Assembly: GCF_025506355.1 (NCBI RefSeq)
Contig: NZ_JANZYP010000023.1
Span: 1-64,000, forward strand
Reading direction: 5' to 3'
From: Sphaerisporangium corydalis
GTDB taxonomy: Bacteria; Actinomycetota; Actinomycetes; Streptosporangiales; Streptosporangiaceae
DNA length: 64,000 nucleotides
A program made the translations under genes and the position numbers. Every line of letters starts with the position of its first letter. Positions within the stretch are counted from its first letter, which is position 1. The notes under the pieces are model-generated. The model was not told the DNA's origin, did no database searches, and was given only the letters and a program-made list of their open reading frames with translations. Below are positions 1 to 64,000 of the stretch, piece after piece.

Positions 1-138
1 GGGGAAATGGGGGGGTGTCTCGAGGGGTGGCGGGTGGGAAGGGGGGATAAGTGCAGGTAGATGGGGTGTCGTCCTGGAACCGCGCCAAGATTTTTCTGAG
101 CCGGACGGCTCGTTGCTCTCGCGAGTGGGTACGTCACG

Positions 139-162
139 TTACGATTTGAATGCGAATCGTAA
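139..162. promoter_or_regulatory. inverted repeat upstream of mreB
   Basis: Two 8-base arms, TTACGATT (139-146) and AATCGTAA (155-162), are exact inverted repeats separated by 8 bases. The element lies 38 bases before the mreB start, in a leader with no gene (1-199), so an operator or promoter element is plausible. No regulator is assigned. The rest of 1-138 is G-rich and shows nothing I can support. Confidence 0.35.
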
Positions 163-182
163 TCTCTCGCGAACGACCTGAA

Positions 183-197
183 GGAAGGTTTCCTTCC
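183..197 (+). promoter_or_regulatory. hairpin holding the mreB ribosome binding site
   Basis: The Shine-Dalgarno sequence GGAAGG (183-188) is followed by TTT and then its exact complement CCTTCC (192-197), ending two bases before the mreB ATG. The stem would hide the ribosome binding site, so translation of mreB may be self-limited. This is read directly from the bases; the effect is inference. Confidence 0.4.
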
Positions 198-199
198 CC

Positions 200-1231
200 A
201 TGGGCAGCAAGCTGGCATTCCTCGGCCGTGACATGGCCGTCGACCTGGGCACGGCCAACACGTTGGTCTACGTGCGCGGGCGCGGCATCGTGCTCAACGA
301 GCCGTCGGTGGTCGCGATCAACACCACCACCGGCAAGATCGTGGCAGTGGGCATCGAGGCCAAGCGGATGATTGGCCGGACGCCCGGCAACATCGTGGCG
401 ATACGCCCGCTGAAGGACGGCGTGATCGCCGACTTCGACGTGACAGAGCGCATGTTGCGCTATTTCATCCAACGGGTGCACAAACGGCGACACTTCGCCA
501 AGCCGCGGATCATCGTGGCCGTTCCCAGCGGCATCACGGGAGTCGAGCAACGAGCCGTCAAGGAAGCCGGGTACCAGGCCGGCGCGCGCCGGGTGTACAT
601 CATCGAGGAGCCGATGGCGGCCGCGATCGGTGCCCGGCTGCCCGTTCACGAGCCCACCGGCAACATGGTGGTGGACATCGGAGGCGGCACCACCGAGGTC
701 GCGATCATCTCCATGGGCGGCATCGTGACGAGCCAGTCCATCCGGGTCGGCGGTGACGAGCTCGACCAGGCGATCATCGCCTTCGCGAAGAAGGAGTACT
801 CCCTGATGCTCGGGGAGCGCACCGCCGAGGAGATCAAGATCGCGATCGGCTCGGCGTGCCCGGTCGGGGACGACTGTCACGCCGAGATCCGGGGACGCGA
901 CCTGGTCACCGGGCTGCCCAAGACGATCGTGGTGTCGGCGGACGAGATCCGCAAGGCCACCGAGGAGCCGCTCAAGTCCATCGTCGACGCCGTCAAGTCG
1001 ACGCTGGACAAGTGCCCTCCCGAGCTGTCGGGCGACCTCATGGACCGGGGCGTGGCCCTCACCGGCGGCGGGGCGCTGCTGAAGGGCATGGACGACCGCC
1101 TGCGCGACGAGACCGGCATGCCCATCCACCTCGTCGAGAACGCCCTCGACTCGGTGGCGCTCGGCTCGGGCAAGTGCGTCGAGGAGTTCGAGGTCCTGCA
1201 GCAGGTGCTGGTGCCGGAGCCGAGGCACTGA
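200..1231 (+). CDS. mreB: rod shape-determining protein MreB
   Basis: Bacterial actin that polymerises on the inner face of the membrane and positions the peptidoglycan elongation or spore-wall machinery. The 343-residue protein has the full actin-fold signature: the phosphate-1 loop DLGTANT near residue 14, the phosphate-2 loop DIGGGT at 159-164 and a C-terminal GGGALL adenosine loop. Length is normal for the family. The ATG at 200 follows GGAAGG. It is the first gene of mreB-mreC-mreD-mrdA-rodA, all on this strand with 4-base overlaps after mreC, so the products are probably made together. Confidence 0.97.
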
Positions 1232-1264
1232 TGGAGCAGGGGCTTTGATGGGGCCGGGACGCTG

Positions 1265-2971
1265 ATGAGGGATACCCGCCGTGCGCGGTTGATCCTTGGC
1301 CTGTTGCTGGCCGTGGCGCTCGTCCTGATCACCGTCGACCACCGCCAGCGCGGTGACTCGCTGTTCGACCCCGTCCGCGCCGTCGGGGCGTCGCTGTTCG
1401 GCGTGGCCGAGCGGGCGGGCACCGGCGTCGCGCGGCCGGTGGGCGACTTCATCGACACGTTCACCTCCGCACCGGAGTCCAAGAGGCGCATCGAGGTGCT
1501 GCGCGCGGAGAACGCCAGGCTGAGGCGGGAGCTGACCGCCCACAGCCTCGACCGCGAGAGGTCCGCCGAACTGACCCGCATGCTGGGGCTGTCCGGCCTC
1601 GGCGGGTACCGCGTGGTGGCGGCGCAGGTGATCGCCAGGCGGGGGGTGCCGGGGTTCGAGGACGCGGTCGAGATCGACGCGGGCACGGGCGACGGCGTGA
1701 AGCCGGAGATGACCGTGCTCAATGGGGACGGTCTGGTCGGCCGGGTCGTCCATACCGCGCCGGCGTCCGCCACGGTGGTCTTGCTGACCGACCCGGCGTC
1801 GTCGGCGGGGGCGCGTGTGGAGGGGAGCAACGAGATCGGCCTGATCACCGGTCTCGGCCCGGTCGCCGAGGGGCGGCTCGTCCGCTTCCGGCTCCTCGAC
1901 GCCGCCGCGCCGCTGACCGCCGGGCGGCGCATCGTCAGCTTCGGCTCCCAGCACGGCATGCCGTACGCGCCGGGGGTGCCGCTCGGCACCATCCAGCGCG
2001 TGGAGGCCACGCCCGGCGAGCTCACGCGGGTGGCGTACGCGCGGCCGTTCGTGGACTTCAACGCGCTCGACGTCGTCGGGGTGGTCGTCCAGGCGCCGCA
2101 GCGTGATCCCCGGGACGCGATGCTCCCCAAACCCCCCGCGGCGGCGGCACGCGCCGATTCCGTCACACCGCCGCACCGTACGTCTCCCCCCGCCTCGCCG
2201 TCGCCCGTGCCGTCCTCGACGGCACGGGGTGCGCGTGAGGGGGGCCGAGGGCAGCCGGGCGCCACGCGGGCGCGCCCGGTACGGGTCCAGCGGCCCCAGG
2301 CCCGGTCACGCCCGAACGGCGCGCACGGGCGTCCGTCCGGGGTCCGCCATCCGGCGAGCGGCCGCCGTCCGAGCAGCGCTCGCGCTCGTCCGGGTGGCGC
2401 CGTGGCTCGCCCGGATGGTGCCGCGGCCCGCCCGGGTGGCGGAGGGCGCGCCCGCTCCACCAAGGATCACGCGGCTCGGGACGGCGACCAGCACCGTCCC
2501 GCGGGCAGGCGAGATCACCCCACCAAGATCCGCGAGCACACCGCCCGCGCCTCCGGCGGCGGCGAACGCGGGCACCGTCGATCAAGGAGCGACGAGCTCG
2601 AACGGTCGCACGCCGCCGCGCCTGGAGGCTCGGTGGAGCGCTTGCGGGGTGTGGCGTTCGGAGCGTTGAGGAGTGGCGTCTCCAAGGGCTCGCGTGCTGC
2701 TGCGCCCGGGGGTGCGGGGGCCGGGGGCCCAGAGCGGTTCCGGGGTGTGGTGGTCGGGGTGTTCAGGAGGGGTGTGCCTGGGTGGCTGGGGGGTGACGGT
2801 TCCGGGGGTTCGGGTGCGGGAGCGGCTCCGGGGTGTGGCGGTCGGGGTGACCGGGTGGGGTCGTGTTCGTGGGGCGGGGGCGTCGAGTTGTCGAGGGGGA
2901 GTGGGGCCGGCCGGGTGGTGGGGGTTGTGAGGGGGGCGTGGCGAGGTGGGCGAGAGGACATGAAGGCGTGA
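1265..2971 (+). CDS. mreC: rod shape-determining protein MreC with long disordered tail
   Basis: Periplasm-facing scaffold that links MreB filaments to PBP2 and RodA. A membrane anchor (about residues 9-24) is followed by a coiled coil (about 75-110, rich in E, L and R) and the double beta-barrel MreC domain, ending near residue 280. The remaining ~285 residues are a tail of A, G, P, R and S unlike the usual MreC end; typical family members are about 280-350 residues. The frame stays open for 850 bases and ends in a GTGA overlap with mreD, which argues the tail is translated. From about 2635 the coding strand becomes extremely G-rich with imperfect repeats. The tail could also be low-complexity expansion without function. 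Confidence 0.92.
   Translation: MRDTRRARLILGLLLAVALVLITVDHRQRGDSLFDPVRAVGASLFGVAERAGTGVARPVGDFIDTFTSAPESKRRIEVLRAENARLRRELTAHSLDRERSAELTRMLGLSGLGGYRVVAAQVIARRGVPGFEDAVEIDAGTGDGVKPEMTVLNGDGLVGRVVHTAPASATVVLLTDPASSAGARVEGSNEIGLITGLGPVAEGRLVRFRLLDAAAPLTAGRRIVSFGSQHGMPYAPGVPLGTIQRVEATPGELTRVAYARPFVDFNALDVVGVVVQAPQRDPRDAMLPKPPAAAARADSVTPPHRTSPPASPSPVPSSTARGAREGGRGQPGATRARPVRVQRPQARSRPNGAHGRPSGVRHPASGRRPSSARARPGGAVARPDGAAARPGGGGRARSTKDHAARDGDQHRPAGRRDHPTKIREHTARASGGGERGHRRSRSDELERSHAAAPGGSVERLRGVAFGALRSGVSKGSRAAAPGGAGAGGPERFRGVVVGVFRRGVPGWLGGDGSGGSGAGAAPGCGGRGDRVGSCSWGGGVELSRGSGAGRVVGVVRGAWRGGREDMKA
2635..2855 (+). repeat. G-rich imperfect repeats in mreC tail
   Basis: Three copies of a unit reading roughly GAGCGSTTSCGGGGTGTGG followed by a CGGGGTG-like end occur at about 2635, 2731 and 2819, spaced 96 and 88 bases. 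Copies 1 and 2 are in the same reading frame (protein motif ERxRGV..G); copy 3 is in another frame, which suggests duplication followed by indels. Between copies 1 and 2 lie three G5 runs within 20 bases, a strong quadruplex-forming pattern. Confidence 0.6.
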
Positions 2972-3498
2972 TCCGAGCGATGGCGGCGGTCCTGCTCGTC
3001 GGCCTGATCATGGTCGTGCAGGTCACCGTCGTGAACCGCCTTCCGCTGCCGGGCGGCGGCGGCCCTGACCTGGTGCTGCTCGGGGTGGTGGTGTTCGCGC
3101 TGGCGCGCGGCGCGGTGGGCGGCGCCGCGATCGGCTTCGCCATGGGATTCGGCACCGACGTGCTGCCGCCCGCCGCCCATGTCATGGGCCAGTACGCCCT
3201 GGTCTTCTGCCTGGTGGGCTTCATGGTGGGCCGCGCGGCCGAGCGGGCACCGGGCTCGTCGGCGGTCGCGGTCATCGTCGCGGTGATGCTCGCGCCGGTC
3301 ATGTCGGCCGGGGTGGGCGGGCTGCTCGGCGATCCCCGCGCCGACTGGCGGACGCTGGCCGCGCTGTGGCCGTCCCTGGTGATGTACAACCTCGCCCTCG
3401 CGGCGCTGATCTTCTGGGTGGTGTCCCGGTTCTCCCGCGAGCGCCGCAGGCGCGCGGCGGTGCCCACCGGCGCCTACCCGGTCCGGAGGCATGTGTGA
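2968..3498 (+). CDS. mreD: rod shape-determining protein MreD
   Basis: Small integral membrane partner of MreC and RodA. The 176-residue protein has about five hydrophobic segments and ends in a basic cytoplasmic tail. The GTG at 2968 overlaps the mreC stop (GTGA), giving translational coupling; a longer open frame beginning at 2863 would lie inside the mreC tail and lacks a membrane signal, so it was not used. The stop overlaps the next gene's GTG start. Confidence 0.9.
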   Translation: MIRAMAAVLLVGLIMVVQVTVVNRLPLPGGGGPDLVLLGVVVFALARGAVGGAAIGFAMGFGTDVLPPAAHVMGQYALVFCLVGFMVGRAAERAPGSSAVAVIVAVMLAPVMSAGVGGLLGDPRADWRTLAALWPSLVMYNLALAALIFWVVSRFSRERRRRAAVPTGAYPVRRHV

Positions 3499-5543
3499 TC
3501 CGGGTCCGGTCCAGGCTGGTGGTGCTGCAGTTCCTCGTGCTGACCCTGCTCACCGTCCTGACCCTGCGCCTGTGGCAGGTGCAGGTCGTGCGCGGGGCCC
3601 AGTTCGTGGCGGCGGCCACTGAGACCCGCACCCGCGACGTGATCGTCCCGGCGGTGCGCGGGCAGATCCTGGACGCCGCCGGGCGGCCCCTGGTGCGCAA
3701 CCGCACGGCGCTGGTGGTCTCGATCGACCGCGCCGAGATCGAGCGCATGCGGGACGGCGGCAAGGCCGTGCTCAAACGGCTGGCGGCGGTGCTCGGCCGT
3801 CCGGTCAAGGAGCTGCGGGAACGCGTCCGCCCGTGCGGGCCGCATGTGACCCGCCCCTGCTGGCCCGGTTCGCTCTACTCGCCGATCCCCATCGACGACA
3901 ACGTCAGCCCCCGGGAGGCGCTGCAGATCCTGGAGCGGCAGGAGGACTTCCCCGGAGTCATCGCCGAGGTGCAGGCCGTCCGGGAGTACCCGCTCGGCGC
4001 GGGCGCCTCGCAGACCCTGGGCTACTTGCAGCCGGTCACCGAAGAGGAGCTGACCAAGCGGTCCAGCCTCAAGGCGAACTTCTCCGGTGTCGACCTCGTG
4101 GGCAGGGACGGCCTCGAGTACGTCTACGACGAGGCCCTGCGCGGGTCGCCGGGGCTGCGCAGGGTCCAGGTGGACCGTATGGGCAAGGTCCTCGGGGTCG
4201 AGCGGCAGACCTCGCCGGTGCCGGGCGACATCCTGATCACGAACATGGACGCGAACGTGCAGAAGGTCGTGGACCGGGCGCTCGCGAACGCGATGAAGAA
4301 CGCGCCGAAGGCCGACGGCGCCGCGGCGGTCGTCCTGGACGTGAAGACCGGCGGGGTGATCGCGATCGGGAGCATGCCCGGCTACGACCCGGCGGTCTGG
4401 GCCGGCGGCATCTCCGAGAAGGACTACCAGCGGCTGCTGTCGGAGAAGGCGGGCCTGCCGCTGATCTCCCGGGCCACCCACGGCCAGTACGCGCCCGGCT
4501 CGACGTTCAAGATCTCCTCGGTGTCCTCGATGATCAGGGACGGCTATCCGCTGCGCGGGAAGTACGACTGCCCGGGCGCCGTCGACGTCGGGGGCCGGTC
4601 GTTCCACAACTTCCACGGCATCGGCATGGGCGTGATAGATCTCCACACGGCCCTGGTGAAGTCCTGTGACACGATCTTCTACCAGGCGGCCAACGAGATG
4701 TGGCGGCGTGACGGCGGGAACACGCCCGTGCGGCACCCCAAGGAGCCGATGACCACCACGGCCAGGGCGTTCGGGTTCGGGCGGAAGACCGGCATCGACC
4801 TGCCGGGGGAGGTGGCCGGGCGGGTGCCCGGCCGCGAGTGGAAGAAGAGCCTCTGGGCGGCCACGAAGCACCTGAGCTGCGCGCGGGCCAGGACCGGGTA
4901 CCCGGAGGTCGAGAAGAAGGACCCCTCCCGGGCCGCCTACCTGAAGACGCTGGCCCACGAGAACTGCGTCGAGGGGTTCGAGTGGCACGTCAGCGAGGCC
5001 GCGAACCTCTCCATCGGGCAGGGGGACGTGCTGGTCACGCCGCTGCAGCTCGCGGCGGCGTACGCGGCCCTGGTGGGCGACGGCAGGCTGCGCAGCCCGC
5101 GCATCGCCAAGGCGCTCGTCCGGCCCGACGGCACGCGGGTGCAGGAGATCGAGTCTCCGGTGACCGGCCGGCTGCCGATCGACAAGGAGACCCGCGACTA
5201 CATCCACGCCGCGCTCAGCGAGGTGACCTCCGACGGCACGGCCGCCGGCGCCTTCAGCGGCTTCCCGATGAACGTGGTGAAGATCGGCGGCAAGACCGGT
5301 ACGGCCGAGGTCTACGGCAAGGAGGACACCTCCTGGTTCGCCTCGTTCGCCCCGGCCGCCGACCCGAGGTTCGTGGTCGTCGTCACGATCTCGCAGGGAG
5401 GCCAGGGCGCCATGGCCGCCGCCCCGGCCGCGCGGGAGATCTACGAGGGCATCTACGGCATCAAGGGCAAGGCGGCCCTGCCGGACGGCAAGCCGGCCAC
5501 GCGCCTCCCGGCGATCAGGCGGGACGGGACGGTGGTCCAGTGA
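3495..5543 (+). CDS. mrdA: penicillin-binding protein 2 (class B transpeptidase)
   Basis: Transpeptidase that cross-links new peptidoglycan with the glycosyltransferase RodA. One N-terminal membrane segment (about residues 8-25) is followed by a dimerisation domain with the RGQILDAAGRPL motif and the transpeptidase domain. All three catalytic motifs are visible: STFK with Ser336, SCD at 390-392 and KTG at 600-602. Length is 682 residues, normal for the family. The GTG at 3495 overlaps the mreD stop; a longer frame from 3366 runs inside mreD. Confidence 0.95.
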   Translation: MIRVRSRLVVLQFLVLTLLTVLTLRLWQVQVVRGAQFVAAATETRTRDVIVPAVRGQILDAAGRPLVRNRTALVVSIDRAEIERMRDGGKAVLKRLAAVLGRPVKELRERVRPCGPHVTRPCWPGSLYSPIPIDDNVSPREALQILERQEDFPGVIAEVQAVREYPLGAGASQTLGYLQPVTEEELTKRSSLKANFSGVDLVGRDGLEYVYDEALRGSPGLRRVQVDRMGKVLGVERQTSPVPGDILITNMDANVQKVVDRALANAMKNAPKADGAAAVVLDVKTGGVIAIGSMPGYDPAVWAGGISEKDYQRLLSEKAGLPLISRATHGQYAPGSTFKISSVSSMIRDGYPLRGKYDCPGAVDVGGRSFHNFHGIGMGVIDLHTALVKSCDTIFYQAANEMWRRDGGNTPVRHPKEPMTTTARAFGFGRKTGIDLPGEVAGRVPGREWKKSLWAATKHLSCARARTGYPEVEKKDPSRAAYLKTLAHENCVEGFEWHVSEAANLSIGQGDVLVTPLQLAAAYAALVGDGRLRSPRIAKALVRPDGTRVQEIESPVTGRLPIDKETRDYIHAALSEVTSDGTAAGAFSGFPMNVVKIGGKTGTAEVYGKEDTSWFASFAPAADPRFVVVVTISQGGQGAMAAAPAAREIYEGIYGIKGKAALPDGKPATRLPAIRRDGTVVQ

Positions 5544-6703
5544 ACCAGGCCCTGGTGCCGCGCGACCGCTCCTTCGTCCGCAGGGCGATGGGCGCGCAGT
5601 CGGCGGTGTGGCGGGTCGACGGGGTGCTGCTGGTCGCGGTCATGGCGTTGTCGATCATCGGCACGCTGCTGGTGTGGTCCTCGACGCGCACCTGGGCTGC
5701 GGGTGCGCCGACGGGGATGGTCAAGAAGCACGTGCTCAACCTCGCCATCGGGTGGGTGCTGTGCGGCATCGCCGCGCTGGCCGACCAGCGGACGCTGCGG
5801 ATCTACGCGCCCGCCGTGTACGGGGTGGCGCTTCTCGGGCTGCTCGCGGTGATCACCCCGCTCGGCTCGACGATCAACGGGTCGCATTCGTGGATCCTGC
5901 TGGGCGGCGGGTTCGCGGTCCAGCCGTCGGAGCTGGCGAAACCGGCGCTGATCCTCATGTTGAGCGCGCTGCTCGCCGAGCCCGCCCCGGGCACCGACCG
6001 GCCCCGGACGCTCGACTTGCTGCTGTGCGTCGCCGCCGCGGCCATCGCGATGGGCATGGTCATGCTCCAGCCCGACTTCGGCACCACGATGGTGCTCGCG
6101 GTGATCACCGGTGGCACCCTGATCTTCGCCGGCCTGCGGAAGCGCTACATCGCCGGGCTGGCCGTGGCGGCGGGGTCGGCGGCGGCGGCCGTGTGGCTCC
6201 TCGGCCTGCTCAAGCCATACCAGGTGGCGCGGTTCACGGCGTTCATCAACCCGGCCAACGACCCGCGCGGAGCGGGGTACAACAGCACCCAGGCGCTGAT
6301 CGCGATCGGGTCGGGGGAGCTGTTCGGCAAGGGGCTGTTCCACGGCGGGCAGACCACGGGGCGGTTCGTCCCCGAGCAGCACACCGACTTCATCTTCACC
6401 GTGGTGGGCGAGGAGTTCGGGTTCCTCGGCTCGGTCACGGTGGTGGCGCTGCTCGGCGTGGTGCTGCTGCGCGGCCTGCGCATCGCCCGGCATTGCGAGA
6501 ACCGGTTCGGCGCGCTGGTGGTCGGCGGCGTCGTGTGCTGGTTCGCCTTCCAGACGTTCATCAACGTCGGGATGACCATCGGCATCATGCCGATCACCGG
6601 GGTCCCGCTGCCGTTCGTGTCCTACGGGGGGACCGCGACGTTCGCCAACATGATCGCCCTCGGGTTACTGCAGGCGATCCACATCCGCGAGCGCGCGTAC
6701 TAG
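5540..6703 (+). CDS. rodA: SEDS peptidoglycan polymerase RodA
   Basis: Polytopic membrane glycosyltransferase of the SEDS (FtsW/RodA/SpoVE) family that polymerises lipid II together with PBP2. The 387-residue protein shows about ten membrane segments, the family pattern NGSHSWILLG, the conserved QPSELAKP, the DFIFTVVGEEFG loop and the terminal PLPFVSYGG motif. The GTG at 5540 overlaps the mrdA stop, and the gene closes the wall-elongation operon. Confidence 0.95.
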   Translation: MNQALVPRDRSFVRRAMGAQSAVWRVDGVLLVAVMALSIIGTLLVWSSTRTWAAGAPTGMVKKHVLNLAIGWVLCGIAALADQRTLRIYAPAVYGVALLGLLAVITPLGSTINGSHSWILLGGGFAVQPSELAKPALILMLSALLAEPAPGTDRPRTLDLLLCVAAAAIAMGMVMLQPDFGTTMVLAVITGGTLIFAGLRKRYIAGLAVAAGSAAAAVWLLGLLKPYQVARFTAFINPANDPRGAGYNSTQALIAIGSGELFGKGLFHGGQTTGRFVPEQHTDFIFTVVGEEFGFLGSVTVVALLGVVLLRGLRIARHCENRFGALVVGGVVCWFAFQTFINVGMTIGIMPITGVPLPFVSYGGTATFANMIALGLLQAIHIRERAY

Positions 6704-6747
6704 GCCGCTGGCGCGAGCCCCGGCGGGCAGGAACTACGCTTGGGGGC

Positions 6748-8670
6748 ATGTCTGTCGAGTCGCTGTTCCCCCGCCTGGAACCGCTCCTGCCCAAGGTGCA
6801 GAAGCCGATCCAGTATGTGGGGGGTGAGCTCAACTCGACCGTCAAGGACTGGGACGACGCCAGCGTCCACTGGGCGCTGATGTACCCGGACGCCTATGAG
6901 GTCGGGCTGCCCAACCAGGGTGTCGCGATCCTCTACGAGATCCTCAACGAGCTGCCGGGGACGCTGGCCGAGCGCACCTACGCCGTCTGGCCCGATCTCG
7001 AGGCGCTCATGCGCGAGCACGGAGTGCCGCAGTTCACCGTCGACGCCCACCGCCCGGTGCGTGCGTTCGACGTGCTGGGCGTGTCGTTCTCCACCGAGCT
7101 GGGCTACACCAACCTGCTCACGGCGCTCGACCTGGCCGGGATCCCGTTCACCGCGGCCGACCGTGGCGAGGACGACCCGATCGTGCTCGCGGGCGGCCAC
7201 GCGGCGTTCAACCCCGAGCCGGTCGCCGAGTTCCTGGACGCGGCGGTGCTCGGCGACGGCGAGCAGATCGCGATCGCCATCTCCGAGGTGATCCGCGAGT
7301 GGAAGGGCGAGGGGAGTCCCGGCGGGCGCGACGAGCTCCTGATGCGCCTGGCCTCGACCGGCGGGGTGTACGTCCCGAAGTTCTACGACGTGGAGTACCA
7401 CCCCGACGGGCGGATCAAGCGGGTCGCCCCCAACCGGTCGGGCGTGCCGTGGCGGGTGCAGAAGCACACGGTCATGGACCTCGACGAGTGGCCGTACCCC
7501 AAGAAGCCGCTGGTCCCGCTGGCGGAGACCGTGCACGAGCGGTTCAGCGTGGAGATCTTCCGGGGTTGCACCCGGGGCTGCCGGTTCTGCCAGGCCGGCA
7601 TGATCACCCGCCCGGTGCGGGAGCGGTCGATCACCACGATCGGCGACATGGTGGAGGCGGGCGTCAAGGAGTCCGGCTTCAACGAGGTCGGCCTGCTGTC
7701 GCTGTCCAGCGCCGACCACTCCGAGATCGCGGCGGTCGCCAAGGGCCTGGCCGACCGTTACGAGGGCACCAACACCAGCCTGTCGCTGCCCTCGACCCGG
7801 GTCGACGCGTTCAACATCGACCTGGCCAACGAGTTCTCGCGCAACGGGCGCCGCTCGGGGCTGACGTTCGCGCCCGAGGGCGGCTCCGAGCGCATGCGCA
7901 AGGTGATCAACAAGATGGTCACCGAAGAGGACCTGATCCGCACCGTCACCACGGCCTATGGCCAGGGCTGGCGCCAGGTGAAGCTGTACTTCATGTGCGG
8001 GCTGCCCACCGAGATGGACGAGGACGTCCTCGGCATCGCCGACCTGGCCAAGAAGGTCATCAAGGCGGGCCGTGAGATCACCGGTTCCCGTGACATCCGC
8101 TGCACGGTGTCCATCGGCGGGTTCGTGCCCAAGCCGCACACCCCGTTCCAGTGGGCCGCCCAGTGCGACCACGAGACCGTGGACCGCAGGCTCAGGCAGC
8201 TACGGGACTCCCTGCGCACCGACAAGCAGTACGGCAAGTCCATCGGCTTCCGCTACCACGACGGCCAGCCGTCGATCGTGGAGGGGCTGCTGTCCCGGGG
8301 CGACCGCAGGGTCGGCGCGGTGATCAGGGCCGTGTGGGAGGACGGTGGCCGTTTCGACGGCTGGAGCGAGCACTTCTCCTACAAGCGCTGGATGGACTGC
8401 GCCGAGCGGGCGCTGGCCGGTGAGCCGGTCGACGTCGACTGGTACACCACGCGCGAGCGCGAAGAGGTCGAGGTGCTCCCCTGGGACCACCTGGACGCCG
8501 GTCTCGACCGTGAGTGGCTCTGGCAGGACTGGCAGGACGCCACGACCGAGACCGAGGTCGAGGACTGCCGCTGGACCCCCTGCTACGACTGCGGGGTCTG
8601 TCCCACCATGGGGACGGAGATCCAGATCGGTCCGACGGGCCGGAAACTCCTCCCGCTGACCATCGTCTGA
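6748..8670 (+). CDS. radical SAM protein, TIGR03960 family
   Basis: Protein of 640 residues with an N-terminal B12-binding-like region and a radical-SAM core. The iron-sulfur motif CxxxCxxC is at Cys274, Cys278 and Cys281. A Cys-rich end (CYDCGVC near residue 617) may bind a second metal centre. The ATG at 6748 lies 44 bases after rodA. In many bacteria this protein is paired or fused with the DUF2344 protein, which is the next gene here; the substrate is unknown to me, and a role in RNA or cofactor modification is only a guess from the neighbourhood of rne. Confidence 0.88.
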   Translation: MSVESLFPRLEPLLPKVQKPIQYVGGELNSTVKDWDDASVHWALMYPDAYEVGLPNQGVAILYEILNELPGTLAERTYAVWPDLEALMREHGVPQFTVDAHRPVRAFDVLGVSFSTELGYTNLLTALDLAGIPFTAADRGEDDPIVLAGGHAAFNPEPVAEFLDAAVLGDGEQIAIAISEVIREWKGEGSPGGRDELLMRLASTGGVYVPKFYDVEYHPDGRIKRVAPNRSGVPWRVQKHTVMDLDEWPYPKKPLVPLAETVHERFSVEIFRGCTRGCRFCQAGMITRPVRERSITTIGDMVEAGVKESGFNEVGLLSLSSADHSEIAAVAKGLADRYEGTNTSLSLPSTRVDAFNIDLANEFSRNGRRSGLTFAPEGGSERMRKVINKMVTEEDLIRTVTTAYGQGWRQVKLYFMCGLPTEMDEDVLGIADLAKKVIKAGREITGSRDIRCTVSIGGFVPKPHTPFQWAAQCDHETVDRRLRQLRDSLRTDKQYGKSIGFRYHDGQPSIVEGLLSRGDRRVGAVIRAVWEDGGRFDGWSEHFSYKRWMDCAERALAGEPVDVDWYTTREREEVEVLPWDHLDAGLDREWLWQDWQDATTETEVEDCRWTPCYDCGVCPTMGTEIQIGPTGRKLLPLTIV

Positions 8671-8830
8671 CCCGCTGGATGGAAGCAAACACCGGTGGTA
8701 ACCGTTGACGAGATAGGCCATCCGGTCACGGTGGTCTAGCCTCTTCCCGGAAGACGTGCGACCGGGTGGCCCTGAGGGGCCCGTATCCTGGGAAGATGAC
8801 CGCCGACGCGAGACAGGAAGGATGACGTAG

Positions 8831-9634
8831 CTGAAGAACCCTGTTCCTGATGGGCCCCCGCCCCCGCCAGTGGTGCAGCGCCTCAGAGTGCGCTATGCCA
8901 AGCGTGGCCGCCTGCGGTTCACCAGCCATCGAGACATCTCGCGCGCCATCGAACGAGCGGTGCGCCGGGCCGGTATCCCGGTCGGCTTCAGCGCGGGATT
9001 CTCCCCCCATCCGAAGATCTCGTACGCGGGAGCCGCCCCGACCGGGGTGGCCAGCGAAGCCGAATATCTGGAGATCGGAGTGGTCTCGGCCTGCGAGCCG
9101 GACCGCCTGCGTGCCGATCTCGACTCATCTCTGCCGCCGGGACTCGACGTGATCGACGTCGTCGAGGCGCGGACGGGAAGCCTGGCCGACAGGCTGGAGT
9201 GCTCCGTCTGGGAGGTCCGCCTGCCCGGAGCGGAGCCGGACGAGGCGAAGAAGGCGGTCGAGATCTTCCTGGCCGCCGAGCGTGTCGACGTCGAGCGCCT
9301 GACCAAGAAGGGCCTGCGCCGCTTCGACTCGCGGGAGGCCGTCATCACGCTGACGGCCGACGAAGGAACAGCGAGCCTGGAGCCGAGCCAGCCATGTGCG
9401 ATACTTCGTATGGTTGTCCGGCACGTTACGCCCGCCGTTCGACCCGACGACGTGCTCACGGGTCTGCGTCTTGTGGCTGATTTCGCGCCGCCGTCACCCC
9501 CCGCGGTGACCAGGCTGGCGCAGGGTCCGCTCGACGCGCGCACCGGTGGGACCGCCGACCCGCTCGACCTGGACCGCGACATTCGCGGCGGCGAGCCGGG
9601 ACCGGCTGTGCAGCACGTCGGTGACCACAAATAG
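8831..9634 (+). CDS. radical SAM-associated protein, TIGR03936/DUF2344
   Basis: Partner of the preceding radical SAM protein. The conserved core begins VQRLRVRYAKRGRLRFTSHR and is followed by SAGFSPHPKISYA; function unknown. The start is unusual. The GTG pair at 8870 has only a C-rich tract before it and no ribosome binding site, whereas a CTG at 8831 lies 8 bases after AGGAAGGA and opens a frame reading (M)KNPVPDGPPPPPVVQR in phase with the core. I therefore place the start at CTG 8831 (267 residues); the conservative start is 8870 (254 residues). Confidence 0.75.
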   Translation: MKNPVPDGPPPPPVVQRLRVRYAKRGRLRFTSHRDISRAIERAVRRAGIPVGFSAGFSPHPKISYAGAAPTGVASEAEYLEIGVVSACEPDRLRADLDSSLPPGLDVIDVVEARTGSLADRLECSVWEVRLPGAEPDEAKKAVEIFLAAERVDVERLTKKGLRRFDSREAVITLTADEGTASLEPSQPCAILRMVVRHVTPAVRPDDVLTGLRLVADFAPPSPPAVTRLAQGPLDARTGGTADPLDLDRDIRGGEPGPAVQHVGDHK

Positions 9635-9640
9635 GACTTG

Positions 9641-9668
9641 GCGCCGGGCCTTCGGAAGGCGGCCTGGC
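9641..9668 (+). other. imperfect hairpin before rne
   Basis: GCCTT-CGG-AAGGC forms a short perfect stem around 9654, extended with bulges by CGCC and GGCG on the outside. It may be a weak terminator for the DUF2344 gene or part of the rne leader. The wider gap 9635-9738 holds no gene. Confidence 0.3.
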
Positions 9669-9738
9669 GTACAGCGAGAGACGAGAGCTCCCGCGCGGCG
9701 CGGAGACGCGCCCGGGAGCCTGACGGGAGAACGCCCGC

Positions 9739-12738
9739 ATGCTCGACAACGAGCCCATCGTCGGGGCCTCTGGCCCTGCTGATGGGGACACGACAGCACA
9801 GCAGGAATCGAAGCCGGTCCGGCGCCGCCGCGCGGCGAGCCGCCCGGCCGGTCCGCCGCCCGAGGAGGCCGAGCGCGCCGCGGGCCTGGTGAACGACCAA
9901 GCGGCCGCCGCCTCCGCGCCGGTCAACGGCGTGGCCACGGCCGACACCGCCGCCCAGCCCGCCCCGGGCCGCGCGGACACCATCGCCCCGGGCCGGGCCG
10001 GCACCGCCGCCGCGCCCGAGCAGGGCGGGGCGGACACCGCCGTTCAGCCGGAGGGCGCGCCCCCGGCGGAGGTCGCCGAGGCGGCCCCCAAGAGGGCGAC
10101 CCGCTCGCGCCGCGCCGTGGTCAAGGACCCCGACGCGCCGCCGGCCCCCCGGCGCACGCGTACCAGGAAGGCCGCCGCGCCCGAGGCCGAGGCGAGCGTC
10201 TCGGAGGCCACGGGCGTGCCCGCCGACGCCCAGGCCGTGACGCAGGCCGGACCGGCCGTCGCGGAGGCCGAGGCCGGGCCGGTTCCCGCCGAGGCGGAGC
10301 AGGCCGGTGGCAAGGCCGAGGCCGCCGTCGCGCCGGCCGAGGCGGACGCCGCCCCGGTCAAGCGCCGGCGCACCAGGAAGGCCGCCCCGCCCGCCGAGGT
10401 CCCCGAGACCCCGGTGGAGCGGCCCGCCGCGAGCGTGGTGGAGGCCGAGGTCGCCTCCGCGATCATCGAGTCGCTGCCCGCCGAGGAGCCGCTGGACGAC
10501 GAGCCCGCCGGTGAGGACATCGCCGAGGAGCCGCAGCCCCAGACGTCGGTGTTCGTCGACCCGTTCGGCCTCACCGCGACCGCCGAGACGCGTACGGCGC
10601 CGCCGACCGTGATGTTCCAGGCGCCGGCGGCGGTGTTCCAGCCGATCTTCCAGGCGCCCGAGCCGCGCCAGGCAGAGCCGCGTCAGGCCGTCGTGCCGCC
10701 GGTCACCCAGCAGCAGCCCGAGCCGCAGGACGAGCAGGCCGACGAGGCCGAGGACGCCGCCGACGCCGCGCAGGACGATGACGATGACCAGGACGACGCG
10801 AGCGGCCGTCGCCGCCGCCGTCGCCGGGGCGGCCGGGGCCGGGGCAAGACGCGTGACGAGATCGAGGACTCCGAGGACTCCGACGACGAGCCGAGGGCGG
10901 CGACCGCCGAGCAGGCCGAGCCCGCCGAGGCCGAGCAGTCGCGCGATCCCCGCGACCGCGACCAGGACGACGACGACGCCGGGTCCTCGCGCCGCCGGCG
11001 CAGGCGGCGCCGCAGGGGCGGTGACGACGCCGACGCCCCGGTCGACGACCCGCCGAACACCGTCGTGCGCATCCGCGCGCCCCGGGCCGGGCGTCCCACC
11101 TCGGTGGACGAGGTCCAGGGCTTCCGCGGCTCCACCCGCCTCGAGGCCAAGAAGCAGCGCCGCAGGGAGGGCCGCGAGCAGGGCCGCCGCCGTCCCCCGG
11201 TGATCACCGAGTCGGAGTTCCTGGCCCGCCGCGAGTCCGTCGAGCGCGTCATGGTGGTCCGCCGCCAGGCCGGGCGCACCCAGATCGCGGTGATGGAGGA
11301 CGGGGTGCTCGTCGAGCACTACGTCGACCGCGAGGCCAGCCAGTCCTACGTCGGCAACGTCTACCTCGGCAAGGTGCAGAACGTCCTGCCGTCGATGGAG
11401 GCCGCCTTCATCGACGTGGGCAAGGGCCGCAACGCCGTGCTGTACGCCGGAGAGGTCAACTTCGACACCGCCGGGCTGGAGGGCCAGCCCAAGCGCATCG
11501 AGGCGGCCCTGAAGTCCGGGCAGTCGGTGCTGGTCCAGGTCACCAAGGACCCGATGGGGCACAAGGGCGCCCGGCTGACCAGCCAGATCAGCCTGCCGGG
11601 CCGCTACCTGGTGTACGTGCCCGACGGCTCCATGACGGGCATCAGCCGCAAGCTCCCCGACAAGGAGCGCAGCAGGCTCAAGGCCATCCTGAAGAAGGTC
11701 ATGCCGGAGAACGCCGGGGTGATCGTGCGAACCGCCGCCGAAGGCGCGTCCGAGGACGAGCTGAGCCGCGACGTGGCCCGCCTGTCGGCGCAGTGGGAGA
11801 ACATCCAGCGCAAGGCCAAGTCGGCCAGCCCGCCCGAGCTGCTCTACTCCGAGCCCGACCTGACCATCCGCGTGGTCCGCGACGTCTTCAACGAGGACTT
11901 CGCCTCGCTGGTCGTGGCCGGGGACGACGCGTGGGGCACGGTCGACGAGTACGTCCGGTACGTCGCCCCGCACCTGGTCGACCGCCTGACCAAGTGGGAG
12001 GAAGGCGACGTCTTCGCCGCCTACCGCATCGACGAGCAGATCTCCAAGGCGATGGAGCGCAAGGTGTGGCTGCCGAGCGGCGGCTCCCTGGTGATCGACC
12101 GCACCGAGGCGATGACCGTCGTCGACGTGAACACCGGCAAGTTCACCGGCCAGGGCGGCAACCTGGAGGAGACCGTCACCAGGAACAACCTGGAGGCGGC
12201 CGAGGAGATCGTCCGTCAGCTGCGGCTGCGGGACATCGGCGGCATCATCGTGGTCGACTTCATCGACATGGTCCTGGAGAGCAACCGCGACCTGGTGCTC
12301 CGGCGCATGCTGGAGTGCCTGGCCCGCGACCGCACCAAGCACCAGGTCGCGGAGGTCACCTCTCTCGGGCTGGTCCAGATGACCCGCAAGCGGGTCGGGC
12401 AGGGCCTGCTGGAGGCGTTCTCGACGCCGTGTGACTGCTGCAACGGGCGTGGGCTGATCGTCTCGACCGAACCGGTCGAGTCCAAGCCCGAGCCGAGGGG
12501 CACGCAGGGCAAGATGGCGGTCGAGAAGGCGGTGGCCGAGAAGCTGGAGAAGGCCGGTGCCGACAAGGTCCTCAAGGACGCCGGCGTCGCGGTCGCGGCG
12601 AACGGCGAGGGGGGCCGTGATAGCGTGACCGATGCGCTTGACGGCTCCTCCGACGAGGACTCCCAGGCGGCACAGCCTTCCGCCCGGGGGCGGCGACGCT
12701 CCCGAAAGGCCACCAGACCGGCCGGGCCGGCCGAGTAG
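9739..12738 (+). CDS. rne: ribonuclease E/G
   Basis: Endoribonuclease for mRNA decay and rRNA/tRNA processing. The first ~430 residues are low-complexity, alternating Ala/Glu/Pro stretches with short RRR clusters, typical of actinobacterial RNase E, which carries its disordered region at the N terminus. The S1 RNA-binding domain starts near residue 530 ([11 protein letters not shown]). The DNase I-like domain has the two Mg2+ aspartates in VVDVNTG (about 795) and VVDFIDM (about 840), and the Zn-link CDCC (Cys898 and Cys901). The ATG at 9739 is preceded by GGGAG. Length 999 residues. Confidence 0.94.
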
Positions 12739-12763
12739 CCCGGCAACCCGGCGATCCGTCCGG

Positions 12764-12794
12764 TTCGACCAGGGCACCCGCAATCCGGTATCCT
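12764..12794 (+). promoter_or_regulatory. candidate promoter of rplU-rpmA
   Basis: TTCGAC (12764-12769) and TATCCT (12789-12794), 19 bases apart, resemble -35 and -10 elements in the 185-base gap before rplU. The spacing is long, so the call is tentative. Confidence 0.35.
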
Positions 12795-12923
12795 AGTCAA
12801 TCGGTGCGTCCGGTGGCGCGCCTAGCTTCGCGCGCCTACCCGGTTCGCCGGTCGTGTTTCGACGGTAGCTGGATGCAGAGGCGCAGCGTTCAGCGAGCAA
12901 TTAGCCAGAAGAAGGGTTCCGCG

Positions 12924-13238
12924 GTGTACGCGATCGTTCGTTGCGGCGGCAGGCAGCAGAAGGTCTCCGTCGGTGACGTCCTCGAGGTTGACAAGGTCGC
13001 CGGTGAGGTCGGCTCCACGGTGTCGCTGGCGCCGGTGCTCGTCGTCAACGACGGCGATGTCACCACAGACGCTGCCACGCTTGGCAAGTTCCAGGTGACC
13101 GCCGAGATTCTCGGCGAGACCAAGGGGCCCAAGATCCGCATTCTCAAGTACAAGAACAAGTCTGGTTACAAGAAGCGCCAGGGTCACCGCCAGCGGTACA
13201 CCCAGGTGAAGGTAACCGGCATCAACCCCGGGAAGTAG
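12924..13238 (+). CDS. rplU: 50S ribosomal protein L21
   Basis: Structural protein of the large ribosomal subunit. The 104-residue sequence begins [18 protein letters not shown] and ends with the basic [16 protein letters not shown] segment, both hallmarks of L21. The GTG at 12924 follows GAAGGG; an open frame from 12804 has no L21 homology in its extra part and is not used. It lies 12 bases before rpmA, the usual pair. Confidence 0.97.
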
Positions 13239-13250
13239 TGGTAGCGAACC

Positions 13251-13508
13251 ATGGCACACAAGAAGGGCGCATCGTCCACCCGGAACGGCCGTGACTCCAA
13301 CGCCCAGCGGCTCGGGGTCAAGCGTTTCGGTGGCCAGCTGGTGAACGCCGGCGAGATCATCATCCGCCAGCGCGGCACCCACTTCCACCCGGGCGACAAC
13401 GTCGGCCGTGGCGGTGACGACACGCTGTTCGCGCTGACCGCCGGCCACGTGCAGTTCGGCAACAAGCGCGGCCGTCGCGCTGTGAGCATCGTCCCGGCCG
13501 CGGAGTAG
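13251..13508 (+). CDS. rpmA: 50S ribosomal protein L27
   Basis: Large-subunit protein whose N terminus reaches the peptidyl-transferase centre. The 85 residues start [16 protein letters not shown], as in L27 proteins that need no N-terminal cleavage, and contain [22 protein letters not shown]. Co-transcribed with rplU and followed by a strong terminator. Confidence 0.97.
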
Positions 13509-13573
13509 ATCCGCCGATCGGGAAAGGGCCGCCGCACCACGCGCACGCGTGGCGCCGGCCCGGCCAGAACGTT

Positions 13574-13607
13574 GATGAGGCGGATCGACTTATCGATCCG
13601 CCTCATC
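13574..13607 (+). terminator. terminator after rpmA
   Basis: A perfect 15-base stem (GATGAGGCGGATCGA paired with its complement) and a CTTA loop lie 65 bases after rpmA. There is no U-tract, as is common in high-GC actinobacteria. It separates the ribosomal pair from obgE. Confidence 0.8.
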
Positions 13608-13692
13608 GTCGTGAGGGGGCATTAACCGGCGCACAGAGCGCGGCGGTGGCACGGCGTGGACCAGATGGCCACGCTTGTGAGGAGGAGTGGCA

Positions 13693-15042
13693 GTGGCTGA
13701 GTTCGTCGATCAGGTGGTCCTGTACATCAAGGCCGGTGACGGGGGAAACGGCTGCGCGTCCATCCACCGTGAGAAGTTCAAGCCGCTCGGCGGCCCCGAC
13801 GGCGGGAACGGCGGCCGGGGGGGTGACGTCATCCTGGAGGTCGACCCCAGCACGTCCACCCTCCTGGACTACCACCACCGGCCGCACCGCAAGGCCGCCA
13901 ACGGCAAGCAGGGCGCGGGCTCGAACCGCGACGGCGCCACGGGCGACGACGTCGTGCTGAAGATCCCCAACGGCACCGTCGTGAAGGACGCCAAGACCGG
14001 TGAGGTGCTGATCGACCTGATCGGCGCCGGCACGCGCTACGTCGTGGCCCAGGGCGGCCACGGCGGTCTCGGCAACGCCGCGCTCGCCTCCACCAAGCGC
14101 AAGGCCCCCGGGTTCGCGCTGCTCGGCGAGGAGGGCCAGGAGGTCGAGGCCCTGCTGGAGCTGAAGACCGTCGCCGACGTGGCCCTGGTCGGCTTCCCGA
14201 ACGCCGGGAAGTCCTCGCTCATCGCGGCCCTGAGCGCCGCCCGGCCCAAGATCGCCGACTACCCGTTCACGACGCTGGTGCCCAACCTCGGTGTGGTCAC
14301 CGCGGGCGAGACGGTCTTCACCGTCGCCGACGTGCCGGGGCTGATCCCTGGCGCCTCCGAGGGGCGTGGCCTCGGCCACGAGTTCCTGCGCCACGTCGAG
14401 CGCTGCTCGACCATCGTCCACGTGCTCGACTGCGCGACGATCGAGCCCGGCCGCGACCCGCTGACCGACTTCGGGGTGATCGAGGCCGAGCTGGCCGCGT
14501 ACGGCGAGCTGGACGACCGTCCCCGCCTGGCGGTGCTGAACAAGTCGGACGTGCCGGACGCGCGCGAGCTGGCCGAGATGGTACGGCCCATGCTGGAGGA
14601 GAAGGGCCTGAAGGTCTTCACGATCTCCGCCGCGACCCACGACGGGCTGCGCGAGCTGTCGTTCGCGATGGCGGAGATGGTGTCCGCGGCCCGGGCGGCC
14701 AAGCCCGTCGAGGAGCCGACCCGCCTGGTCATCCGGCCCAAGCAGTTCGGCGACGCCGGGTTCACGATCAAGCGGATCAACGAGAAGACCTTCCAGGTGT
14801 CCGGCGAGAAGCCCGAGCGCTGGATCAGGCAGACCGACTTCAGCAACGACGAGGCCGTCGGCTACCTGTCCGACCGGCTCGCCCGCCTGGGCATCGAGAA
14901 GGCGCTCAGCGAGGCCGGGGCCAAGAACGGCGCCGAGGTGGTCATCGGGCCGATGGAGGGCGGGTACCTGTTCGACTGGCAGCCCGAGCTGGACGCCGAG
15001 GCCCACCAGGGCCCGCGCGGGTCGGACAACCGCGTCGGCTGA
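13693..15042 (+). CDS. obgE: GTPase Obg/CgtA
   Basis: Ribosome-assembly and stress GTPase. The 449 residues hold the glycine-rich OBG fold (1-158, [20 protein letters not shown]), the G domain with G1 [10 protein letters not shown]3 DVPGL and G4 NKSD, and the C-terminal OCT domain. GTG 13693 lies 7 bases after GGAGG; GTG 13687 is only one base from it and is rejected. Normal length. Confidence 0.96.
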
Positions 15043-15123
15043 CCCCCGGCCGGTCCCACGGTTTGCGGGTGCCGGCCCCGGCGGGGGTGCCATTGTGAAG
15101 CGGAGAAGGCAGGGGGAGCGAAG

Positions 15124-16284
15124 GTGGGGAGCGTTGACGACGCCGGTCGGGAGCGGGTGGCGACCGCCGCACGCCTGGTCGTCAAGGTGGGGTCGTCGTC
15201 GCTGACGACCCCGGGTGGCACGATCGACGTCGACCGGGTGGACGCCCTGGTCGACGTGCTCGCCGCCCGCGCCAAGCAGGGCACCCAGATCGTGCTGGTG
15301 TCCTCCGGCGCGATCGCCGCGGGCCTCGGCCCGCTGGGGCTCGCCGCCCGGCCGCGCGACCTGGCGACCCAGCAGGCCGCCGCCTCGGTCGGCCAGGGCG
15401 TCCTGGTCGCCCGCTACACCTCCTCCTTCGCCCGGTACGGGCTGCGCGTGGGCCAGGTGCTGCTCACCGCCGACGACATGATGCGCCGGTCGCACCACCG
15501 CAACGCGCAGCGGACCCTGGCCCGGCTCCTTGAGCTCGGCATCGTCCCGGTGGTGAACGAGAACGACACGGTCGCCACCGACGAGATCCGCTTCGGCGAC
15601 AACGACCGGCTGGCCGCCCTGGTGGCCCACCTCATCCACGCCGACGCGCTGGTGCTGCTGTCCGACGTGGACGCCCTGTACGACGGCGACCCCCGGCTGT
15701 CGGGGGCGCTGCGGATCCCCAGGGTGAGCGGGCCCGCCGACCTCGAAGGCGTCGAGCTCGGCAGGTCGGGCCGGGTCGGCACCGGCGGGATGATCACCAA
15801 GGTGGAGGCGGCGCGCATCGCCACCGGCGCCGGGGTGCCGGTCGTGCTCACCTCCGCCGCCCGCGCCGCGCACGCCCTGGCCGGCGCGGACGTCGGCACC
15901 TACTTCCAGCCGGACGGCCGCCACCCCGGCACCCGCCTGCTCTGGCTGGCCCACGCGACCACCGGCAGGGGCCGGCTCCACCTGGACGACGGCGCGGTGC
16001 AGGCCGTGGTGGGGCGGCGCATGTCGCTGCTCCCGGCCGGGGTGACCCTGGTGGAGGGCGACTTCAGCGCCGGGGACCCCGTCGACCTGTACAGCTCCCG
16101 AGGCACGCCCGTGGCCAGGGGCCTGGTGAACTTCGACGCGGCGGAGATCCCTGAGCTGCTCGGCCGTTCCACGCGCGAGCTGGCCGCCAACCTCGGGCCG
16201 GAGTACGAGCGGGAGCTGATCCACCGCGACGACATCGTCATACTGGATCCCACCACCGAGAGCAGGAGCGCGAGGCATGTCTGA
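15124..16284 (+). CDS. proB: glutamate 5-kinase
   Basis: Phosphorylates glutamate, the first step of proline synthesis. The amino-acid kinase domain (about 15-260) has [10 protein letters not shown] and the [11 protein letters not shown] substrate loop; a PUA domain follows (about 285-370). 386 residues, as in most full-length ProB. The GTG at 15124 follows GGGAGCGAAG. The stop overlaps the proA start by 8 bases, so the two are coupled. Confidence 0.96.
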
Positions 16285-17566
16285 GGCCGATGACTTTCTG
16301 AAGGTCGCCCGCGCCGCCCGCGAGGCCGCCGCCGAGCTGGCGCCGCTGCCGCGCTCCCCGAAGGACGCCGCGCTGCGCGCCGTCGCCGACGCGCTGGTGG
16401 CCCGCGCGAAGGAGATCGTCGAGGCCAACGCGCTGGACGTCGCCGCCGCGCGCGAGGGCGGCACGCCCGAGACGATGATCGACCGTCTGCGGCTCGACGA
16501 GAAGCGCGTAGACGCCATCGCCGGCGCGGTGCGCGAGGTCGCCGACCTGCCCGACCCGGTCGGCGAGGTCGTCCGGGGGAGCACCCTGCCGAACGGCCTG
16601 GAGCTCCGTCAGCTCCGCGTGCCGCTCGGCGTCGTCGGCATCATCTACGAGGGCCGCCCCAACGTCACCGTCGACGCCGCCGCGCTGTGCCTGAAGAGCG
16701 GAAACGCGGTCCTGCTGCGCGGCTCCTCCAGCGCCTACCGGTCCAACACCGCCCTGGTGCAGATCATGCAGGACGCGCTGGCGGGCACCGAGGTGCCCTC
16801 GGGGGCCGTGCAACTGGTGCCGGGCACCTCACGGGAGTCCGTCGGGCACCTCATGCGGGCCCGCGGCCTGGTCGACGTCCTGATCCCGCGCGGTGGCGCG
16901 TCCCTGATCAACTCGGTCGTGGAGGGGTCGACGGTACCGGTGATCGAGACCGGTGTCGGCAACTGCCACGTCTACGTGGACGAGGACGCCGACCTCGGGG
17001 TGGCCATGGAGATCCTGGTCAACGCCAAGACCCAGCGCCCCTCGGTGTGCAACGCGGCCGAGACGTTCCTGGTCCACGCCAAGGTGGCCGAGGCGTTCGT
17101 CCCCGCCGCGCTGGCCCGGCTGGCGGCCGAGGGCGTGACCGTGCACGGCGACGAGCGGGTCGCCTCCTACGGCGCCTCCGGCGTCGTGGTGCCCGCCACC
17201 GAGGAGGACTTCTCCGAGGAGTACCTCTCCCTGGACATCGCCGCGGCGGTCGTCGACTCGCTGGAGGACGCCGTCGCGCACATCAGGCGGTACGGCTCGG
17301 CGCACACCGACGCGATCGTGACGCGTTCGCAGAGCGCGGCCCGGCGGTTCGTGGCGCTGGTCGACTCGGCGGCGGTGGCGGTCAACGCCTCGACCCGGTT
17401 CACCGACGGCGGCGAGTTCGGCTTCGGGGCCGAGATCGGCATCTCCACGCAGAAGCTGCACGCCCGGGGGCCGATGGGCCTGCCGGAGCTCACGTCCACC
17501 AAATGGGTCTATATCGGCGAGGGTCACCTGCGCACCTCCGCGGGCACCGTCATCGCGGGCGGCTAG
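16277..17566 (+). CDS. proA: gamma-glutamyl phosphate reductase
   Basis: NADPH-dependent reductase converting glutamyl 5-phosphate to glutamate semialdehyde, the second proline step. The 429-residue aldehyde-dehydrogenase-fold protein has the catalytic Cys in [10 protein letters not shown] and the ending [14 protein letters not shown]. The ATG overlaps the end of proB, which keeps the unstable intermediate local. Confidence 0.96.
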
Positions 17567-17642
17567 CCGCAGTTGTTCTGACACAGAGTGAATGGCGTGT
17601 CGCTCCGGGTGAACATGGCGCCGGGGCGATTGACTGGTGCCC

Positions 17643-17822
17643 ATGGGGATCGTCTGCGGATTCGGTTACGCCATCGCGGTGGTGGTGGCGGCTGACCGGC
17701 TGATGCTGTGGCTGGAGAGCCGGGGCCACGTCAACTGGCGGCGCAGGGGCCGGAAGGTCATTTCCAGCTATCCCCGGGCAAGGCTGGACAGCCTCTTCGA
17801 GGACGCGCCCCAGTCCCGGTAA
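17643..17822 (+). CDS. small hypothetical membrane protein
   Basis: Predicted 59 residues: one hydrophobic segment (MGIVCGFGYAIAVVVAAD) and then a basic tail. I do not recognise the family. It lies alone between proA and the kinase gene; GTG 17637 is an alternative start. Its last codons overlap the first unit of a degenerate tandem repeat, so the real end is uncertain. Confidence 0.4.
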   Translation: MGIVCGFGYAIAVVVAADRLMLWLESRGHVNWRRRGRKVISSYPRARLDSLFEDAPQSR

Positions 17823-17896
17823 GAACAGGCTCCCCGGTTCCGGGTAGAGGACGCGCCCGGTCTCCGTACGAGGAGGCTCCCGGTGGCCGGTGCCCC
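17799..17896 (+). repeat. degenerate 49-base tandem repeat
   Basis: GAGGACGCGCCC starts at 17799 and again at 17848, each followed by a similar stretch ending in AGGCTCCC. By eye the two units are about three-quarters identical. The repeat spans the end of the small open frame and the leader of the kinase gene. Confidence 0.45.
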
Positions 17897-17964
17897 GGCG
17901 CGCTTCGAATACGGGTCTCGCGCATTTTCGGCGCGCCGCTGCCAATTATGGACGGATCGGCGCT

Positions 17965-19710
17965 ATGGTGGCGTCTCCTATGGGTGGACGGCGAGTGGGC
18001 GGGCTCGGGCGAGTCGGCCCGTACACCATGCTGGAGCGCCTCGGCCGCGGTGGCATGGGCGAGGTCTACCTCGCCGTAGGCCGGCGCGGTGTGAAGGTCG
18101 CCGTCAAGATGCTGCGTGATCCGATCGGGGACGATCCCGAGGCGCGATTACGGCTCGACCGCGAGGTGCAGGCGCTGCGGCGGGTGGAGAACCCCTACGT
18201 GGCGCGCGTCCTGGACGCCGACCTGTCCGGCGACCGGCCCTACCTGGTGATGGAGCACATCGAGGGGGAGACCCTCCTCGACGCGGTGCGCAGGAACGGC
18301 CCCCTGTCCGGCGCCACCCTGATCGACCTCGCACGGGGACTGGCCACCGCGGTCGCGATCATCCACGCGGCCGGGGTGATCCACCGCGACGTGAAGCCCG
18401 CCAACGTGGTGCTGGGCCCCGACGGCCCGGTGCTGATCGACTTCGGCATCGCGCAGGTGTCGGACGCGACCCGGCTGACGATGACCGGCACCTTCCTCGG
18501 CACCCCCGGCTACTCCGCGCCGGAGGTCTTCGCCGAGGAGGACGTCGGCGAGCCCTCGGACATCCATTCGTGGGCGGCCACGGTGGCGTTCGCGGCCACC
18601 GGGCGCCCGACCTTCGGGCGGGGCAGCGTCGAGGCCCAGATGTACGCGGTGCTCAACGGGCGCGCCGACCTCGCCGGGGTGCCCGGGTCGCTGCTGCCGT
18701 TGATCAGGGCCTCGCTCAACCGGGAACCGGCCAAGCGGCCGACCGCCGCGCTGCTGTCGGACCGGCTGTCGCGCTTCGCCAGGGCCACGGCGCCCGCCGC
18801 GCCCACGCCGGCCCGCCCCGAGCAGCCCGCGGAAGGTCACTCCGAGGGAGACGAGGGAGCGCGCGGCCAGGACGCCGCCGGCGAGTCCCCGGGCAAGACG
18901 CGTGCCCGCGAGGCCGCCGAGCCGGCCGGGGACTCCTCGCCCGGATCCCGGAAGAAGGCGCCGCCCCGCCGCCCCCCGAGGCCGGTGGGGGCCACCGAGC
19001 GGGTCCGGGTGCGCCGTACACAGGCCGACGCCCCCGAACCCCGCTCGGGCGGCGAGGAGCGCCGTACGGGGGGTGAGGGGCGCCGCGAGGACCGGGTCAG
19101 GGTCGGCCGGGCGCGGCGCGTCACCACCGACGTCAAGGAGTCGCTGCTCGGCGCCGACACGCTGCGCGGAGGCGCGACCGCCTCGCCGCCGGGCAGCGCC
19201 GTCCTGATCGTGCTGGCCATGGTGGCGGTGCCGTGCGTGGTGGCGTCGGTCATCTGGCCGCTCGCCACCTTCGCGATCACCGCCGTCTTCTGCGTGCTGG
19301 CCCGCGCGTGGTGGAGCGGGCACTGGCTCGTACGGCACCGCAGGTCCTCGCGGGTGCGCGGGACGCTGCGGGTGGTGTCGTTCCCGATCGCGCTGGCCGG
19401 ATCGGCGCTCAGCTCGGTGGTCTGGCCGGGCGTGCCCGCGTCCGCCATCGCCGCCTCGGCGTTCTGGGTGGCCGCCGGGGGGCAGATGGACGACGGGTGG
19501 TGGGCGCAGGCCGGGCCCATGACGGTCGCCGGGGTGGTGTTCGGCGTCGTGTGCGGGGGGATCGTCGGGCGCGAGGTCGAGCGGATCGGCATCCACGTGC
19601 CCGACCTGCGCAGAGAGGGCCTGCGGGCGCTGTCCGTGCTCGGCGGCTTCGTGGCGCTGTGCGCCGCCGCCGTGCGCGTACTGGCCTGGGTCCTTCCTCA
19701 CGCCCTCTGA
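17965..19710 (+). CDS. serine/threonine protein kinase with membrane C terminus
   Basis: Eukaryotic-type kinase. The domain (about residues 10-265) has GRGGMGEVY, the AVK lysine, HRDVKPAN and DFGIAQ; the APE motif reads APEVF. A Pro/Arg/Glu-rich linker (about 270-410) precedes several hydrophobic segments near the end, so the kinase is anchored in the membrane by multiple helices and lacks the extracellular PASTA repeats of PknB. Start is ATG 17965 or ATG 17980; the open frame from 17890 has no homology in its extra part. No partner gene is linked. Confidence 0.9.
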   Translation: MVASPMGGRRVGGLGRVGPYTMLERLGRGGMGEVYLAVGRRGVKVAVKMLRDPIGDDPEARLRLDREVQALRRVENPYVARVLDADLSGDRPYLVMEHIEGETLLDAVRRNGPLSGATLIDLARGLATAVAIIHAAGVIHRDVKPANVVLGPDGPVLIDFGIAQVSDATRLTMTGTFLGTPGYSAPEVFAEEDVGEPSDIHSWAATVAFAATGRPTFGRGSVEAQMYAVLNGRADLAGVPGSLLPLIRASLNREPAKRPTAALLSDRLSRFARATAPAAPTPARPEQPAEGHSEGDEGARGQDAAGESPGKTRAREAAEPAGDSSPGSRKKAPPRRPPRPVGATERVRVRRTQADAPEPRSGGEERRTGGEGRREDRVRVGRARRVTTDVKESLLGADTLRGGATASPPGSAVLIVLAMVAVPCVVASVIWPLATFAITAVFCVLARAWWSGHWLVRHRRSSRVRGTLRVVSFPIALAGSALSSVVWPGVPASAIAASAFWVAAGGQMDDGWWAQAGPMTVAGVVFGVVCGGIVGREVERIGIHVPDLRREGLRALSVLGGFVALCAAAVRVLAWVLPHAL

Positions 19711-19727
19711 GGGCCCCGTGCGGGCCC
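19711..19727 (+). terminator. hairpin after the kinase gene
   Basis: GGGCCC-CGTGC-GGGCCC directly follows the kinase stop, and a wider pair (GGCCTGGG at 19683 with CCCAGGCC at 19725) can enclose it. A terminator between the convergent kinase and protease genes is likely. The rest of 19728-19932 shows no gene. Confidence 0.5.
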
Positions 19728-19932
19728 AGGCCTGTGCTGAGGGAGGGACGCGCCCCCTGATCGCGCGCCCGGAACGCACGCGCCCGGCCCCGTGGGGCGG
19801 GAGGGCGTGCGGGGAGGACCGCCTCCGCGCCCGCCACCCGAGCCGCGTGCGGGGTGGCGTGGACGTGCGGATGACGATGCGGTGGTCCGGCCGCGGTCCA
19901 TCGCCCGCGGGCCATGGACCACGGGGTGTGCG

Positions 19933-20955
19933 TCAGTCCCTGCGGGCGAACCGGTTGAAGATCCGCTCGCCGGCGTTGACGGCGCCCTCGGCCACGTCGC
20001 GCAGGACGCCGATGAACGGGTCCTGGGACTGGGCCCACGACTCGCGGTAGGAGCGGGCGGCGGCCTTGACCTCTTCGGAGACGCTGGCGTTGGCGTCGTC
20101 CTCACGGCGGGGGTAGTTGCCGGCGAGGATCGCCTCGTACTCGCCGTCACGCCGCCAGCGGTCGAGCTCGGCCACGCGCATGACCGCGAACGGGTGGGTG
20201 GTGCCGAGCAGGTTGAGGACCTTGAGCAGGCCGTCGCGCACGTCACCGGCGGTGTCGTACTCGCGTGCCTGGTCCAGGAAGGCCTCGATGTTCATCTCGT
20301 GGAGGCGGGAGCCGCCGGCGAGCTTCATCAAGGCCCGCATGCCGGCCTCGGGGTCCTGGCCGCACAGCAGGCCGCCGCGGTCGGCCGAGAGCTCGGCCTT
20401 GCGGTGCCACTCCTCCAGGGCCGTGACGATGATCCGCAGGCCGATGTAGCCGAGCGGGATCCAGGCGACGCGGGTGGCCAGGCGGGTCAGAATGGCGAGC
20501 ATCGTGCCGTAGACGGCGTGCCCGGACAGGATGTGCGAGGTCTCGTGCCCGACGACGAAGCGGAGCTCCTCCTCGTCCATCAGGTCGAGCAGGCCGGTGT
20601 TGATCACGATGAACGGGTCGTCGAAGCCGATCGCCATGGCGTTCGGCTGCGGGTCCTGCTGGACGTAGATCTCCGGGATGCGGTGGAGGTCGAGCAGGTA
20701 GGCGCTGTCGCGGCCCATGTCGTACAGGGCGCGGAACTGGGTCTCGCTCGCGCGCACCGAGGAGGCGAGGAACATCAGCCGCAGGCGGCGCTCGCTGAAC
20801 AGGCCCGACATCCGCTTGAGCACCGAGTCGAAGCCCGACAGGGAGCGCATCGCGACCAGGGCCGACCGGTCAGCTGGATGTTCGTAGGCCCGGGAGCTGA
20901 TGCCGGGCAGCTGTACACGGTTGCGATCCGGGGTGGTGGTGGTCATGGTCGGCAT
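19933..20955 (-). CDS. M48 family metalloprotease
   Basis: Zinc peptidase of 340 residues. The HExxH motif (HETSH) is at His137-Glu138-His141, followed by a hydrophobic stretch (about 148-175) and the third ligand in the KAELSADR motif. There is no obvious signal peptide, but the membrane stretch suggests the M48B arrangement with the active site at the membrane. ATG 20955 and ATG 20946 are both possible. Substrate unknown; damaged membrane proteins would be the family expectation. Confidence 0.85.
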   Translation of the reverse strand: MPTMTTTTPDRNRVQLPGISSRAYEHPADRSALVAMRSLSGFDSVLKRMSGLFSERRLRLMFLASSVRASETQFRALYDMGRDSAYLLDLHRIPEIYVQQDPQPNAMAIGFDDPFIVINTGLLDLMDEEELRFVVGHETSHILSGHAVYGTMLAILTRLATRVAWIPLGYIGLRIIVTALEEWHRKAELSADRGGLLCGQDPEAGMRALMKLAGGSRLHEMNIEAFLDQAREYDTAGDVRDGLLKVLNLLGTTHPFAVMRVAELDRWRRDGEYEAILAGNYPRREDDANASVSEEVKAAARSYRESWAQSQDPFIGVLRDVAEGAVNAGERIFNRFARRD

Positions 20956-21065
20956 GCTACGTCGGGGCGGAACGCCGCGCGCGGCCTTGGGGGCCGGATT
21001 GACGCGGGAGGTTTCCGAGGGGGTGGTTCCCGGCCGCCCCCGCCGGGCACGTTAGGGTCCCTCGC

Positions 21066-21671
21066 ATGAGGAATGGGGCTCCCACCAGGCGGCTTGGCAT
21101 CATGGGCGGCACCTTCGACCCGATCCACCACGGTCACCTGGTCGCGGCCAGCGAGGTCGCCCACCACTTCGACCTGGACGAGGTGGTCTTCGTCCCGACC
21201 GGGCGGCCCTGGCAGAAGGCGGACAAGATCGTCTCCGCGGTGGAGGACCGGTACCTGATGACGGTCATCGCCACCGCGTCCAACCCCCGGTTCTCGGTGA
21301 GCCGCATCGACGTCGAGCGGCCCGGGCCGACGTTCACGATCGACACGCTCCGTGAGATCGCCGCGCTGTACGAGCCGGACGTGGAGCTGTACTTCATCAC
21401 CGGCGCCGACGCCCTGGCGCAAATCCTGAGCTGGCGTGATGTCGACGAGCTCTTCACCATGGCACATTTCGTAGGCTGTACTCGTCCGGGTCACGTCCTG
21501 CACGACCCGGGACTGCCTGAGGGAAAGGTCAGCCTCATCGAGATACCGGCGCTCGCGATCTCCTCTTCGGAGTGCAGGGAGCGGGTGGCGGGGGGAGAAC
21601 CCATCTGGTATCTCGTTCCCGACGGGATTGTTCAGTACATCAACAAGCGGGGGCTCTACCGGGCATCCTGA
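21066..21671 (+). CDS. nadD: nicotinate-nucleotide adenylyltransferase
   Basis: Transfers AMP to nicotinate mononucleotide in NAD synthesis. The 201-residue protein has [12 protein letters not shown] with the HxGH nucleotidyl-transfer motif, and the [10 protein letters not shown] motif near the end (ISST/SxxR in the family). It begins the conserved nadD-rsfS-phosphatase cluster. Confidence 0.95.
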
Positions 21672-21720
21672 TAATGGAACCTGGACCGCGTATCCCTCAC
21701 AAGGAGGAACAACCCACATC

Positions 21721-22128
21721 GTGACCGCATCGGAGAAGTCCCTCCAGCTCGTCCGGCTCGCCGCCGAGGCCGCGTCCGAGAAGCTGGCGGATGACATCAT
21801 CGCCTACGACGTGAGCGAGCAGCTCGTCATCACCGACGCGTTCCTGCTCTGCTCCGCCTCCAACGACCGCCAGGTGCGCGCCATCGTCGACGAGATCGAG
21901 GAGCGCCTGCGGACCGACGCCCACGCCAAGCCGGTCCGCCGGGAGGGGGAACGGGAAGGCCGCTGGGTACTGCTGGACTTCCTGGACATCGTGGTCCACG
22001 TCCAGCACGAGGAAGATCGCACCTTCTACTCCCTCGAGCGCCTGTGGAAGGACTGCCCGTCGATCTCGCTTCCCGAGAGCGTCACCCAGGGCCAGTCCCA
22101 GCGGAGCCGGGAGACGTCTGGTGAGTGA
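21721..22128 (+). CDS. rsfS: ribosome silencing factor RsfS
   Basis: Binds L14 on the 50S subunit and blocks subunit joining in starvation. The 135 residues contain the DUF143 core: DIIAYDVSEQLVITDAFLLC and the WVLLDFLDIVVHVQ motif. GTG 21721 lies 13 bases after AAGGAGG, rather far, but no in-frame start is closer. Follows nadD, its usual neighbour. Confidence 0.94.
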   Translation: MTASEKSLQLVRLAAEAASEKLADDIIAYDVSEQLVITDAFLLCSASNDRQVRAIVDEIEERLRTDAHAKPVRREGEREGRWVLLDFLDIVVHVQHEEDRTFYSLERLWKDCPSISLPESVTQGQSQRSRETSGE

Positions 22129-22777
22129 AGGGAGGCACGGCGGGCGGCGGGTCGTCTTCTGGCGCCACGGTCAGACGCTGTGGAACGTCGAGCAGCGCTT
22201 TCAGGGGCACACCGACATCCACCTGGACGAGACGGGGATCGCCCAGGCCGATCGGGCCGCCTCGCTGCTCGCCTCCCTGCGGCCCTCGCTGATCGTCTCC
22301 TCCCACCTGCGGCGCGCCCACGACACCGCCACCGCGCTCGGGAAGCTCGTCGGGCTCGACGTCATGGTCGACAAGGACCTGCGCGAGCGCGGCGGCGGCG
22401 AGTGGGAGGGCCTGACCCGCGCCGAGATCGCGGCCGGCTGGCCGGTGGAGTACGCCGACTGGCAGGCGCCCGGCGGCGAGATGGTGACCGACGTCGCCGA
22501 CCGCGTCGCCGCCGCCACCCGGCGCTGGGTGGACCGGCTGGAGGACGGCGGGCTGCTCGTGATCGCCTCCCACGGGGCGGCGATCCGGCTGGGGCTGGCC
22601 CGGCTGCTCGGCCTGCCCGAGGAGCTGTGGCCCGCCCTCGGCGGCGTCGGGAACTGCTCCTGGTCGGTCATCCACGAAGGCCGCAAGGGCTGGCGCCTCG
22701 TCGAGCACAACGCGGGAACGCTGCCCGAGCCGGTGAACAGCGACGACCGCCCCGAGACACCCCCCGCCGAAGGCTGA
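22121..22777 (+). CDS. histidine phosphatase family protein (GpmB-like)
   Basis: Phosphoglycerate-mutase-like phosphatase of 218 residues. The catalytic RHGQT lies near residue 14 and the second histidine in SHG near residue 151; LRER-x-x-GxWEG supplies the acid residue. The start overlaps the rsfS stop by 8 bases, so the two are co-translated. Such genes beside rsfS are common; the substrate is unknown and a glycolytic mutase role is unlikely. Confidence 0.88.
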   Translation: MSEGRHGGRRVVFWRHGQTLWNVEQRFQGHTDIHLDETGIAQADRAASLLASLRPSLIVSSHLRRAHDTATALGKLVGLDVMVDKDLRERGGGEWEGLTRAEIAAGWPVEYADWQAPGGEMVTDVADRVAAATRRWVDRLEDGGLLVIASHGAAIRLGLARLLGLPEELWPALGGVGNCSWSVIHEGRKGWRLVEHNAGTLPEPVNSDDRPETPPAEG

Positions 22778-22986
22778 CCCGGCCCCGGGCGCGGCCCGTC
22801 CCGGACGCCGCTCGGCGCTGGGGGGTCGGTGCGGGTGGTTTCGGGTGGGGAGGGGCTGGTGCGGGCCCGGTTTCCGGGCTGCGCGGGCCGCCTCCGGCAG
22901 GGGGTCGACCTGCCGATTAGGCGAACCGCGGGAAGTCGCTATATGCTCTCGGAGCGCCGCGACGGGATTACCCGGAGCGGCGACAA

Positions 22987-23059
22987 GGGGCTATGGCGCA
23001 GCTGGTAGCGCGCCTCCATGGCATGGAGGAGGTCTGGGGTTCGAATCCCCATAGCTCCA
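22987..23059 (+). tRNA. tRNA-Ala(GGC)
   Basis: A 73-base cloverleaf: acceptor GGGGCTA/TAGCTCC (one G-T pair), D arm GCGC/GCGC around AGCTGGTA, anticodon stem CCTCC/GGAGG with loop ATGGCAT (anticodon GGC), and T arm GGGGTTCGAATCCCC. CCA is not encoded. An identical copy lies at 61384 in the same orientation. A TATGCT box at 22942 may be the -10 element. Confidence 0.97.
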
Positions 23060-23068
23060 CCCCTGGTG

Positions 23069-23143
23069 AAGCCCGGTCCCCGTCCAAGGGGCCGGGCTTT
23101 CCGCTTTCCACGGACACCTGGTCCCCGCCCCTGAGACGGCGGG
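23069..23143 (+). terminator. tandem terminators after tRNA-Ala
   Basis: First hairpin: AAGCCCGG pairs with CCGGGCTT (23069-23099) and, across a bulged T, CCCC with GGGG. Second: CCCGCC/GGCGGG (23124-23143). Each is followed by CTTTCCGCT, so the unit looks duplicated. Confidence 0.65.
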
Positions 23144-23266
23144 CTTTCCGCTCCCAGAGCCCGGTGTGATCGCGACCGGGGCTCCCGCCGCCGGAACCGT
23201 TGCCTCTAGGGTGCAAGAAGCGGCTGATCTGGCCACACGCCCTCGAAGTCGGAGAATAGGCAGCAA

Positions 23267-24598
23267 GTGACTGACAAAGTGAGAAATTGGGCGGGAAACA
23301 TCGTGTTCCGCGCGGAGCACGTGGACCGGCCCTCGTCCCTTTCGCAGTTGCGCGGCCTCGTCTCGCGAAGCCGCGAGGTCCGCGTCCTCGGCAGCGGGCA
23401 CTCCTTCAACGCCATCGCCGACTCGGCGGGCACCCTGGTCTCGCTCGACGGGCTGCCACGGACGATCGAGATCGACAGCGCCTCGGCCACCGTCAAGGTC
23501 GCCGCGAGCGTGCGGTACGCCGAGCTGGGCGCCCGCCTGCATGCCGAGGGCTACGCGCTGCGCAACCTGGCGTCCCTGCCGCACATCTCGGTCGCCGGCT
23601 CCTGCGCCACCGCGACCCACGGCTCGGGCGACGCCAACGGGAACCTCGCCACGGCCGTCTCGGCGATCGAGATGGTCACCGCGGGCGGCGACGTGGTGGT
23701 CCTCGGCCGGGACACCGACGGAGACCGGTTCGAGGGGGCCGTCGTGGCCCTCGGGGCCCTGGGAGCGGTCGTCAGCCTCACCCTGGACCTCGTGCCCGCG
23801 TTCGACGTGCGGCAGTACGTCTACGAGGGACTCGCAGGTGAGGTGCTGGACGAGCACTTCGACGACGTCTTCTCCAGCGCCTACAGCGTGAGCCTGTTCA
23901 CCGGCTGGCGCACGTCGGTGATCGACCAGGCGTGGGTCAAGCACCGCCTGGACGCCTCGCCCGCTCCCGACGCGTCAAGGGCGGGCGACCCGGCTCCGGC
24001 GGGCTCCGTCGGGGCCACCACGGCGGACGGGGCCGGGAACCCGTTCTTCGGGGCCACGATGGCGGACGGGCCCCGGCACCCCGTGCCCGGCGTGTCCGCC
24101 GTCCACTGCACGCGGCAGGCGGGCGTCCCCGGGCCGTGGTTCGAGCGGCTGCCGCACTTCCGCCCCGACTTCACGCCGAGCGCCGGGGAGGAACTCCAGT
24201 CGGAGTACCTGGTGCCCCGGGAGCACGCCGTGGCGGCGCTGCGCGCGCTCGCGGGCCTGCGTGACCACATCGCCCCGGTCCTGCAGATCTCCGAGATCCG
24301 TACGGTCGCCGCCGACCGGCTGTGGCTGAGCACCGCCTACGGGCGGGAGTCGGTGGCGATCCACTTCACCTGGATCAAGGACCCCGCAGCGGTGCTGCCC
24401 GTGCTGGGCCTGATCGAGGAGCGGCTGGCCCCCTTCGAGGCCAGGCCGCACTGGGGCAAACTCTTCACGGTCGCCCCGGAGGTCCTGCGGTCCCGGTACG
24501 AGCGGCTGCCGGACTTCCGGGATCTGGTCGCCCACTTCGACCCCACCGGCACCTTCACCAACGACTTCCTCCGCGACCACCTCCTCGGCGCCCCCTGA
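23267..24598 (+). CDS. FAD-dependent alditol (xylitol/sorbitol) oxidase
   Basis: Vanillyl-alcohol-oxidase-fold flavoprotein that oxidises sugar alcohols to aldoses with O2. It opens with NWAGN and VLGSGHSFN, where His45 matches the covalent FAD histidine of Streptomyces AldO; HISVAGSCATATHGSG and the C-terminal HWGKLFTV also match that family as I remember it. 443 residues, slightly longer because of an insert around residues 225-270 with an internal 13-residue duplication. GTG 23267 is preceded by a weak AGCAA. It may act on polyols from plant or fungal matter; it is convergent to the formate dehydrogenase block. Confidence 0.88.
   Translation: MTDKVRNWAGNIVFRAEHVDRPSSLSQLRGLVSRSREVRVLGSGHSFNAIADSAGTLVSLDGLPRTIEIDSASATVKVAASVRYAELGARLHAEGYALRNLASLPHISVAGSCATATHGSGDANGNLATAVSAIEMVTAGGDVVVLGRDTDGDRFEGAVVALGALGAVVSLTLDLVPAFDVRQYVYEGLAGEVLDEHFDDVFSSAYSVSLFTGWRTSVIDQAWVKHRLDASPAPDASRAGDPAPAGSVGATTADGAGNPFFGATMADGPRHPVPGVSAVHCTRQAGVPGPWFERLPHFRPDFTPSAGEELQSEYLVPREHAVAALRALAGLRDHIAPVLQISEIRTVAADRLWLSTAYGRESVAIHFTWIKDPAAVLPVLGLIEERLAPFEARPHWGKLFTVAPEVLRSRYERLPDFRDLVAHFDPTGTFTNDFLRDHLLGAP
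24050..24086 (+). repeat. second unit of a 39-base duplication in the alditol oxidase gene
   Basis: GGGGCCACSAYGGCGGACGGG occurs at 24011 and 24050, 39 bases (13 codons) apart and in frame; the protein shows GATTADG then GATMADG. It lies in a surface-type insert, so it is probably harmless. Confidence 0.6.
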
Positions 24599-24683
24599 CG
24601 GTCGCGTCCCGCTCTCGTGGCGTTCAGAGGGTGACGGCGATGTTCACGGGCCCGCCGACGCAGTCGTTCGTGGAGCCGCCATG

Positions 24684-25514
24684 TCAAAGCGGGAAGGTGA
24701 GGCGGTCCTCCCGGGTGTAGACGTTCATGGAGCCGCCGCGCAGGAAGCCGATGAGGGTCAGGCCCGCGTCCGCCGCCAGCTCGACGGCCAGGGACGAGGG
24801 GGCCGAGACGGCGGCGAGCAGGGGAATGCCCGCCATCACGGCCTTCTGCGCCAGTTCGAAGGACGCGCGGCCGGAGACCATGAGCACCGTCGACCGCAGC
24901 GGGAGCCTGCCGTCGCGCAGCGCCCACCCGAGGATCTTGTCCACGGCGTTGTGCCGGCCGACGTCCTCACGTACGCACAGAGGCTCGCCCGCGGCGGTGA
25001 ACAGGCCGGCGGCGTGCAGGCCGCCGGTGCGGTCGAACACCCGCTGGGCCGCGCGCAGCCGGTCGGGGAGCGTGGCGACCACGGCGGCCGTCAGCCGCAG
25101 CTGGTCGTCGTCGACCGGCCAGCGGGCGACGGTGCGGACCGCGTCCAGCGACGCCTTGCCGCACACCCCGCAGGACGAGGTGGTGTAGAAGTTGCGTTCC
25201 ATGGAGGTGACCAGGGCCACCGCTCCGCCGCCGAGGCGGACGTCGAGCACGTTGTAGGTGTTGCTCCCGTCCTGCGTGGCGCCCGCGCAGTAGCGGATCG
25301 AGTCGATCTCGCCGGGGGAGCCGACGGCGCCCTCGCTGACCAGGAAGCCGGCGGCCAGGTCGAAGTCGTCGCCCGGGGTCCGCATGGTGACCGTCAGCGG
25401 GCGGCCGTCCAGCCGGATCTCCAGCGGCTCCTCGGCGGCGAGCACGTCGACCCGCCGCGACAGGGCCTCGTCGCGCAGCCGCAGGATCGGCCGCCGGACC
25501 GTCACCCTGCTCAC
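24684..25514 (-). CDS. fdhD: formate dehydrogenase accessory sulfurtransferase FdhD
   Basis: Transfers sulfur from IscS to the molybdenum cofactor, which formate dehydrogenase needs for activity. The 276-residue protein has the CGVCG cysteine pair of the family in the SSCGVCGKASLD motif, and the REDVGRHNAVDK segment. The GTG at 25514 overlaps the stop of the upstream gene (GTGA), so it is translated with the formate dehydrogenase operon, which matches its role. Confidence 0.95.
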   Translation of the reverse strand: MSRVTVRRPILRLRDEALSRRVDVLAAEEPLEIRLDGRPLTVTMRTPGDDFDLAAGFLVSEGAVGSPGEIDSIRYCAGATQDGSNTYNVLDVRLGGGAVALVTSMERNFYTTSSCGVCGKASLDAVRTVARWPVDDDQLRLTAAVVATLPDRLRAAQRVFDRTGGLHAAGLFTAAGEPLCVREDVGRHNAVDKILGWALRDGRLPLRSTVLMVSGRASFELAQKAVMAGIPLLAAVSAPSSLAVELAADAGLTLIGFLRGGSMNVYTREDRLTFPL

Positions 25515-26476
25515 GGCGCGCTCCCCGGGGATCGCGAACCGGAGGCGGCCCTCGGGACGTCGGATCCTGAGGCGAGGGCGTCCTGCGGGGCTTCGGGCGC
25601 CGGCCGTGCGGGGGGCTCGGGGCGGACGTTCTGGACGTGCTGGTAGCCGAAGCGGCCCTTGATGCAGAGGTTGCCGTGGGTCACCGGGTTGTCGTGCGGC
25701 GAGGTCACCTTGACGATCTGGTTGTCCTGGACGTGCAGGGTCAGGTTGCAGCCGACCCCGCAGTAACTGCAGATGGTGGTCGTCCGCGTCTGGCGGGACT
25801 CCTCCCAGGTGCCCGCCGCCCGCATGTCGAACTCGCTCTTGAACGACAGCGCCCCGGTCGGGCAGACCTCCACGCAGTTGCCGCAGTAGACGCAGGCCGA
25901 GTCGGTGAGCGGGGCGTCGTACTCGGTGGAGATCGTCGCGTCGAACCCCCGGCCGGCCACGCCGATGGCGAAGGTGTTCTGCCACTGTTCCCCGCAGGCG
26001 TCCACGCACTTGTAGCACAGGATGCACTTGCCGTAGTCGCGGACGTAGAGGTCGTTGTCCACCTTCACCGGCTGCTCGACGGTGGCCGCCTGGGCGCCGA
26101 ACCGGGCGGGCCGGGCGTCGTACTCCTCGATCCAGCCGGCCGCGCCCGGCGTCGCCGACAGGTCGGCCGAGGAGGCGAGCAGCTCCAGCACGATCTTGCG
26201 GCTGTGCCGGGCCCGCTCGGTCGAGGTGCCGACGACCATCCCGGCCTCGGCCTTTCGCGAGCAGGCCGGGACGAGGGTGCGGGAGCCCTCGACCTCCACC
26301 ACGCAGACCCGGCAGGCGTTCTTCGGGGTCAGTGTGTCGCCGTAGCACAGGGTCGGGATGTCCTGCCCGGCCCCGCCGCACGCGTCGAGGATCGTGGCCC
26401 CTGCTGGCACCCGCACGGGCGCGCCGTCCACGGTCAGCTCGACCAGGCGCCGGGGCGGCGGCAGCGGGACGCTCAT
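25511..26476 (-). CDS. formate dehydrogenase alpha subunit, N-terminal Fe-S half (split)
   Basis: A 321-residue electron-transfer protein equal to the first third of NAD-linked FdhA. Order: [2Fe-2S] ferredoxin domain (CYGDTLTPKNACRVC, about residues 44-70), NuoG-like His/Cys region, two [4Fe-4S] motifs (CILCYKCVDAC, CVYCGNCVEVCP) and the CSYCGVGC...CIKGRFGY cluster motif that normally begins the molybdopterin domain. It then stops after a Pro/Ala-rich tail. The molybdopterin domain is a separate gene (28395-30320), with the diaphorase gene between them. ATG 26476 follows GGAG. A natural split or an ancient rearrangement are both possible; motifs are intact. Confidence 0.88.
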   Translation of the reverse strand: MSVPLPPPRRLVELTVDGAPVRVPAGATILDACGGAGQDIPTLCYGDTLTPKNACRVCVVEVEGSRTLVPACSRKAEAGMVVGTSTERARHSRKIVLELLASSADLSATPGAAGWIEEYDARPARFGAQAATVEQPVKVDNDLYVRDYGKCILCYKCVDACGEQWQNTFAIGVAGRGFDATISTEYDAPLTDSACVYCGNCVEVCPTGALSFKSEFDMRAAGTWEESRQTRTTTICSYCGVGCNLTLHVQDNQIVKVTSPHDNPVTHGNLCIKGRFGYQHVQNVRPEPPARPAPEAPQDALASGSDVPRAASGSRSPGSAP

Positions 26477-26537
26477 GGGGACTCCACCGTCGGCGCCGGG
26501 GCGCTGTTCGGCCGGCCGATGGGGCGGTGCGGGGGCG

Positions 26538-28388
26538 TCATGACGGCTCCGGGGAGGTGGGGGTGGTGACGGACAGGGGGAAGGCGCCCAGGCGGTCGAT
26601 GGCGGACTCGACCGCGTTCCACGCCGTCTGGCCTAAGCCGCAGATCGACGCGTCGCGCATGGCCTGGCCCACCTCGCGGAGCAGGGTGAGGTCCTCGGCC
26701 CTCGGGGCGCGGCCGAGGCGGTGCAGCGCCTCCTCCTGGCGTACGGTGCCGACGCGGCAGGGCACGCACTGCCCGCAGGACTCGTCCCGGAAGAACTCGG
26801 CGATGCGCAGCAGGATGCGGGCCAGGTCGGCGCCGGCGTCCAGCGCCAGGACGACGCCCGAGCCGAGCGTCGCGCCCGCGGCGCGGGTGCCCTCGAAGGT
26901 GAGCGGTATGTCGAGGTCGCCGGGGCCGACGAACGCCCCGGCCGCCCCGCCGAGCAGCACGGCCCGCAGGCCGGCGGGCGTACCGCCGGCCAGCGTGAGG
27001 AGCTCGCGCAGCGTCGCCCCGAACGGCAGCTCGTAGACCCCCGGCCGCGCCACGGCGCCGGAGACGCAGAACAGTTTGGTGCCGGTGGAGCCCTTGGTGC
27101 CGGTCCGCGCGTAGGCGGCCCCGCCGCCCAGGAGGATGGCGGGCACGTTGACCAGCGTCTCGACGTTGTTGACCAAAGTGGGCTTGCCGAACAGCCCCTT
27201 CTCGACGGGGAACGGGGGCTTGCTGCGCGGCTCGCCCCGGTAGCCCTCGATCGAGTTGAAGATGGCCGTCTCCTCGCCGCAGATGTAGGCCCCGGCGCCG
27301 CGGCGGATCTCGATGTCGAAGGCGAACCCGTGGCCGAGGATGTCCTCGCCGAGCAGCCCGCGCGCCCGGGCCGTGGCGATCGCGTGCCGCAGGCGGGCCG
27401 TCGCGCGGGGGTACTCGGCCCGGATGTAGAGGTGGCCCTTGGCGCAGCCGGTGGCGTACGCCGCGATGGTCATGGCCTCCACCAGCGCGTACGGGTCGCC
27501 CTCCATCAGCACCCGGTCCTTGAACGTGCCGGGCTCGCTCTCGTCGGCGTTGCACACCAGGTGGTGGGGGCGGACCGGCTGGGCCGCGACCGCCGCCCAC
27601 TTGCGCCCGGCGGGGAAGGCGGCGCCGCCCCGTCCGACGAGCCCGGACTCCTCGATCTCCCGGATGGTCCCGAGGGGTCCGAGCTCGAACGCCCTGCGCA
27701 GCGCGGCGTAGCCTCCGGTCGCACGGTAGGCGTCCAGGCTCGCCGGATCGACGACGCCGACGCGACGCAGGAGCACGAGCCCCGGGTCCCCCGCCTGCGG
27801 CACCGCCTCCTCGGCCGCGGGCTCCTCCCGCGCCACGAGGACCTGGTCCCCGCCGGGCGCTCCGGGGGCGGGTTCGGCGGGGGCGTGGACGGTGGCCCGG
27901 GGCGGGGCGCCGGCCTCCAGCGTCAGGGCGGCGGGGGCGCGCTCGCACAACCCCAGGCAGGGGGCGGCCACCCATGAGGTGCCGGGCGGGCCGAGCCGCT
28001 CCTGGACGTGCCGCCGCACGTCCTCGGCGCCGCGCGCGTGGCAGGCGAGGTCGGTGCAGACGTGCAGCACCCGGGCGGGGCGCGGCTTCAGCGACAGCAG
28101 GGAGTAGAACGTGGCGACGCCGTACGCCTCGGCGGGCGGCACCGTGAGGCGGCGGCAGATGTAGTCGAGGGCGCCCTCGCTGATCCACCCGACGCGGTCG
28201 TTGACGGCGTGCAGCGCCGGCAGCAGGAGGTCACGCCGCTCGCGGGCCGCGTGGCCTCCCGAGGCGAACCGGAGGTCCTCGTCGGTGCGCCGCCCGCCGT
28301 GCCAGGACGAGGGGGGCGGCCCGAGGACCGCGTCGACGGCGGCGCGTTCCTCGTCGGCGGGTTCGGCGTCGCGGAACCTGAGGTCCAC
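26538..28388 (-). CDS. formate dehydrogenase beta subunit, NuoE-NuoF fusion
   Basis: NADH-forming diaphorase subunit of 616 residues. The N-terminal NuoE-like part carries the [2Fe-2S] cysteines (CTDLAC and CLGLC, about 105-150). The NuoF-like part has the NAD and FMN motifs GRGGAAFPAGRKW, CNADESEPGTFKDR and GAGAYICGEETA, and the [4Fe-4S] motif SCGQCVPCRVGT. The E-F fusion resembles the FDH1 beta subunit of methylotrophs. The GTG start lies 6 bases after the catalytic subunit gene, so the two are coupled. Confidence 0.92.
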   Translation of the reverse strand: MDLRFRDAEPADEERAAVDAVLGPPPSSWHGGRRTDEDLRFASGGHAARERRDLLLPALHAVNDRVGWISEGALDYICRRLTVPPAEAYGVATFYSLLSLKPRPARVLHVCTDLACHARGAEDVRRHVQERLGPPGTSWVAAPCLGLCERAPAALTLEAGAPPRATVHAPAEPAPGAPGGDQVLVAREEPAAEEAVPQAGDPGLVLLRRVGVVDPASLDAYRATGGYAALRRAFELGPLGTIREIEESGLVGRGGAAFPAGRKWAAVAAQPVRPHHLVCNADESEPGTFKDRVLMEGDPYALVEAMTIAAYATGCAKGHLYIRAEYPRATARLRHAIATARARGLLGEDILGHGFAFDIEIRRGAGAYICGEETAIFNSIEGYRGEPRSKPPFPVEKGLFGKPTLVNNVETLVNVPAILLGGGAAYARTGTKGSTGTKLFCVSGAVARPGVYELPFGATLRELLTLAGGTPAGLRAVLLGGAAGAFVGPGDLDIPLTFEGTRAAGATLGSGVVLALDAGADLARILLRIAEFFRDESCGQCVPCRVGTVRQEEALHRLGRAPRAEDLTLLREVGQAMRDASICGLGQTAWNAVESAIDRLGAFPLSVTTPTSPEPS

Positions 28389-28394
28389 GGCCCC

Positions 28395-30320
28395 TCACCC
28401 GGCCTGGGCGGGGACGAGCCTGTCGACGCGGACGGCCGCCGCCTTGAACTCGGCCGTCCCGGCGATGGGGCAGGTCGCCTCGATCGTGAGGGCGTTGGTG
28501 TCCACCTCGTCGGGGAAGTGCATGGTCATGAAGACCAGGCCGGGGCGCAGGCCGGGGTCGATGTGCACCGGCGCGACCACCGAGCCGCGCCGCGAGCTGA
28601 TCCTGGCCTTCTCGCCCTCGGCCAGCCCGAGCCGGGCCGCGTCCTCGGGGGAGAGCTGGACGCGTTCGCCCTGGCGCAGCGGGGAGGCGAACCCGGACGA
28701 CTGCACGCCGGTGTTGTAGGAGTCGAGCGTGCGGCCGGTGGTGAGGCGAAGAGGGTACTCCTCGTCGAGCAGGTCGACGGGGGGTGAGTGGCGCAGGACG
28801 GCGAACGGGGCGGCGGGGCCGCGCCGTGCCGGGTCGCTCTCCCACAGCCGCCCGTGCAGGAACGGGGGTTCCAGGCCGTCCTCCGAGGGGCACGGCCACT
28901 GGATGCCCTGGAGGTCGGCCAGCCTCTGGTAGGTCATCCCGGTGTGCGCGGGCGACAGCGCGCGGACCTCGTCCCACACCTGCTCGGCGCTGTCGTGGTT
29001 CCAGTCGTGGCCGAGGCGGCGGGCGAGGGCGCACAGGATCCAGATGTCGTCACGGGCCTCGCCCGGGGGAGTGATCGCCTGCCGCACGCGCTGCACCCGC
29101 CGCTCGCTGTTGGTGAACGTGCCGTCGCTCTCGCACCAGGCCGCGCCGGCGGGCAGCACGACGTCGGCCATCTGGGCGGTCTTGGTGAGGAAGATGTCCT
29201 GGACGACGAGGTGGTCGAGCATGCTCAGCCGTTTGACGCAGCTCAGCGAGTCGGCCTCGGACTGCACGGGGTTCTCGCCGATGAGGTAGCAGGTGGTGAC
29301 CTCGCCCTCGGCCATGGCCTCCAGCATCTCGGTGAGGTTCAGCCCGTACCTCGGCTGGATCGGCACCTGCCAGGCCCGCTCGAACCTGGCGCGGATCACC
29401 GGGTCGAGGATGTCCTGGAAGCCGGGCAGCCGGTTGGGGATGGCGCCCATGTCGCCGCCGCCCTGCACGTTGTTCTGGCCGCGCAGCGGCGACAGGCCCG
29501 AGCCGTACCGGCCGACGTGGCCGGTGAGCAGGGACAGGTTGATGAGCGCACGCACGTTGTCGGTCGCGTTGTGGTGCTCGGTGATGCCGAGGGTCCAGCA
29601 GAGCTGGGCGCGGTCGGCGCGGGCGTAGGTGTGGGCGAGCTCCCTGATCGCCTCGGCGGGCACCCCGGTCACCTGCTCGGCCGCGGTGAGCGTCCAGGGC
29701 TCCACGGACGCGGCGAACTCCTCGTAGCCGGTGGTGGCGCGCTCGATGAAGGCCGTGTTCCGCAGGCCGGCGTGGATGATCTCACGCGCGACCGCGTGGG
29801 CGAGCGGGATGTCGGTGCCGACGTTCAGCCCGAGCCACCGGTCGGCCCACTGGGCCGTGCCGGTGCGGCGGGGGTCGACGGCGAACATCCTGGCGCCCTT
29901 GTGCACGCCCTTGAGCACGTGGTGGAAGAAGATCGGGTGGGCGTCGCGCGCGGCCGACCCCCACAGGACGATGACGTCGGCGTCCTCGACCTCCTGGTAG
30001 GAGGAGGTGCCGCCGCCGCTGCCGAAGGCGGCCGACAGGCCGGCGACGCTCGGCGCGTGGCAGGTGCGGTTGCAGGAGTCGACGTTGTTGGTGCCGGCCA
30101 CGACGCGGGTGAACTTCTGCGCCACGTAGTTCATCTCGTTGGTGGAGCGTGCGCACGACAGCATGGCGAAGGCGTCGGGGCCGTGGCGGCCGATGTTGCG
30201 GCGGAAGCCCTCGGCGGCGCGGTCGAGCGCCTCCTCCCAGGTGGCCCGCCGCAGGACGCCGTCCTCGCGCACGAGGGGGTGGGTCAGCCGGTCGTAGTGC
30301 TCGGCTCGGTTCTTCTTCAC
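28395..30320 (-). CDS. formate dehydrogenase catalytic half, molybdopterin oxidoreductase (split)
   Basis: Mo/W-bis-MGD subunit of 641 residues that oxidises formate to CO2. The active-site segment SCNRTCHAPS puts Cys87 and His88 where family members have catalytic Cys/Sec-His. The domain continues through the cofactor-binding core (WGSAARDAHPIFFHH, GENPVQSEAD) to the MopB-type C-terminal domain. It lacks the N-terminal Fe-S region, including the Cys motif of the first cluster, which is encoded at 25511-26476. The GTG at 30320 follows GGAGG by 8 bases and an operator-like palindrome lies upstream, so this is the first gene of the fdh operon. Confidence 0.92.
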   Translation of the reverse strand: MKKNRAEHYDRLTHPLVREDGVLRRATWEEALDRAAEGFRRNIGRHGPDAFAMLSCARSTNEMNYVAQKFTRVVAGTNNVDSCNRTCHAPSVAGLSAAFGSGGGTSSYQEVEDADVIVLWGSAARDAHPIFFHHVLKGVHKGARMFAVDPRRTGTAQWADRWLGLNVGTDIPLAHAVAREIIHAGLRNTAFIERATTGYEEFAASVEPWTLTAAEQVTGVPAEAIRELAHTYARADRAQLCWTLGITEHHNATDNVRALINLSLLTGHVGRYGSGLSPLRGQNNVQGGGDMGAIPNRLPGFQDILDPVIRARFERAWQVPIQPRYGLNLTEMLEAMAEGEVTTCYLIGENPVQSEADSLSCVKRLSMLDHLVVQDIFLTKTAQMADVVLPAGAAWCESDGTFTNSERRVQRVRQAITPPGEARDDIWILCALARRLGHDWNHDSAEQVWDEVRALSPAHTGMTYQRLADLQGIQWPCPSEDGLEPPFLHGRLWESDPARRGPAAPFAVLRHSPPVDLLDEEYPLRLTTGRTLDSYNTGVQSSGFASPLRQGERVQLSPEDAARLGLAEGEKARISSRRGSVVAPVHIDPGLRPGLVFMTMHFPDEVDTNALTIEATCPIAGTAEFKAAAVRVDRLVPAQAG

Positions 30321-30349
30321 GGGCGTGTCCTCCGGGCGGGGTGGATCAG

Positions 30350-30381
30350 AGAATACCGTATGCAATCTACGGTATGTATTC
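30350..30381 (-). promoter_or_regulatory. operator site A and promoter of the fdh operon
   Basis: The top strand shows ATACCGTATGC (30353-30363) and TACGGTATG (30368-30376), an inverted pair matching the other sites of the region. A -10-like TATTCT reads on the minus strand at 30355-30350 inside the site, 30 bases before the GTG start, so a bound regulator would cover the promoter. Confidence 0.6.
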
Positions 30382-31371
30382 CTAGGACGCGGGCACAAGG
30401 TTGCGCCGCACCTGCTCGTCCAACAGGTCGGTCACCGCGTGGATCGAGCGCAGCGCGGGCACTTCGGTGCCGGTCAGGTCTGCCAGCTCGACCACCGCCG
30501 ACAGCAGGACGTCCAGCTCCAGCGGCTTGCCCTTCTCCAGGTCCTGGAGGGTGGAGGTCTTGTGCTCGCCGGCCCGCTCGGCCCCGGCGATGCGGCGCTC
30601 GATGGAGATGTTCGGGTCGCATCCGACCCGCCGGGCCACCTCGACCGTCTCGCGCATCATCGCCACGACCAGCTCCCGGGCACGGCGGTGCCGGCAGATG
30701 CCGGCCATGGTCGCCCGGGCCAGCGCGCTGATCGGGTTGAACGCGATGTTGCCCATCAGCTTGATCCAGATGTCCTGCCGCAGGTCGGGCTCGACCGGGC
30801 ACTTGAGCCCGCCCTCGATCATGGCCGCGCTGAAGTCGGCGCAGCGGCCGGACGGGGAGCCGTCGGGCTCGCCGATCGAGAAGCGCGTGCCCTCGAGGTG
30901 GCGGACCACGCCGGGGGCCTCGATCTCGGTGGCGGCGTAGACGACGCAGCCGATCGCGCGTTCCAGGGGGAGCGCGGCGGTGACCGCCCCGTCCGGGTCG
31001 ACGCTCTGGACGCGGTACCCCTCATAGGGGCCGGGCAGGCGGTGGAAGTACCACCAGGGGATGCCGTTCTGGGCGGCGACGATGGTGGTGGTCTCGTGGA
31101 GCAGGGGGCGGACCATCGGCCCGGCCGCCGCGTAGGCGTTGGCCTTCAGCCCGAGGAAGACGTGGTCGACCGGCCCGATCTCGCTCGGGTCGTCGGTGGC
31201 GTGGGGGTGGGCGGTGAAGTCGCCCCGGGGGCTCAGCACGCGCACACCGGACTCGCGCATGGCGGCGAGATGTGCCCCTCGGGCGACGAGATGCACCTCG
31301 GCGCCCGCCCTCTGCAGGGCGGCGCCCACGTACGCGCCGATGGCACCGGCGCCAAGAACAGCGACCTTCAT
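30382..31371 (-). CDS. PanE/ApbA-family reductase, candidate oxalyl-CoA reductase
   Basis: 329-residue NAD(P)-dependent reductase of the ketopantoate reductase family. It has the Rossmann motif GAGAIGAYVGAAL at the start, LKANAY with the first lysine and the IKLMGNIAFNP motif with catalytic Lys and Asn. By name it would make pantoate, but it sits between the formate dehydrogenase operon and an oxalate-CoA operon. In Methylobacterium extorquens the PanE2 protein of an oxalate cluster was shown to reduce oxalyl-CoA to glyoxylate. The same role here would feed the glyoxylate genes at 42964-46378. The family is sure; the substrate is inference. Confidence 0.85.
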   Translation of the reverse strand: MKVAVLGAGAIGAYVGAALQRAGAEVHLVARGAHLAAMRESGVRVLSPRGDFTAHPHATDDPSEIGPVDHVFLGLKANAYAAAGPMVRPLLHETTTIVAAQNGIPWWYFHRLPGPYEGYRVQSVDPDGAVTAALPLERAIGCVVYAATEIEAPGVVRHLEGTRFSIGEPDGSPSGRCADFSAAMIEGGLKCPVEPDLRQDIWIKLMGNIAFNPISALARATMAGICRHRRARELVVAMMRETVEVARRVGCDPNISIERRIAGAERAGEHKTSTLQDLEKGKPLELDVLLSAVVELADLTGTEVPALRSIHAVTDLLDEQVRRNLVPAS

Positions 31372-31398
31372 GAAGCAGCTCCGGTCTCGCGTCGATGA

Positions 31399-31421
31399 TT
31401 GTATTCGGTATACAGTATGGA
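31399..31421 (-). promoter_or_regulatory. operator site B upstream of the PanE-family gene
   Basis: TTCGGTATACAGTATGG (31404-31420) contains the core GGTATAC and the flank GTATGG found in the other sites. It is about 30 bases before the ATG at 31371. The stretch 31422-31554 to the next site has no gene. Confidence 0.55.
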
Positions 31422-31554
31422 AAAGTTCGGGTCAAGGATCCTGGCGGCGACCGGGCGCCGATCCCCTCGTGGGGCGGGCTTCGCGGTCACATCGGCGCGA
31501 GAGCCGCCGTGAATGGGTCTGGACAACACGTCGCGAGGGGGTTAACGATGGCTC

Positions 31555-31577
31555 TCATACGGTATGCAGTATGCACT
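31555..31577 (+). promoter_or_regulatory. operator site C upstream of the oxalate-CoA operon
   Basis: CATACGGTATGCAGTATGC (31556-31574) matches site F at most positions. It ends 20 bases before the ATG at 31595, so a repressor bound here would block the promoter or early transcription of the ThDP-frc-synthetase operon. Confidence 0.6.
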
Positions 31578-31594
31578 TTGAAAGGATGGACCCG

Positions 31595-33298
31595 ATGTCC
31601 CAAGCAGTGACCCAGCCCGCAGAGCCCGCCCCCGAGCGCATCTCGGGCGGTCACCTCGTGGCCAAGGCCCTGAAGGCTGAGGGCGTCGATGTGATCTTCA
31701 CGCTGTGCGGCGGCCACATCATCGACATCTACGACGGCTGCGTCGACGAGGGCATCGAGGTCATTGACGTGCGCCACGAGCAGGTGGCCGCGCACGCCGC
31801 CGACGGCTACGCGCGGATCACCGGCAAACCCGGGTGCGCGGTGGTGACGGCCGGCCCCGGCACCACCGACGCGGTCACGGGCGTGGCCAACGCCTTCAGG
31901 GCCGAGAGCCCCATGCTGCTGATCGGCGGGCAGGGCGCGCTCAGCCAGCACAAGATGGGCTCGCTGCAGGACCTCCCGCACGTCGACATGATGACGCCGA
32001 TCACCAAGTTCGCGGCGACGGTCCCCTCGACCGAGCGGGTGGCCGACCTGGTGTCCATGGCCTTCCGCGAGTGCTACCACGGCGCGCCGGGGCCGTCGTT
32101 CCTGGAGATCCCGCGCGACGTGCTAGACGCCACGGTCCCGCTCGACAAGGCGCGCATCCCCAAGGCGGGGCACTACCGCGCCTCCACGCGCCAGGCCGGC
32201 GACCCCGCCGCGATCGAGCGCCTCGGCGACCTCATCGCCCACTCCGAGAAGCCCTGCGTCCTGCTGGGCAGCCAGGTGTGGACGTGCAGGGCCACCGCCG
32301 ACGCCGTCGACTTCGTCCGCGCGCTCAACGTGCCGGCGTACATGAACGGCTCGGGCCGGGGCACGCTGCCGCCCGGCGACCCGCACCACTACCAGCTCTC
32401 CCGGCGGTACGCGTTCTCCAACGCGGATCTGATCATCATCGTGGGGACGCCCTTCGACTTCCGCATGGGCTACGGCAAGCGGCTGTCCGACGACGCGACC
32501 GTCGTGCAGGTCGACCTCGACTACCGCACCGTCGGCAAGAACCGCGACATCGACCTCGGCATCGTCGGCGACGCCGGCCTGGTGCTCGCGGGCGCGGCCG
32601 CCGCGGCGACCGGCAGGGAGGACAACGGCAGCGCCCGGCGCAAGAGGTGGATGGAGGAGCTGCGCGAGGTCGAGACCAAGGCGTTCGAGAAGCGGTTGCC
32701 CCGCCAGCTCTCCGGCTCCCGCCCGATCGACCCCTACCGGCTCGTCCACGAGATCAACGAGTTCCTCACCGAGGACACCATCTACATCGGCGACGGCGGC
32801 GACATCGTCACCTTCTCCGGCCAGGTCGTGCAGCCGAAGTCGCCGGGCCACTGGATGGACCCCGGCCCGCTCGGCACCCTCGGCGTCGGCGTGGCGTTCG
32901 CGATGGCGGCCAAGCACGCCCGCCCGGACAAGGACGTGGTCGCCCTGTTCGGCGACGGCGCCTTCAGCCTCACCGGCTGGGACTTCGAGACCATGGTCCG
33001 CTTCGACCTGCCGTTCATCGGCGTCGTCGGCAACAACTCCTCGATGAACCAGATCCGCTACGGCCAGGCCGCCAAGTACGGCGAGGCCAGGGGCCGGGTC
33101 GGCAACACCCTCGGCGACGTCAGGTACGACGAGTTCGCGCGCATGCTCGGCGGTCACGGCGAGGAGGTCCGCGACCCGGACGACATCCGTCCCGCGCTTG
33201 AGCGGGCCCGCGCGTCGGGCAAGCCGGCGCTGATCAACGTATGGATCGACCCGGACGTCTACGCCCCCGGGACCATGAACCAGACGATGTACAAGTAG
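31595..33298 (+). CDS. ThDP-dependent enzyme, candidate oxalyl-CoA decarboxylase
   Basis: 567-residue thiamine diphosphate enzyme of the acetolactate synthase/oxalyl-CoA decarboxylase superfamily. It shows the activating Glu62 in RHEQVAAHAADGY and the ThDP-Mg motif GDGAFSLTGWDFET...NN starting near residue 453. Length equals known oxalyl-CoA decarboxylases (~568), but the sequence is not close to the Oxalobacter enzyme as I recall it. Being the first gene before frc, the natural reaction is oxalyl-CoA to formyl-CoA and CO2. A 2-hydroxyacyl-CoA lyase or a synthase is possible. ATG 31595 lies 8 bases after AAAGGA. Confidence 0.75.
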   Translation: MSQAVTQPAEPAPERISGGHLVAKALKAEGVDVIFTLCGGHIIDIYDGCVDEGIEVIDVRHEQVAAHAADGYARITGKPGCAVVTAGPGTTDAVTGVANAFRAESPMLLIGGQGALSQHKMGSLQDLPHVDMMTPITKFAATVPSTERVADLVSMAFRECYHGAPGPSFLEIPRDVLDATVPLDKARIPKAGHYRASTRQAGDPAAIERLGDLIAHSEKPCVLLGSQVWTCRATADAVDFVRALNVPAYMNGSGRGTLPPGDPHHYQLSRRYAFSNADLIIIVGTPFDFRMGYGKRLSDDATVVQVDLDYRTVGKNRDIDLGIVGDAGLVLAGAAAAATGREDNGSARRKRWMEELREVETKAFEKRLPRQLSGSRPIDPYRLVHEINEFLTEDTIYIGDGGDIVTFSGQVVQPKSPGHWMDPGPLGTLGVGVAFAMAAKHARPDKDVVALFGDGAFSLTGWDFETMVRFDLPFIGVVGNNSSMNQIRYGQAAKYGEARGRVGNTLGDVRYDEFARMLGGHGEEVRDPDDIRPALERARASGKPALINVWIDPDVYAPGTMNQTMYK

Positions 33299-33310
33299 GG
33301 AAACCAGGAG

Positions 33311-34537
33311 ATGAGCAGAGCACTCGAAGGCGTGCGCGTCCTCGACATGACCCACGTGCAGTCCGGTCCGTCCTGCACCCAGATCCTCGGCTGGCTCGGC
33401 GCCGACGTCGTCAAGCTCGAGTCGCCCTCGGGCGACGTCACCCGCGGGCAGCTCCGCGACGTGCCGGGCGTGGACAGCCTCTATTTCACGATGCTCAACT
33501 GCAACAAGAAGAGCATCACGCTCAACATGAAGAGCGAGCGCGGCAAGGAGATGTTCACCGGGCTGGTCCGCGAGGCGGACGTCCTGGTGGAGAACTTCGG
33601 CCCCGGCGCGGTGGACCGCATGGGCTTCACCTGGGAGCGGCTGCGCGAGCTCAACCCCCGCCTGGTCTACGCGTCGATCAAGGGGTTCGGCCCCGGCCGG
33701 TACGCCGACTTCAAGGCCTACGAGGTGGTCGCCCAGGCCATGGGCGGCTCCATGAGCACCACCGGCTTCGAGGACGGCCCGCCGCTGGCGACCGGCGCCC
33801 AGATCGGCGACTCCGGCACCGGCGTGCACACCGTGGCGGGCATCCTCGCCGCCCTCTACCAGCGCGAGCACACCGGCCGGGGGCAGCGCGTCCAGGTGGC
33901 CATGCAGCACGCCGTGCTGAACCTGTGCCGCGTCAAGCTGCGCGACCAGCAGCGGCTGTCGCACGGCGCGCTGGCCGAGTACCCCAACCGCACGTTCGCC
34001 GAGGAGGTGCCCCGGTCGGGCAACGCCTCGGGCGGCGGCCAGCCGGGCTGGGCGGTCAAGTGCGCCCCCGGCGGCCCGAACGACTACATCTACGTGATCG
34101 TGCAGCCGCCCGGCTGGCGGCCGATCGCCCAGATCATCGGGCGTCCCGAGCTGGCGGAGGACCCCGAGTGGGCCACGCCCGAGGCCCGGCTGTCCAAGCT
34201 CGACAAGATGTTCCAGCTCATCGAGGAGTGGACGAGCCTGCACGGCAAGTGGGCGGTGCTCGACGCGCTCAACGCCGAGAACATCCCGTGCGGCCCGATC
34301 CTGTCGACCAAGGAGCTCATCGAGGACGAGACGCTCAGGAGCCAGGGCGTGATCGTCGACGTGGAGCACCCCGAGCGCGGGAGGTTCACCACGGTCGGCA
34401 GCCCCATCCAGCTCTCGGACTCCCCGGTCACCGTCACCACCCCGCCCCTGCTGGGCGAGCACAACGCCGAGGTCTACGCGGGACTCGGCCTGTCCGCCGG
34501 CGACCTCGCGGAGCTGCGACAGAACGGAGTGATCTGA
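33311..34537 (+). CDS. frc: formyl-CoA:oxalate CoA-transferase
   Basis: Class III CoA-transferase moving CoA from formyl-CoA (or succinyl-CoA) to oxalate. The 408 residues match Frc strongly at [46 protein letters not shown], the glycine loop [11 protein letters not shown] and IPCGPI. Asp167 in GDSGTG corresponds to the catalytic Asp169 of the Oxalobacter enzyme. It begins 12 bases after the ThDP gene and stops directly at the ATG of the next gene. This is the best evidence that the cluster handles oxalate. Confidence 0.92.
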
Positions 34538-36670
34538 ATGGCCGGTAGCGGTGACACGGTCCGCGAGGTCCTGGACAAGGCCCGGGCCGAGGGCCGTACG
34601 GCGCTGACGGCCCCCGAGGGCAGGAAGATCTGCGAGGCGTACGGCATCGTCACCCCCGGGGAGGGCCTGGCCACCACGGCGGACGAGGCGCTGGCCATCG
34701 CGGCCGGCATCGGGTTCCCGGTCGTGATGAAGATCGTCTCCCCGGACATCCTGCACAAGACCGAGGCCGGCGGCGTCATCGTCGGGCTGCGCACGCCCGA
34801 GGAGGTGCGCGCGGGCTACGACCAGATCATGGCCGCGGCCGGCGCCTACGACGCCGACGCGGCGATCGACGGCGTCCAGGTGCAGCGCATGATCGGCGCC
34901 GGGCACGAGGTGATCATCGGCGCGGTCACCGACCCGACGTTCGGCAAGATCGTGGCCTTCGGCCTCGGCGGCGTGCTGGTGGAGGTGCTCAAGGACGTGA
35001 CCTTCCGGCTGGCGCCGCTCACGCGCGGCGAGGCCCTCGGGATGCTGGACGACATCAAGGCGGCCGAGGTCCTGCGCGGGGTGCGCGGCGCCGAGGCGGC
35101 CGACCGGGAGGCGCTGGCCGCGATGATCGAACGGGTCGGCGCGCTCGTCGCCGACTTCCCGGAGATCTCCGAGGTCGACCTCAACCCCGTATTCGCGAGC
35201 GCGTCAGGGGCGACGGCCGCCGACGTGCGCGTCCTGCTCGACCCCGAGCCCGTGCGGCCGGTGGAGCGGCTCTCGCGCACCGAGATCCTCGCCTCGATGA
35301 ACCGCATCTTCAAGCCGAGGTCGGTCGCGGTGATCGGCGCGTCGGCCGAGACCGGCAAGATCGGGAACTCGGTGATGCGCAACCTCCTCGACGGCGGCTA
35401 CCGGGGCCAGGTCTTCCCGATCAACCCCAAGGCGTCCGGCATCATGGGCCTGCCCGCCTACGCGAGCATCGCCGACGTGCCGTTCGAGGTGGACGTCGCG
35501 GTGTTCGCGATCCCGGCGAAGTTCGTGGCCGCCGCCCTGGAGGAGGCGGGCGCCAAGGGCGTGGCCGGAGCCATCATGATCCCCTCAGGTTTCGCCGAGA
35601 CCGGCAACCACGAGGGCCAGGCCGAGATCGTCGAGATCGCCCGCCGGCACGGCACGCGGCTGCTCGGGCCCAACATCTACGGCTATTACTACACGCCGGA
35701 GAACCTCTGTGCGACGTTCTGCACGCCCTACGACGTGAAGGGCGGCGTGGCGCTCACCTCCCAGAGCGGCGGCATCGGCATGGCCATCCTCGGCTTCAGC
35801 CGCACCACCAAGATGGGCGTGTCGGCGATCGTCGGCGTGGGCAACAAGGCCGACATCGACGAGGACGACCTGCTCACCTTCTTCGAGCAGGACGAGAACA
35901 CCCACTGCGTGGCCATGCACATGGAGGACCTCAAGGACGGGCGCGGCTTCGTCGAGGCCGCGCGGCGCGTCTCACGCCACAAGCCGGTGATCGTGCTCAA
36001 GGCCGGGCGCACCGCCATGGGCGCCCGCGCGGCGGGCTCGCACACCGGCGCACTCGCCGGCGACGACAAGGTGTACGACGACATCCTGCGCCAGGCGGGG
36101 GTCGTCCGGGCGCCCGGGCTGAACGACATGCTGGAGTACGCGCGCTCCCTTCCGCTGATGCCCACCCCCCAAGGGGAGAACGTCGTCATCATCACGGGCG
36201 CGGGCGGCTCGGGGGTGCTGCTGTCCGACGCCTGCGTCGACAACGGGCTGACCCTCATGGAGATCCCGGAGGACCTCGACCAGGCATTCCGGGCGTACAT
36301 CCCCCCGTTCGGCGCGGCCGGCAACCCGATCGACATCACCGGCGGCGAGCCCCCGAGCACCTACGCCAACACCGTCAGGCTGGGGCTGTCCGACCCCCGG
36401 ATCCACGCGCTGGTACTCGGCTACTGGCACACGATCGTCACCCCGCCGATGGTCTTCGCCGAGCTGATCGCCCGCGTGGTGGCCGAGGAGCGGGCCAAGG
36501 GCAACGAGAAGCCCGTGGTCGCCTCGCTGGCCGGGGACACCGAGGTCGAGGAGGCCTGCGCCTACCTGTTCGACCACGGCGTCGTGGCCTACCCCTACAC
36601 GACCGAGAAGCCCGTCGCCGTGCTCGGCGCCAAGTACCGCTGGGCCAGGGCGGCGGGCCTGCTCGGCTGA
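34538..36670 (+). CDS. NDP-forming acyl-CoA synthetase, beta-alpha fusion
   Basis: 710-residue acetate-CoA ligase (ADP-forming) type enzyme. The ATP-grasp part comes first (about 1-240, HKTEAGG with His73) and the CoA-binding and ligase part second (from about 255, SVAVIGAS; phospho-His502 in SHTGALAG). These enzymes make acyl-CoA from acid, ATP and CoA. Abutting frc, it could make oxalyl-CoA or prime the pathway with another acyl-CoA, or recover ATP from acyl-CoA. The natural acid is unknown. The adenine of its ATG directly follows the frc stop. Confidence 0.85.
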   Translation: MAGSGDTVREVLDKARAEGRTALTAPEGRKICEAYGIVTPGEGLATTADEALAIAAGIGFPVVMKIVSPDILHKTEAGGVIVGLRTPEEVRAGYDQIMAAAGAYDADAAIDGVQVQRMIGAGHEVIIGAVTDPTFGKIVAFGLGGVLVEVLKDVTFRLAPLTRGEALGMLDDIKAAEVLRGVRGAEAADREALAAMIERVGALVADFPEISEVDLNPVFASASGATAADVRVLLDPEPVRPVERLSRTEILASMNRIFKPRSVAVIGASAETGKIGNSVMRNLLDGGYRGQVFPINPKASGIMGLPAYASIADVPFEVDVAVFAIPAKFVAAALEEAGAKGVAGAIMIPSGFAETGNHEGQAEIVEIARRHGTRLLGPNIYGYYYTPENLCATFCTPYDVKGGVALTSQSGGIGMAILGFSRTTKMGVSAIVGVGNKADIDEDDLLTFFEQDENTHCVAMHMEDLKDGRGFVEAARRVSRHKPVIVLKAGRTAMGARAAGSHTGALAGDDKVYDDILRQAGVVRAPGLNDMLEYARSLPLMPTPQGENVVIITGAGGSGVLLSDACVDNGLTLMEIPEDLDQAFRAYIPPFGAAGNPIDITGGEPPSTYANTVRLGLSDPRIHALVLGYWHTIVTPPMVFAELIARVVAEERAKGNEKPVVASLAGDTEVEEACAYLFDHGVVAYPYTTEKPVAVLGAKYRWARAAGLLG

Positions 36671-36973
36671 ACCCCCGGAAGGCGCCGGGCGGAAGGTCCG
36701 CCCGGCCGGGCCCGGAGAGTACCGGGCGGTGGGCCTTCTGGCCGGTCCACCGCCCTCCCGCCCTCCGCGCCGCCTTCCGCGCACCAGATCGACCGCGTCC
36801 GCACCGCCCCGTGCGGGGCGGGAAAGGAGGCCCGTATGTCCACGTGCACATGATCATCCCCCCGGTCGCGTGACCGGGGGAGAGGTCGCCGGTCGCGGTC
36901 AGCCGCGCCGGCCGGGATCGACAGGACGCCGGGGGACAGGGAGCAATGGTCAGCGCCGAGGAAAGCAGTTCAC
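36671..36973. other. 303-base intergenic region with hairpins
   Basis: No gene is supported. The stretch holds a terminator (36684-36706), a CCGGGC repeat, and a 9-base stem CCCCCGGTC-GCGT-GACCGGGGG (36859-36880) in the leader of the antiporter gene. No copy of the oxalate-region operator was seen here, so the antiporter may have its own control. Confidence 0.6.
36684..36706 (+). terminator. terminator after the acyl-CoA synthetase gene
   Basis: A perfect 10-base stem, GCCGGGCGGA with TCCGCCCGGC, and an AGG loop lie 13 bases after the stop codon. Confidence 0.7.
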
Positions 36974-38359
36974 ATGACCACAGTGGTACCAAGTCATCAG
37001 GAGATCACCGACAGTAACGGCCGTGTCTACCGGATCGGCGAGAGCCCCCGGGACATCATGGGACGGCCACGCTGGCTGATGGTCCTCCTGCCGTGGATCG
37101 GCATGATGGGCATCAGCGTCTCGGAGTACGCATTCGGCTCCGCCGAGGAGACGTTGCACGACGCGCACGGGTGGTCCTCCACCAACATCTTCTGGCTGCT
37201 CAGCGTCTGGGTGTTCTTCCAGGCGGCGGTGGCCTTCCCCGCCGGGTACCTCCGGGAGACCGGCAGGCTCTCGGCCAGGGCGGCCATGATGCTCGGGGCG
37301 GGCGGCGCCTTCCTCGGCTACCTCGCGCTGAGCCACGCGCCCAGCATCTTCTGGGCCTACCTCGGGTTCGGCCTGTTCGGCGGCGGAGGCGCCGGGCTGG
37401 TGTACGCCACATGCATCAACATGGTCGCCAAGTGGTTCCCCGAGCGGCGCGGCGGCAAGACCGGGTTCGTCAACGGCGGGTTCGCCTACGGTTCGGTGCC
37501 GTTCGTCTTCATCTTCACCACCTACATGCACACCGAGAACTACCAGTCCGTGCTGGACCTGGTCGGGGTGTACGTCCTGGTCGCCGTGCTCGTCAGCGGG
37601 CTGTTCTTCAAGGATCCGCCGAAGAACTGGTGGCCCGCGCACGTCGACCCGTTACGCGGTCAGGTCAGCTCGCGCAGCCTGCGCAAGAACCCGCCGGCGG
37701 TGCGTCAGTACACGCCGAGGGAGGCCGTGCGCACCGGCATGCTCCCGCTGATGTGGGTGTGCCTGCTGTTCACGGCGGGCGTGAACATCTTCGGCATCGC
37801 CTTCCAGGTCCCGTTCGGAAAGGAGATGGGTTTCGCCGGCGGCATCGTCGCCCTGGCGATGAGCCTGAAGGCCATCGTGAACGGCACCGGGCGCGGCGTC
37901 ATCGGCTGGATCTCCGACCTGGCCGGACGGCGTCAGACGCTCACCATCGTGTGCGTGATCCTGGGGCTGGCCCAGTTCGCGGTGCTGTGGTCGGGGTCGA
38001 TCCACAACATGCCGTTATTCCTGCTCTCCTCCATGGTCTCCGGCTTCGGCGGCGGGGCGATCTTCCCGCTGTTCGCGGCCATGACGGCCGACTACTTCGG
38101 TGAGAACAACAACGCCACCAACTACGGTCTGGTCTACTCCTCCAAGCTGGTCAGCGGCCTGCTCGGATCGGGGATGGGCGCGGTCGTGGTCGGCGCCTGG
38201 GGGTACGGCGGCGCGTTCGTCATCGCGGGAGGCACCAGCCTGCTGGCGGGCGCGCTCTCGCTGATCCTGCGTCAGCCGGGACGGCCGCGCAGCGCCACGG
38301 CGGCGCCCGTGCCGTCCGGCGCGACCCTGACACCCGCGTCCGAACAGGCTTCTGGCTGA
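36974..38359 (+). CDS. OxlT-like MFS transporter (oxalate:formate antiporter family)
   Basis: 461-residue major facilitator protein with 12 predicted helices. The N-terminal tail (about 30 residues) precedes WLMVLLPWIGMMGISVSEY, and the loop AKWFPERRGGKTGF between helices 4 and 5 is typical of the OFA (oxalate/formate antiporter) family. With frc upstream, uptake of oxalate against formate or a proton is the likely role. The ATG at 36974 follows GAGGAAAG. It ends convergent to the GntR gene. Confidence 0.82.
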   Translation: MTTVVPSHQEITDSNGRVYRIGESPRDIMGRPRWLMVLLPWIGMMGISVSEYAFGSAEETLHDAHGWSSTNIFWLLSVWVFFQAAVAFPAGYLRETGRLSARAAMMLGAGGAFLGYLALSHAPSIFWAYLGFGLFGGGGAGLVYATCINMVAKWFPERRGGKTGFVNGGFAYGSVPFVFIFTTYMHTENYQSVLDLVGVYVLVAVLVSGLFFKDPPKNWWPAHVDPLRGQVSSRSLRKNPPAVRQYTPREAVRTGMLPLMWVCLLFTAGVNIFGIAFQVPFGKEMGFAGGIVALAMSLKAIVNGTGRGVIGWISDLAGRRQTLTIVCVILGLAQFAVLWSGSIHNMPLFLLSSMVSGFGGGAIFPLFAAMTADYFGENNNATNYGLVYSSKLVSGLLGSGMGAVVVGAWGYGGAFVIAGGTSLLAGALSLILRQPGRPRSATAAPVPSGATLTPASEQASG

Positions 38360-38563
38360 GCCCGCGGACACGGCGTAGAGATCGGCTCGTTGGTCCGGCC
38401 TGACCGGAGGTTCAGGCGTGCGGCGACGCGTCGGCCGTCATGAGGGCGTCCCCTGCTCTCGGCGGCCGGCGCGTCGCCACACGCCTCCCCGGCGCGAAGT
38501 ACGCGAAGTAGATGAAATGCCTTCTCGTCGAATCTCCTCCTCGGATGTTTCGCCGGAGCGAGC

Positions 38564-38580
38564 CATGAATGACGTTCATG
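38564..38580. other. short inverted repeat between convergent genes
   Basis: CATGAA-TGACG-TTCATG lies directly next to the GntR stop codon. It may contribute to termination. The rest of 38360-38563 shows no gene. Confidence 0.3.
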
Positions 38581-39327
38581 TCAATTCCCGAGCGCGGCGG
38601 GGGCCCGCCGCTTCCTGCGCTTGCTCGGGAGCGGCTCGGCGGGCTCGTCCTCGCCGAGCTGGCTCAGGTAGAGGTGGCGGGTCTGTTCGGTGTGGTTCTT
38701 CATGATCTCGCCGGCCTGGTCCTCGTCGCCGTCGGCGATGGCGGCGATCAGGGCGGCGTGCTCCTCCCAGGAGGCCCGGCCGCGCTGGCGGGCCACCGGC
38801 GTGTGGTACCACCGGACCCTGCGGGACACCTGGGCGGCGAGGTCGCTCAGCACCATGTTGCCCGAGAGCTCCATCACGGTGGCGTGGAGCTCGGAGTTGA
38901 TCGCCACGGCGCCCTCGACGTCGTCGGCCTCCACGGCGGCCAGGCCGCGCGAGCACAGGGCGCGCAGCAGGGCCACGCCCTCCTCGGTGTGGTGACGGGC
39001 CGCCAGCCGCGCGGCCTCGGTCTCCAGCAGCGCGCGCACGGCGAGGAGCTGGTCGGCCTCCTCGGCGGTGGGGGCGTGCACGAACGCGCCGTGGCCGGGG
39101 TGCAGGTCGACCCACCCCTCACCGCTGAGGAGCTGCAGCGCCTCTCTGATCGGCTGCCTGGACACGCCCAGCATCTCGGCGAGCTCGCTCTCGGCGAGAT
39201 GCTGTCCGGGGCGCAGATGGCTGCTGATGATGAGTTCGAGCAGCGCCTCGAAGACGCTCTCTCTGAGCGGGACAGGACGCGCGATCTTGGGTGCGGCTGC
39301 CTTGCCCGCCAGATCCGACCGCGACAT
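38581..39327 (-). CDS. GntR/FCD-family regulator, probable controller of the oxalate region
   Basis: 248-residue transcription factor. An N-terminal winged helix (about 20-80; SELAEMLGVSRQPIREALQLL) is joined to an FCD ligand domain (about 95-215) with conserved metal-binding residues such as the His in SELHATVMELSGN. FCD regulators often bind small organic acids. The ATG at 39327 follows GGAG by 5 bases; the open frame to 39387 was not used. An operator-like site lies upstream of this gene as well, so it may control itself. Basic tail KRRKRR at the end. Confidence 0.9.
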   Translation of the reverse strand: MSRSDLAGKAAAPKIARPVPLRESVFEALLELIISSHLRPGQHLAESELAEMLGVSRQPIREALQLLSGEGWVDLHPGHGAFVHAPTAEEADQLLAVRALLETEAARLAARHHTEEGVALLRALCSRGLAAVEADDVEGAVAINSELHATVMELSGNMVLSDLAAQVSRRVRWYHTPVARQRGRASWEEHAALIAAIADGDEDQAGEIMKNHTEQTRHLYLSQLGEDEPAEPLPSKRRKRRAPAALGN

Positions 39328-39359
39328 TTCAACTCCAGAACGGTGACGGGTGCGCCGGA

Positions 39360-39387
39360 TGCGTACCCACTTGTTGTTTTTCGTCAA
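39360..39387 (-). promoter_or_regulatory. candidate promoter of the GntR gene
   Basis: On the minus strand TTGACG (39387-39382) and TACGCA (39365-39360) are 16 bases apart. The operator-like site D lies immediately upstream of the -35. Confidence 0.4.
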
Positions 39388-39390
39388 CTG

Positions 39391-39410
39391 CCTACAGCAT
39401 ACAGTCTTGA
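39391..39410 (-). promoter_or_regulatory. operator-like site D upstream of the GntR gene
   Basis: The minus strand reads ACTGTATGCTGTAG, a weaker relative of the region's operator (GTATGC core, GTA spacing). It is about 65 bases from the GntR ATG and next to its -35. The match is partial. Confidence 0.4.
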
Positions 39411-39435
39411 TTGGCTCGCTCTAAGGTGAGCCCGA

Positions 39436-40737
39436 TCACACACCGGTGGGCAGGGTGGCCGGGCGCCCCGGCACCCGCAGGTTCCGGCTGGCGGTCGCCG
39501 TGAGCGCCGCGACCAGCGCCGCGAGCGTGAACGCGGCCGGCAGGCTCGCCGTCGTCCAGGCCGCCGCCGCGAGCCCGACGCCGATCAGCCCGGCGACCGC
39601 CTTGGTGCTGTAGACCACGCCATGGATCTCCGCCGTGCGCTCCTCGCCGAAGAAGTCGCGCACCAGGCCGGCGATGAGCGGGTAGAACGCGCCGCCTCCC
39701 GCGCCCGCCAAAGCGGCCCCGATGAGCAGGGCGGCGGCCGAACCCGTGGCCGAGCCGACCGCGAGCGGGAGCTGGCCGGCGCAGAGCACGGCGAGGACCG
39801 CGGCGAGCACGCGCCTGCGCCCGGCGACCTCGGAGACCACCATCGCGCACGCGCGCCCCGCGCCGTTGAGCGTGATCAGCAGGGTGAGCCCGGCCCACGG
39901 CGCCGCGCCGCCCGCCGACGCGACCGCGACCACGTCGAAGACCGAGACCGCGCCCGCGAAGACCAGGATCGCCGCCAGCTTGGACAGCGCGCCGGTGCGC
40001 AGCGCCTGGCCCATGGAGAACTGGCGCACGGCGGGCGGGGTCCTGCGCAGCATGAGCCGGTCGAGCGCGTGCCGGCGGGGGTCGACCCCGGCGGGCCACC
40101 AGTGCGGCGGGGGGAGCCGGACGAACACGGCGGCGGTTCCGACGGCGGCCAGCGCGACCAGCGCGGACACGGCGAACGCCGGCCCGAGGTGGCGGGGGAC
40201 GAGACCGGCGACCACGGCGAGCGGCGCGGCGCCGTAGGCGTAGGCGCCGGTCACGAAGCCGACCCGCGTCGCGGGCCGTTCGGGGTACCAGCGCGCGACC
40301 GTCTCGGTGCAGACCCCGTACACCAGGCCGCCGCCGACGCCGCCGAGCAGCGCGTACCCGGCCGCCGCCACCGGCGAGCCGCCGGGCAGGGCGACCGCGA
40401 GCAGACCCGCGGCGCTCAGCGCGGCCCCCGCCCAGAGCGCGGCGCGCACGCCGAGCGCGCCGCGTCGCAGCAGGCGGATCGTGGGGATCGCGGCGGTGGC
40501 CTGGCAGACGATCCAGACCGCCAGCGGCGCCAGGACCGAGAGGACCGGGCCGCCGCGCGAGGCGAGCAGGGCGGGCGCCGCCGCCGCGTACCCGTACTGC
40601 AGGGGGGCGATGGCGAGCATCGCGGCCCAGGGCAGCCAGAACATCCAGGCCCTCGACCGGCCGAGCAGGTGCCGGTCGCTCTGCCCTACGAGGTAGGGAC
40701 GGCCGCGCCAGTCACGGATCAGCTGTGTTTTCTCCAT
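39436..40737 (-). CDS. second OxlT-like MFS transporter
   Basis: 433-residue major facilitator protein with 12 predicted helices and the same layout as the antiporter at 36974: a WFPER-like loop ([14 protein letters not shown]) and the PHWWP segment before a central loop ending [16 protein letters not shown]. The two are paralogues, but this one is more Ala-rich and diverged, so it may carry glyoxylate, glycolate or another acid. Its ATG (40737-40735) lies inside palindrome E and has no ribosome binding site, so the mRNA is probably leaderless. Divergent from the sucC-like operon. Confidence 0.8.
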
Positions 40738-40746
40738 ACTGTATGG
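40734..40746. promoter_or_regulatory. operator site E over the transporter start codon
   Basis: CCATAC-T-GTATGG is a perfect 13-base palindrome containing the start codon of the minus-strand transporter. It shares CATACTGTAT with site B. Confidence 0.6.
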
Positions 40747-40784
40747 AATAACTCTGATGGGATCGCCTGTCGAGGCCTGGACGG

Positions 40785-40820
40785 CGGTTCTTCCATACGG
40801 TATACCGTATGGAAGAACCG
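40785..40820. promoter_or_regulatory. 36-base perfect palindrome, operator site F
   Basis: Positions 40785-40802 and 40803-40820 are exact reverse complements, 18 bases each, with no spacer. The central 20 bases are CCATACGGTATACCGTATGG, the best copy of the motif seen in sites A-E. It ends 14 bases before the sucC-like ATG and lies between two divergent transcripts, so it can control both. It could fold as a cruciform, but the shared core favours a protein-binding site. Confidence 0.75.
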
Positions 40821-40833
40821 TAAGAGGAGTCGC

Positions 40834-42006
40834 ATGGACCTGTTCGAGTACCAGGCGAAGGAGCTCTTCGCGCGGCACGGCGTCCCCGTCCCGCGCGGCC
40901 GCGTCGCGTCCACGCCCGAGGAGGCACGGGCGGTCGCGGCGGAGCTGCGGACGCCGACCGTGATCAAGGCCCAGGTGAAGACCGGGGGCCGTGGCAAGGC
41001 GGGCGGGGTGCGCCCCGCGCCCGGCCCGGCCTCCGCCGAGGTCGAGGCCGCGCGGGTGCTCGGCATGGACATCAAGGGGCTCACCGCCCTGACGGTGCTC
41101 GTCGAGCAGGCCACGGTGCCGTTGGAGGAGTACTACGCGGCCTATCTGGTGGACCGGGCGGGCGGTGCCTTCATCGCGATCGTGTCCGCCGAGGGCGGCA
41201 TGGACATCGAGGAGGTGGCCGCCACCCGGCCGGACGCGCTGGTCACGACGCCGGTCGATCCCGCCGTCGGCATGGACGGCAGGTCGGCGCGGCTGCTCGC
41301 GTCGCGCGCCGGGCTCCCCGCCGACGTCCAGGACGCGGTCGCCGACGTGCTGGTCCGCCTGTGGCGGGTCCTCGTCGAGGAGGACGCGCTGCTGGTCGAG
41401 GTCAACCCGCTGGCCGTCACGCCGGACGGCCGCGTGCTCGCCCTCGACGGGAAGGTCACGCTCGACGACAACGCCGCCTTCCGGCACGGGCACGACGCGT
41501 TCGCCGAGGTGCCCGCGGCGCACGGCGCGGCGGGGCTGGAGGCCAGGGCCAAGGCCAGAGGGCTCAACTACGTCAAGCTCGACGGCGAGGTGGGCGTCAT
41601 CGGCAACGGCGCGGGCCTGGTCATGTCGACCCTCGACGTCGTGGCCTACGCCGGCCAGTCCTCCGGCGGCGCGCGGCCCGCCAACTTCCTCGACATCGGC
41701 GGCGGCGCGTCCGCGCAGGTGATGGCCGACGCCCTGGAGATCGTCCTGTCCGACCCGGACGTGCGGGCCGTGCTGGTCAACGTCTTCGGCGGCATCACCG
41801 CCTGCGACGCGGTCGCCCACGGCATCGTCTCGGCCCTCGGGATGCTCGGCGAGCACGGCGTGCGCCACCCGATCGTGGTCCGCCTGGACGGCAACAGCGC
41901 CGAGGCCGGGCGCGCCGTCCTCCACGCGGCCGGGCATCCGCTGGTCCGCGTCGTCGCGACCATGGACGCCGCCGCGGAGCTCGCGGCGAGCCTGGCCGCC
42001 GCGTGA
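40834..42006 (+). CDS. succinyl-CoA synthetase beta-like subunit (catabolic paralogue)
   Basis: 390-residue ATP-grasp subunit of an acyl-CoA synthetase. It shows [19 protein letters not shown], the [15 protein letters not shown] loop, the [13 protein letters not shown] metal site and FGGITACD. It starts 14 bases after palindrome F and heads an operon with hyi, garR and a gcl-like gene, so it is not the TCA-cycle copy. Possible roles: making succinyl-CoA as CoA donor for frc, or activating oxalate, malate or glycerate. The substrate cannot be told from the sequence. Confidence 0.88.
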
Positions 42007-42067
42007 ACGGCATCGGCCTGCGGGCATTCGAGGCGGGCCGCGTGGGCGGCCGGGAGGAGCAGCGACG

Positions 42068-42967
42068 ATGGCCATCTTCCTGACCAAGGACAGCAAGGTG
42101 CTCGTCCAGGGCATGACCGGTGCGGAGGGCGCCCGGCACACCGCGCGGATGCTCGCCGCCGGGACCGAGATCGTGGCCGGGGTCACCCCCGGCAAGGGCG
42201 GCAGGTCGGTCGACTTCGGGGAGCGCGCGCTTCCCGTCTTCGGTTCGGTGGCTGAGGCGACGGCCGCGACCGGCGCCGAGGTGTCGGTCGTCTTCGTGCC
42301 GCCGAGGTTCACGCGCGACGCCGTCGAGGAGGCGGTGGACGCGGGCGTGGCGCTGTGCGTGGTGATCACTGAGGGCGTGCCGGTCCACGACACGATCCGG
42401 TTCGTGGCCCGCGCCCGGGCCTCGGGGACCACCCGGATCATCGGCCCGAACTGCCCGGGACTGATCAGCCCCGGGCAGTCGAGCGCGGGCATCATCCCGG
42501 CGGACATCACCACGGCGGGTCGTATCGGGTTGGTGAGCAAGTCGGGGACGTTGACGTACCAGTTGATGTACGAGCTGCGTGATGTGGGTTTCTCGACGGC
42601 GGTGGGCATCGGTGGTGACCCGGTGATCGGGACGACGCACATCGACGCGCTGGAGGCGTTCCAGGCGGATCCGGGTACCGAGGCGATCGTGATGATCGGT
42701 GAGATCGGCGGGGACGCGGAGGAGCGTGCGGCGGCCTACATCGAGGAGCACGTGACCAAGCCCGTGGTGGCCTATGTGGCGGGGTTCACCGCGCCTGAGG
42801 GTAAGACGATGGGTCATGCCGGGGCGATCGTGTCGGGTTCCGCGGGGACGGCGCAGGCCAAGAAGGAGGCGCTGGAGAAGGTCGGTGTGCGGGTCGGCAA
42901 GACCCCCAGCGAAACCGCCCGCCTCATGCGCGCGCTCCTCGGTGGGTCCGGGCGGGGTGGCGTGTGA
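42068..42967 (+). CDS. succinyl-CoA synthetase alpha-like subunit (catabolic paralogue)
   Basis: 299-residue alpha subunit with the CoA-binding start [12 protein letters not shown], the NCPGLISPG motif and phospho-His250 in GHAGAIVSG. It pairs with the preceding beta-like subunit. Base use is mosaic: between about 42520 and 42895 many codons end in T or G (CGT, GGT, GAT, TTG), unlike both flanks, as if this part came from another copy. The GTG of hyi overlaps its stop. Confidence 0.9.
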
Positions 42968-43782
42968 GGGGCGGGGGAGTGGGGGCGGGGCTCCGGTTCG
43001 ATGTCAACCTGTCCATCCTGTTCACCGAGCTGCCGCTGCTGGAGCGGCCGGGAGCGGCGGCCAAGGCCGGGTTCGACGCCGTCGAGCTGTGGTGGCCGTT
43101 CGACCGGCCGGATCCGCCCGAATCGGACCTGGACGCCCTGCGGCGGGCCATCGAGGACGCCGGGGTCCGCCTGGTCGGGCTGAACTTCGACGCCGGCGAC
43201 ATGGGCGCGGGCGACCGCGGCCTGCTGTCGCGTCCCGGTGACGCCGACCGGTTCCTCGCCAACGTCGACGTCGCCGCCGGGTTCGCCGGGTCGCTCGGCT
43301 GCCGGGTGCTGAACGCGCTGTACGGCAACCGGGTGCCCGGCCTGCCGGAGGCGGCCCAGCGCGAGCTGGCGCTCGCCACCCTCTCCCGGGCGGCGGGCGC
43401 GGCGGCGAAGGCCGGCGCCACGGTCGTGGTCGAGGCGCTCAACTCCTACGAGAACCCCGGCTACCCGATCACGTCCTCGGCCGCCGCGTTCGCGCTCATC
43501 GAGCAGGTGGGCGCCCCCAACCTCGCCTTCCTCGCCGACCTGTACCACCTGCACCGCATGGGAGAGGACGTGCCCGCGTTGATCGACCGCGACGCCGGCC
43601 GGTTCGGCCACGTGCAGATCGCCGACGACCCCGGCAGGGGCCGGCCCGGCTCGGGCGCCATGCCGTACGACCTGATCTTCGCGCGCCTGGCCGCCGCCGG
43701 ATACCGGGGCCACGTCGGTCTCGAGTACCGGCCGGCCGGTCCCAGCGCGGAGAGTTTCACCTGGCTGGAGGAGACCCCTTGA
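42964..43782 (+). CDS. hyi: hydroxypyruvate isomerase
   Basis: 272-residue TIM-barrel isomerase of the hydroxypyruvate isomerase/xylose isomerase-like family. It begins [18 protein letters not shown] and carries the metal-site glutamate in [14 protein letters not shown] plus a late YIGLEY-like segment (HVGLEYRP). It interconverts hydroxypyruvate and tartronate semialdehyde. GTG 42964 overlaps the stop of the preceding gene; GTG 42979 would give a shorter start. Followed by garR and a gcl-like gene, the usual glyoxylate grouping. Confidence 0.88.
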
Positions 43783-44657
43783 CGATCACGCGAACGGCGT
43801 TCATCGGGCTCGGGATCATGGGCGGGCCGATGGCGGCCAACCTGGTCCGGGCCGACTATGACGTGACCGGGTACGACATGAGCCGCGAGGCGGTGGAGCG
43901 CCTGGTCGCCGCCGGCGGCAGGGCGGCGGCGTCGGTACCCGAGGCGGTGGCCGGCGCGGACGTGGTGATCACCATGCTGCCCGACTCGCCCCAGGTCGAG
44001 GAGGTCGCGTTCGGCGGCGACGGGCTGCTGGAACACGGCAAGCCCGGCATGTTCCACGTGGACATGAGCACCATCAAGCCCGAGACGTCCTGCCGGGTGG
44101 CCCAGGCGGCGACGATCAAGGGGATCCGGCCGCTCGACGCCCCGGTGAGCGGCGGCGAGCGCGGCGCGGTCGACGGCACGCTCTCGATCATGGCCGGTGG
44201 CCACGCGGACGACTTCGAGGCGCTCCGCCCGCTGTTCGGGGTCCTCGGCACGACGGTCCGGCACGTCGGCCCCTCCGGCGCGGGGCAGACCGTCAAGGCG
44301 GCCAACCAGCTCGTGGTCGGCGGGATCTTCGGCCTGGTCGCGGAGGCGATCGTCCTGCTGGAGGCCTCGGGCGTCGACCCGGAGAGCGGGCTCGACGTGC
44401 TCGCGGGCGGGCTGGCCGGCTCGCGGATCCTCGAACTCCGGCGGCACTCCATGATCAAAAGGGAGTTCGCGCCGGGTTTCCGTATCGACCTGCACCACAA
44501 GGACATGGGCATCGTGCTGGCCGCCGCGCGCCGCGCGGGCGTCGCCCTTCCCCTCACCGGCCTGGTCGCCGAGCTCATGGCCGCCGCCAAGGCCCAGGGG
44601 CACGGCCACCTCGACCACTCCGCGCTGCTCAAGGTGATCGAAAGGATCAACGGGTGA
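43779..44657 (+). CDS. garR: tartronate semialdehyde reductase
   Basis: 292-residue beta-hydroxyacid dehydrogenase reducing tartronate semialdehyde to D-glycerate with NAD(P)H. It starts TAFIGLGIMGGPMAANLVRA (Rossmann motif); DAPVSGGERGAVDGTLSIM binds substrate and GAGQTVKAANQL supplies the catalytic lysine. The TTG at 43779 overlaps the hyi stop and is preceded by GGAGGA; the stop overlaps the next GTG. All three genes are tightly coupled. Confidence 0.92.
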   Translation: MTITRTAFIGLGIMGGPMAANLVRADYDVTGYDMSREAVERLVAAGGRAAASVPEAVAGADVVITMLPDSPQVEEVAFGGDGLLEHGKPGMFHVDMSTIKPETSCRVAQAATIKGIRPLDAPVSGGERGAVDGTLSIMAGGHADDFEALRPLFGVLGTTVRHVGPSGAGQTVKAANQLVVGGIFGLVAEAIVLLEASGVDPESGLDVLAGGLAGSRILELRRHSMIKREFAPGFRIDLHHKDMGIVLAAARRAGVALPLTGLVAELMAAAKAQGHGHLDHSALLKVIERING

Positions 44658-46378
44658 AACGGATCCCCTGCATGGAGGCCGTCGTCGCCGTCCTCGCGTC
44701 CGAGGGCGTCGACACCGTCTTCGGCATTCCAGGCGCGGCGATACTCCCGCTGTACGCGGCGCTGCGGAAGAGCCCCGTCCGGCACATCACCGTCCGCCAC
44801 GAGGAGGGCGGCACGCACGCCGCCGACGGCTGGGCCCGGGTCACCGGCAACGTCGGCGTCTCCATCGGCACCTCGGGCCCGGCCGGCACCAACATGATCA
44901 CCGGGTTGTACACCGCGCTCGCCGACTCGATCCCGATCATCTGCGTCACCGGGCAGGCCGCCAGGAACAAGCTCCACCAGGAGTCCTTCCAGGCCGTCGA
45001 CATCGTCGAGATCGCCCGGCCGGTGACCAAGTGGGCCGTGCAGCTCAAGGAGCCCGCCCAGGCCCCGTGGGTGTTCCGCGAGGCCTTCAGGGTCGCGCGC
45101 TCGGGGCGTCCAGGACCGGTGCTGATCGACCTCCCCATCGACGTGCAGCGCGGGACGTGCCTGTACGACGAGGAACTGGACGAGCCGTTCCCCGTCGACG
45201 TGCCAGAACCGACCCCGGCCTCGGTACGGGCGGCGGTCGGGCTGCTGGCCGAGGCGGCACGGCCGCTGATCCTGGCCGGCGGCGGCGTCGTGGTCGGGGA
45301 CGCCTCGCGGGAACTGCGCGCGCTCGCCGAGTACCTCCAGGTCCCGGTGCAGGTGACGCTCATGGGCAAGGGCGCCTTCCCCGAGGACCATCCCCTGTTC
45401 GCCGGGATGGCCGGCATCCAGACGCAGACCCGCTGGGGCAACGCGGCGTTCCTCGAAAGCGACCTCGTGCTCGCCGTCGGCGCCAGGTTCGGCGACCGGC
45501 ACACCGGCGACCTGGAGGTCTACCGGCGCGGGCGCCGTTTCATCCACGTGGACATCGAACCCACCCAGATCGGCCGGGTCTTCGAGCCGGACCTCGGCGT
45601 GGTCGGGCACGCCCGGCCCGCGCTGGCCGCCATGGCCGACGAGGCCCGCCGCCTGGTCCGGCCCCGCGAGACGGGCCGGTGGGCGCGCCGGGTCGGCGAG
45701 CTGCGCGCGACGCTGCCCCGGCGCGACGACTTCGACGACGTGCCGATCAAGCCGCCCCGGGTCTTCAAGGAGATCAACGACTTCTTCGGCAGGGACACCA
45801 CGTTCGTCACGGCCATCGGCCTGTACCAGATCTGGTCGGGGCAGTTCCAGCGCACCTTCCTGCCCCGCCGCTACCTGGTCTGCGGCCAGGCGGGGCCGCT
45901 GGGCTGGGAGATCCCGGCGGCGATCGGGGTCAAGTGCGCCCACCCGGAGCGCCAGGTCGTGGCCGTCGTCGGCGACTACTCCTTCCAGTTCATGATGGAG
46001 GAGATCGCGGTGGCCGCCCAGTACCGCATCCCGTTCGTGATCGTGATGATCAACAACGAGTACCTCGGGCTGATCCGGCAGGCCGAGCTGCCGTACGACA
46101 TGAACTACGCGGTCGACCTGCACTACGGCGAGGGCGGCATCGACCACGTCAAGCTCATGGAGGCCTTCGGCTGCCCGGCCAGGCGGGTCGAGGTGCCGGG
46201 CGATCTCAAGGACGCGCTGGCGTGGGCGAGCGCCGAGGCGGAGCGCGAACGCCTCCCCGTGCTCGTCGAGGTCATGGTCGAACGCGAAGCCAACGCCGCC
46301 ATGGGCCCGTCCCTCGACGCCATCACCGAATACGAACCCCTTCCCGAGATGGCGCTGGCCGTCGACTGGTCCGACTGA
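44654..46378 (+). CDS. gcl: glyoxylate carboligase-like ThDP enzyme with a Glu at the usual Val position
   Basis: 574-residue ThDP enzyme. Sequence order (FGIPGAAI, GTSGPAGTNMITGLY, ADSIPIICVTGQA, FQAVDIVEIARPVTK, HIDIEPTQIGRVF, CGQAGPLGWEIPAA, NNEYLGLIRQ) follows glyoxylate carboligase very well. That enzyme joins two glyoxylates to tartronate semialdehyde and CO2, which garR then reduces. Known Gcl has Val where other ThDP enzymes have the activating Glu (RHVEGA). Here the motif is RHEEGG, with Glu50. The gene may be a variant carboligase or have another reaction. GTG 44654 overlaps the garR stop. Confidence 0.82.
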   Translation: MKRIPCMEAVVAVLASEGVDTVFGIPGAAILPLYAALRKSPVRHITVRHEEGGTHAADGWARVTGNVGVSIGTSGPAGTNMITGLYTALADSIPIICVTGQAARNKLHQESFQAVDIVEIARPVTKWAVQLKEPAQAPWVFREAFRVARSGRPGPVLIDLPIDVQRGTCLYDEELDEPFPVDVPEPTPASVRAAVGLLAEAARPLILAGGGVVVGDASRELRALAEYLQVPVQVTLMGKGAFPEDHPLFAGMAGIQTQTRWGNAAFLESDLVLAVGARFGDRHTGDLEVYRRGRRFIHVDIEPTQIGRVFEPDLGVVGHARPALAAMADEARRLVRPRETGRWARRVGELRATLPRRDDFDDVPIKPPRVFKEINDFFGRDTTFVTAIGLYQIWSGQFQRTFLPRRYLVCGQAGPLGWEIPAAIGVKCAHPERQVVAVVGDYSFQFMMEEIAVAAQYRIPFVIVMINNEYLGLIRQAELPYDMNYAVDLHYGEGGIDHVKLMEAFGCPARRVEVPGDLKDALAWASAEAERERLPVLVEVMVEREANAAMGPSLDAITEYEPLPEMALAVDWSD

Positions 46379-46388
46379 CCACTTTCGC

Positions 46389-46423
46389 TTCCCCCATCTC
46401 GGAGGCGCGCCGAGATGGGGGAA
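46389..46423 (+). terminator. terminator after the gcl operon
   Basis: A perfect 14-base stem (TTCCCCCATCTCGG with its complement) and a 7-base loop lie 10 bases after the stop. It separates the glyoxylate operon from the aldehyde dehydrogenase gene. Confidence 0.8.
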
Positions 46424-46467
46424 CAGACGGGGTCGTCCGGTTCGAGGGATGGATGAGGAGGCAAGTC

Positions 46468-48009
46468 ATGCCGCTGGTGCTGAAGCCCGGGACCTCGTGG
46501 TCCGACGCCTACGAACGGTGCCGTGCCGCGGCGCCCGAGGCGTTTCATGACGATCGGGTGCTCAACCGGTGGGGAGGGTACTGGCGGCGGGACGGCCGGC
46601 CGGCGCCGGACTTCTCCCCCGTTGACGGCACCGCCGTCGCCGGCCCGCCGAGGCTCGACCGGCCGGCCGCCGTCAAGGCCGTGCGGGCGAGCGTCGACGA
46701 GCACGCGCGGTGGCGCCACGTGCCGCTCGGGGAGCGGGCCGCACGGGTGACGGCGGCGCTCGACGCGATCGAGGCCCACCGCGACCTGCTGGCGCTCCTG
46801 CTGGTGTGGGAGATCGGCAAGCCGTGGAAGACGGCACGCGCCGACGTCGACCGGTGCGTCGAGGGCGTCCGGTGGTACGTCGCGGAGGTGGGCGGGATGG
46901 TCGCCGGCCGCGTCCCGCTGGACGGCCCGGTGAGCAACATCGCGAGCTGGAACTACCCGATGAGCGTGCTCATGCACGCGATGCTGGTCCAGGCACTGGC
47001 CGGGAACGCCGTCATCGCCAAGACCCCGACCGATGGCGGGCTCGCCTGCCTGACCCTGGCGTGCGCGCTGGCCGTCCACGAAGGGCTGCCCATCACCCTG
47101 GTGAGCGGCGGGGGAGGGGAGCTGTCCCCGGCGCTGGTGCGCGGCTCCGGCATCGGCTGCGTCTCCTTCGTCGGCGGGCGGGGCTCCGGCGCCCAGGTGG
47201 CGACCTCGCTGGCCGGCCTCGACCGCCGGCACGTCCTGGAGCAGGAGGGGCTCAACTGCTGGGGGGTCTGGGAGTACGGCGGCTGGGAGCTGCTCGCCGG
47301 GCAGATCCGCAGGACCTTCGACTACGGCAAGCAGCGCTGCACCGCCTACCCGAGGTTCGTCGTGCAGCGGTCGCTGTTCCACGAGTTCCTGGACGCCTAC
47401 CTGTCGGCCGTCCGCTCGGTGCGGTTCGGCCATCCGCTGGCGGTGGAGGACCCCGGCGATCCCCTTCCCGAGCTGGACTTCGGACCGCTGATCAACAGTA
47501 CGAAGGCCAAGGAGCTGGCCGACCAGGTCGACGAGGCGATCGCCCGGGGCGGGGTCCCCCTCCACCGGGGCTCGCTCGGCGAGGGGAGGTTCCTGCCCGG
47601 TCAGGACACGTCCGCGTACTTCGCGCCGGTCGCGCTGCTGACCCCGCCGGGCTCCTCGCCGCTGTTCCACGCCGAGCCGTTCGGCCCGGTCGACACCGTC
47701 GTGCTGGTGGACACCGAGGCCGAGTTCCTGGCCGCGATGAACGCGAGCAACGGCGCGCTGGTCGCGACGATCTCCTGTGACGAGGAGGAGACCGCACGGC
47801 GGCTGGCGGGCGAGGTCCGCGCGTTCAAGGTGGGGATCAACGGGCCCCGGTCCCGTGGTGATCGCGAGGAGCTCTTCGGCGGTCTCGGAGCCTCCTGGCG
47901 CGGCGCGTTCGTCGGGGGCGAGCTGCTGGTGCGCGCCGTCACCCTCGGCCAGGAAGGCGAGCGCATCCCCGGCAACTTCCCCGACTACACTCTGTTACCC
48001 CGCCGCTGA
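46468..48009 (+). CDS. aldehyde dehydrogenase family protein, atypical catalytic motif
   Basis: 513-residue NAD(P)-dependent aldehyde dehydrogenase fold. Asn of SWNYP and the catalytic Cys291 (KQRCTAYPR) are present. Glu258 lies 33 residues before the Cys, as expected, but in LEQEGLN instead of the normal LELGGK. The start lies 6 bases after GGAGG; the long open frame upstream belongs to a shadow of gcl. The gene follows a terminator and shows no operator of the region, so it may be a separate transcript. The aldehyde is unknown; glyoxylate, glycolaldehyde or semialdehydes are guesses. Confidence 0.8.
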   Translation: MPLVLKPGTSWSDAYERCRAAAPEAFHDDRVLNRWGGYWRRDGRPAPDFSPVDGTAVAGPPRLDRPAAVKAVRASVDEHARWRHVPLGERAARVTAALDAIEAHRDLLALLLVWEIGKPWKTARADVDRCVEGVRWYVAEVGGMVAGRVPLDGPVSNIASWNYPMSVLMHAMLVQALAGNAVIAKTPTDGGLACLTLACALAVHEGLPITLVSGGGGELSPALVRGSGIGCVSFVGGRGSGAQVATSLAGLDRRHVLEQEGLNCWGVWEYGGWELLAGQIRRTFDYGKQRCTAYPRFVVQRSLFHEFLDAYLSAVRSVRFGHPLAVEDPGDPLPELDFGPLINSTKAKELADQVDEAIARGGVPLHRGSLGEGRFLPGQDTSAYFAPVALLTPPGSSPLFHAEPFGPVDTVVLVDTEAEFLAAMNASNGALVATISCDEEETARRLAGEVRAFKVGINGPRSRGDREELFGGLGASWRGAFVGGELLVRAVTLGQEGERIPGNFPDYTLLPRR

Positions 48010-48010
48010 C

Positions 48011-49468
48011 CTACAGGGTGGGTTTGCGGGGGATCAGGGTGGCGGGGACGAGGGCCAGGGCGCCGAGGGCCACCGCCCACCAGAAGCTGCCGGAGAAGGC
48101 CTGGGTGACCGCGCCGGCGGCGTCCGCGCCGTGGGCGGCCGCGTCGGCGAGCGTGCCGTCCGAACCCGGGACCCCCGACCGGAGGCGGATCTGCAGGACC
48201 ACGGCCAGCATGGCGACGCCCAGCGAGCTGGCCACCCGGATGGCGATGTTGCTCACGGTCGTCGCCGCCGGGATCGAGGTCTTCGGCATCCCCTGGTAGA
48301 ACGCGGCCGACATCGACGGCAGGATCAGGCCGTGCCCGAGCCCCACGACGAACAGTGCGACGGCGAGCACCGGCACCGCGGTGGCGGCGTCGATCTGGGT
48401 GAGGGCCAGCGTTCCCGCCGTGGCCACGGCGACGCCGGTCATCCCGATGCCACGAGAGCCGAGGCGGTCGGTGAACCGCCCGGCCAGCGGCATGGTGATG
48501 ATCGCGCCGACCCCCAGCGGGGCGAGCAGCAGGCCGGCGTCCAGGGCGCTCGCGCCTCTCATGATCTGGTAGTAGAGCGGCGTCAGGACCAGCACACCGA
48601 AGATCGCGGCCGAGTAGAGGACCAGGGTGCCCACCGCCAGCAGGAAGCCGCGGTACCGGAACACCCGGAGGTCGAGCAGCGCCCGCTCGCCCCTGCGCAG
48701 TGACCACACGACGAACGACACGATCAGCACCAGGCCGGCCCCGAGCCCGGCGAGCGCGCCGGCACCGGTGAGGCCGTCGCCCTCGCCGACCTGGGAGAGC
48801 CCGTACACCGTGGCCGCGAGGCCGGGCGACAGCAGCGCGAGGCCGACCCCGTCCAGCCTGCTGTCCGCGCGCCGGTCCTCGTCCTTCGGGAGCAGCCGGA
48901 TGGCGAGCAGGAGCGCGATCGCGCAGAACGGCACGTTGACGTAGAATAGCCAGCGCCACGCCAGGTGGTCGAGGATCCCGCCGCCGAGCACCGGCCCGAG
49001 GACGGGCGCCAGCATGCCCGGCACGGCGATCACGGCCATCGCCCGGCCCATCCGCTGGGGGCCCGCCTCGCGGGCGAGCATGCTCTGGCCGACCGGCATG
49101 AGCAGCCCGCCGCCGATGCCCTGCACGACGCGGAACGCGATGAGGCTGGGCGCAGACCAGGCGATACCGCAGAGCAGCGAGCCCGCGATGAACAGCGTGA
49201 GCGAGGTCAGCCACATCGTCTTGGCCCCGAACCGCTCGACCACCCAGCCGGTGATCGGGATCGTCATCGACAGGGCCAGGGTGTAGCCGGTGATCACCCA
49301 CTGGATCGTCGAGAGGGAGGTGTCGAAGTCCCTGCCGAGCGTGTTGATCGCGACGTTGACGATCGTGGTGTCCAGGATCGTCATGATCGCGCCGAGCGCC
49401 ACCACCAGCGCCATCCGTTTGAGCGCCGGATCGAAACCGGTGGGGGCCTCTTCGGTCGTCGTCGTCAT
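48011..49468 (-). CDS. DHA2-type MFS multidrug efflux transporter
   Basis: 485-residue, 14-helix drug:proton antiporter. It shows the family's LDTTIVNVAINTLG motif in helix 1, GWVVERFGAK in loop 2-3 and RVVQGIGGGLLMPVGQ in helix 4, and GPVLGGGILDHLAWRWLFYVN motif C. ATG 49468 follows GGAGAGG. The divergent TetR gene and the repeated operator between them show the regulation. It ends one base from the convergent aldehyde dehydrogenase gene. Confidence 0.9.
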   Translation of the reverse strand: MTTTTEEAPTGFDPALKRMALVVALGAIMTILDTTIVNVAINTLGRDFDTSLSTIQWVITGYTLALSMTIPITGWVVERFGAKTMWLTSLTLFIAGSLLCGIAWSAPSLIAFRVVQGIGGGLLMPVGQSMLAREAGPQRMGRAMAVIAVPGMLAPVLGPVLGGGILDHLAWRWLFYVNVPFCAIALLLAIRLLPKDEDRRADSRLDGVGLALLSPGLAATVYGLSQVGEGDGLTGAGALAGLGAGLVLIVSFVVWSLRRGERALLDLRVFRYRGFLLAVGTLVLYSAAIFGVLVLTPLYYQIMRGASALDAGLLLAPLGVGAIITMPLAGRFTDRLGSRGIGMTGVAVATAGTLALTQIDAATAVPVLAVALFVVGLGHGLILPSMSAAFYQGMPKTSIPAATTVSNIAIRVASSLGVAMLAVVLQIRLRSGVPGSDGTLADAAAHGADAAGAVTQAFSGSFWWAVALGALALVPATLIPRKPTL

Positions 49469-49490
49469 GGGGGAGGGTCCTCTCCTTTTC

Positions 49491-49562
49491 GTACGCTGTA
49501 GCGTCTGACCGTACACCGTATCGCCTGTTCCGTACACCGTAGCGATTTGCGCTACGCCGTAC
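49491..49562. promoter_or_regulatory. four-copy operator between the efflux pump and TetR genes
   Basis: A 13-base unit GTACNCYGTAKCG-like occurs at 49491, 49511 and 49532 on the plus strand and once inverted at 49550-49562. The three direct copies are 20-21 bases apart, two helix turns. Copies 3 and 4 form a long inverted repeat with CGTAGCG-ATTTG-CGCTACG at the centre. The TetR protein is the expected binder. Confidence 0.75.
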
Positions 49563-49563
49563 A

Positions 49564-50286
49564 ATGTGCCGTGTGAACGAGGCCGGAGAGCGGGCGCGCG
49601 GCCCGGTGTGGGTGCGCGAGGCGGGCAAGCGGCGATCGGCGCTGTCGCGTGAGGCGATCGTGGACACCGCCGTCGCCCTCGCGGACGCCGAAGGGCTGGC
49701 GGCGGTCTCGATCCGCCGCGTCGCGGGCGAACTGGGCGCCAGGGCCATGAGCCTCTACACCCACATCGAGCGCAAGGAGGACCTGCTCGACCTGATGTTC
49801 GACAAGGTCGCGAGCGAGACGTGCGTGGCGGGCGGGCTGCCGCCGGGGTGGCGCGAGGGGGTCTCGGCGATCTCCAGGGCCACGCGGAACGCCATGCTGC
49901 GCCACCCGTGGATGGTCGACCTGGCCGCGCAGCGTCCGAAGATCGGGCCCAACAGCCTGCGCCACGGCGAGCAGTCGCTCACGGCGCTCGCCGGCCTCGA
50001 CCTCGACGACGAGGCGAAGGGGCTCATCCTCACGGCGGCCGACGACTACACCTTGGGGCACACGATCCGCGAGGTCTCCAGGGGCGTCGCCGTGCGGCGG
50101 GATGGGGGCAGCCAGGCCGAGCGGGAGGCGCTCCTCCAGCCCTACATCAGCGAACTCATGGAGACCGGAGACTTCCCGAACCTCGCCCGGTTCATGAAGA
50201 CGGACTTCCCGGGTGCGGTGGACAACTTCGAGCGCGGCCTGAAGTGGCTGCTCGACGGTCTCGCGGCCGACCTGTCCCTCCCCTGA
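49564..50286 (+). CDS. TetR-family regulator
   Basis: 240-residue regulator. A helix-turn-helix occupies about 28-75 (AAVSIRRVAGELGARAMSLYTHIERKEDLLD is the region; key YTHIERKEDL), followed by a TetR_C-type ligand domain. Start is ATG 49564, two bases from the last operator copy, or GTG 49573. Divergent from the DHA2 pump, so it is probably its ligand-released repressor and represses itself. Confidence 0.9.
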   Translation: MCRVNEAGERARGPVWVREAGKRRSALSREAIVDTAVALADAEGLAAVSIRRVAGELGARAMSLYTHIERKEDLLDLMFDKVASETCVAGGLPPGWREGVSAISRATRNAMLRHPWMVDLAAQRPKIGPNSLRHGEQSLTALAGLDLDDEAKGLILTAADDYTLGHTIREVSRGVAVRRDGGSQAEREALLQPYISELMETGDFPNLARFMKTDFPGAVDNFERGLKWLLDGLAADLSLP

Positions 50287-50423
50287 CCGCGCCCGCGCCG
50301 GCCGGGGAAGATGTCCACAACTGGCCACTACCTATCGTGACCAATTAACTGCAATTTGCTGTCGTCGGCGGATATCTGCGGCGATAGTCGGAGGGTTCAG
50401 GTCTTCGACGTCGAAAGGCTGCG

Positions 50424-51284
50424 ATGAGATCCCTCCGGCACCCCCTCCTCCTGGTGGCCACGGCCATCGCGATGGTCATGTCCCTCGCCAGTCCCGCGGC
50501 CGCCGACCCGCCCGAGGTGACGCTGTCCCTGTCGCCCGCTCAGGTCACCACCGGAGGCTCGGTGACGGTGGGCGTCACGGTCACCAACGTGCACGGCTTC
50601 ACCGTCCTCAACGCGGCCGCCAGGCTGTTCACCAGCCCCGTGGCCCTGCCGTCCTACGCCACGCTGACCGGCTGCGCGGGCGCGGCGGGCGCGTGCTCGA
50701 CCGTGTCCGACGGCACCGGGCCGATCGGCTTCCAGGCGCCGGTCGGAGCACTGGCGGGCGGCGCCTCGGCCACCGTCACGTTCACGCTGGCCATCGCGCA
50801 GAACGCCCAGCCAGGCGAGCGGACGTTCCAGGGTGAGCTGCGCGGCTCCAACTACGCCTCCGAGATCGTCAACGGGCCGGTGCTGACCATCGTCAGCGAG
50901 GCCGACGCGGCCGTGGCGCTCACCGCCGCCCCCAAGCTCGGCCTGCTCGTCCCGAAGATCGAGTTCACCGTGCGGGTCACCGACAACGGGCCCGGCGTGC
51001 TGCGCGACGCCACCGTCACCACCCCGCTCCCCGCCGGGTTCACCGCCGTGTCGAGCGACTGCGCCACCGCCTCGGGCACCGTCACCTGCACGACGGGGCA
51101 GGTCGCGCTCGGCGGGTCGGTGACCAGGAAGTTCTCGGTCCCGGTGGGGCTGCTGAGCATCGGGGTGCCGTACACCTTCCGTGCCACGCGCACCGCGTCC
51201 GACCCGGCCGACCCCGTGTCCTCCAACGACGCCGCACAGGTCCGCTGCACCGTCCTGTCGATCGTGCTCGTGACCTGCTCCTGA
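50424..51284 (+). CDS. secreted DUF11-like beta-sandwich protein
   Basis: 286 residues with a Sec signal peptide (cleavage after ASPAAA, about residue 27). Two immunoglobulin-like regions follow: TTGGSVTVGVTVTNVHG near 45 and a DUF11-like repeat VRVTDNGPGVLRDATVTTPLPAGF near 180. Six cysteines are visible. It ends without sortase or membrane signal, so it is probably secreted. Function unknown; AT-rich DNA (50330-50390) precedes it and may hold the promoter. Confidence 0.75.
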   Translation: MRSLRHPLLLVATAIAMVMSLASPAAADPPEVTLSLSPAQVTTGGSVTVGVTVTNVHGFTVLNAAARLFTSPVALPSYATLTGCAGAAGACSTVSDGTGPIGFQAPVGALAGGASATVTFTLAIAQNAQPGERTFQGELRGSNYASEIVNGPVLTIVSEADAAVALTAAPKLGLLVPKIEFTVRVTDNGPGVLRDATVTTPLPAGFTAVSSDCATASGTVTCTTGQVALGGSVTRKFSVPVGLLSIGVPYTFRATRTASDPADPVSSNDAAQVRCTVLSIVLVTCS

Positions 51285-51375
51285 TCCCGGCTCCGGCCGG
51301 CGCGTGGCGGGTCCGCGGGGGCGGACCGAAATGAGGATCGGGGTGGCGGGCCGATAATCTACCTGCCATGACCCC

Positions 51376-51756
51376 GTGTTCCCCGGCCGTGCGATGATCG
51401 GCGCCCTCGCCACCGCGCTGATCATCGGCTCGCTGCTGCTGGCCGCGCTGTGCGTGATCGTGGCACTGCGGGACCGGCCCATGGGCATCGTGCTGCTCTC
51501 GGGCATCGGCCTGCTGGAGCTCGCGCTGCTGACCCAGGCGGGCGTCGGGATCGCCAAGGTCGTCGGCGGCGAGCATCCCGCAGAGACGGCGACGTTCATC
51601 GGCTACCTCGCGGGTTCGATCCTGATCCCCCCGGTCGCGGCCTTCTGGGCGCTCGGCGAGCGCACCAGGTGGGGCCCGGCGGTCGCCGCCGTCGGGTGCT
51701 TCGCCATCCCCGTCATGGTCGGCAGGTTGCTGCAGCTCTGGCAGGGGACCGCATGA
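51376..51756 (+). CDS. small integral membrane protein
   Basis: 126 residues with four predicted helices (LATALIIGSLLLAALCVIVA at the start). GTG 51376 or ATG 51394 is the start. The stop overlaps the ATG of the next membrane gene (ATGA), so they are co-translated. No family recognised. Confidence 0.7.
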   Translation: MFPGRAMIGALATALIIGSLLLAALCVIVALRDRPMGIVLLSGIGLLELALLTQAGVGIAKVVGGEHPAETATFIGYLAGSILIPPVAAFWALGERTRWGPAVAAVGCFAIPVMVGRLLQLWQGTA

Positions 51757-52142
51757 CCGGTACGCGGGTGAACACCGGGCCCGGCCGCCTGCTGGTCGCC
51801 GTCTACGGCGTCTTCGCGCTCGCGGCCGGCGCCCGCGCCGCGGTGCAGATCGCGACGAAGTACCACGAGGCGCCCCTGGCGTACGTGCTGTCGGCGTTCG
51901 CGGCGGCCGTCTACATCGTGCTCACCGTGGCGCTCGCGCGCGGCGCGCGCGGGACGGCCCTCGCCGCCTGCGTGATCGAGCTGGCCGGGGTGCTGGTCGT
52001 CGGCACGCTCAGCGTCATCGATCCGGCCGCGTTCCCGCACGCCACGGTGTGGTCGGGCTACGGCAGCGGCTACGGTTTCATCCCCCTGGTGCTGCCGCTG
52101 GTCGGCCTCCTGTGGATTTTCCGCACCCGCGGGCCCGAATAG
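51753..52142 (+). CDS. small integral membrane protein
   Basis: 129 residues and four predicted helices; GPGRLLVAVYGVFALAAGAR begins the first. It is coupled by overlap to the preceding gene. Such pairs occur in actinobacteria as conserved hypothetical membrane proteins; no function can be assigned from motifs. Confidence 0.75.
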   Translation: MTGTRVNTGPGRLLVAVYGVFALAAGARAAVQIATKYHEAPLAYVLSAFAAAVYIVLTVALARGARGTALAACVIELAGVLVVGTLSVIDPAAFPHATVWSGYGSGYGFIPLVLPLVGLLWIFRTRGPE

Positions 52143-52199
52143 GCCAGGGTCTGCGGGGCAGGGCAGGTCTTCGTACCCACAAAAAAGGGAGGAAGCCTG

Positions 52200-52961
52200 A
52201 TGAGCACCATCGAGCACTCGGTCGACGTGGCCGTGCCCGTGCGGACGGCCTACAACCAGTGGACCCAGTTCGAGAGCTTCCCCGAGTTCATGGAGGGCGT
52301 GGAGTCGGTCAAACAGATCGACGACACCCGCTTGCTGTGGAGCGTCCAGGTCGCCGGCGTGCACCGCGAGTTCGCGTCGGAGATCACCGAACAGCGGCCC
52401 GACGAGCGGGTGGCGTGGCGGTCGCTGGAGGAGCCCTGGCAGGGCGGCGTGGTGACCTTTCACCACATCACCGACGACACCACGCGGGTGATGCTCCAGA
52501 TGGAGTTCTCCCCGGAGGGGTTCGTCGAGACCGCCGGCGACAAGCTGCAGCTCGTCCGCATGCGGGTCCACGGGGACCTCGAACGGTTCAAGAAGTTCAT
52601 CGAGTCCAAGGGGCATGAGACCGGTGGCTGGCGCGGTGAGGTGCCCGCGCCCCTCGACGGCGACCACAGCGCCGCGGCCCGTACCGCTCCGGACGCCGAC
52701 GTGATGCGGGGCACCGGCGCGACCGCCGGGTCCGGCGTGGTTCCGGAGACGATCCCGGCCGCGCGGCCGGAGGCCGTCCCCGGCGCGATGGCGGGTCCCG
52801 GGCCCGTCCACCGCCCCGACGACCCGATGCCGCCGCAGCCGGTCCAGCGGGAGTACCCGCCGGACGCGGCGCTCCCGGCGCCGGGCAGCGGGCCCGTCTC
52901 TCCCACGGGCACGCCCCGCTGGGACGACGAGCCGCCGCTCACCCCGGAGCGCCTCGCCTGA
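52200..52961 (+). CDS. SRPBCC-domain protein (polyketide cyclase/START-like)
   Basis: 253 residues. The first ~145 form a SRPBCC domain beginning IEHSVDVAVPVRTAYNQWTQFESFPEFM, as in proteins annotated cyclase/dehydrase. A Pro/Ala-rich tail of about 100 residues has no domain. ATG 52200 follows GGAGG. Ligand unknown. A terminator follows. Confidence 0.85.
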   Translation: MSTIEHSVDVAVPVRTAYNQWTQFESFPEFMEGVESVKQIDDTRLLWSVQVAGVHREFASEITEQRPDERVAWRSLEEPWQGGVVTFHHITDDTTRVMLQMEFSPEGFVETAGDKLQLVRMRVHGDLERFKKFIESKGHETGGWRGEVPAPLDGDHSAAARTAPDADVMRGTGATAGSGVVPETIPAARPEAVPGAMAGPGPVHRPDDPMPPQPVQREYPPDAALPAPGSGPVSPTGTPRWDDEPPLTPERLA

Positions 52962-53004
52962 CGCGCTGACCGCGTCCGGGCGGCACCGGAGTCCAGGCGA
53001 CACC

Positions 53005-53036
53005 GAAAGGGGACAGGGCCGACCCTGTCCCCTTTC
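53005..53036 (+). terminator. terminator after the SRPBCC gene
   Basis: A perfect 14-base stem from GAAAGGGGACAGGG and its complement with loop CCGA; the 3' side ends CCCTTTC. It is one of the strongest hairpins in the window. Confidence 0.85.
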
Positions 53037-53203
53037 CCATGTCACGAAATATCGGGCCCTGAACTGGAGTTGGAGCCGGTCGGGGGTGGAAGCGGGAGGC
53101 CGGGGTCAGGAACCGGTGCCGGGTAAGGCGGGGTGGGGGCCGGGAGGCAGGACGGGGCGGAGGGGAATGTGGGGGGCGGGATCTGTTAGTCTTGGGGATG
53201 TCC

Positions 53204-53218
53204 AATCATCCTATGATT
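53204..53218. promoter_or_regulatory. inverted repeat before the CynX-type transporter
   Basis: AATCAT-CCT-ATGATT is a perfect inverted repeat 38 bases before the ATG at 53256, in an AT-richer spot of the 219-base gap 53037-53255. An operator is plausible; no linked regulator shares it. Confidence 0.45.
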
Positions 53219-53255
53219 CGACAACCCCTCGACACGCGAAGGACTGACCCCCGCG

Positions 53256-54515
53256 ATGACCGTGCTCGCCCCGGACGGGCCCCTGACGACCGCACAGGCA
53301 CGGAGGCCGGTGACCGCACCGGCGCGGAGGCCGGCCCGTACGGGATCGATCGCGTGGCTGGTCGTGCTCGGCATCGTGCTCGCCGCGCTCAACCTGCGCA
53401 CCGCCGTGACGAGCGTCGGACCGGTACTCCAGCAGGTGAGTCAGGCGCTGGGCATGTCGGGGGTGGTCACCGGCCTGCTGACCACCCTGCCGGTGCTGTG
53501 CTTCGCGGTGTTCGGGTCGGTGACCCCGTCCCTGGCCCGGCGCGTCGGCGAGCACCGCCTGCTGCTGGCGGCGCTGGTGTTCCTCGGTGCGGGCCTGCTC
53601 GTCCGCGCCCTGGTCGGCTCCGCCTTCGTCTTCCTCGCGGCCAGCGTGCTGGCGCTGTCCGGGGGCGCGATCGGCAACGTGCTGATCCCGACCCTGATAA
53701 AGCGCCACTTCCCGCGCCGCACCGGGGCGATGACCACCCTGTACGCGACGGCCCTGGCCGTCGGCACCATGCTCGCCGCCGCCGCGACGGTCCCGATCCA
53801 GCGGGCCGCCGACGGCAACTGGCACGTCGCTCTCGGCGTGTGGGCGGCACTCGCCGCTGTGGCCGCCATTCCGTGGCTTGCGCTTCTGCGCAGTGAGCCG
53901 GAGCGGGACAGCGCGCGAGACGGCGCCGGGACGCGAGCCCTGGTGCGCACCCGGCTGGCCTGGGCCATCGCCGGATACTTCGGCAGTCAGTCGCTCGTCG
54001 CCTACGTGATGTTCGGCTGGCTGCCCCAGTTCCTCCAGGACAAGGGGTACACCGCCGCCCAGGCCGGTGCCAGTCTGGCGGTGTTCGCGGCCCTCGGCAT
54101 CCCCGTCGCGCTCGCCGTGCCCGCCATCGCGGCGCGCACCGCCGGCCAGCGCCCGATGATCGTGGGCTTCGCCGCCCTCTACGTCGTGGGCTTCGCCGGC
54201 ATGCTGGCCGCCCCGGTGTCGACCCTGTGGATCTGGGTGATGGTGGTCGGCGTCGGCATGGGCTCGTTCCCGCTTGCGCTCACGCTGCTCGCGCTCCGCA
54301 CCCGCCGGGCGGAGGTGACCGCCGCGCTGTCCGCGTTCGGGCAGAGCACCGGGTACCTCATCGCCGGCGCGGGCCCGATCGTGGTGGGCGTGCTGTACTC
54401 CGCGAGCGGCGGCTGGGCGCTGCCGTTCGCGCTCCTGTTCGCCGTGATCGCGGCCCAGGTCGTGACCGGTTGGTACGCGGCGGGCGACCGCTACCTCGAG
54501 GACGAGCTCGCCTGA
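53256..54515 (+). CDS. MFS transporter, CynX/NimT family
   Basis: 419-residue, 12-helix transporter. The opening ALNLRTAVTSVGPVL in helix 1 and ALRTRRAEVTAALSAFGQSTGYLIAGAGP in loop 8-9 and helix 9 are typical of CynX (cyanate) and related NimT transporters. Substrate in this group varies (cyanate, nitroimidazoles, others). The N-terminal ~30 residues are basic and disordered. It ends convergent to an aldo/keto reductase. Confidence 0.85.
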   Translation: MTVLAPDGPLTTAQARRPVTAPARRPARTGSIAWLVVLGIVLAALNLRTAVTSVGPVLQQVSQALGMSGVVTGLLTTLPVLCFAVFGSVTPSLARRVGEHRLLLAALVFLGAGLLVRALVGSAFVFLAASVLALSGGAIGNVLIPTLIKRHFPRRTGAMTTLYATALAVGTMLAAAATVPIQRAADGNWHVALGVWAALAAVAAIPWLALLRSEPERDSARDGAGTRALVRTRLAWAIAGYFGSQSLVAYVMFGWLPQFLQDKGYTAAQAGASLAVFAALGIPVALAVPAIAARTAGQRPMIVGFAALYVVGFAGMLAAPVSTLWIWVMVVGVGMGSFPLALTLLALRTRRAEVTAALSAFGQSTGYLIAGAGPIVVGVLYSASGGWALPFALLFAVIAAQVVTGWYAAGDRYLEDELA

Positions 54516-54517
54516 GA

Positions 54518-54536
54518 CGCGCCGTGGCCCGGCGCG
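54518..54536. terminator. bidirectional hairpin between convergent genes
   Basis: CGCGCCG-TGGCC-CGGCGCG, a 7-base stem and 5-base loop, fills the 34-base gap between the transporter and the aldo/keto reductase. Confidence 0.6.
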
Positions 54537-54549
54537 CCTCGGTGTCCGC

Positions 54550-55572
54550 TCAGGCGGGCACGGGGTCGCGCCAGCTCTGGTCCGCCTGGATCCAGCCGGG
54601 GTAGCGCGGCGGGACGCGGCCCGCCGCGTCGAGCTCGCCGAGGTCCTCGGGGGTCAGCTCCACGTCGGCCGAGGCGAGGTTGGCGGTCAGCTGCCGGGTG
54701 TTCCTGGCCCCCACGATCACGCTGGTCACCGCGGGCCGGGTCAGCACCCAGGCCAGCGCCACCTGGGCGACGGTCGCGTCATGACGGCCGGCGACCACGC
54801 GCAGGGCGTCGACGATGTCGTAGGCGCGCTCCTTGTCCACCGGCGGCAGATCGGCCTTGCTCCGCCGGGCGTCCCGGTCGGCCGAGCCGGCGCGGTCGAA
54901 CTTCCCGGACAGGAAACCCCCGGCCAACGGGCTGTAGACCAGCAGTCCCAGCTTCTCCTCGAGCAGCATCGGCACGAGCTCGGCCTCGATGTCCCGGCCG
55001 GCCAGGGAGTAGTACGACTGCGAGGAGACGAAGCGCGACAGCCCGCGCAGGTCGGAGACGCCGAGCGCCTTCGACATCTGCCACGCCGCCAGGTTGGACG
55101 CGCCGATGTAGCGGATCTTGCCCTGGCGCACCGCGTCGTCGAGCGCGGCGAGCGTCTCCGCGATCGGGGTGATCGCGTCGAAGTTATGGATCTGGTAAAG
55201 ATCTATGTGGTCGGTCCGCAGCCGCCGGAGGCTGCCCTCCAGCGCGCGCGTGACGTGCAGCCGGGACAGGCCCACGTCGTTGGGGCCGGTGCCCATGCGG
55301 GCGGCGAGCTTGGTCGCCAGCACCACCTCGTCGCGCCGCGACGCCAAGATCCGCCCGAGCATGGTCTCGCATTCGCCCGCGGCGTACATGTCCGCGGTGT
55401 CGACCAGGTTCACGCCGGCGTCGAGCGCGGTGCCCACCAGGCGGCCGGCCGCTTCCAGATCGAGGCCGCCGATGATGTTCCACGGCGCGGTGTCACCTCC
55501 ACCGAAGGTCATGGTGCCGAGGGCGATGCTCGAGACGAACACCCCGGTATCGCCGAGCGGGTTGAACCGCAT
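54550..55572 (-). CDS. aldo/keto reductase
   Basis: 340-residue (alpha/beta)8 NADPH-dependent oxidoreductase. It has the tetrad: Asp and Tyr in the VDTADMYAAGECE motif, Lys in ATKLAARMG and His in DLYQIHNFD; the C-terminal NADPH site IVGARNTRQL is present. It is close to the group annotated as YakC/Tas-like dehydrogenases. Divergent from an AraC-type regulator, which might control it. Confidence 0.9.
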   Translation of the reverse strand: MRFNPLGDTGVFVSSIALGTMTFGGGDTAPWNIIGGLDLEAAGRLVGTALDAGVNLVDTADMYAAGECETMLGRILASRRDEVVLATKLAARMGTGPNDVGLSRLHVTRALEGSLRRLRTDHIDLYQIHNFDAITPIAETLAALDDAVRQGKIRYIGASNLAAWQMSKALGVSDLRGLSRFVSSQSYYSLAGRDIEAELVPMLLEEKLGLLVYSPLAGGFLSGKFDRAGSADRDARRSKADLPPVDKERAYDIVDALRVVAGRHDATVAQVALAWVLTRPAVTSVIVGARNTRQLTANLASADVELTPEDLGELDAAGRVPPRYPGWIQADQSWRDPVPA

Positions 55573-55674
55573 GTGCGTTCCTTTCTGCTGACTCGTGGTT
55601 CAACCTAGGCAGGGCATGACGCATAATCCATGGTCAGGAGTCCAGGATCCTTCTTCGACCGTCCAGGAGGGCAC

Positions 55675-56661
55675 GTGGATCCGCTGTCCGACGTACTCGC
55701 GCTGCTGGACGTCCGCGCGGCGCTTCCGTCCCGGTTCGAGGCGACCGGGCGGTGGGCCCTGCGGTTCGAGCCCTACCAGCACCTCAAGGTCGGCGCCGTG
55801 CTGGAGGGCCACTGCTGGATCAGCTCGGAGGGAAGCGACCCCGTGCACCTGCGGGCGGGGGAGTGTTACCTGCTCGCCAGCGGGCGGTCGTTCACCTCCG
55901 CCTCCGACCTGGACACCGAGCCGGCCGACGGCATGGCGGTGTTCGCCAGGAGCTGGCCGGACACCGTGTACCACACCGGCGCCCCCACCGGGCGGGACGA
56001 TCCGGGCCGCACGGTCCTGGTCGGCGGGGCCGTGATGTTCGACGACACCACGTCCATGCTGCTGCTGGACAACCTGCCCTCGTGCGTGCGCATCGCCGCG
56101 GACAGCCACCGGGCCACCGTGCTGCGCCCGACCCTGGAACTGCTCGGCGCGGAGACCTCGGCCGACTCGCCGGGGTCGGCCACGATGCGGGAGCAGCTGA
56201 CCACCGTCCTGTTCGTCCAGGCGCTCCGCACACTGCTGTACTCGGACGCCTGGGCGGACGGGCGGCCCACGGGGTGGCTGGGCGCGCTGGGCGACCAGCA
56301 CGTCGGAGCGGCGCTGACGGTGATCCACCGCGAGCCTTCTCGCCGGTGGACGGTCGCCGACCTGGCGGCCGAGGCCGGCATGTCGCGGAGCGGCTTCGCG
56401 TTGCGTTTCCGCACCCAGGTCGGCCTTACGCCGCTCGACTACCTGGCCCGGTGGCGCGTACGCTCCGCCGCGCGGGCGCTGCGGTCCACCGACCGCACGG
56501 TCGCCTCGATCGCGGCGGAGTTCGGGTACGCGTCCGAGGGCGCCTTCAGTTCCGCCTTCAAACGGGTCACCGGCCAGGCACCGACCGAGCACCGCCGCGC
56601 CCCCGAGGGGATGCCGGTCAGTCGTGGTGCGGGTCCTCGCTGGTCCATCCGGCCTGCTTGA
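55675..56661 (+). CDS. AraC-family regulator with cupin_6 domain
   Basis: 328 residues. The N-terminal cupin_6 domain (about 1-190; HLRAGECYLLASGRSFT) is followed by two helix-turn-helix motifs (about 215-310; DLAAEAGMSRSGFALRFR and SIAAEFGYASEGAFSSAFKR). GTG 55675 lies 4 bases after AGGAGG. Divergent from the aldo/keto reductase gene, a usual target arrangement. The 3' end overlaps the convergent gene by 44 bases. Confidence 0.88.
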   Translation: MDPLSDVLALLDVRAALPSRFEATGRWALRFEPYQHLKVGAVLEGHCWISSEGSDPVHLRAGECYLLASGRSFTSASDLDTEPADGMAVFARSWPDTVYHTGAPTGRDDPGRTVLVGGAVMFDDTTSMLLLDNLPSCVRIAADSHRATVLRPTLELLGAETSADSPGSATMREQLTTVLFVQALRTLLYSDAWADGRPTGWLGALGDQHVGAALTVIHREPSRRWTVADLAAEAGMSRSGFALRFRTQVGLTPLDYLARWRVRSAARALRSTDRTVASIAAEFGYASEGAFSSAFKRVTGQAPTEHRRAPEGMPVSRGAGPRWSIRPA

Positions 56662-57895
56662 CGCTGGTCTGCATGAGCAGGGTGCCGGCGCCGAGTCCCC
56701 GGTAGGTTCCGGCGGTGATCGTCTGCTTCTCGCCGATGACGGTGTGGGTCTCCGGGTCGAAGATGATCATGTATTCGAAGGCGGCGTCGCTCTCGTCGAT
56801 CATCTTGCCGTCGGCCGCGATCCCGATCCCCGCGCGGCCGTCGGAGGTCGTGACGTCCTGCCGGGAACGCACGCCCGGCAGGTCGGCCAGCACCCGGAAC
56901 GCCTCGGCCCTGACCTTGGGCGACGCGGGCTGGTCGATCAGGAACACGAACCCCTGCTGCAACTTGGCGGCCGGCCCGGCCTCCTGTCCCGCGGCGCGGG
57001 GGAACAGCAGCTCCTGGAACCGGCCGGGGTCGGCGGCGATCCTCTCCTTGTCCTGCCAGTTCAGCAGGGTGGCCGGGGAGCACTTGGGGGCGGCCTCCGG
57101 CCGGGCGCAGAGCTCCTTGAGCGAACGGGCGGCCTGCCGCTTGTCCTCCGGTGAGGCCTTCTCCTGCCGCCAGTCGCCCTCGCCGGTGGTGTAGGTGACG
57201 AAGTCCTCGTTGTTGCGGACCTTGAACGAGGAGGGGGAACCCGCCGACTCCCAGGCGGCCTTGTCCCGGTCGGTCAGGGGGTGGGCGGGCAGGTCACGCT
57301 GGAAGGTGACGTCGGTGTCGCCGGCCGAGGGGGAGCGCCATCCGTCGAACTCGCTGGGAGCCAGGATGGTGTAGCTGGCGGGCCCCTCGACGGTGCCGGT
57401 GGAGCCACCGACCGTGTGCAGCCGCCAGAACCGGCCCTCCGGCTCGGCCGCCGCCGTCCGTGCCGCCGCCAGCAGGATCGTCCGGGCCGTCGGCTGCCCG
57501 GAGGCGGTCGACAGGGCCACCGGCGGGGCGGGAACGGTGACCGGGCCGTCACCGGAGCCGGAGCCGGTGATCGTGATCGCCACCGCGGCGATCGCGGCCG
57601 CGGCGGCGAGCCCCACCGGCACGGTCCCCCGCCGCCACCCGCGAACACGCAGGACCGGCACGTCGGCCCAGTCGCGCCCGCCACGACCGTTACCGCCACG
57701 ACCGCGCCCTCCACGACCGTGCTCATCCCCGCCTCGGCCGTGGCCGCCAGGACCGCCAGAAACGCGGCTTCCGGCGGTCTCGGCGGTCACGCCGGTCTCG
57801 GCGGCGAGCCGGGCGCGGACGCGGGCCCTGAGCCCGTCGTCGGGGGCGATCCGGCCGTAGGCCTCGCGCACCATCTTCAGATCGTCCATGGTCAT
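56618..57895 (-). CDS. CU044_5270 family protein (probable sigma-linked membrane protein)
   Basis: 425 residues. A cytoplasmic start (MDDLKMVREAYGR) and a Gly/Arg/His-rich stretch (about 44-75) precede one membrane segment (VGLAAAAAIAAVAITI, about 93-110); the extracellular part of ~300 residues has the family's CU044_5270 layout with YEYMI-like end. The ATG overlaps the stop of the upstream ECF sigma gene, so it is likely its partner or regulator, by analogy with anti-sigma factors. Confidence 0.8.
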   Translation of the reverse strand: MTMDDLKMVREAYGRIAPDDGLRARVRARLAAETGVTAETAGSRVSGGPGGHGRGGDEHGRGGRGRGGNGRGGRDWADVPVLRVRGWRRGTVPVGLAAAAAIAAVAITITGSGSGDGPVTVPAPPVALSTASGQPTARTILLAAARTAAAEPEGRFWRLHTVGGSTGTVEGPASYTILAPSEFDGWRSPSAGDTDVTFQRDLPAHPLTDRDKAAWESAGSPSSFKVRNNEDFVTYTTGEGDWRQEKASPEDKRQAARSLKELCARPEAAPKCSPATLLNWQDKERIAADPGRFQELLFPRAAGQEAGPAAKLQQGFVFLIDQPASPKVRAEAFRVLADLPGVRSRQDVTTSDGRAGIGIAADGKMIDESDAAFEYMIIFDPETHTVIGEKQTITAGTYRGLGAGTLLMQTSVKQAGWTSEDPHHD

Positions 57896-58512
57896 GCCTC
57901 TCGGGGAAGGTCGAGGTGGGTGCGGTACATCGGATTGGTGTCGCCGAGCACGGCGCGCACCTTCTTCCTGGCGCGGTTCAGCCGGGATCCGACCGTCCCG
58001 TAGGGGATGTCCAGCGCGGCGGCGATCTCCTGGTGGGTCAGCCCGGCCAGCGCCACCAGCAGCAGCACGTCCCGGTCCCGCTCACTCAGCGAGGCGATCG
58101 CCCTGGCCAGCTCCGGGCGCAGCCGCTGCGCGGTCACGGCGGACAGCACCTGGTTCTCCGGGCTCTCGGCGGGGGGCTGCGGCGCCTGCCGGCCCATCGC
58201 CCGCAGCGCCCGCACCTCCACCCGCCGCTGCCTGCTGACGCGGTGGGTGGCGATCCCGTACAGCCACGCCCGCACCCCGCCCTGTTCGGCGTCGTACCGC
58301 GACCGGTTCCGGAACGCGGACAGGAACACGTCCGCCACCACGTCCTCGGCCGCGCCCGCCCCCAGCCGGGCGGCAACATATCGGTGGATCTCCGCGAAGT
58401 ACGCCTCGAACACCACCGCGAACCGTTCCGGCTCGGCGAGCGAGAGCCGCACCTCGGCGGCCTCGTCCACCCCCGGCCCGGCGGTCATACAGGAGTCCTG
58501 GTCATCGGTCAC
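57892..58512 (-). CDS. ECF-family RNA polymerase sigma factor
   Basis: 206 residues with region 2 (FEAYFAEIHRYVAARLG, DVFLSAFRNR, and WLYGIATHRV) and region 4 (ERDRDVLLLVALAGLTHQEIAAALDIPYGTVGSRLNRARKKVR). Its stop overlaps the start of the CU044_5270 gene (ATGA). The start was set at 58512; ATG 58488 is possible. Stress or surface signals are the usual inputs, unknown here. Confidence 0.92.
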   Translation of the reverse strand: MTDDQDSCMTAGPGVDEAAEVRLSLAEPERFAVVFEAYFAEIHRYVAARLGAGAAEDVVADVFLSAFRNRSRYDAEQGGVRAWLYGIATHRVSRQRRVEVRALRAMGRQAPQPPAESPENQVLSAVTAQRLRPELARAIASLSERDRDVLLLVALAGLTHQEIAAALDIPYGTVGSRLNRARKKVRAVLGDTNPMYRTHLDLPREA

Positions 58513-58675
58513 CTCTCGGCAGGACGAAAGCGGTCACCGGGTATAGCCCGCACCCCGCGACCGCTTTCACGCCCGCCACCGCACGACCGTCCCCGCCACC
58601 TGCACGCGACCAGCATGCCACCACGTCCGCCCAGGTCAGAGCGGCGGAAGGAGGACGGTCAGTCGTTCTTGAGCC

Positions 58676-58845
58676 GGCCACGACGGTGTGATCATCCCCG
58701 GAGGTCACGGCCCGATGCAGGACCTGGCCGTCGACGCCGACGTCGCCCGAATTCTCACGGCCCTGCTGCGGACCCCACGAAGGTGGTGGCCTCGCTGTGC
58801 CACGGCCCGGCCGCCTTCTTGTCCGCGTTCGCCGCCCGCGCCTGA
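58676..58845 (+). pseudogene. broken DJ-1/PfpI family gene
   Basis: Two frames together give a DJ-1/PfpI middle part: GHDGVIIPGGHGPMQDLAVD from about 58676, then, after a one-base shift near 58760, DPTKVVASLCHGPAAFLSAF with the nucleophile-type Cys in CHGP. A stop (58670) closes the frame before it, and a stop at 58845 ends it early. N and C termini are missing, so this is a decayed remnant. The gap 58513-58675 before it shows nothing else. Confidence 0.8.
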
Positions 58846-58956
58846 CCGGCCGTCCCCGCGTTCCGCGGACCGGAAGGGCGCCGGTAACGTGCGGTCCATG
58901 ACAGCGTGTGGTCCTCCCCGCATCCCCGCAGGCCTCGCGGCCGTCCGCCCGGCGAC

Positions 58957-60309
58957 GTGACCGGCGCCCGCCCCCGGGGGTTCTTCGCCGGCCGCACGAT
59001 CACCGGCCTCGCGCGTGACCTGGACGCGGGCGTCCTGTCCGCCGCCGAACTGGTCGAGCACGCCCTGGACGCGATCGTCGCGCTCGACCAGGCGCTCAAC
59101 GCCTTCGTGACCGTCGACGCGGGCGGAGCGCGCCTGGCCGCCCGCCGGGCGGACGCCGAACGCGCGGCCGGCACCCACCGGGGGCCGCTGCACGGGATCC
59201 CCGTCGCGGTGAAGGACATCATCGACACCGCGGGCCTGGCGACCCGGATGGGCTCCGCGCACTTCGCCGACCACGTCCCCGCCCAGGACGCCACCTGCGT
59301 GCGGCGGCTGCGCGAAGCCGGCGCGATCATCGTGGGCAAGACCACCACCCACGAGTTCGCGTACGGCCCCACCGGCGACCGGTCGCACAACGGGCCCTCA
59401 CGCAACCCGCACGACCCCGCGCGGATGACCGGCGGGTCCAGCGGCGGCAGCGCGGCGGCCGTGGCGGCGGGCATGGTCCCCCTCGCGGTCGGCACCGACA
59501 CCGGCGGTTCGGTGCGCATCCCGGCGGCGCTCTGCGGCGTCGTCGGCTTCAAGCCCGCGTTCGGCGCGGTGCCGGTGGACGGGGTCTTCCCGCTCGCGTC
59601 CTCACTCGACCACGTGGGGGTGCTCGCCGGCACGGCCGAGGACTGCGCCCTGGCCTTCCACGTCCTGTCCGGCCGCCCGCAGGGCCCCGCCGCCGCCGAG
59701 GCGGACGACGAGGGGGACGCGGGCGCGCCCCGGGTCGGCTGGCTGGCCTCCGACGCGGCCACCCTCGCCGACCCGATGGTCAGCGGCCTGGTCAGGGCCG
59801 CGTTCCCCGGCAGCGACGAGATCCCGTTCTCCGGTGTCTCCGAGCTGTTCGGGACCTACGCCGCGATCCAGGGCAGCGAGGCGTACGCCGTGCACGCCGA
59901 CCGGGTCGCGCGGGCCCCCGAGCTGTTCGACCCCGAGGTGCTGCGACGGCTGCGCCACGCCAGCGCGGTGCCCGGCTGGCGGTACGTCCGCGCGCTGGAG
60001 GCCCGCGCGTCCTTCCGGCGGCACGCCGCCGGGCTCCTCGGCCGGTACGACCTGCTGGCGCTGCCGTCCGTCGCCGTCGCGGCCCCGCCGATCGACGCGC
60101 GCGACCTCGACCTCGGCGGCGTCCAGGTCAAGGTCCGCGACGTCCTGCTCGCCCTCACCAGCCCCTGGAACCTCGCCGGCCTGCCCGCGCTGAGCGTCCC
60201 CGCCGGGACGGTCGGCGGCCTGCCGGTGGGCGCCCAGCTCGTCTGCGCCCCCGGGCGTGAGAGGACGCTCTTCGCCTACGCCGACCGCCTGCGGGCCCGC
60301 CTCGGCTGA
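58957..60309 (+). CDS. amidase signature family hydrolase
   Basis: 450 residues with the Ser-cisSer-Lys triad: Lys in VAVKDIID, GGSSGGSAAAV and nucleophile region DTGGSVRIPAALCG. About 20 residues shorter than typical family members in the C-terminal half. GTG 58957 has no strong ribosome binding site; the frame is open upstream to 58906. Substrate unknown; such enzymes hydrolyse amides or, as in GatA, act on tRNA, but no GatB/C is linked. Confidence 0.88.
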   Translation: MTGARPRGFFAGRTITGLARDLDAGVLSAAELVEHALDAIVALDQALNAFVTVDAGGARLAARRADAERAAGTHRGPLHGIPVAVKDIIDTAGLATRMGSAHFADHVPAQDATCVRRLREAGAIIVGKTTTHEFAYGPTGDRSHNGPSRNPHDPARMTGGSSGGSAAAVAAGMVPLAVGTDTGGSVRIPAALCGVVGFKPAFGAVPVDGVFPLASSLDHVGVLAGTAEDCALAFHVLSGRPQGPAAAEADDEGDAGAPRVGWLASDAATLADPMVSGLVRAAFPGSDEIPFSGVSELFGTYAAIQGSEAYAVHADRVARAPELFDPEVLRRLRHASAVPGWRYVRALEARASFRRHAAGLLGRYDLLALPSVAVAAPPIDARDLDLGGVQVKVRDVLLALTSPWNLAGLPALSVPAGTVGGLPVGAQLVCAPGRERTLFAYADRLRARLG

Positions 60310-60312
60310 GGG

Positions 60313-61227
60313 TCAGACGCTCTCGGTCGTACCGGGCCCTCCGAGTTGTGCGAGCTTGTCCGGGTTCGCGATGAGGTAGACGGTCTGCACGAGACCGCCG
60401 GACAGCAGCAGCGAGATCACCGTGATGGGCTTCCCGTCGAGGGTCACGATGGCCGCGGGGCCGCCGTTCACCTCGGCCGTCCGCACCTCGTAGACCATCG
60501 TGCCGGGGAGGCCGAGCGAGGCCAGGAAACGGAGCACCCCGCTCTCGGAGGCGGCGGCGTCGAGGAACCGCGCGACCTTGCCCGCCCCCTCGATGACGCG
60601 GACCGGCGCCCTGGCCTTGCCGCCGCCGTCGGCGACCAGCCGGACGTTCTGGGCGAGCAGCTCCAGCAGCCCGTCCACGTCCCCGCCGGAGCACGCGCCG
60701 ATGAAGCGCTCGGTCACCTTCCGGCGTTCGGCCCGGTCCACGTCGAAGCGGGGCCTGCGCTCGTGCACGTGGTCGCGCGCCCGCCGGGCGAGCTGCCGCG
60801 TCGCGGGCTCCGCGCGGCCGATCACCTCGCCGATCTCGACGTACGACATGCCGAACGCCTCGCGCAGGACGAAGACCGCCCGCTCCAGCGGGGACAGGGT
60901 CTCAAGGACGACCAGCAGGGCGAGGTCGACGGAGTCGGCCAGCTCGACGTGCTCGGCGAGGCCGGGTTCGGTGCTGATCGGCTCGGGCAGCCACGGCCCG
61001 ACGTACGCCTCGCGGCGGGCCTTCACCTTCCTCAGGCGGTCGATGGCCAGCCGGCTGGTCACCCTGATCAGGTAGGCCCTCGGGTCCTCGACGCGGGAGG
61101 CGTCGACCTCCGACCAGCGCAGCCACGCCTCCTGCACCACGTCCTCGGCGTCGGCGGCGCTCCCGAGGATCCGGTAGGCGACGCCGGCCAGGACCCGGCG
61201 GCTCTCCTCGAAGATTTCTACGGACAT
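60313..61227 (-). CDS. ECF41-group sigma factor (SigJ-like) with SnoaL-like C terminus
   Basis: 304 residues: sigma regions 2 and 4 (about 1-165) and a SnoaL-like regulatory domain (about 180-300). The signature motifs of ECF41 are visible: DGGGK near residue 216 and NPDKL near the end. In this group the C-terminal domain replaces an anti-sigma factor. The usual carboxymuconolactone decarboxylase/oxidoreductase/epimerase target gene is not adjacent. ATG 61227 is used; a start to 61344 would add no homologous residues. Convergent with the amidase gene, 3 bases apart. Confidence 0.92.
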   Translation of the reverse strand: MSVEIFEESRRVLAGVAYRILGSAADAEDVVQEAWLRWSEVDASRVEDPRAYLIRVTSRLAIDRLRKVKARREAYVGPWLPEPISTEPGLAEHVELADSVDLALLVVLETLSPLERAVFVLREAFGMSYVEIGEVIGRAEPATRQLARRARDHVHERRPRFDVDRAERRKVTERFIGACSGGDVDGLLELLAQNVRLVADGGGKARAPVRVIEGAGKVARFLDAAASESGVLRFLASLGLPGTMVYEVRTAEVNGGPAAIVTLDGKPITVISLLLSGGLVQTVYLIANPDKLAQLGGPGTTESV

Positions 61228-61383
61228 GTTCCACCAGACGGTTCGGCACCCCTCCGACGTGACATGGCGGTCCCCCTGACTTCCGGAGGGGCGCCCGTGC
61301 GGTGATCGCCGCCACCGGCGCCCGGGGTCATATCTGGTTTCCACGCGGTGGCCAGATTCCTATAGACTGTCGGCGCATCGCAA

Positions 61384-61456
61384 GGGGCTATGGCGCAGCT
61401 GGTAGCGCGCCTCCATGGCATGGAGGAGGTCTGGGGTTCGAATCCCCATAGCTCCA
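61384..61456 (+). tRNA. tRNA-Ala(GGC), second copy
   Basis: Base-for-base identical to the tRNA at 22987-23059 (73 of 73), plus three shared bases (CAA) before and one (C) after. Same orientation, 38.4 kb apart. A TATAGA box (61361-61366) with TTTCCA 17 bases upstream may be its promoter. CCA is not encoded. Confidence 0.97.
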
Positions 61457-61504
61457 CAGAACGGCCCAGACCGGGAATCCGACCGGGGGAGGCCGGGCAC
61501 GATC

Positions 61505-62065
61505 GTGGAACGTAGAACGCCGAAGGTGCTGGTCCGGCGGGCGCTGCCGACCGAGCCGGGCGTGCGGGCCTCGGCGTCGCTGTTCGTGACCGAGGCCGAG
61601 AGCCAGGGGATTCGTGCCGGTCGCCGCATGCTCGGCGTCGGTCCAGAACCCGCAAGCGAGCACATCGCCTCGGCCCTGCGCGTGGAACCCGGCACGGACG
61701 TGCTGGCGCGGCGCAAGCTCCTGACGGCCGATGACGTGCCCGTCCGCGTCGCCACCAGCTTCTTCCGCCTCGACCTGTTCGGCGGGACCCCATTGTGCGC
61801 CCCCGACTTCGTCCGGCCCAGCCTGCAGGCCGGCATCGCGGCCCTCGGCTTCCGCTTCGGCCACGCCGAGGAGGTCCTGCTCGCGCGCCGGCCGACGGCG
61901 TTCGAGGCCGAGACGCTGTGGCTCGACCCGGGGGAGTGGGTCGTCCAGATCGTGCGGGCGGGGTACGCCGCCGACGACACCCCGGTCCACGTCCTGGAGA
62001 CCGTCTGCGCCGCGTCGCGGCACGTGTTCCCGATCAGCCAGGTGACCGGCGCCGACGAGTTCTGA
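61505..62065 (+). pseudogene. GntR-family remnant: UTRA domain without DNA-binding domain
   Basis: The frame encodes a UTRA ligand domain (VLVRRALPTEPGVRASASLF ... EPGTDVLARRKLLTADDVPV ... VLETVCAASRHVFPI). UTRA domains normally follow a GntR winged helix of ~70 residues; that part is absent because the reading frame enters the tRNA-Ala gene 50 bases upstream. GTG 61505 could start a ~186-residue UTRA-only protein. Most likely a truncated gene, perhaps cut by insertion or deletion at the tRNA. Confidence 0.7.
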
Positions 62066-62149
62066 CCGCCGCAGGGACGGCCGCGACCAAGGCCCGGCAC
62101 GGCCGGGCGGGTGGGGGTACCGGGATCAGGCAGGCGCGTGACGAGGCCG

Positions 62150-62409
62150 CCGGGGTCGGCGGTCCGCTCGGCGTATCCGGCTCCCACCAGCTCGGCGACG
62201 ATCTTCGAGGCGCCCTGCTGGGTCATGCCCAGCCGCGCGGCCAGCTCGCTGATCGGGGGCTCGGCGCCGATGAGGTGCTGGAAGACGTACCCGTGCGAGA
62301 ACCGCAGGCCGGTGAAGCCGGCGGTCTCCAGGTCGCGCTGGACGGGCGAGGCGGCGCCGAACCCGACGAACAGCGCGAGGGTGCCGAGGTCGAGATCGGC
62401 CGGCTCCAC
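62150..62409 (-). pseudogene. MarR-family regulator fragment
   Basis: The minus strand reads LDLGTLALFVGFGAASPVQRDLETAG, then a winged-helix part ISELAARLGMTQQGASKIVAELV GAGYAERTADP, typical of MarR proteins. Homology ends at about 62150, before the beta-wing and C-terminal helices, and the frame runs on through the UTRA remnant and tRNA without sense. A GTG at 62409 is the apparent start. Truncated. Confidence 0.65.
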
Positions 62410-62413
62410 GTCG

Positions 62414-62806
62414 GTGCGGGCGGCCCGCCGCTACCACGACGCCGTCTCGCGGGGTGTCACCGGAGACGCGCTCGCGGAGTTCTTCACCCCCGATCTCGTG
62501 CACCACGAGCTGCCGAACGCGCTGATCCCCGGCGGCCTGGTCCGCGACCTGGAAGGGATACTGAAGGCGGCCGACCGGGGCCGCCGCGTGATCGAACGCC
62601 AGAGCTTCGAGGTGCTCAGGGTGGTGGCCGAGGGCGACCGTGTCGCGCTGGAGGTGTCGTGGTCGGGCGTGCTCGCCGTGCCGCTCGGCGACCTGCCGGC
62701 CGGGCACACGCTCCGCGCCCATGTGGCGACCTTCCTCGACGTCCGGGACGGCCGGATCGCCGGGCAGCGCAACTACGACTGCTACGACCCGATGAAAGCG
62801 GTGTGA
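62414..62806 (+). CDS. SnoaL/NTF2-like protein
   Basis: 130 residues of a SnoaL-type cone fold: RRYHDAVSRGVTGDALAEFF at the start and RAHVATFLDVRDGRIAGQRNYDCYDP at the end. The GTG start is 5 bases from the start of the MarR remnant, leaving no room for a promoter, so the N terminus may have lost a few residues. Ligand unknown. Confidence 0.7.
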   Translation: MRAARRYHDAVSRGVTGDALAEFFTPDLVHHELPNALIPGGLVRDLEGILKAADRGRRVIERQSFEVLRVVAEGDRVALEVSWSGVLAVPLGDLPAGHTLRAHVATFLDVRDGRIAGQRNYDCYDPMKAV

Positions 62807-62881
62807 GACGGCGGTCGCCGGACCTCGGGGAAGCTTGGAAACGGGTCGACCGGAGGCCCGCCGCTTGGGACACTGTCCCGC

Positions 62882-63694
62882 ATGCTGTGGACGTTCACCT
62901 CGGTCCTCGACGAGTTCCCCGGCGCCGCCGACGCGTGGCTGCGCCGCGACCCCGTGCGCAACACGGTCGCGCTGACCGTGCTCGGCCGCCTGCGGCACGG
63001 GCTGTGGAACGAGGGCCTGATGCTCGGCTGGCTCACCGAAGGCGACGAGGTGCGGGGAGCGGTCCTGCACACCCCGCCGTACTCGCTGGTCCTGGCCGAC
63101 ATCCCGCTCAGATCGGTGCCCTCGCTCGCCGAGGGGCTGCGCGGCCGTGAGATCACCGGCGTGAGCGGGCCGGTGGCGCAGGCCGGCGCCTACGTCGCGA
63201 CGTCCGGCCGCCGGGAGCTGAGCCGCATCTCGCAACGCCTGTACCGGCTGGGCGAGCTCCGGCCGCCGTCCCTCAGCGGCACCGTCCGCGTCGCCGGGGA
63301 CGACGACATCGAGCCGGCGGCCGAGTGGATCCGCGCCTTCATGGCCGAGGCCGAGCCCGGTCACGCCGAGGACGACCCGCTGCCCCAGGTCAAGCACCGC
63401 GTCGGGCAGGGCGAGTTCGTGCTGCTGGAGGACGAGGGACGGCCGGTCGCGCTGGCCGGGTTCTCACTCCCGATCATCGGGATGTCGCGCATCGGCCCGG
63501 TCTACACCCCGCCGGAGTCCCGAGGGCGCGGGTACGGCTCCTCGGTGACCTACGGGGCGACCCGCGCGGCCCAGGACGCGGGCGCCGACCTGGTCCTGCT
63601 GTTCACCGACCTCGCCAACCCGACGTCGAACTCCATCTACCAGACCCTCGGCTACCGCCCGGTGGCCGACTACGCCTCCATCGCCCTGGCTTGA
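62882..63694 (+). CDS. GNAT family N-acetyltransferase
   Basis: 270 residues. The C-terminal half has the acetyl-CoA motif PESRGRGYGSSVTYGATRAA (Q/RxxGxG/A type, about 210-230) and NSIYQTLGYRPVADY. The N-terminal half is a diverged GNAT-like region. Substrate unknown. Last gene of the window. Confidence 0.88.
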   Translation: MLWTFTSVLDEFPGAADAWLRRDPVRNTVALTVLGRLRHGLWNEGLMLGWLTEGDEVRGAVLHTPPYSLVLADIPLRSVPSLAEGLRGREITGVSGPVAQAGAYVATSGRRELSRISQRLYRLGELRPPSLSGTVRVAGDDDIEPAAEWIRAFMAEAEPGHAEDDPLPQVKHRVGQGEFVLLEDEGRPVALAGFSLPIIGMSRIGPVYTPPESRGRGYGSSVTYGATRAAQDAGADLVLLFTDLANPTSNSIYQTLGYRPVADYASIALA

Positions 63695-64000
63695 CACCGG
63701 GGTGGTGGCCGGCTGGAGAACCGCTGGGAAACACGTCGTTCAGCCGATGGCTCATTCCCGGTCAAGACCATCCGTAAAGGGCCGGATCCGGTAGGCGATA
63801 CCTCACGCATCGGGTTCGCCGGGTCGCCGTCGCGTGACCGTGCGCGTGCGCGGGCGGTCCCCGGCAGCGGCGCCTCCGGCCGGGCCGCAGCAGGCCTCCT
63901 TCCCCTCTGCCAGCGGGGATCCGGCCGGCGGTGAGGTGTGATCACCGGGGGTGACGGCCGCCGCCGGTGAGACGTGGCAATTGCCGGTCCGCCCCCGGCC
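63695..64000. other. 306-base end region without gene
   Basis: I see no supported gene. Short palindromes are present (TCACCGGGGGTGA near 63939; GGCCGGATCCGG near 63780). The window ends before the next gene. Confidence 0.5.

Follow-up and report, generated by a model that had tools for sequence, protein, structure and literature searches.

Conserved operators that very probably form one on/off switch for oxalate use, and their candidate GntR/FCD regulator, in Sphaerisporangium corydalis

Introduction

The FCD regulators include NanR and Atu1419, the ligand of the latter being N5,N10-methylenetetrahydrofolate. Atu1419 of Agrobacterium fabrum is described as a VanR-type FCD regulator whose palindromes overlap -10 boxes; its operator is given as one even-centred 10-mer, ATGTATACAT, and the tetrameric protein can loop DNA (PMC7797058). 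NanR of E. coli is reported to repress by cooperative binding of three dimers to a tandem (GGTATA)3 array, with a cooperativity that needs a 32-residue N-terminal extension and with N-acetylneuraminate as ligand (PMC8012715). Oxalate genes have been described in Methylobacterium extorquens, with oxc and a PanE2/ApbA2-type candidate oxalyl-CoA reductase (PMC8411744), and in Cupriavidus necator, with oxc, frc, a candidate reductase of the same type and a gcl-hyi2-tsr operon (PMC7486775); the term "GntR" is absent from the main text of the latter paper.

Here we analyze a 64-kb stretch of Sphaerisporangium corydalis DNA (the window) which differs from these two oxalate systems, as they are described, in that a glycerate operon, fdh genes and transporter genes carry the same operator as oxc-frc. 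With a probability of roughly 0.83, we propose that six sites, A to F, are the operators of one oxalate regulon and are read by the GntR/FCD protein encoded among them, acting as a ligand-released repressor; together they very probably form one on/off switch for oxalate use. Such a regulator did not appear in the titles or abstract openings among the matches listed, which covered few subscription papers. For oxalate assimilation by soil actinobacteria, namely the Sphaerisporangium-Nonomuraea group and its relatives, the locus would offer a complete gene set together with an operator and a candidate regulator, the GntR/FCD protein being a candidate oxalate-responsive sensor.

Results

A rare core motif is concentrated in one block

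An earlier note on this DNA had listed six related palindromes, and all six were found at the positions it gave or a few bases off (Table 1). The proposed family of shared operators also stood, but its common unit did not: sites A and E lack GGTATACC, so that GGTATACC/GGTATGCA was dropped, whereas ATACNGTAT, in most cases doubled with an offset of 7 bp, or a near match to it fits all six. Exact ATACNGTAT cores begin at 30353 (A), 31410 (B), 31557 (C), 40736 (E), and 40795 and 40802 (F). These six are the only exact cores of the window and all lie within one 10.5 kb block, compared with a mean of 0.03 and a largest count of 1 in 100 dinucleotide shuffles. When up to 3 mismatches were allowed, the doubled 16-mer gave 20 window matches (strands and overlapping registers each counted) against a shuffle mean of 0.80; 17 of the 20 fall at A to F and the other 3 at 44712 and 49506 (both strands).

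Table 1. Sites, apparent promoters and genes of the block
Feature	Position	Strand	Remarks
Operator A	30353..30375	-	Upstream of fdh operon; window and 7 relatives
Apparent promoter at A	-10 TACCGT 30369-30374; -35 TTGTGC 30393-30398	-	Spacer 18; -10 overlapped by A
Operator B	31403..31418	-	Upstream of panE
Apparent promoter at B	-10 TATACC 31407-31412; -35 TTGACC 31430-31435		Spacer 17; -10 inside B
Operator C, ATACGGTATGCAGTAT	31557..31572	+	Upstream of oxc-frc-acd
Apparent promoter at C	-10 TAACGA 31543-31548; -35 TGGACA 31520-31525
Operator D, AGACTGTATGCTGTAG	39392..39407	-	Upstream of gntR; contains apparent -10 TATGCT (39396-39401)
Operator E, CCATACAGTATGG (read on -)	40734..40746	-	Contains mfs2 ATG (start 40737)
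Apparent promoter at E	-10 TATTCC 40745-40750; -35 TCGACA 40768-40773		Spacer 17
Operator F, CTTCCATACGGTATACCGTATGGAAG	40790..40815	+	26-bp perfect palindrome upstream of sucC
Apparent promoter at F	-10 TATACC 40801-40806; -35 TGGACG 40778-40783		Spacer 17
CRP-type box, TGTGATCGGGCTCAC	39426..39440	-	Upstream of gntR; overlaps mfs2 end
fdhD	24684..25532 (start provisional)	-
fdhS, NuoG-like iron-sulphur protein	25511..26476	-	End aligns to Fdh-alpha 1-50
fdhB, NuoE/NuoF-like formate dehydrogenase subunit	26538..28388	-
fdhA, formate dehydrogenase alpha, C-terminal part	28395..30320	-	Fdh-alpha 48-672; 638 bits, cut-off 666
panE/apbA-family reductase, candidate oxalyl-CoA reductase	30382..31371	-	PanE2/ApbA2 parallels
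oxc-like ThDP enzyme (oxalyl-CoA decarboxylase / 2-hydroxyacyl-CoA lyase group)	31595..33298	+
frc, formyl-CoA transferase	33311..34537	+	TIGR03253 659.8 bits, cut-off 504.2
acd, ADP-forming acyl-CoA ligase family	34538..36670	+	Under all named cut-offs
mfs1, OFA-type (oxalate/formate) MFS transporter	36974..38359	+	Under cut-offs
gntR, GntR/FCD (VanR-type) regulator, 248 aa	38581..39327	-	Pfam, model fold
mfs2, second OFA-type MFS transporter	39436..40737	-	Under cut-offs
sucC-sucD-hyi-tsr-gcl operon	40834..46378	+	Succinate-CoA-ligase subunits, hydroxypyruvate-isomerase-like, tartronate semialdehyde reductase, glyoxylate carboligase

Nor did the whole-genome search suggested earlier reveal random scatter: in 9.48 Mb there are 12 occurrences of ATACNGTAT, of which 6 fall in the block (binomial P ~2e-15), compared with 6 occurrences of the reversed control pattern. 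Allowing up to 2 mismatches, we found the doubled motif at 15 places (reversed control, 2 per strand), namely A, B, C, D and F, the region upstream of one OFA-type transporter gene, and 9 others; E is absent from this set. The transporter gene, mfs3 (stretch L010), is an unlinked seventh member with a like operator in three relatives. It scores just over the cut-off as an L-lactate transporter, which is no pointer to oxalate. As this example illustrates, a known operator makes regulon members beyond the cluster easy to find. Five further exact cores outside the block (stretches L005-L009) adjoin no gene found to be related to block proteins, and we take them as chance occurrences or sites of other regulators. 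The core in L006 lies within a longer palindrome adjoining a TetR-like gene, and one of the nine doubled-motif places outside the block besides L010 also falls in L009.

Gene content points to oxalate

The assignment to oxalate is one of gene content, in which frc passes its family cut-off and the oxc-like enzyme and both block transporters fall below theirs. The oxc-like enzyme reached 245 bits against a TIGR03254 cut-off of 739.4; its closest solved chains are 2-hydroxyacyl-CoA lyases, followed by chains named oxalyl-CoA decarboxylase. An operator of its own was found for mfs1 in 0/4 named upstream regions. mfs2 is apparently leaderless.

Operators lie on apparent promoters

As the earlier note had it, the sites precede the fdh, panE, oxc-frc-acd, gntR, mfs2 and sucCD-hyi-tsr-gcl units, and they are kept there in relatives. 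In aligned upstream regions the operators fall on the -10/+1 stretch of apparent promoters; operator C begins 8 bases past its -10, that is, at about +1. Promoters were first read by eye in alignments, after which their spacers were checked with fixed patterns in named loci. Because these patterns derive from data of this same type, the following counts check consistency and are no independent test: the spacer is 17 bp at sucC in 38/38 regions, 17 or 18 at mfs2 in 34/36, and 17 at panE in 11/14 and at oxc in 31/40, the remaining rows being off-pattern. Upstream of fdhA it is 17-18 in 8/8 aligned rows (window and 7 relatives).

We considered whether the conserved sequences are mainly elements of the promoters themselves, with a TANNNT-type -10 inside ATACNGTAT serving RNA polymerase. 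Apparent -10 hexamers do overlap A, B, D and F, and the spacing to the -35 is fixed at A, B and F. At C and E, however, the apparent -10 is adjacent to the core, which is equally conserved, and neither two-fold symmetry, nor a 7-bp register, nor such genomic rarity is expected of promoters, making this explanation highly improbable.

The position of the operators on -10/+1 fits a VanR-type repressor that would be released by an oxalate-derived ligand. We infer from the DNA that the GntR/FCD protein, when bound there, would keep RNA polymerase from the promoters of fdh, panE, oxc-frc-acd, mfs2 and sucCD-hyi-tsr-gcl, and is predicted to do so at its own promoter through weak site D over the apparent gntR -10. 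Oxalate, oxalyl-CoA, glyoxylate or formate would be the releasing ligand from oxalate metabolism, and one ligand may switch all units as the earlier note suggested. Release would turn on together uptake, CoA activation, decarboxylation, reduction to glyoxylate, assimilation by the glycerate pathway, and formate oxidation.

A CRP-type box is more difficult to place. It lies 24 bp before the apparent gntR -10 at a fixed distance, with its centre at about -43, and is present in 39/45 named gntR upstream regions and in 12/14 of the upstream alignment, compared with none in the windows scored upstream of other genes. A simple induction scheme does not readily explain why a repressor gene should be preceded by such a box in an activating position. 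Were the factor instead an activator, or of mixed sign, bound protein would switch units on; the sign is not readable from sequence alone, and CRP, if activating there, would raise gntR, which is sensible if GntR is needed for a poor carbon source. Against this, a protein bound on -10/+1 or on a start codon normally blocks transcription, and we regard activation as unlikely.

Sites are retained in relatives

Conservation was counted in named loci, using matches that start within residue 30, have at least 45% identity and carry at least 100 bases of upstream DNA; the earlier upstream alignments had excluded matches beginning after residue 16 or under set identities. A 39% partial match (L165) contributed no row, and the Pseudonocardia panE-oxc-frc-acd region shared by L159 and L162, which overlap on one contig, was counted once. 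Among distinct named regions, an exact core is present upstream of oxc in 39/39, of sucC in 38/38 and of panE in 12/13, the remaining panE region having 1 mismatch to the doubled motif. This is contrasted by fdhA, with an exact core in only 2/4 named regions. Upstream of operon-internal genes no exact core was found (frc 0/40, acd 0/39, sucD 0/38, hyi 0/38, tsr 0/38, gcl 0/37).

Site E sits at the mfs2 start codon in 35/36 named loci, and likewise in 12/12 genomes, window included. Start codons extrapolated from tblastn are inexact, and the ATG was missed in 4 of the 36 rows: L143, L147 and L150 have an ATG at an offset, and L161 (45% identity) is without one. Site D is degenerate in the window, with 2 mismatches to the doubled motif and no exact core, yet it is conserved: the 16-mer with up to 3 mismatches is found in 39/45 named gntR upstream regions (1.3% in shuffles), the other 6 being beyond 3 mismatches, and an exact core in none.

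The sites are retained despite changes in gene order. In Pseudonocardia (L159, L161, L162) panE and oxc are divergent with an upstream site common to both, and in L080, L081, L083, L084 and L085, where gntR identity is 55-63%, an exact core lies upstream of panE.

Dyads keep a strict 7-bp register

The flanks of 72 distinct exact cores yielded 68 second cores (up to 2 mismatches; pairs of exact cores scored from both sides), every one of them offset by a multiple of 7 bp. When the flanks were shuffled, 8 second cores appeared, including 4 at plus or minus 7, which shows that the core sequence has some preference of its own for this offset. A dimer most likely reads ATAC-N-GTAT, and most sites contain two or more such dyads in strict 7-bp register; adjacent dimers would therefore be able to bind side by side. 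While the type of switch is ordinary, this spacing is less so, and the register is the unusual part. Atu1419, as described, has one even-centred 10-mer, unlike the odd dyad ATACNGTAT repeated here every 7 bp; NanR is alike in being a GntR-type regulator on a tandem operator array, its repeats being GGTATA.

Tentatively, and at odds clearly below even, we suggest a quantised operator, in which each promoter has from one to several odd ATAC-N-GTAT dyads at exact multiples of 7 bp, or two thirds of a helical turn, with dimers wrapping the helix and the number of dyads setting promoter strength. If true, FCD regulators would have an operator grammar that is new for them, with one of its operators built on a leaderless start codon. 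How FCD dimers stack on DNA could be tested cleanly on the 7-bp array.

The block encodes a VanR-type regulator

The GntR/FCD gene that the earlier note had placed within the block is borne out by domains PF00392 (8.1e-20) and PF07729 (5.6e-27). Its model has the six helices after the winged helix of a VanR-type protein (mean pLDDT 81); FadR-type FCD domains carry an extra helix, as described in PMC7797058. In a structure search the best matches were Atu1419, a Brucella GntR protein, Lar, PmiR, McbR and AlkR, with FadR structures lower. DNA-bound Atu1419 (6za3) had the lowest E-value at a TM of 0.63, and the Brucella protein (7u5q) a higher TM of 0.74. None of the 21 NCBIfam GntR models listed (PhnR, NanR, LldR, GlcC and others) passed, the best reaching 107.2 bits against a cut-off of 271.5; NanR is the weaker fold match, and its family model gave 92.8 bits (cut-off 260).

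The predicted recognition residues E46, R57 and R61 are invariant in our alignments and align with Glu34, Arg45 and Arg49 of Atu1419. In the FCD domain, H148, H190 and H212 are invariant in both alignments, and N144 in one and nearly so in the other; by analogy, the three histidines may bind metal. Set against Atu1419 as far as it is described, the protein is also a VanR-type FCD regulator with the same Glu/Arg/Arg contacts aligned, with sites over -10 and with a short palindrome containing GTATAC.

The motif travels with gntR across genomes

Among 200 genomes of the order, the exact doubled motif and a GntR/FCD orthologue occur together in 79, gntR alone in 19, the motif alone in 2 and neither in 100 (Fisher p 1.9e-34, with genomes treated as independent of kinship). 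Both motif-only genomes have their oxalate genes on short contigs; in one (G124) the contig ends 1165 bases past the panE site, and in six relatives of its genus gntR starts 1344-1470 bases past that site. In a separate count of 20 genomes with frc, gntR is present in 19, each of which also carries the doubled motif with no more than 1 mismatch.

These data bear on whether another regulator, encoded elsewhere, reads the sites of this one regulon while gntR merely travels with the cluster as a target or neighbour. gntR does have the weakest site (D), and the 19 of 98 gntR genomes without the exact doubled motif point the same way. Three of those were inspected: G102 and G151 have gntR near fdhD and neither oxc nor frc on the stretch covered, and in G215 a site with 1 mismatch precedes oxc. 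Yet gntR is the sole regulator found among the scanned block proteins, the exact motif occurs without it in just the two fragmented cases, and G011, the only one of 80 relatives with frc but no close gntR orthologue, also lacks the doubled motif. In addition, the 10-mer reported for its relative Atu1419 is close to the GTATAC steps of the sites here. We therefore consider a distant regulator quite improbable and retain the GntR/FCD protein as the candidate reader.

Seven genomes of the 80 have the motif (up to 1 mismatch) without gntR, scattered over one or two places per genome. In G007 and G008 the gntR orthologue has 68-69% identity and frc is absent, so that the orthologue may do something else there. 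These two genomes are included among motif-bearing genomes in two of our counts, that of the 80 relatives among them, through a site (L111, L112) that adjoins a GntR paralogue of 34-36% identity.

Operators A–F and the gene block

The 9.48-Mb genome containing the window holds exact ATACNGTAT, the short odd dyad of ATAC-N-GTAT type that we call the core, at 12 places (reversed control, 6), and 6 of these fall within the window, where 0.03 would be expected. The doubled form ATACNGTATNCNGTAT, a 16-mer with two cores at a 7-bp offset, is found with up to one mismatch at four places in the genome, compared with none for the control. The earlier note, which called for a genome-wide motif search, had claimed that six related palindromic operators, A–F, form one regulon of the GntR/FCD factor. 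Judged from sequence, that regulon stands up to comparative tests of rarity, upstream conservation and co-occurrence with gntR. Regulons of this kind are already known; the operator spacing is unusual.

The block comprises the fdh operon and a PanE-family gene, then the oxc-like, frc and acyl-CoA-ligase genes as one operon with an OFA-type transporter gene behind it, and further the GntR/FCD gene, a second OFA-type transporter gene and a sucCD-hyi-tsr-gcl operon. From the family membership of its gene products, it reads as a pathway for oxalate uptake, activation, decarboxylation, reduction to glyoxylate, the glycerate pathway and formate oxidation. Frc and the sucC, sucD, tsr and gcl products pass their curated profile cut-offs. 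The oxc-like ThDP enzyme scores 245 bits, below the Oxc cut-off of 739.4; among solved structures, 2-hydroxyacyl-CoA lyases are nearest to it, with oxalyl-CoA decarboxylases next. Methylobacterium PanE2 has been described as a putative oxalyl-CoA reductase (PMC8411744), and in C. necator apbA2 is located close to frc-oxc (PMC7486775). The formate dehydrogenase alpha chain is seemingly split with its order swapped, the end of the downstream gene fdhS matching Fdh-alpha positions 1–50 and the upstream gene fdhA positions 48–672; the two are likewise separate genes in several relatives.

Coordinates and composition of sites and genes
Feature	Position	Strand	Detail
Exact ATACNGTAT	30353, 31410, 31557, 40736, 40795, 40802
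ATACNGTATNCNGTAT, up to one mismatch			B, C, F, plus a fourth site on a different contig, directly before mfs3 (L010)
Unlinked operator ATACAGTATTCCGTAG	L010:2760-2775 (G000 contig C115)		directly before OFA-type transporter gene mfs3
CRP-type box TGTGA-N6-TCAC	39426-39440	-	upstream of gntR
A promoter-like			TTGT, spacer 17-18 bp, TAC-N-GT; 8/8 rows
B promoter-like			TTGACC, spacer 17, TATACC; 11/14
C promoter-like			TGGACA, spacer 17, TAAC; 31/40; core 8 bp past -10 in 29/40
E promoter-like			TCGACA, spacer 17-18, TATTCC; 34/36
F promoter-like			TGGACG type, spacer 17, TATACC; 38/38
fdhS	25511-26476	-
fdhA	28395-30320	-
ATCCTGTATACCGTAT	L111:3019 (G007), L112:2967 (G008)		between permease-like gene and stretch toward GntR paralogue (34-36% identity)
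GTACGATACTGTATCGTAC	L006:3990-4020		longer palindrome directly upstream of TetR-like gene adjoining monooxygenase-like gene
ATACAGTAGCCGGTAT	L115:3286, L167:4742, L168:2719		one mismatch to doubled motif; within frc coding region, three genomes

Conservation and register of the sites

Exact cores were sought within 150 bp upstream of genes in 46 named loci, scoring a gene only where its start and upstream DNA were present. With L159 and L162, one Pseudonocardia region taken twice, counted once, the core precedes oxc in 39/39 and panE in 12/13 loci (40/40 and 13/14 if counted twice). It also precedes sucC (38/38), mfs2 (36/36, where the stretch scored can include F) and fdhA (2/4). No exact core was found upstream of the operon-internal genes frc (0/40), acd (0/39), sucD, hyi and tsr (0/38 each) and gcl (0/37), nor upstream of mfs1 (0/4). 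Upstream of gntR the exact core is found in 0/45 loci and the 16-mer, within three mismatches, in 39/45 (shuffles, 1.3%). Site A consists of two imperfect dyads with a 14-bp offset and is kept in the window and seven relatives. Gene order is different in Pseudonocardia, and the sites are kept there.

The flanks of 72 distinct exact cores, those preceding oxc, sucC and panE, were searched at offsets up to 24 for a second core with at most two mismatches. Such a core turned up 68 times, and its offset was in every case a multiple of 7 bp (-21, -7, +7, +14, +21), whereas shuffled flanks gave eight, four at plus or minus 7 and four elsewhere. Another way to parse the sites is as imperfect GTATAC hexamers with a single base between them. 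A dimer may thus sit on either ATAC-N-GTAT or GTATAC. E, with a single odd dyad and no GTATAC, favours the odd dyad; Atu1419 binds an even-centred GTATAC palindrome (PMC7797058).

Association with gntR and the regulator protein

The 80 relatives, counting the window's genome, divide into 24 that have both the doubled motif (up to one mismatch) and gntR (E below 1e-50), 9 with gntR only, 7 with the motif only and 40 with neither. In 19 of the 20 frc genomes gntR is present, every time together with the motif; the exception, G011, lacks the motif and shows no more than a 35% GntR match. When 200 genomes of the order were scanned, 81 carried the exact doubled motif (reversed control, 1), 98 carried gntR (E at most 1e-50) and 79 carried both. 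In the motif-only genomes G124 and G157, short contigs carry oxc and frc together with sites. The G124 contig ends 1165 bases past the panE site, and gntR starts 1344–1470 bases past it in six congeners, so that the expected start falls just beyond the contig end. Since close relatedness inflates co-occurrence p-values, we place weight on counts and contrasts.

The gntR product has GntR and FCD domains and scores above the cut-off of no named NCBIfam regulator; its nearest named relatives are from a Sphaerisporangium MAG, S. album and S. perillae. H148, H190 and H212 are invariant, which we take to resemble a metal-binding FCD pocket. Six FCD helices are seen in the predicted model (mean pLDDT 81). 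Ranked by E-value, the first structure match of the model is Atu1419 on DNA (TM 0.63), and a Brucella GntR structure has a higher TM of 0.74. The invariant E46, R57 and R61 align with Glu34, Arg45 and Arg49, the residues of Atu1419 that contact DNA (PMC7797058). In the likeliest mechanism, the regulator would repress the units, autoregulate and answer an oxalate-derived ligand.

Promoters and a CRP-type input

Conserved -35 and -10 like hexamers, picked by eye in upstream alignments and then checked for spacing by pattern, adjoin the operators. D contains TATGCT, and no -35 was identified in its upstream alignment. The apparent -10 lies inside A, B, D and F; at C and E the operator falls after the -10, either ahead of the transcript start or spanning it. 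ATACNGTATG ends with the mfs2 ATG in 12/12 genomes and 35/36 named rows, and a Shine-Dalgarno-like sequence at -18 to -4 was found in 0/36 (sucC, 38/38). These two features suggest that the mfs2 transcript is leaderless, its start being covered by the operator.

The CRP-type box is present upstream of gntR in 12/14 aligned genomes and 39/45 named loci, 23 or 24 bp ahead of the apparent -10 in 37/39, and in the upstream windows of no other gene scored. Neither G007 nor G008 (L075, L073) has the box, and both are without the cluster beside gntR. The position of the box, about -43, is similar to that of a class II CRP site. This sequence pattern suggests a cAMP/CRP-like input into gntR.

Sites outside the block

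The unlinked transporter gene mfs3 is a credible regulon member, because its counterparts in G005 (L104), G003 (L105) and G013 (L109) have a similar site next to them. Its product scores barely above the L-lactate transporter cut-off (325.8 vs 320). ATCCTGTATACCGTAT is maybe an operator of the GntR paralogue in the two genomes that carry it. GTACGATACTGTATCGTAC is probably the TetR-like regulator's own operator, gene kinds at this locus being judged from translations. ATACAGTAGCCGGTAT could be a coincidence of the protein-coding sequence or, alternatively, an operator within the gene.
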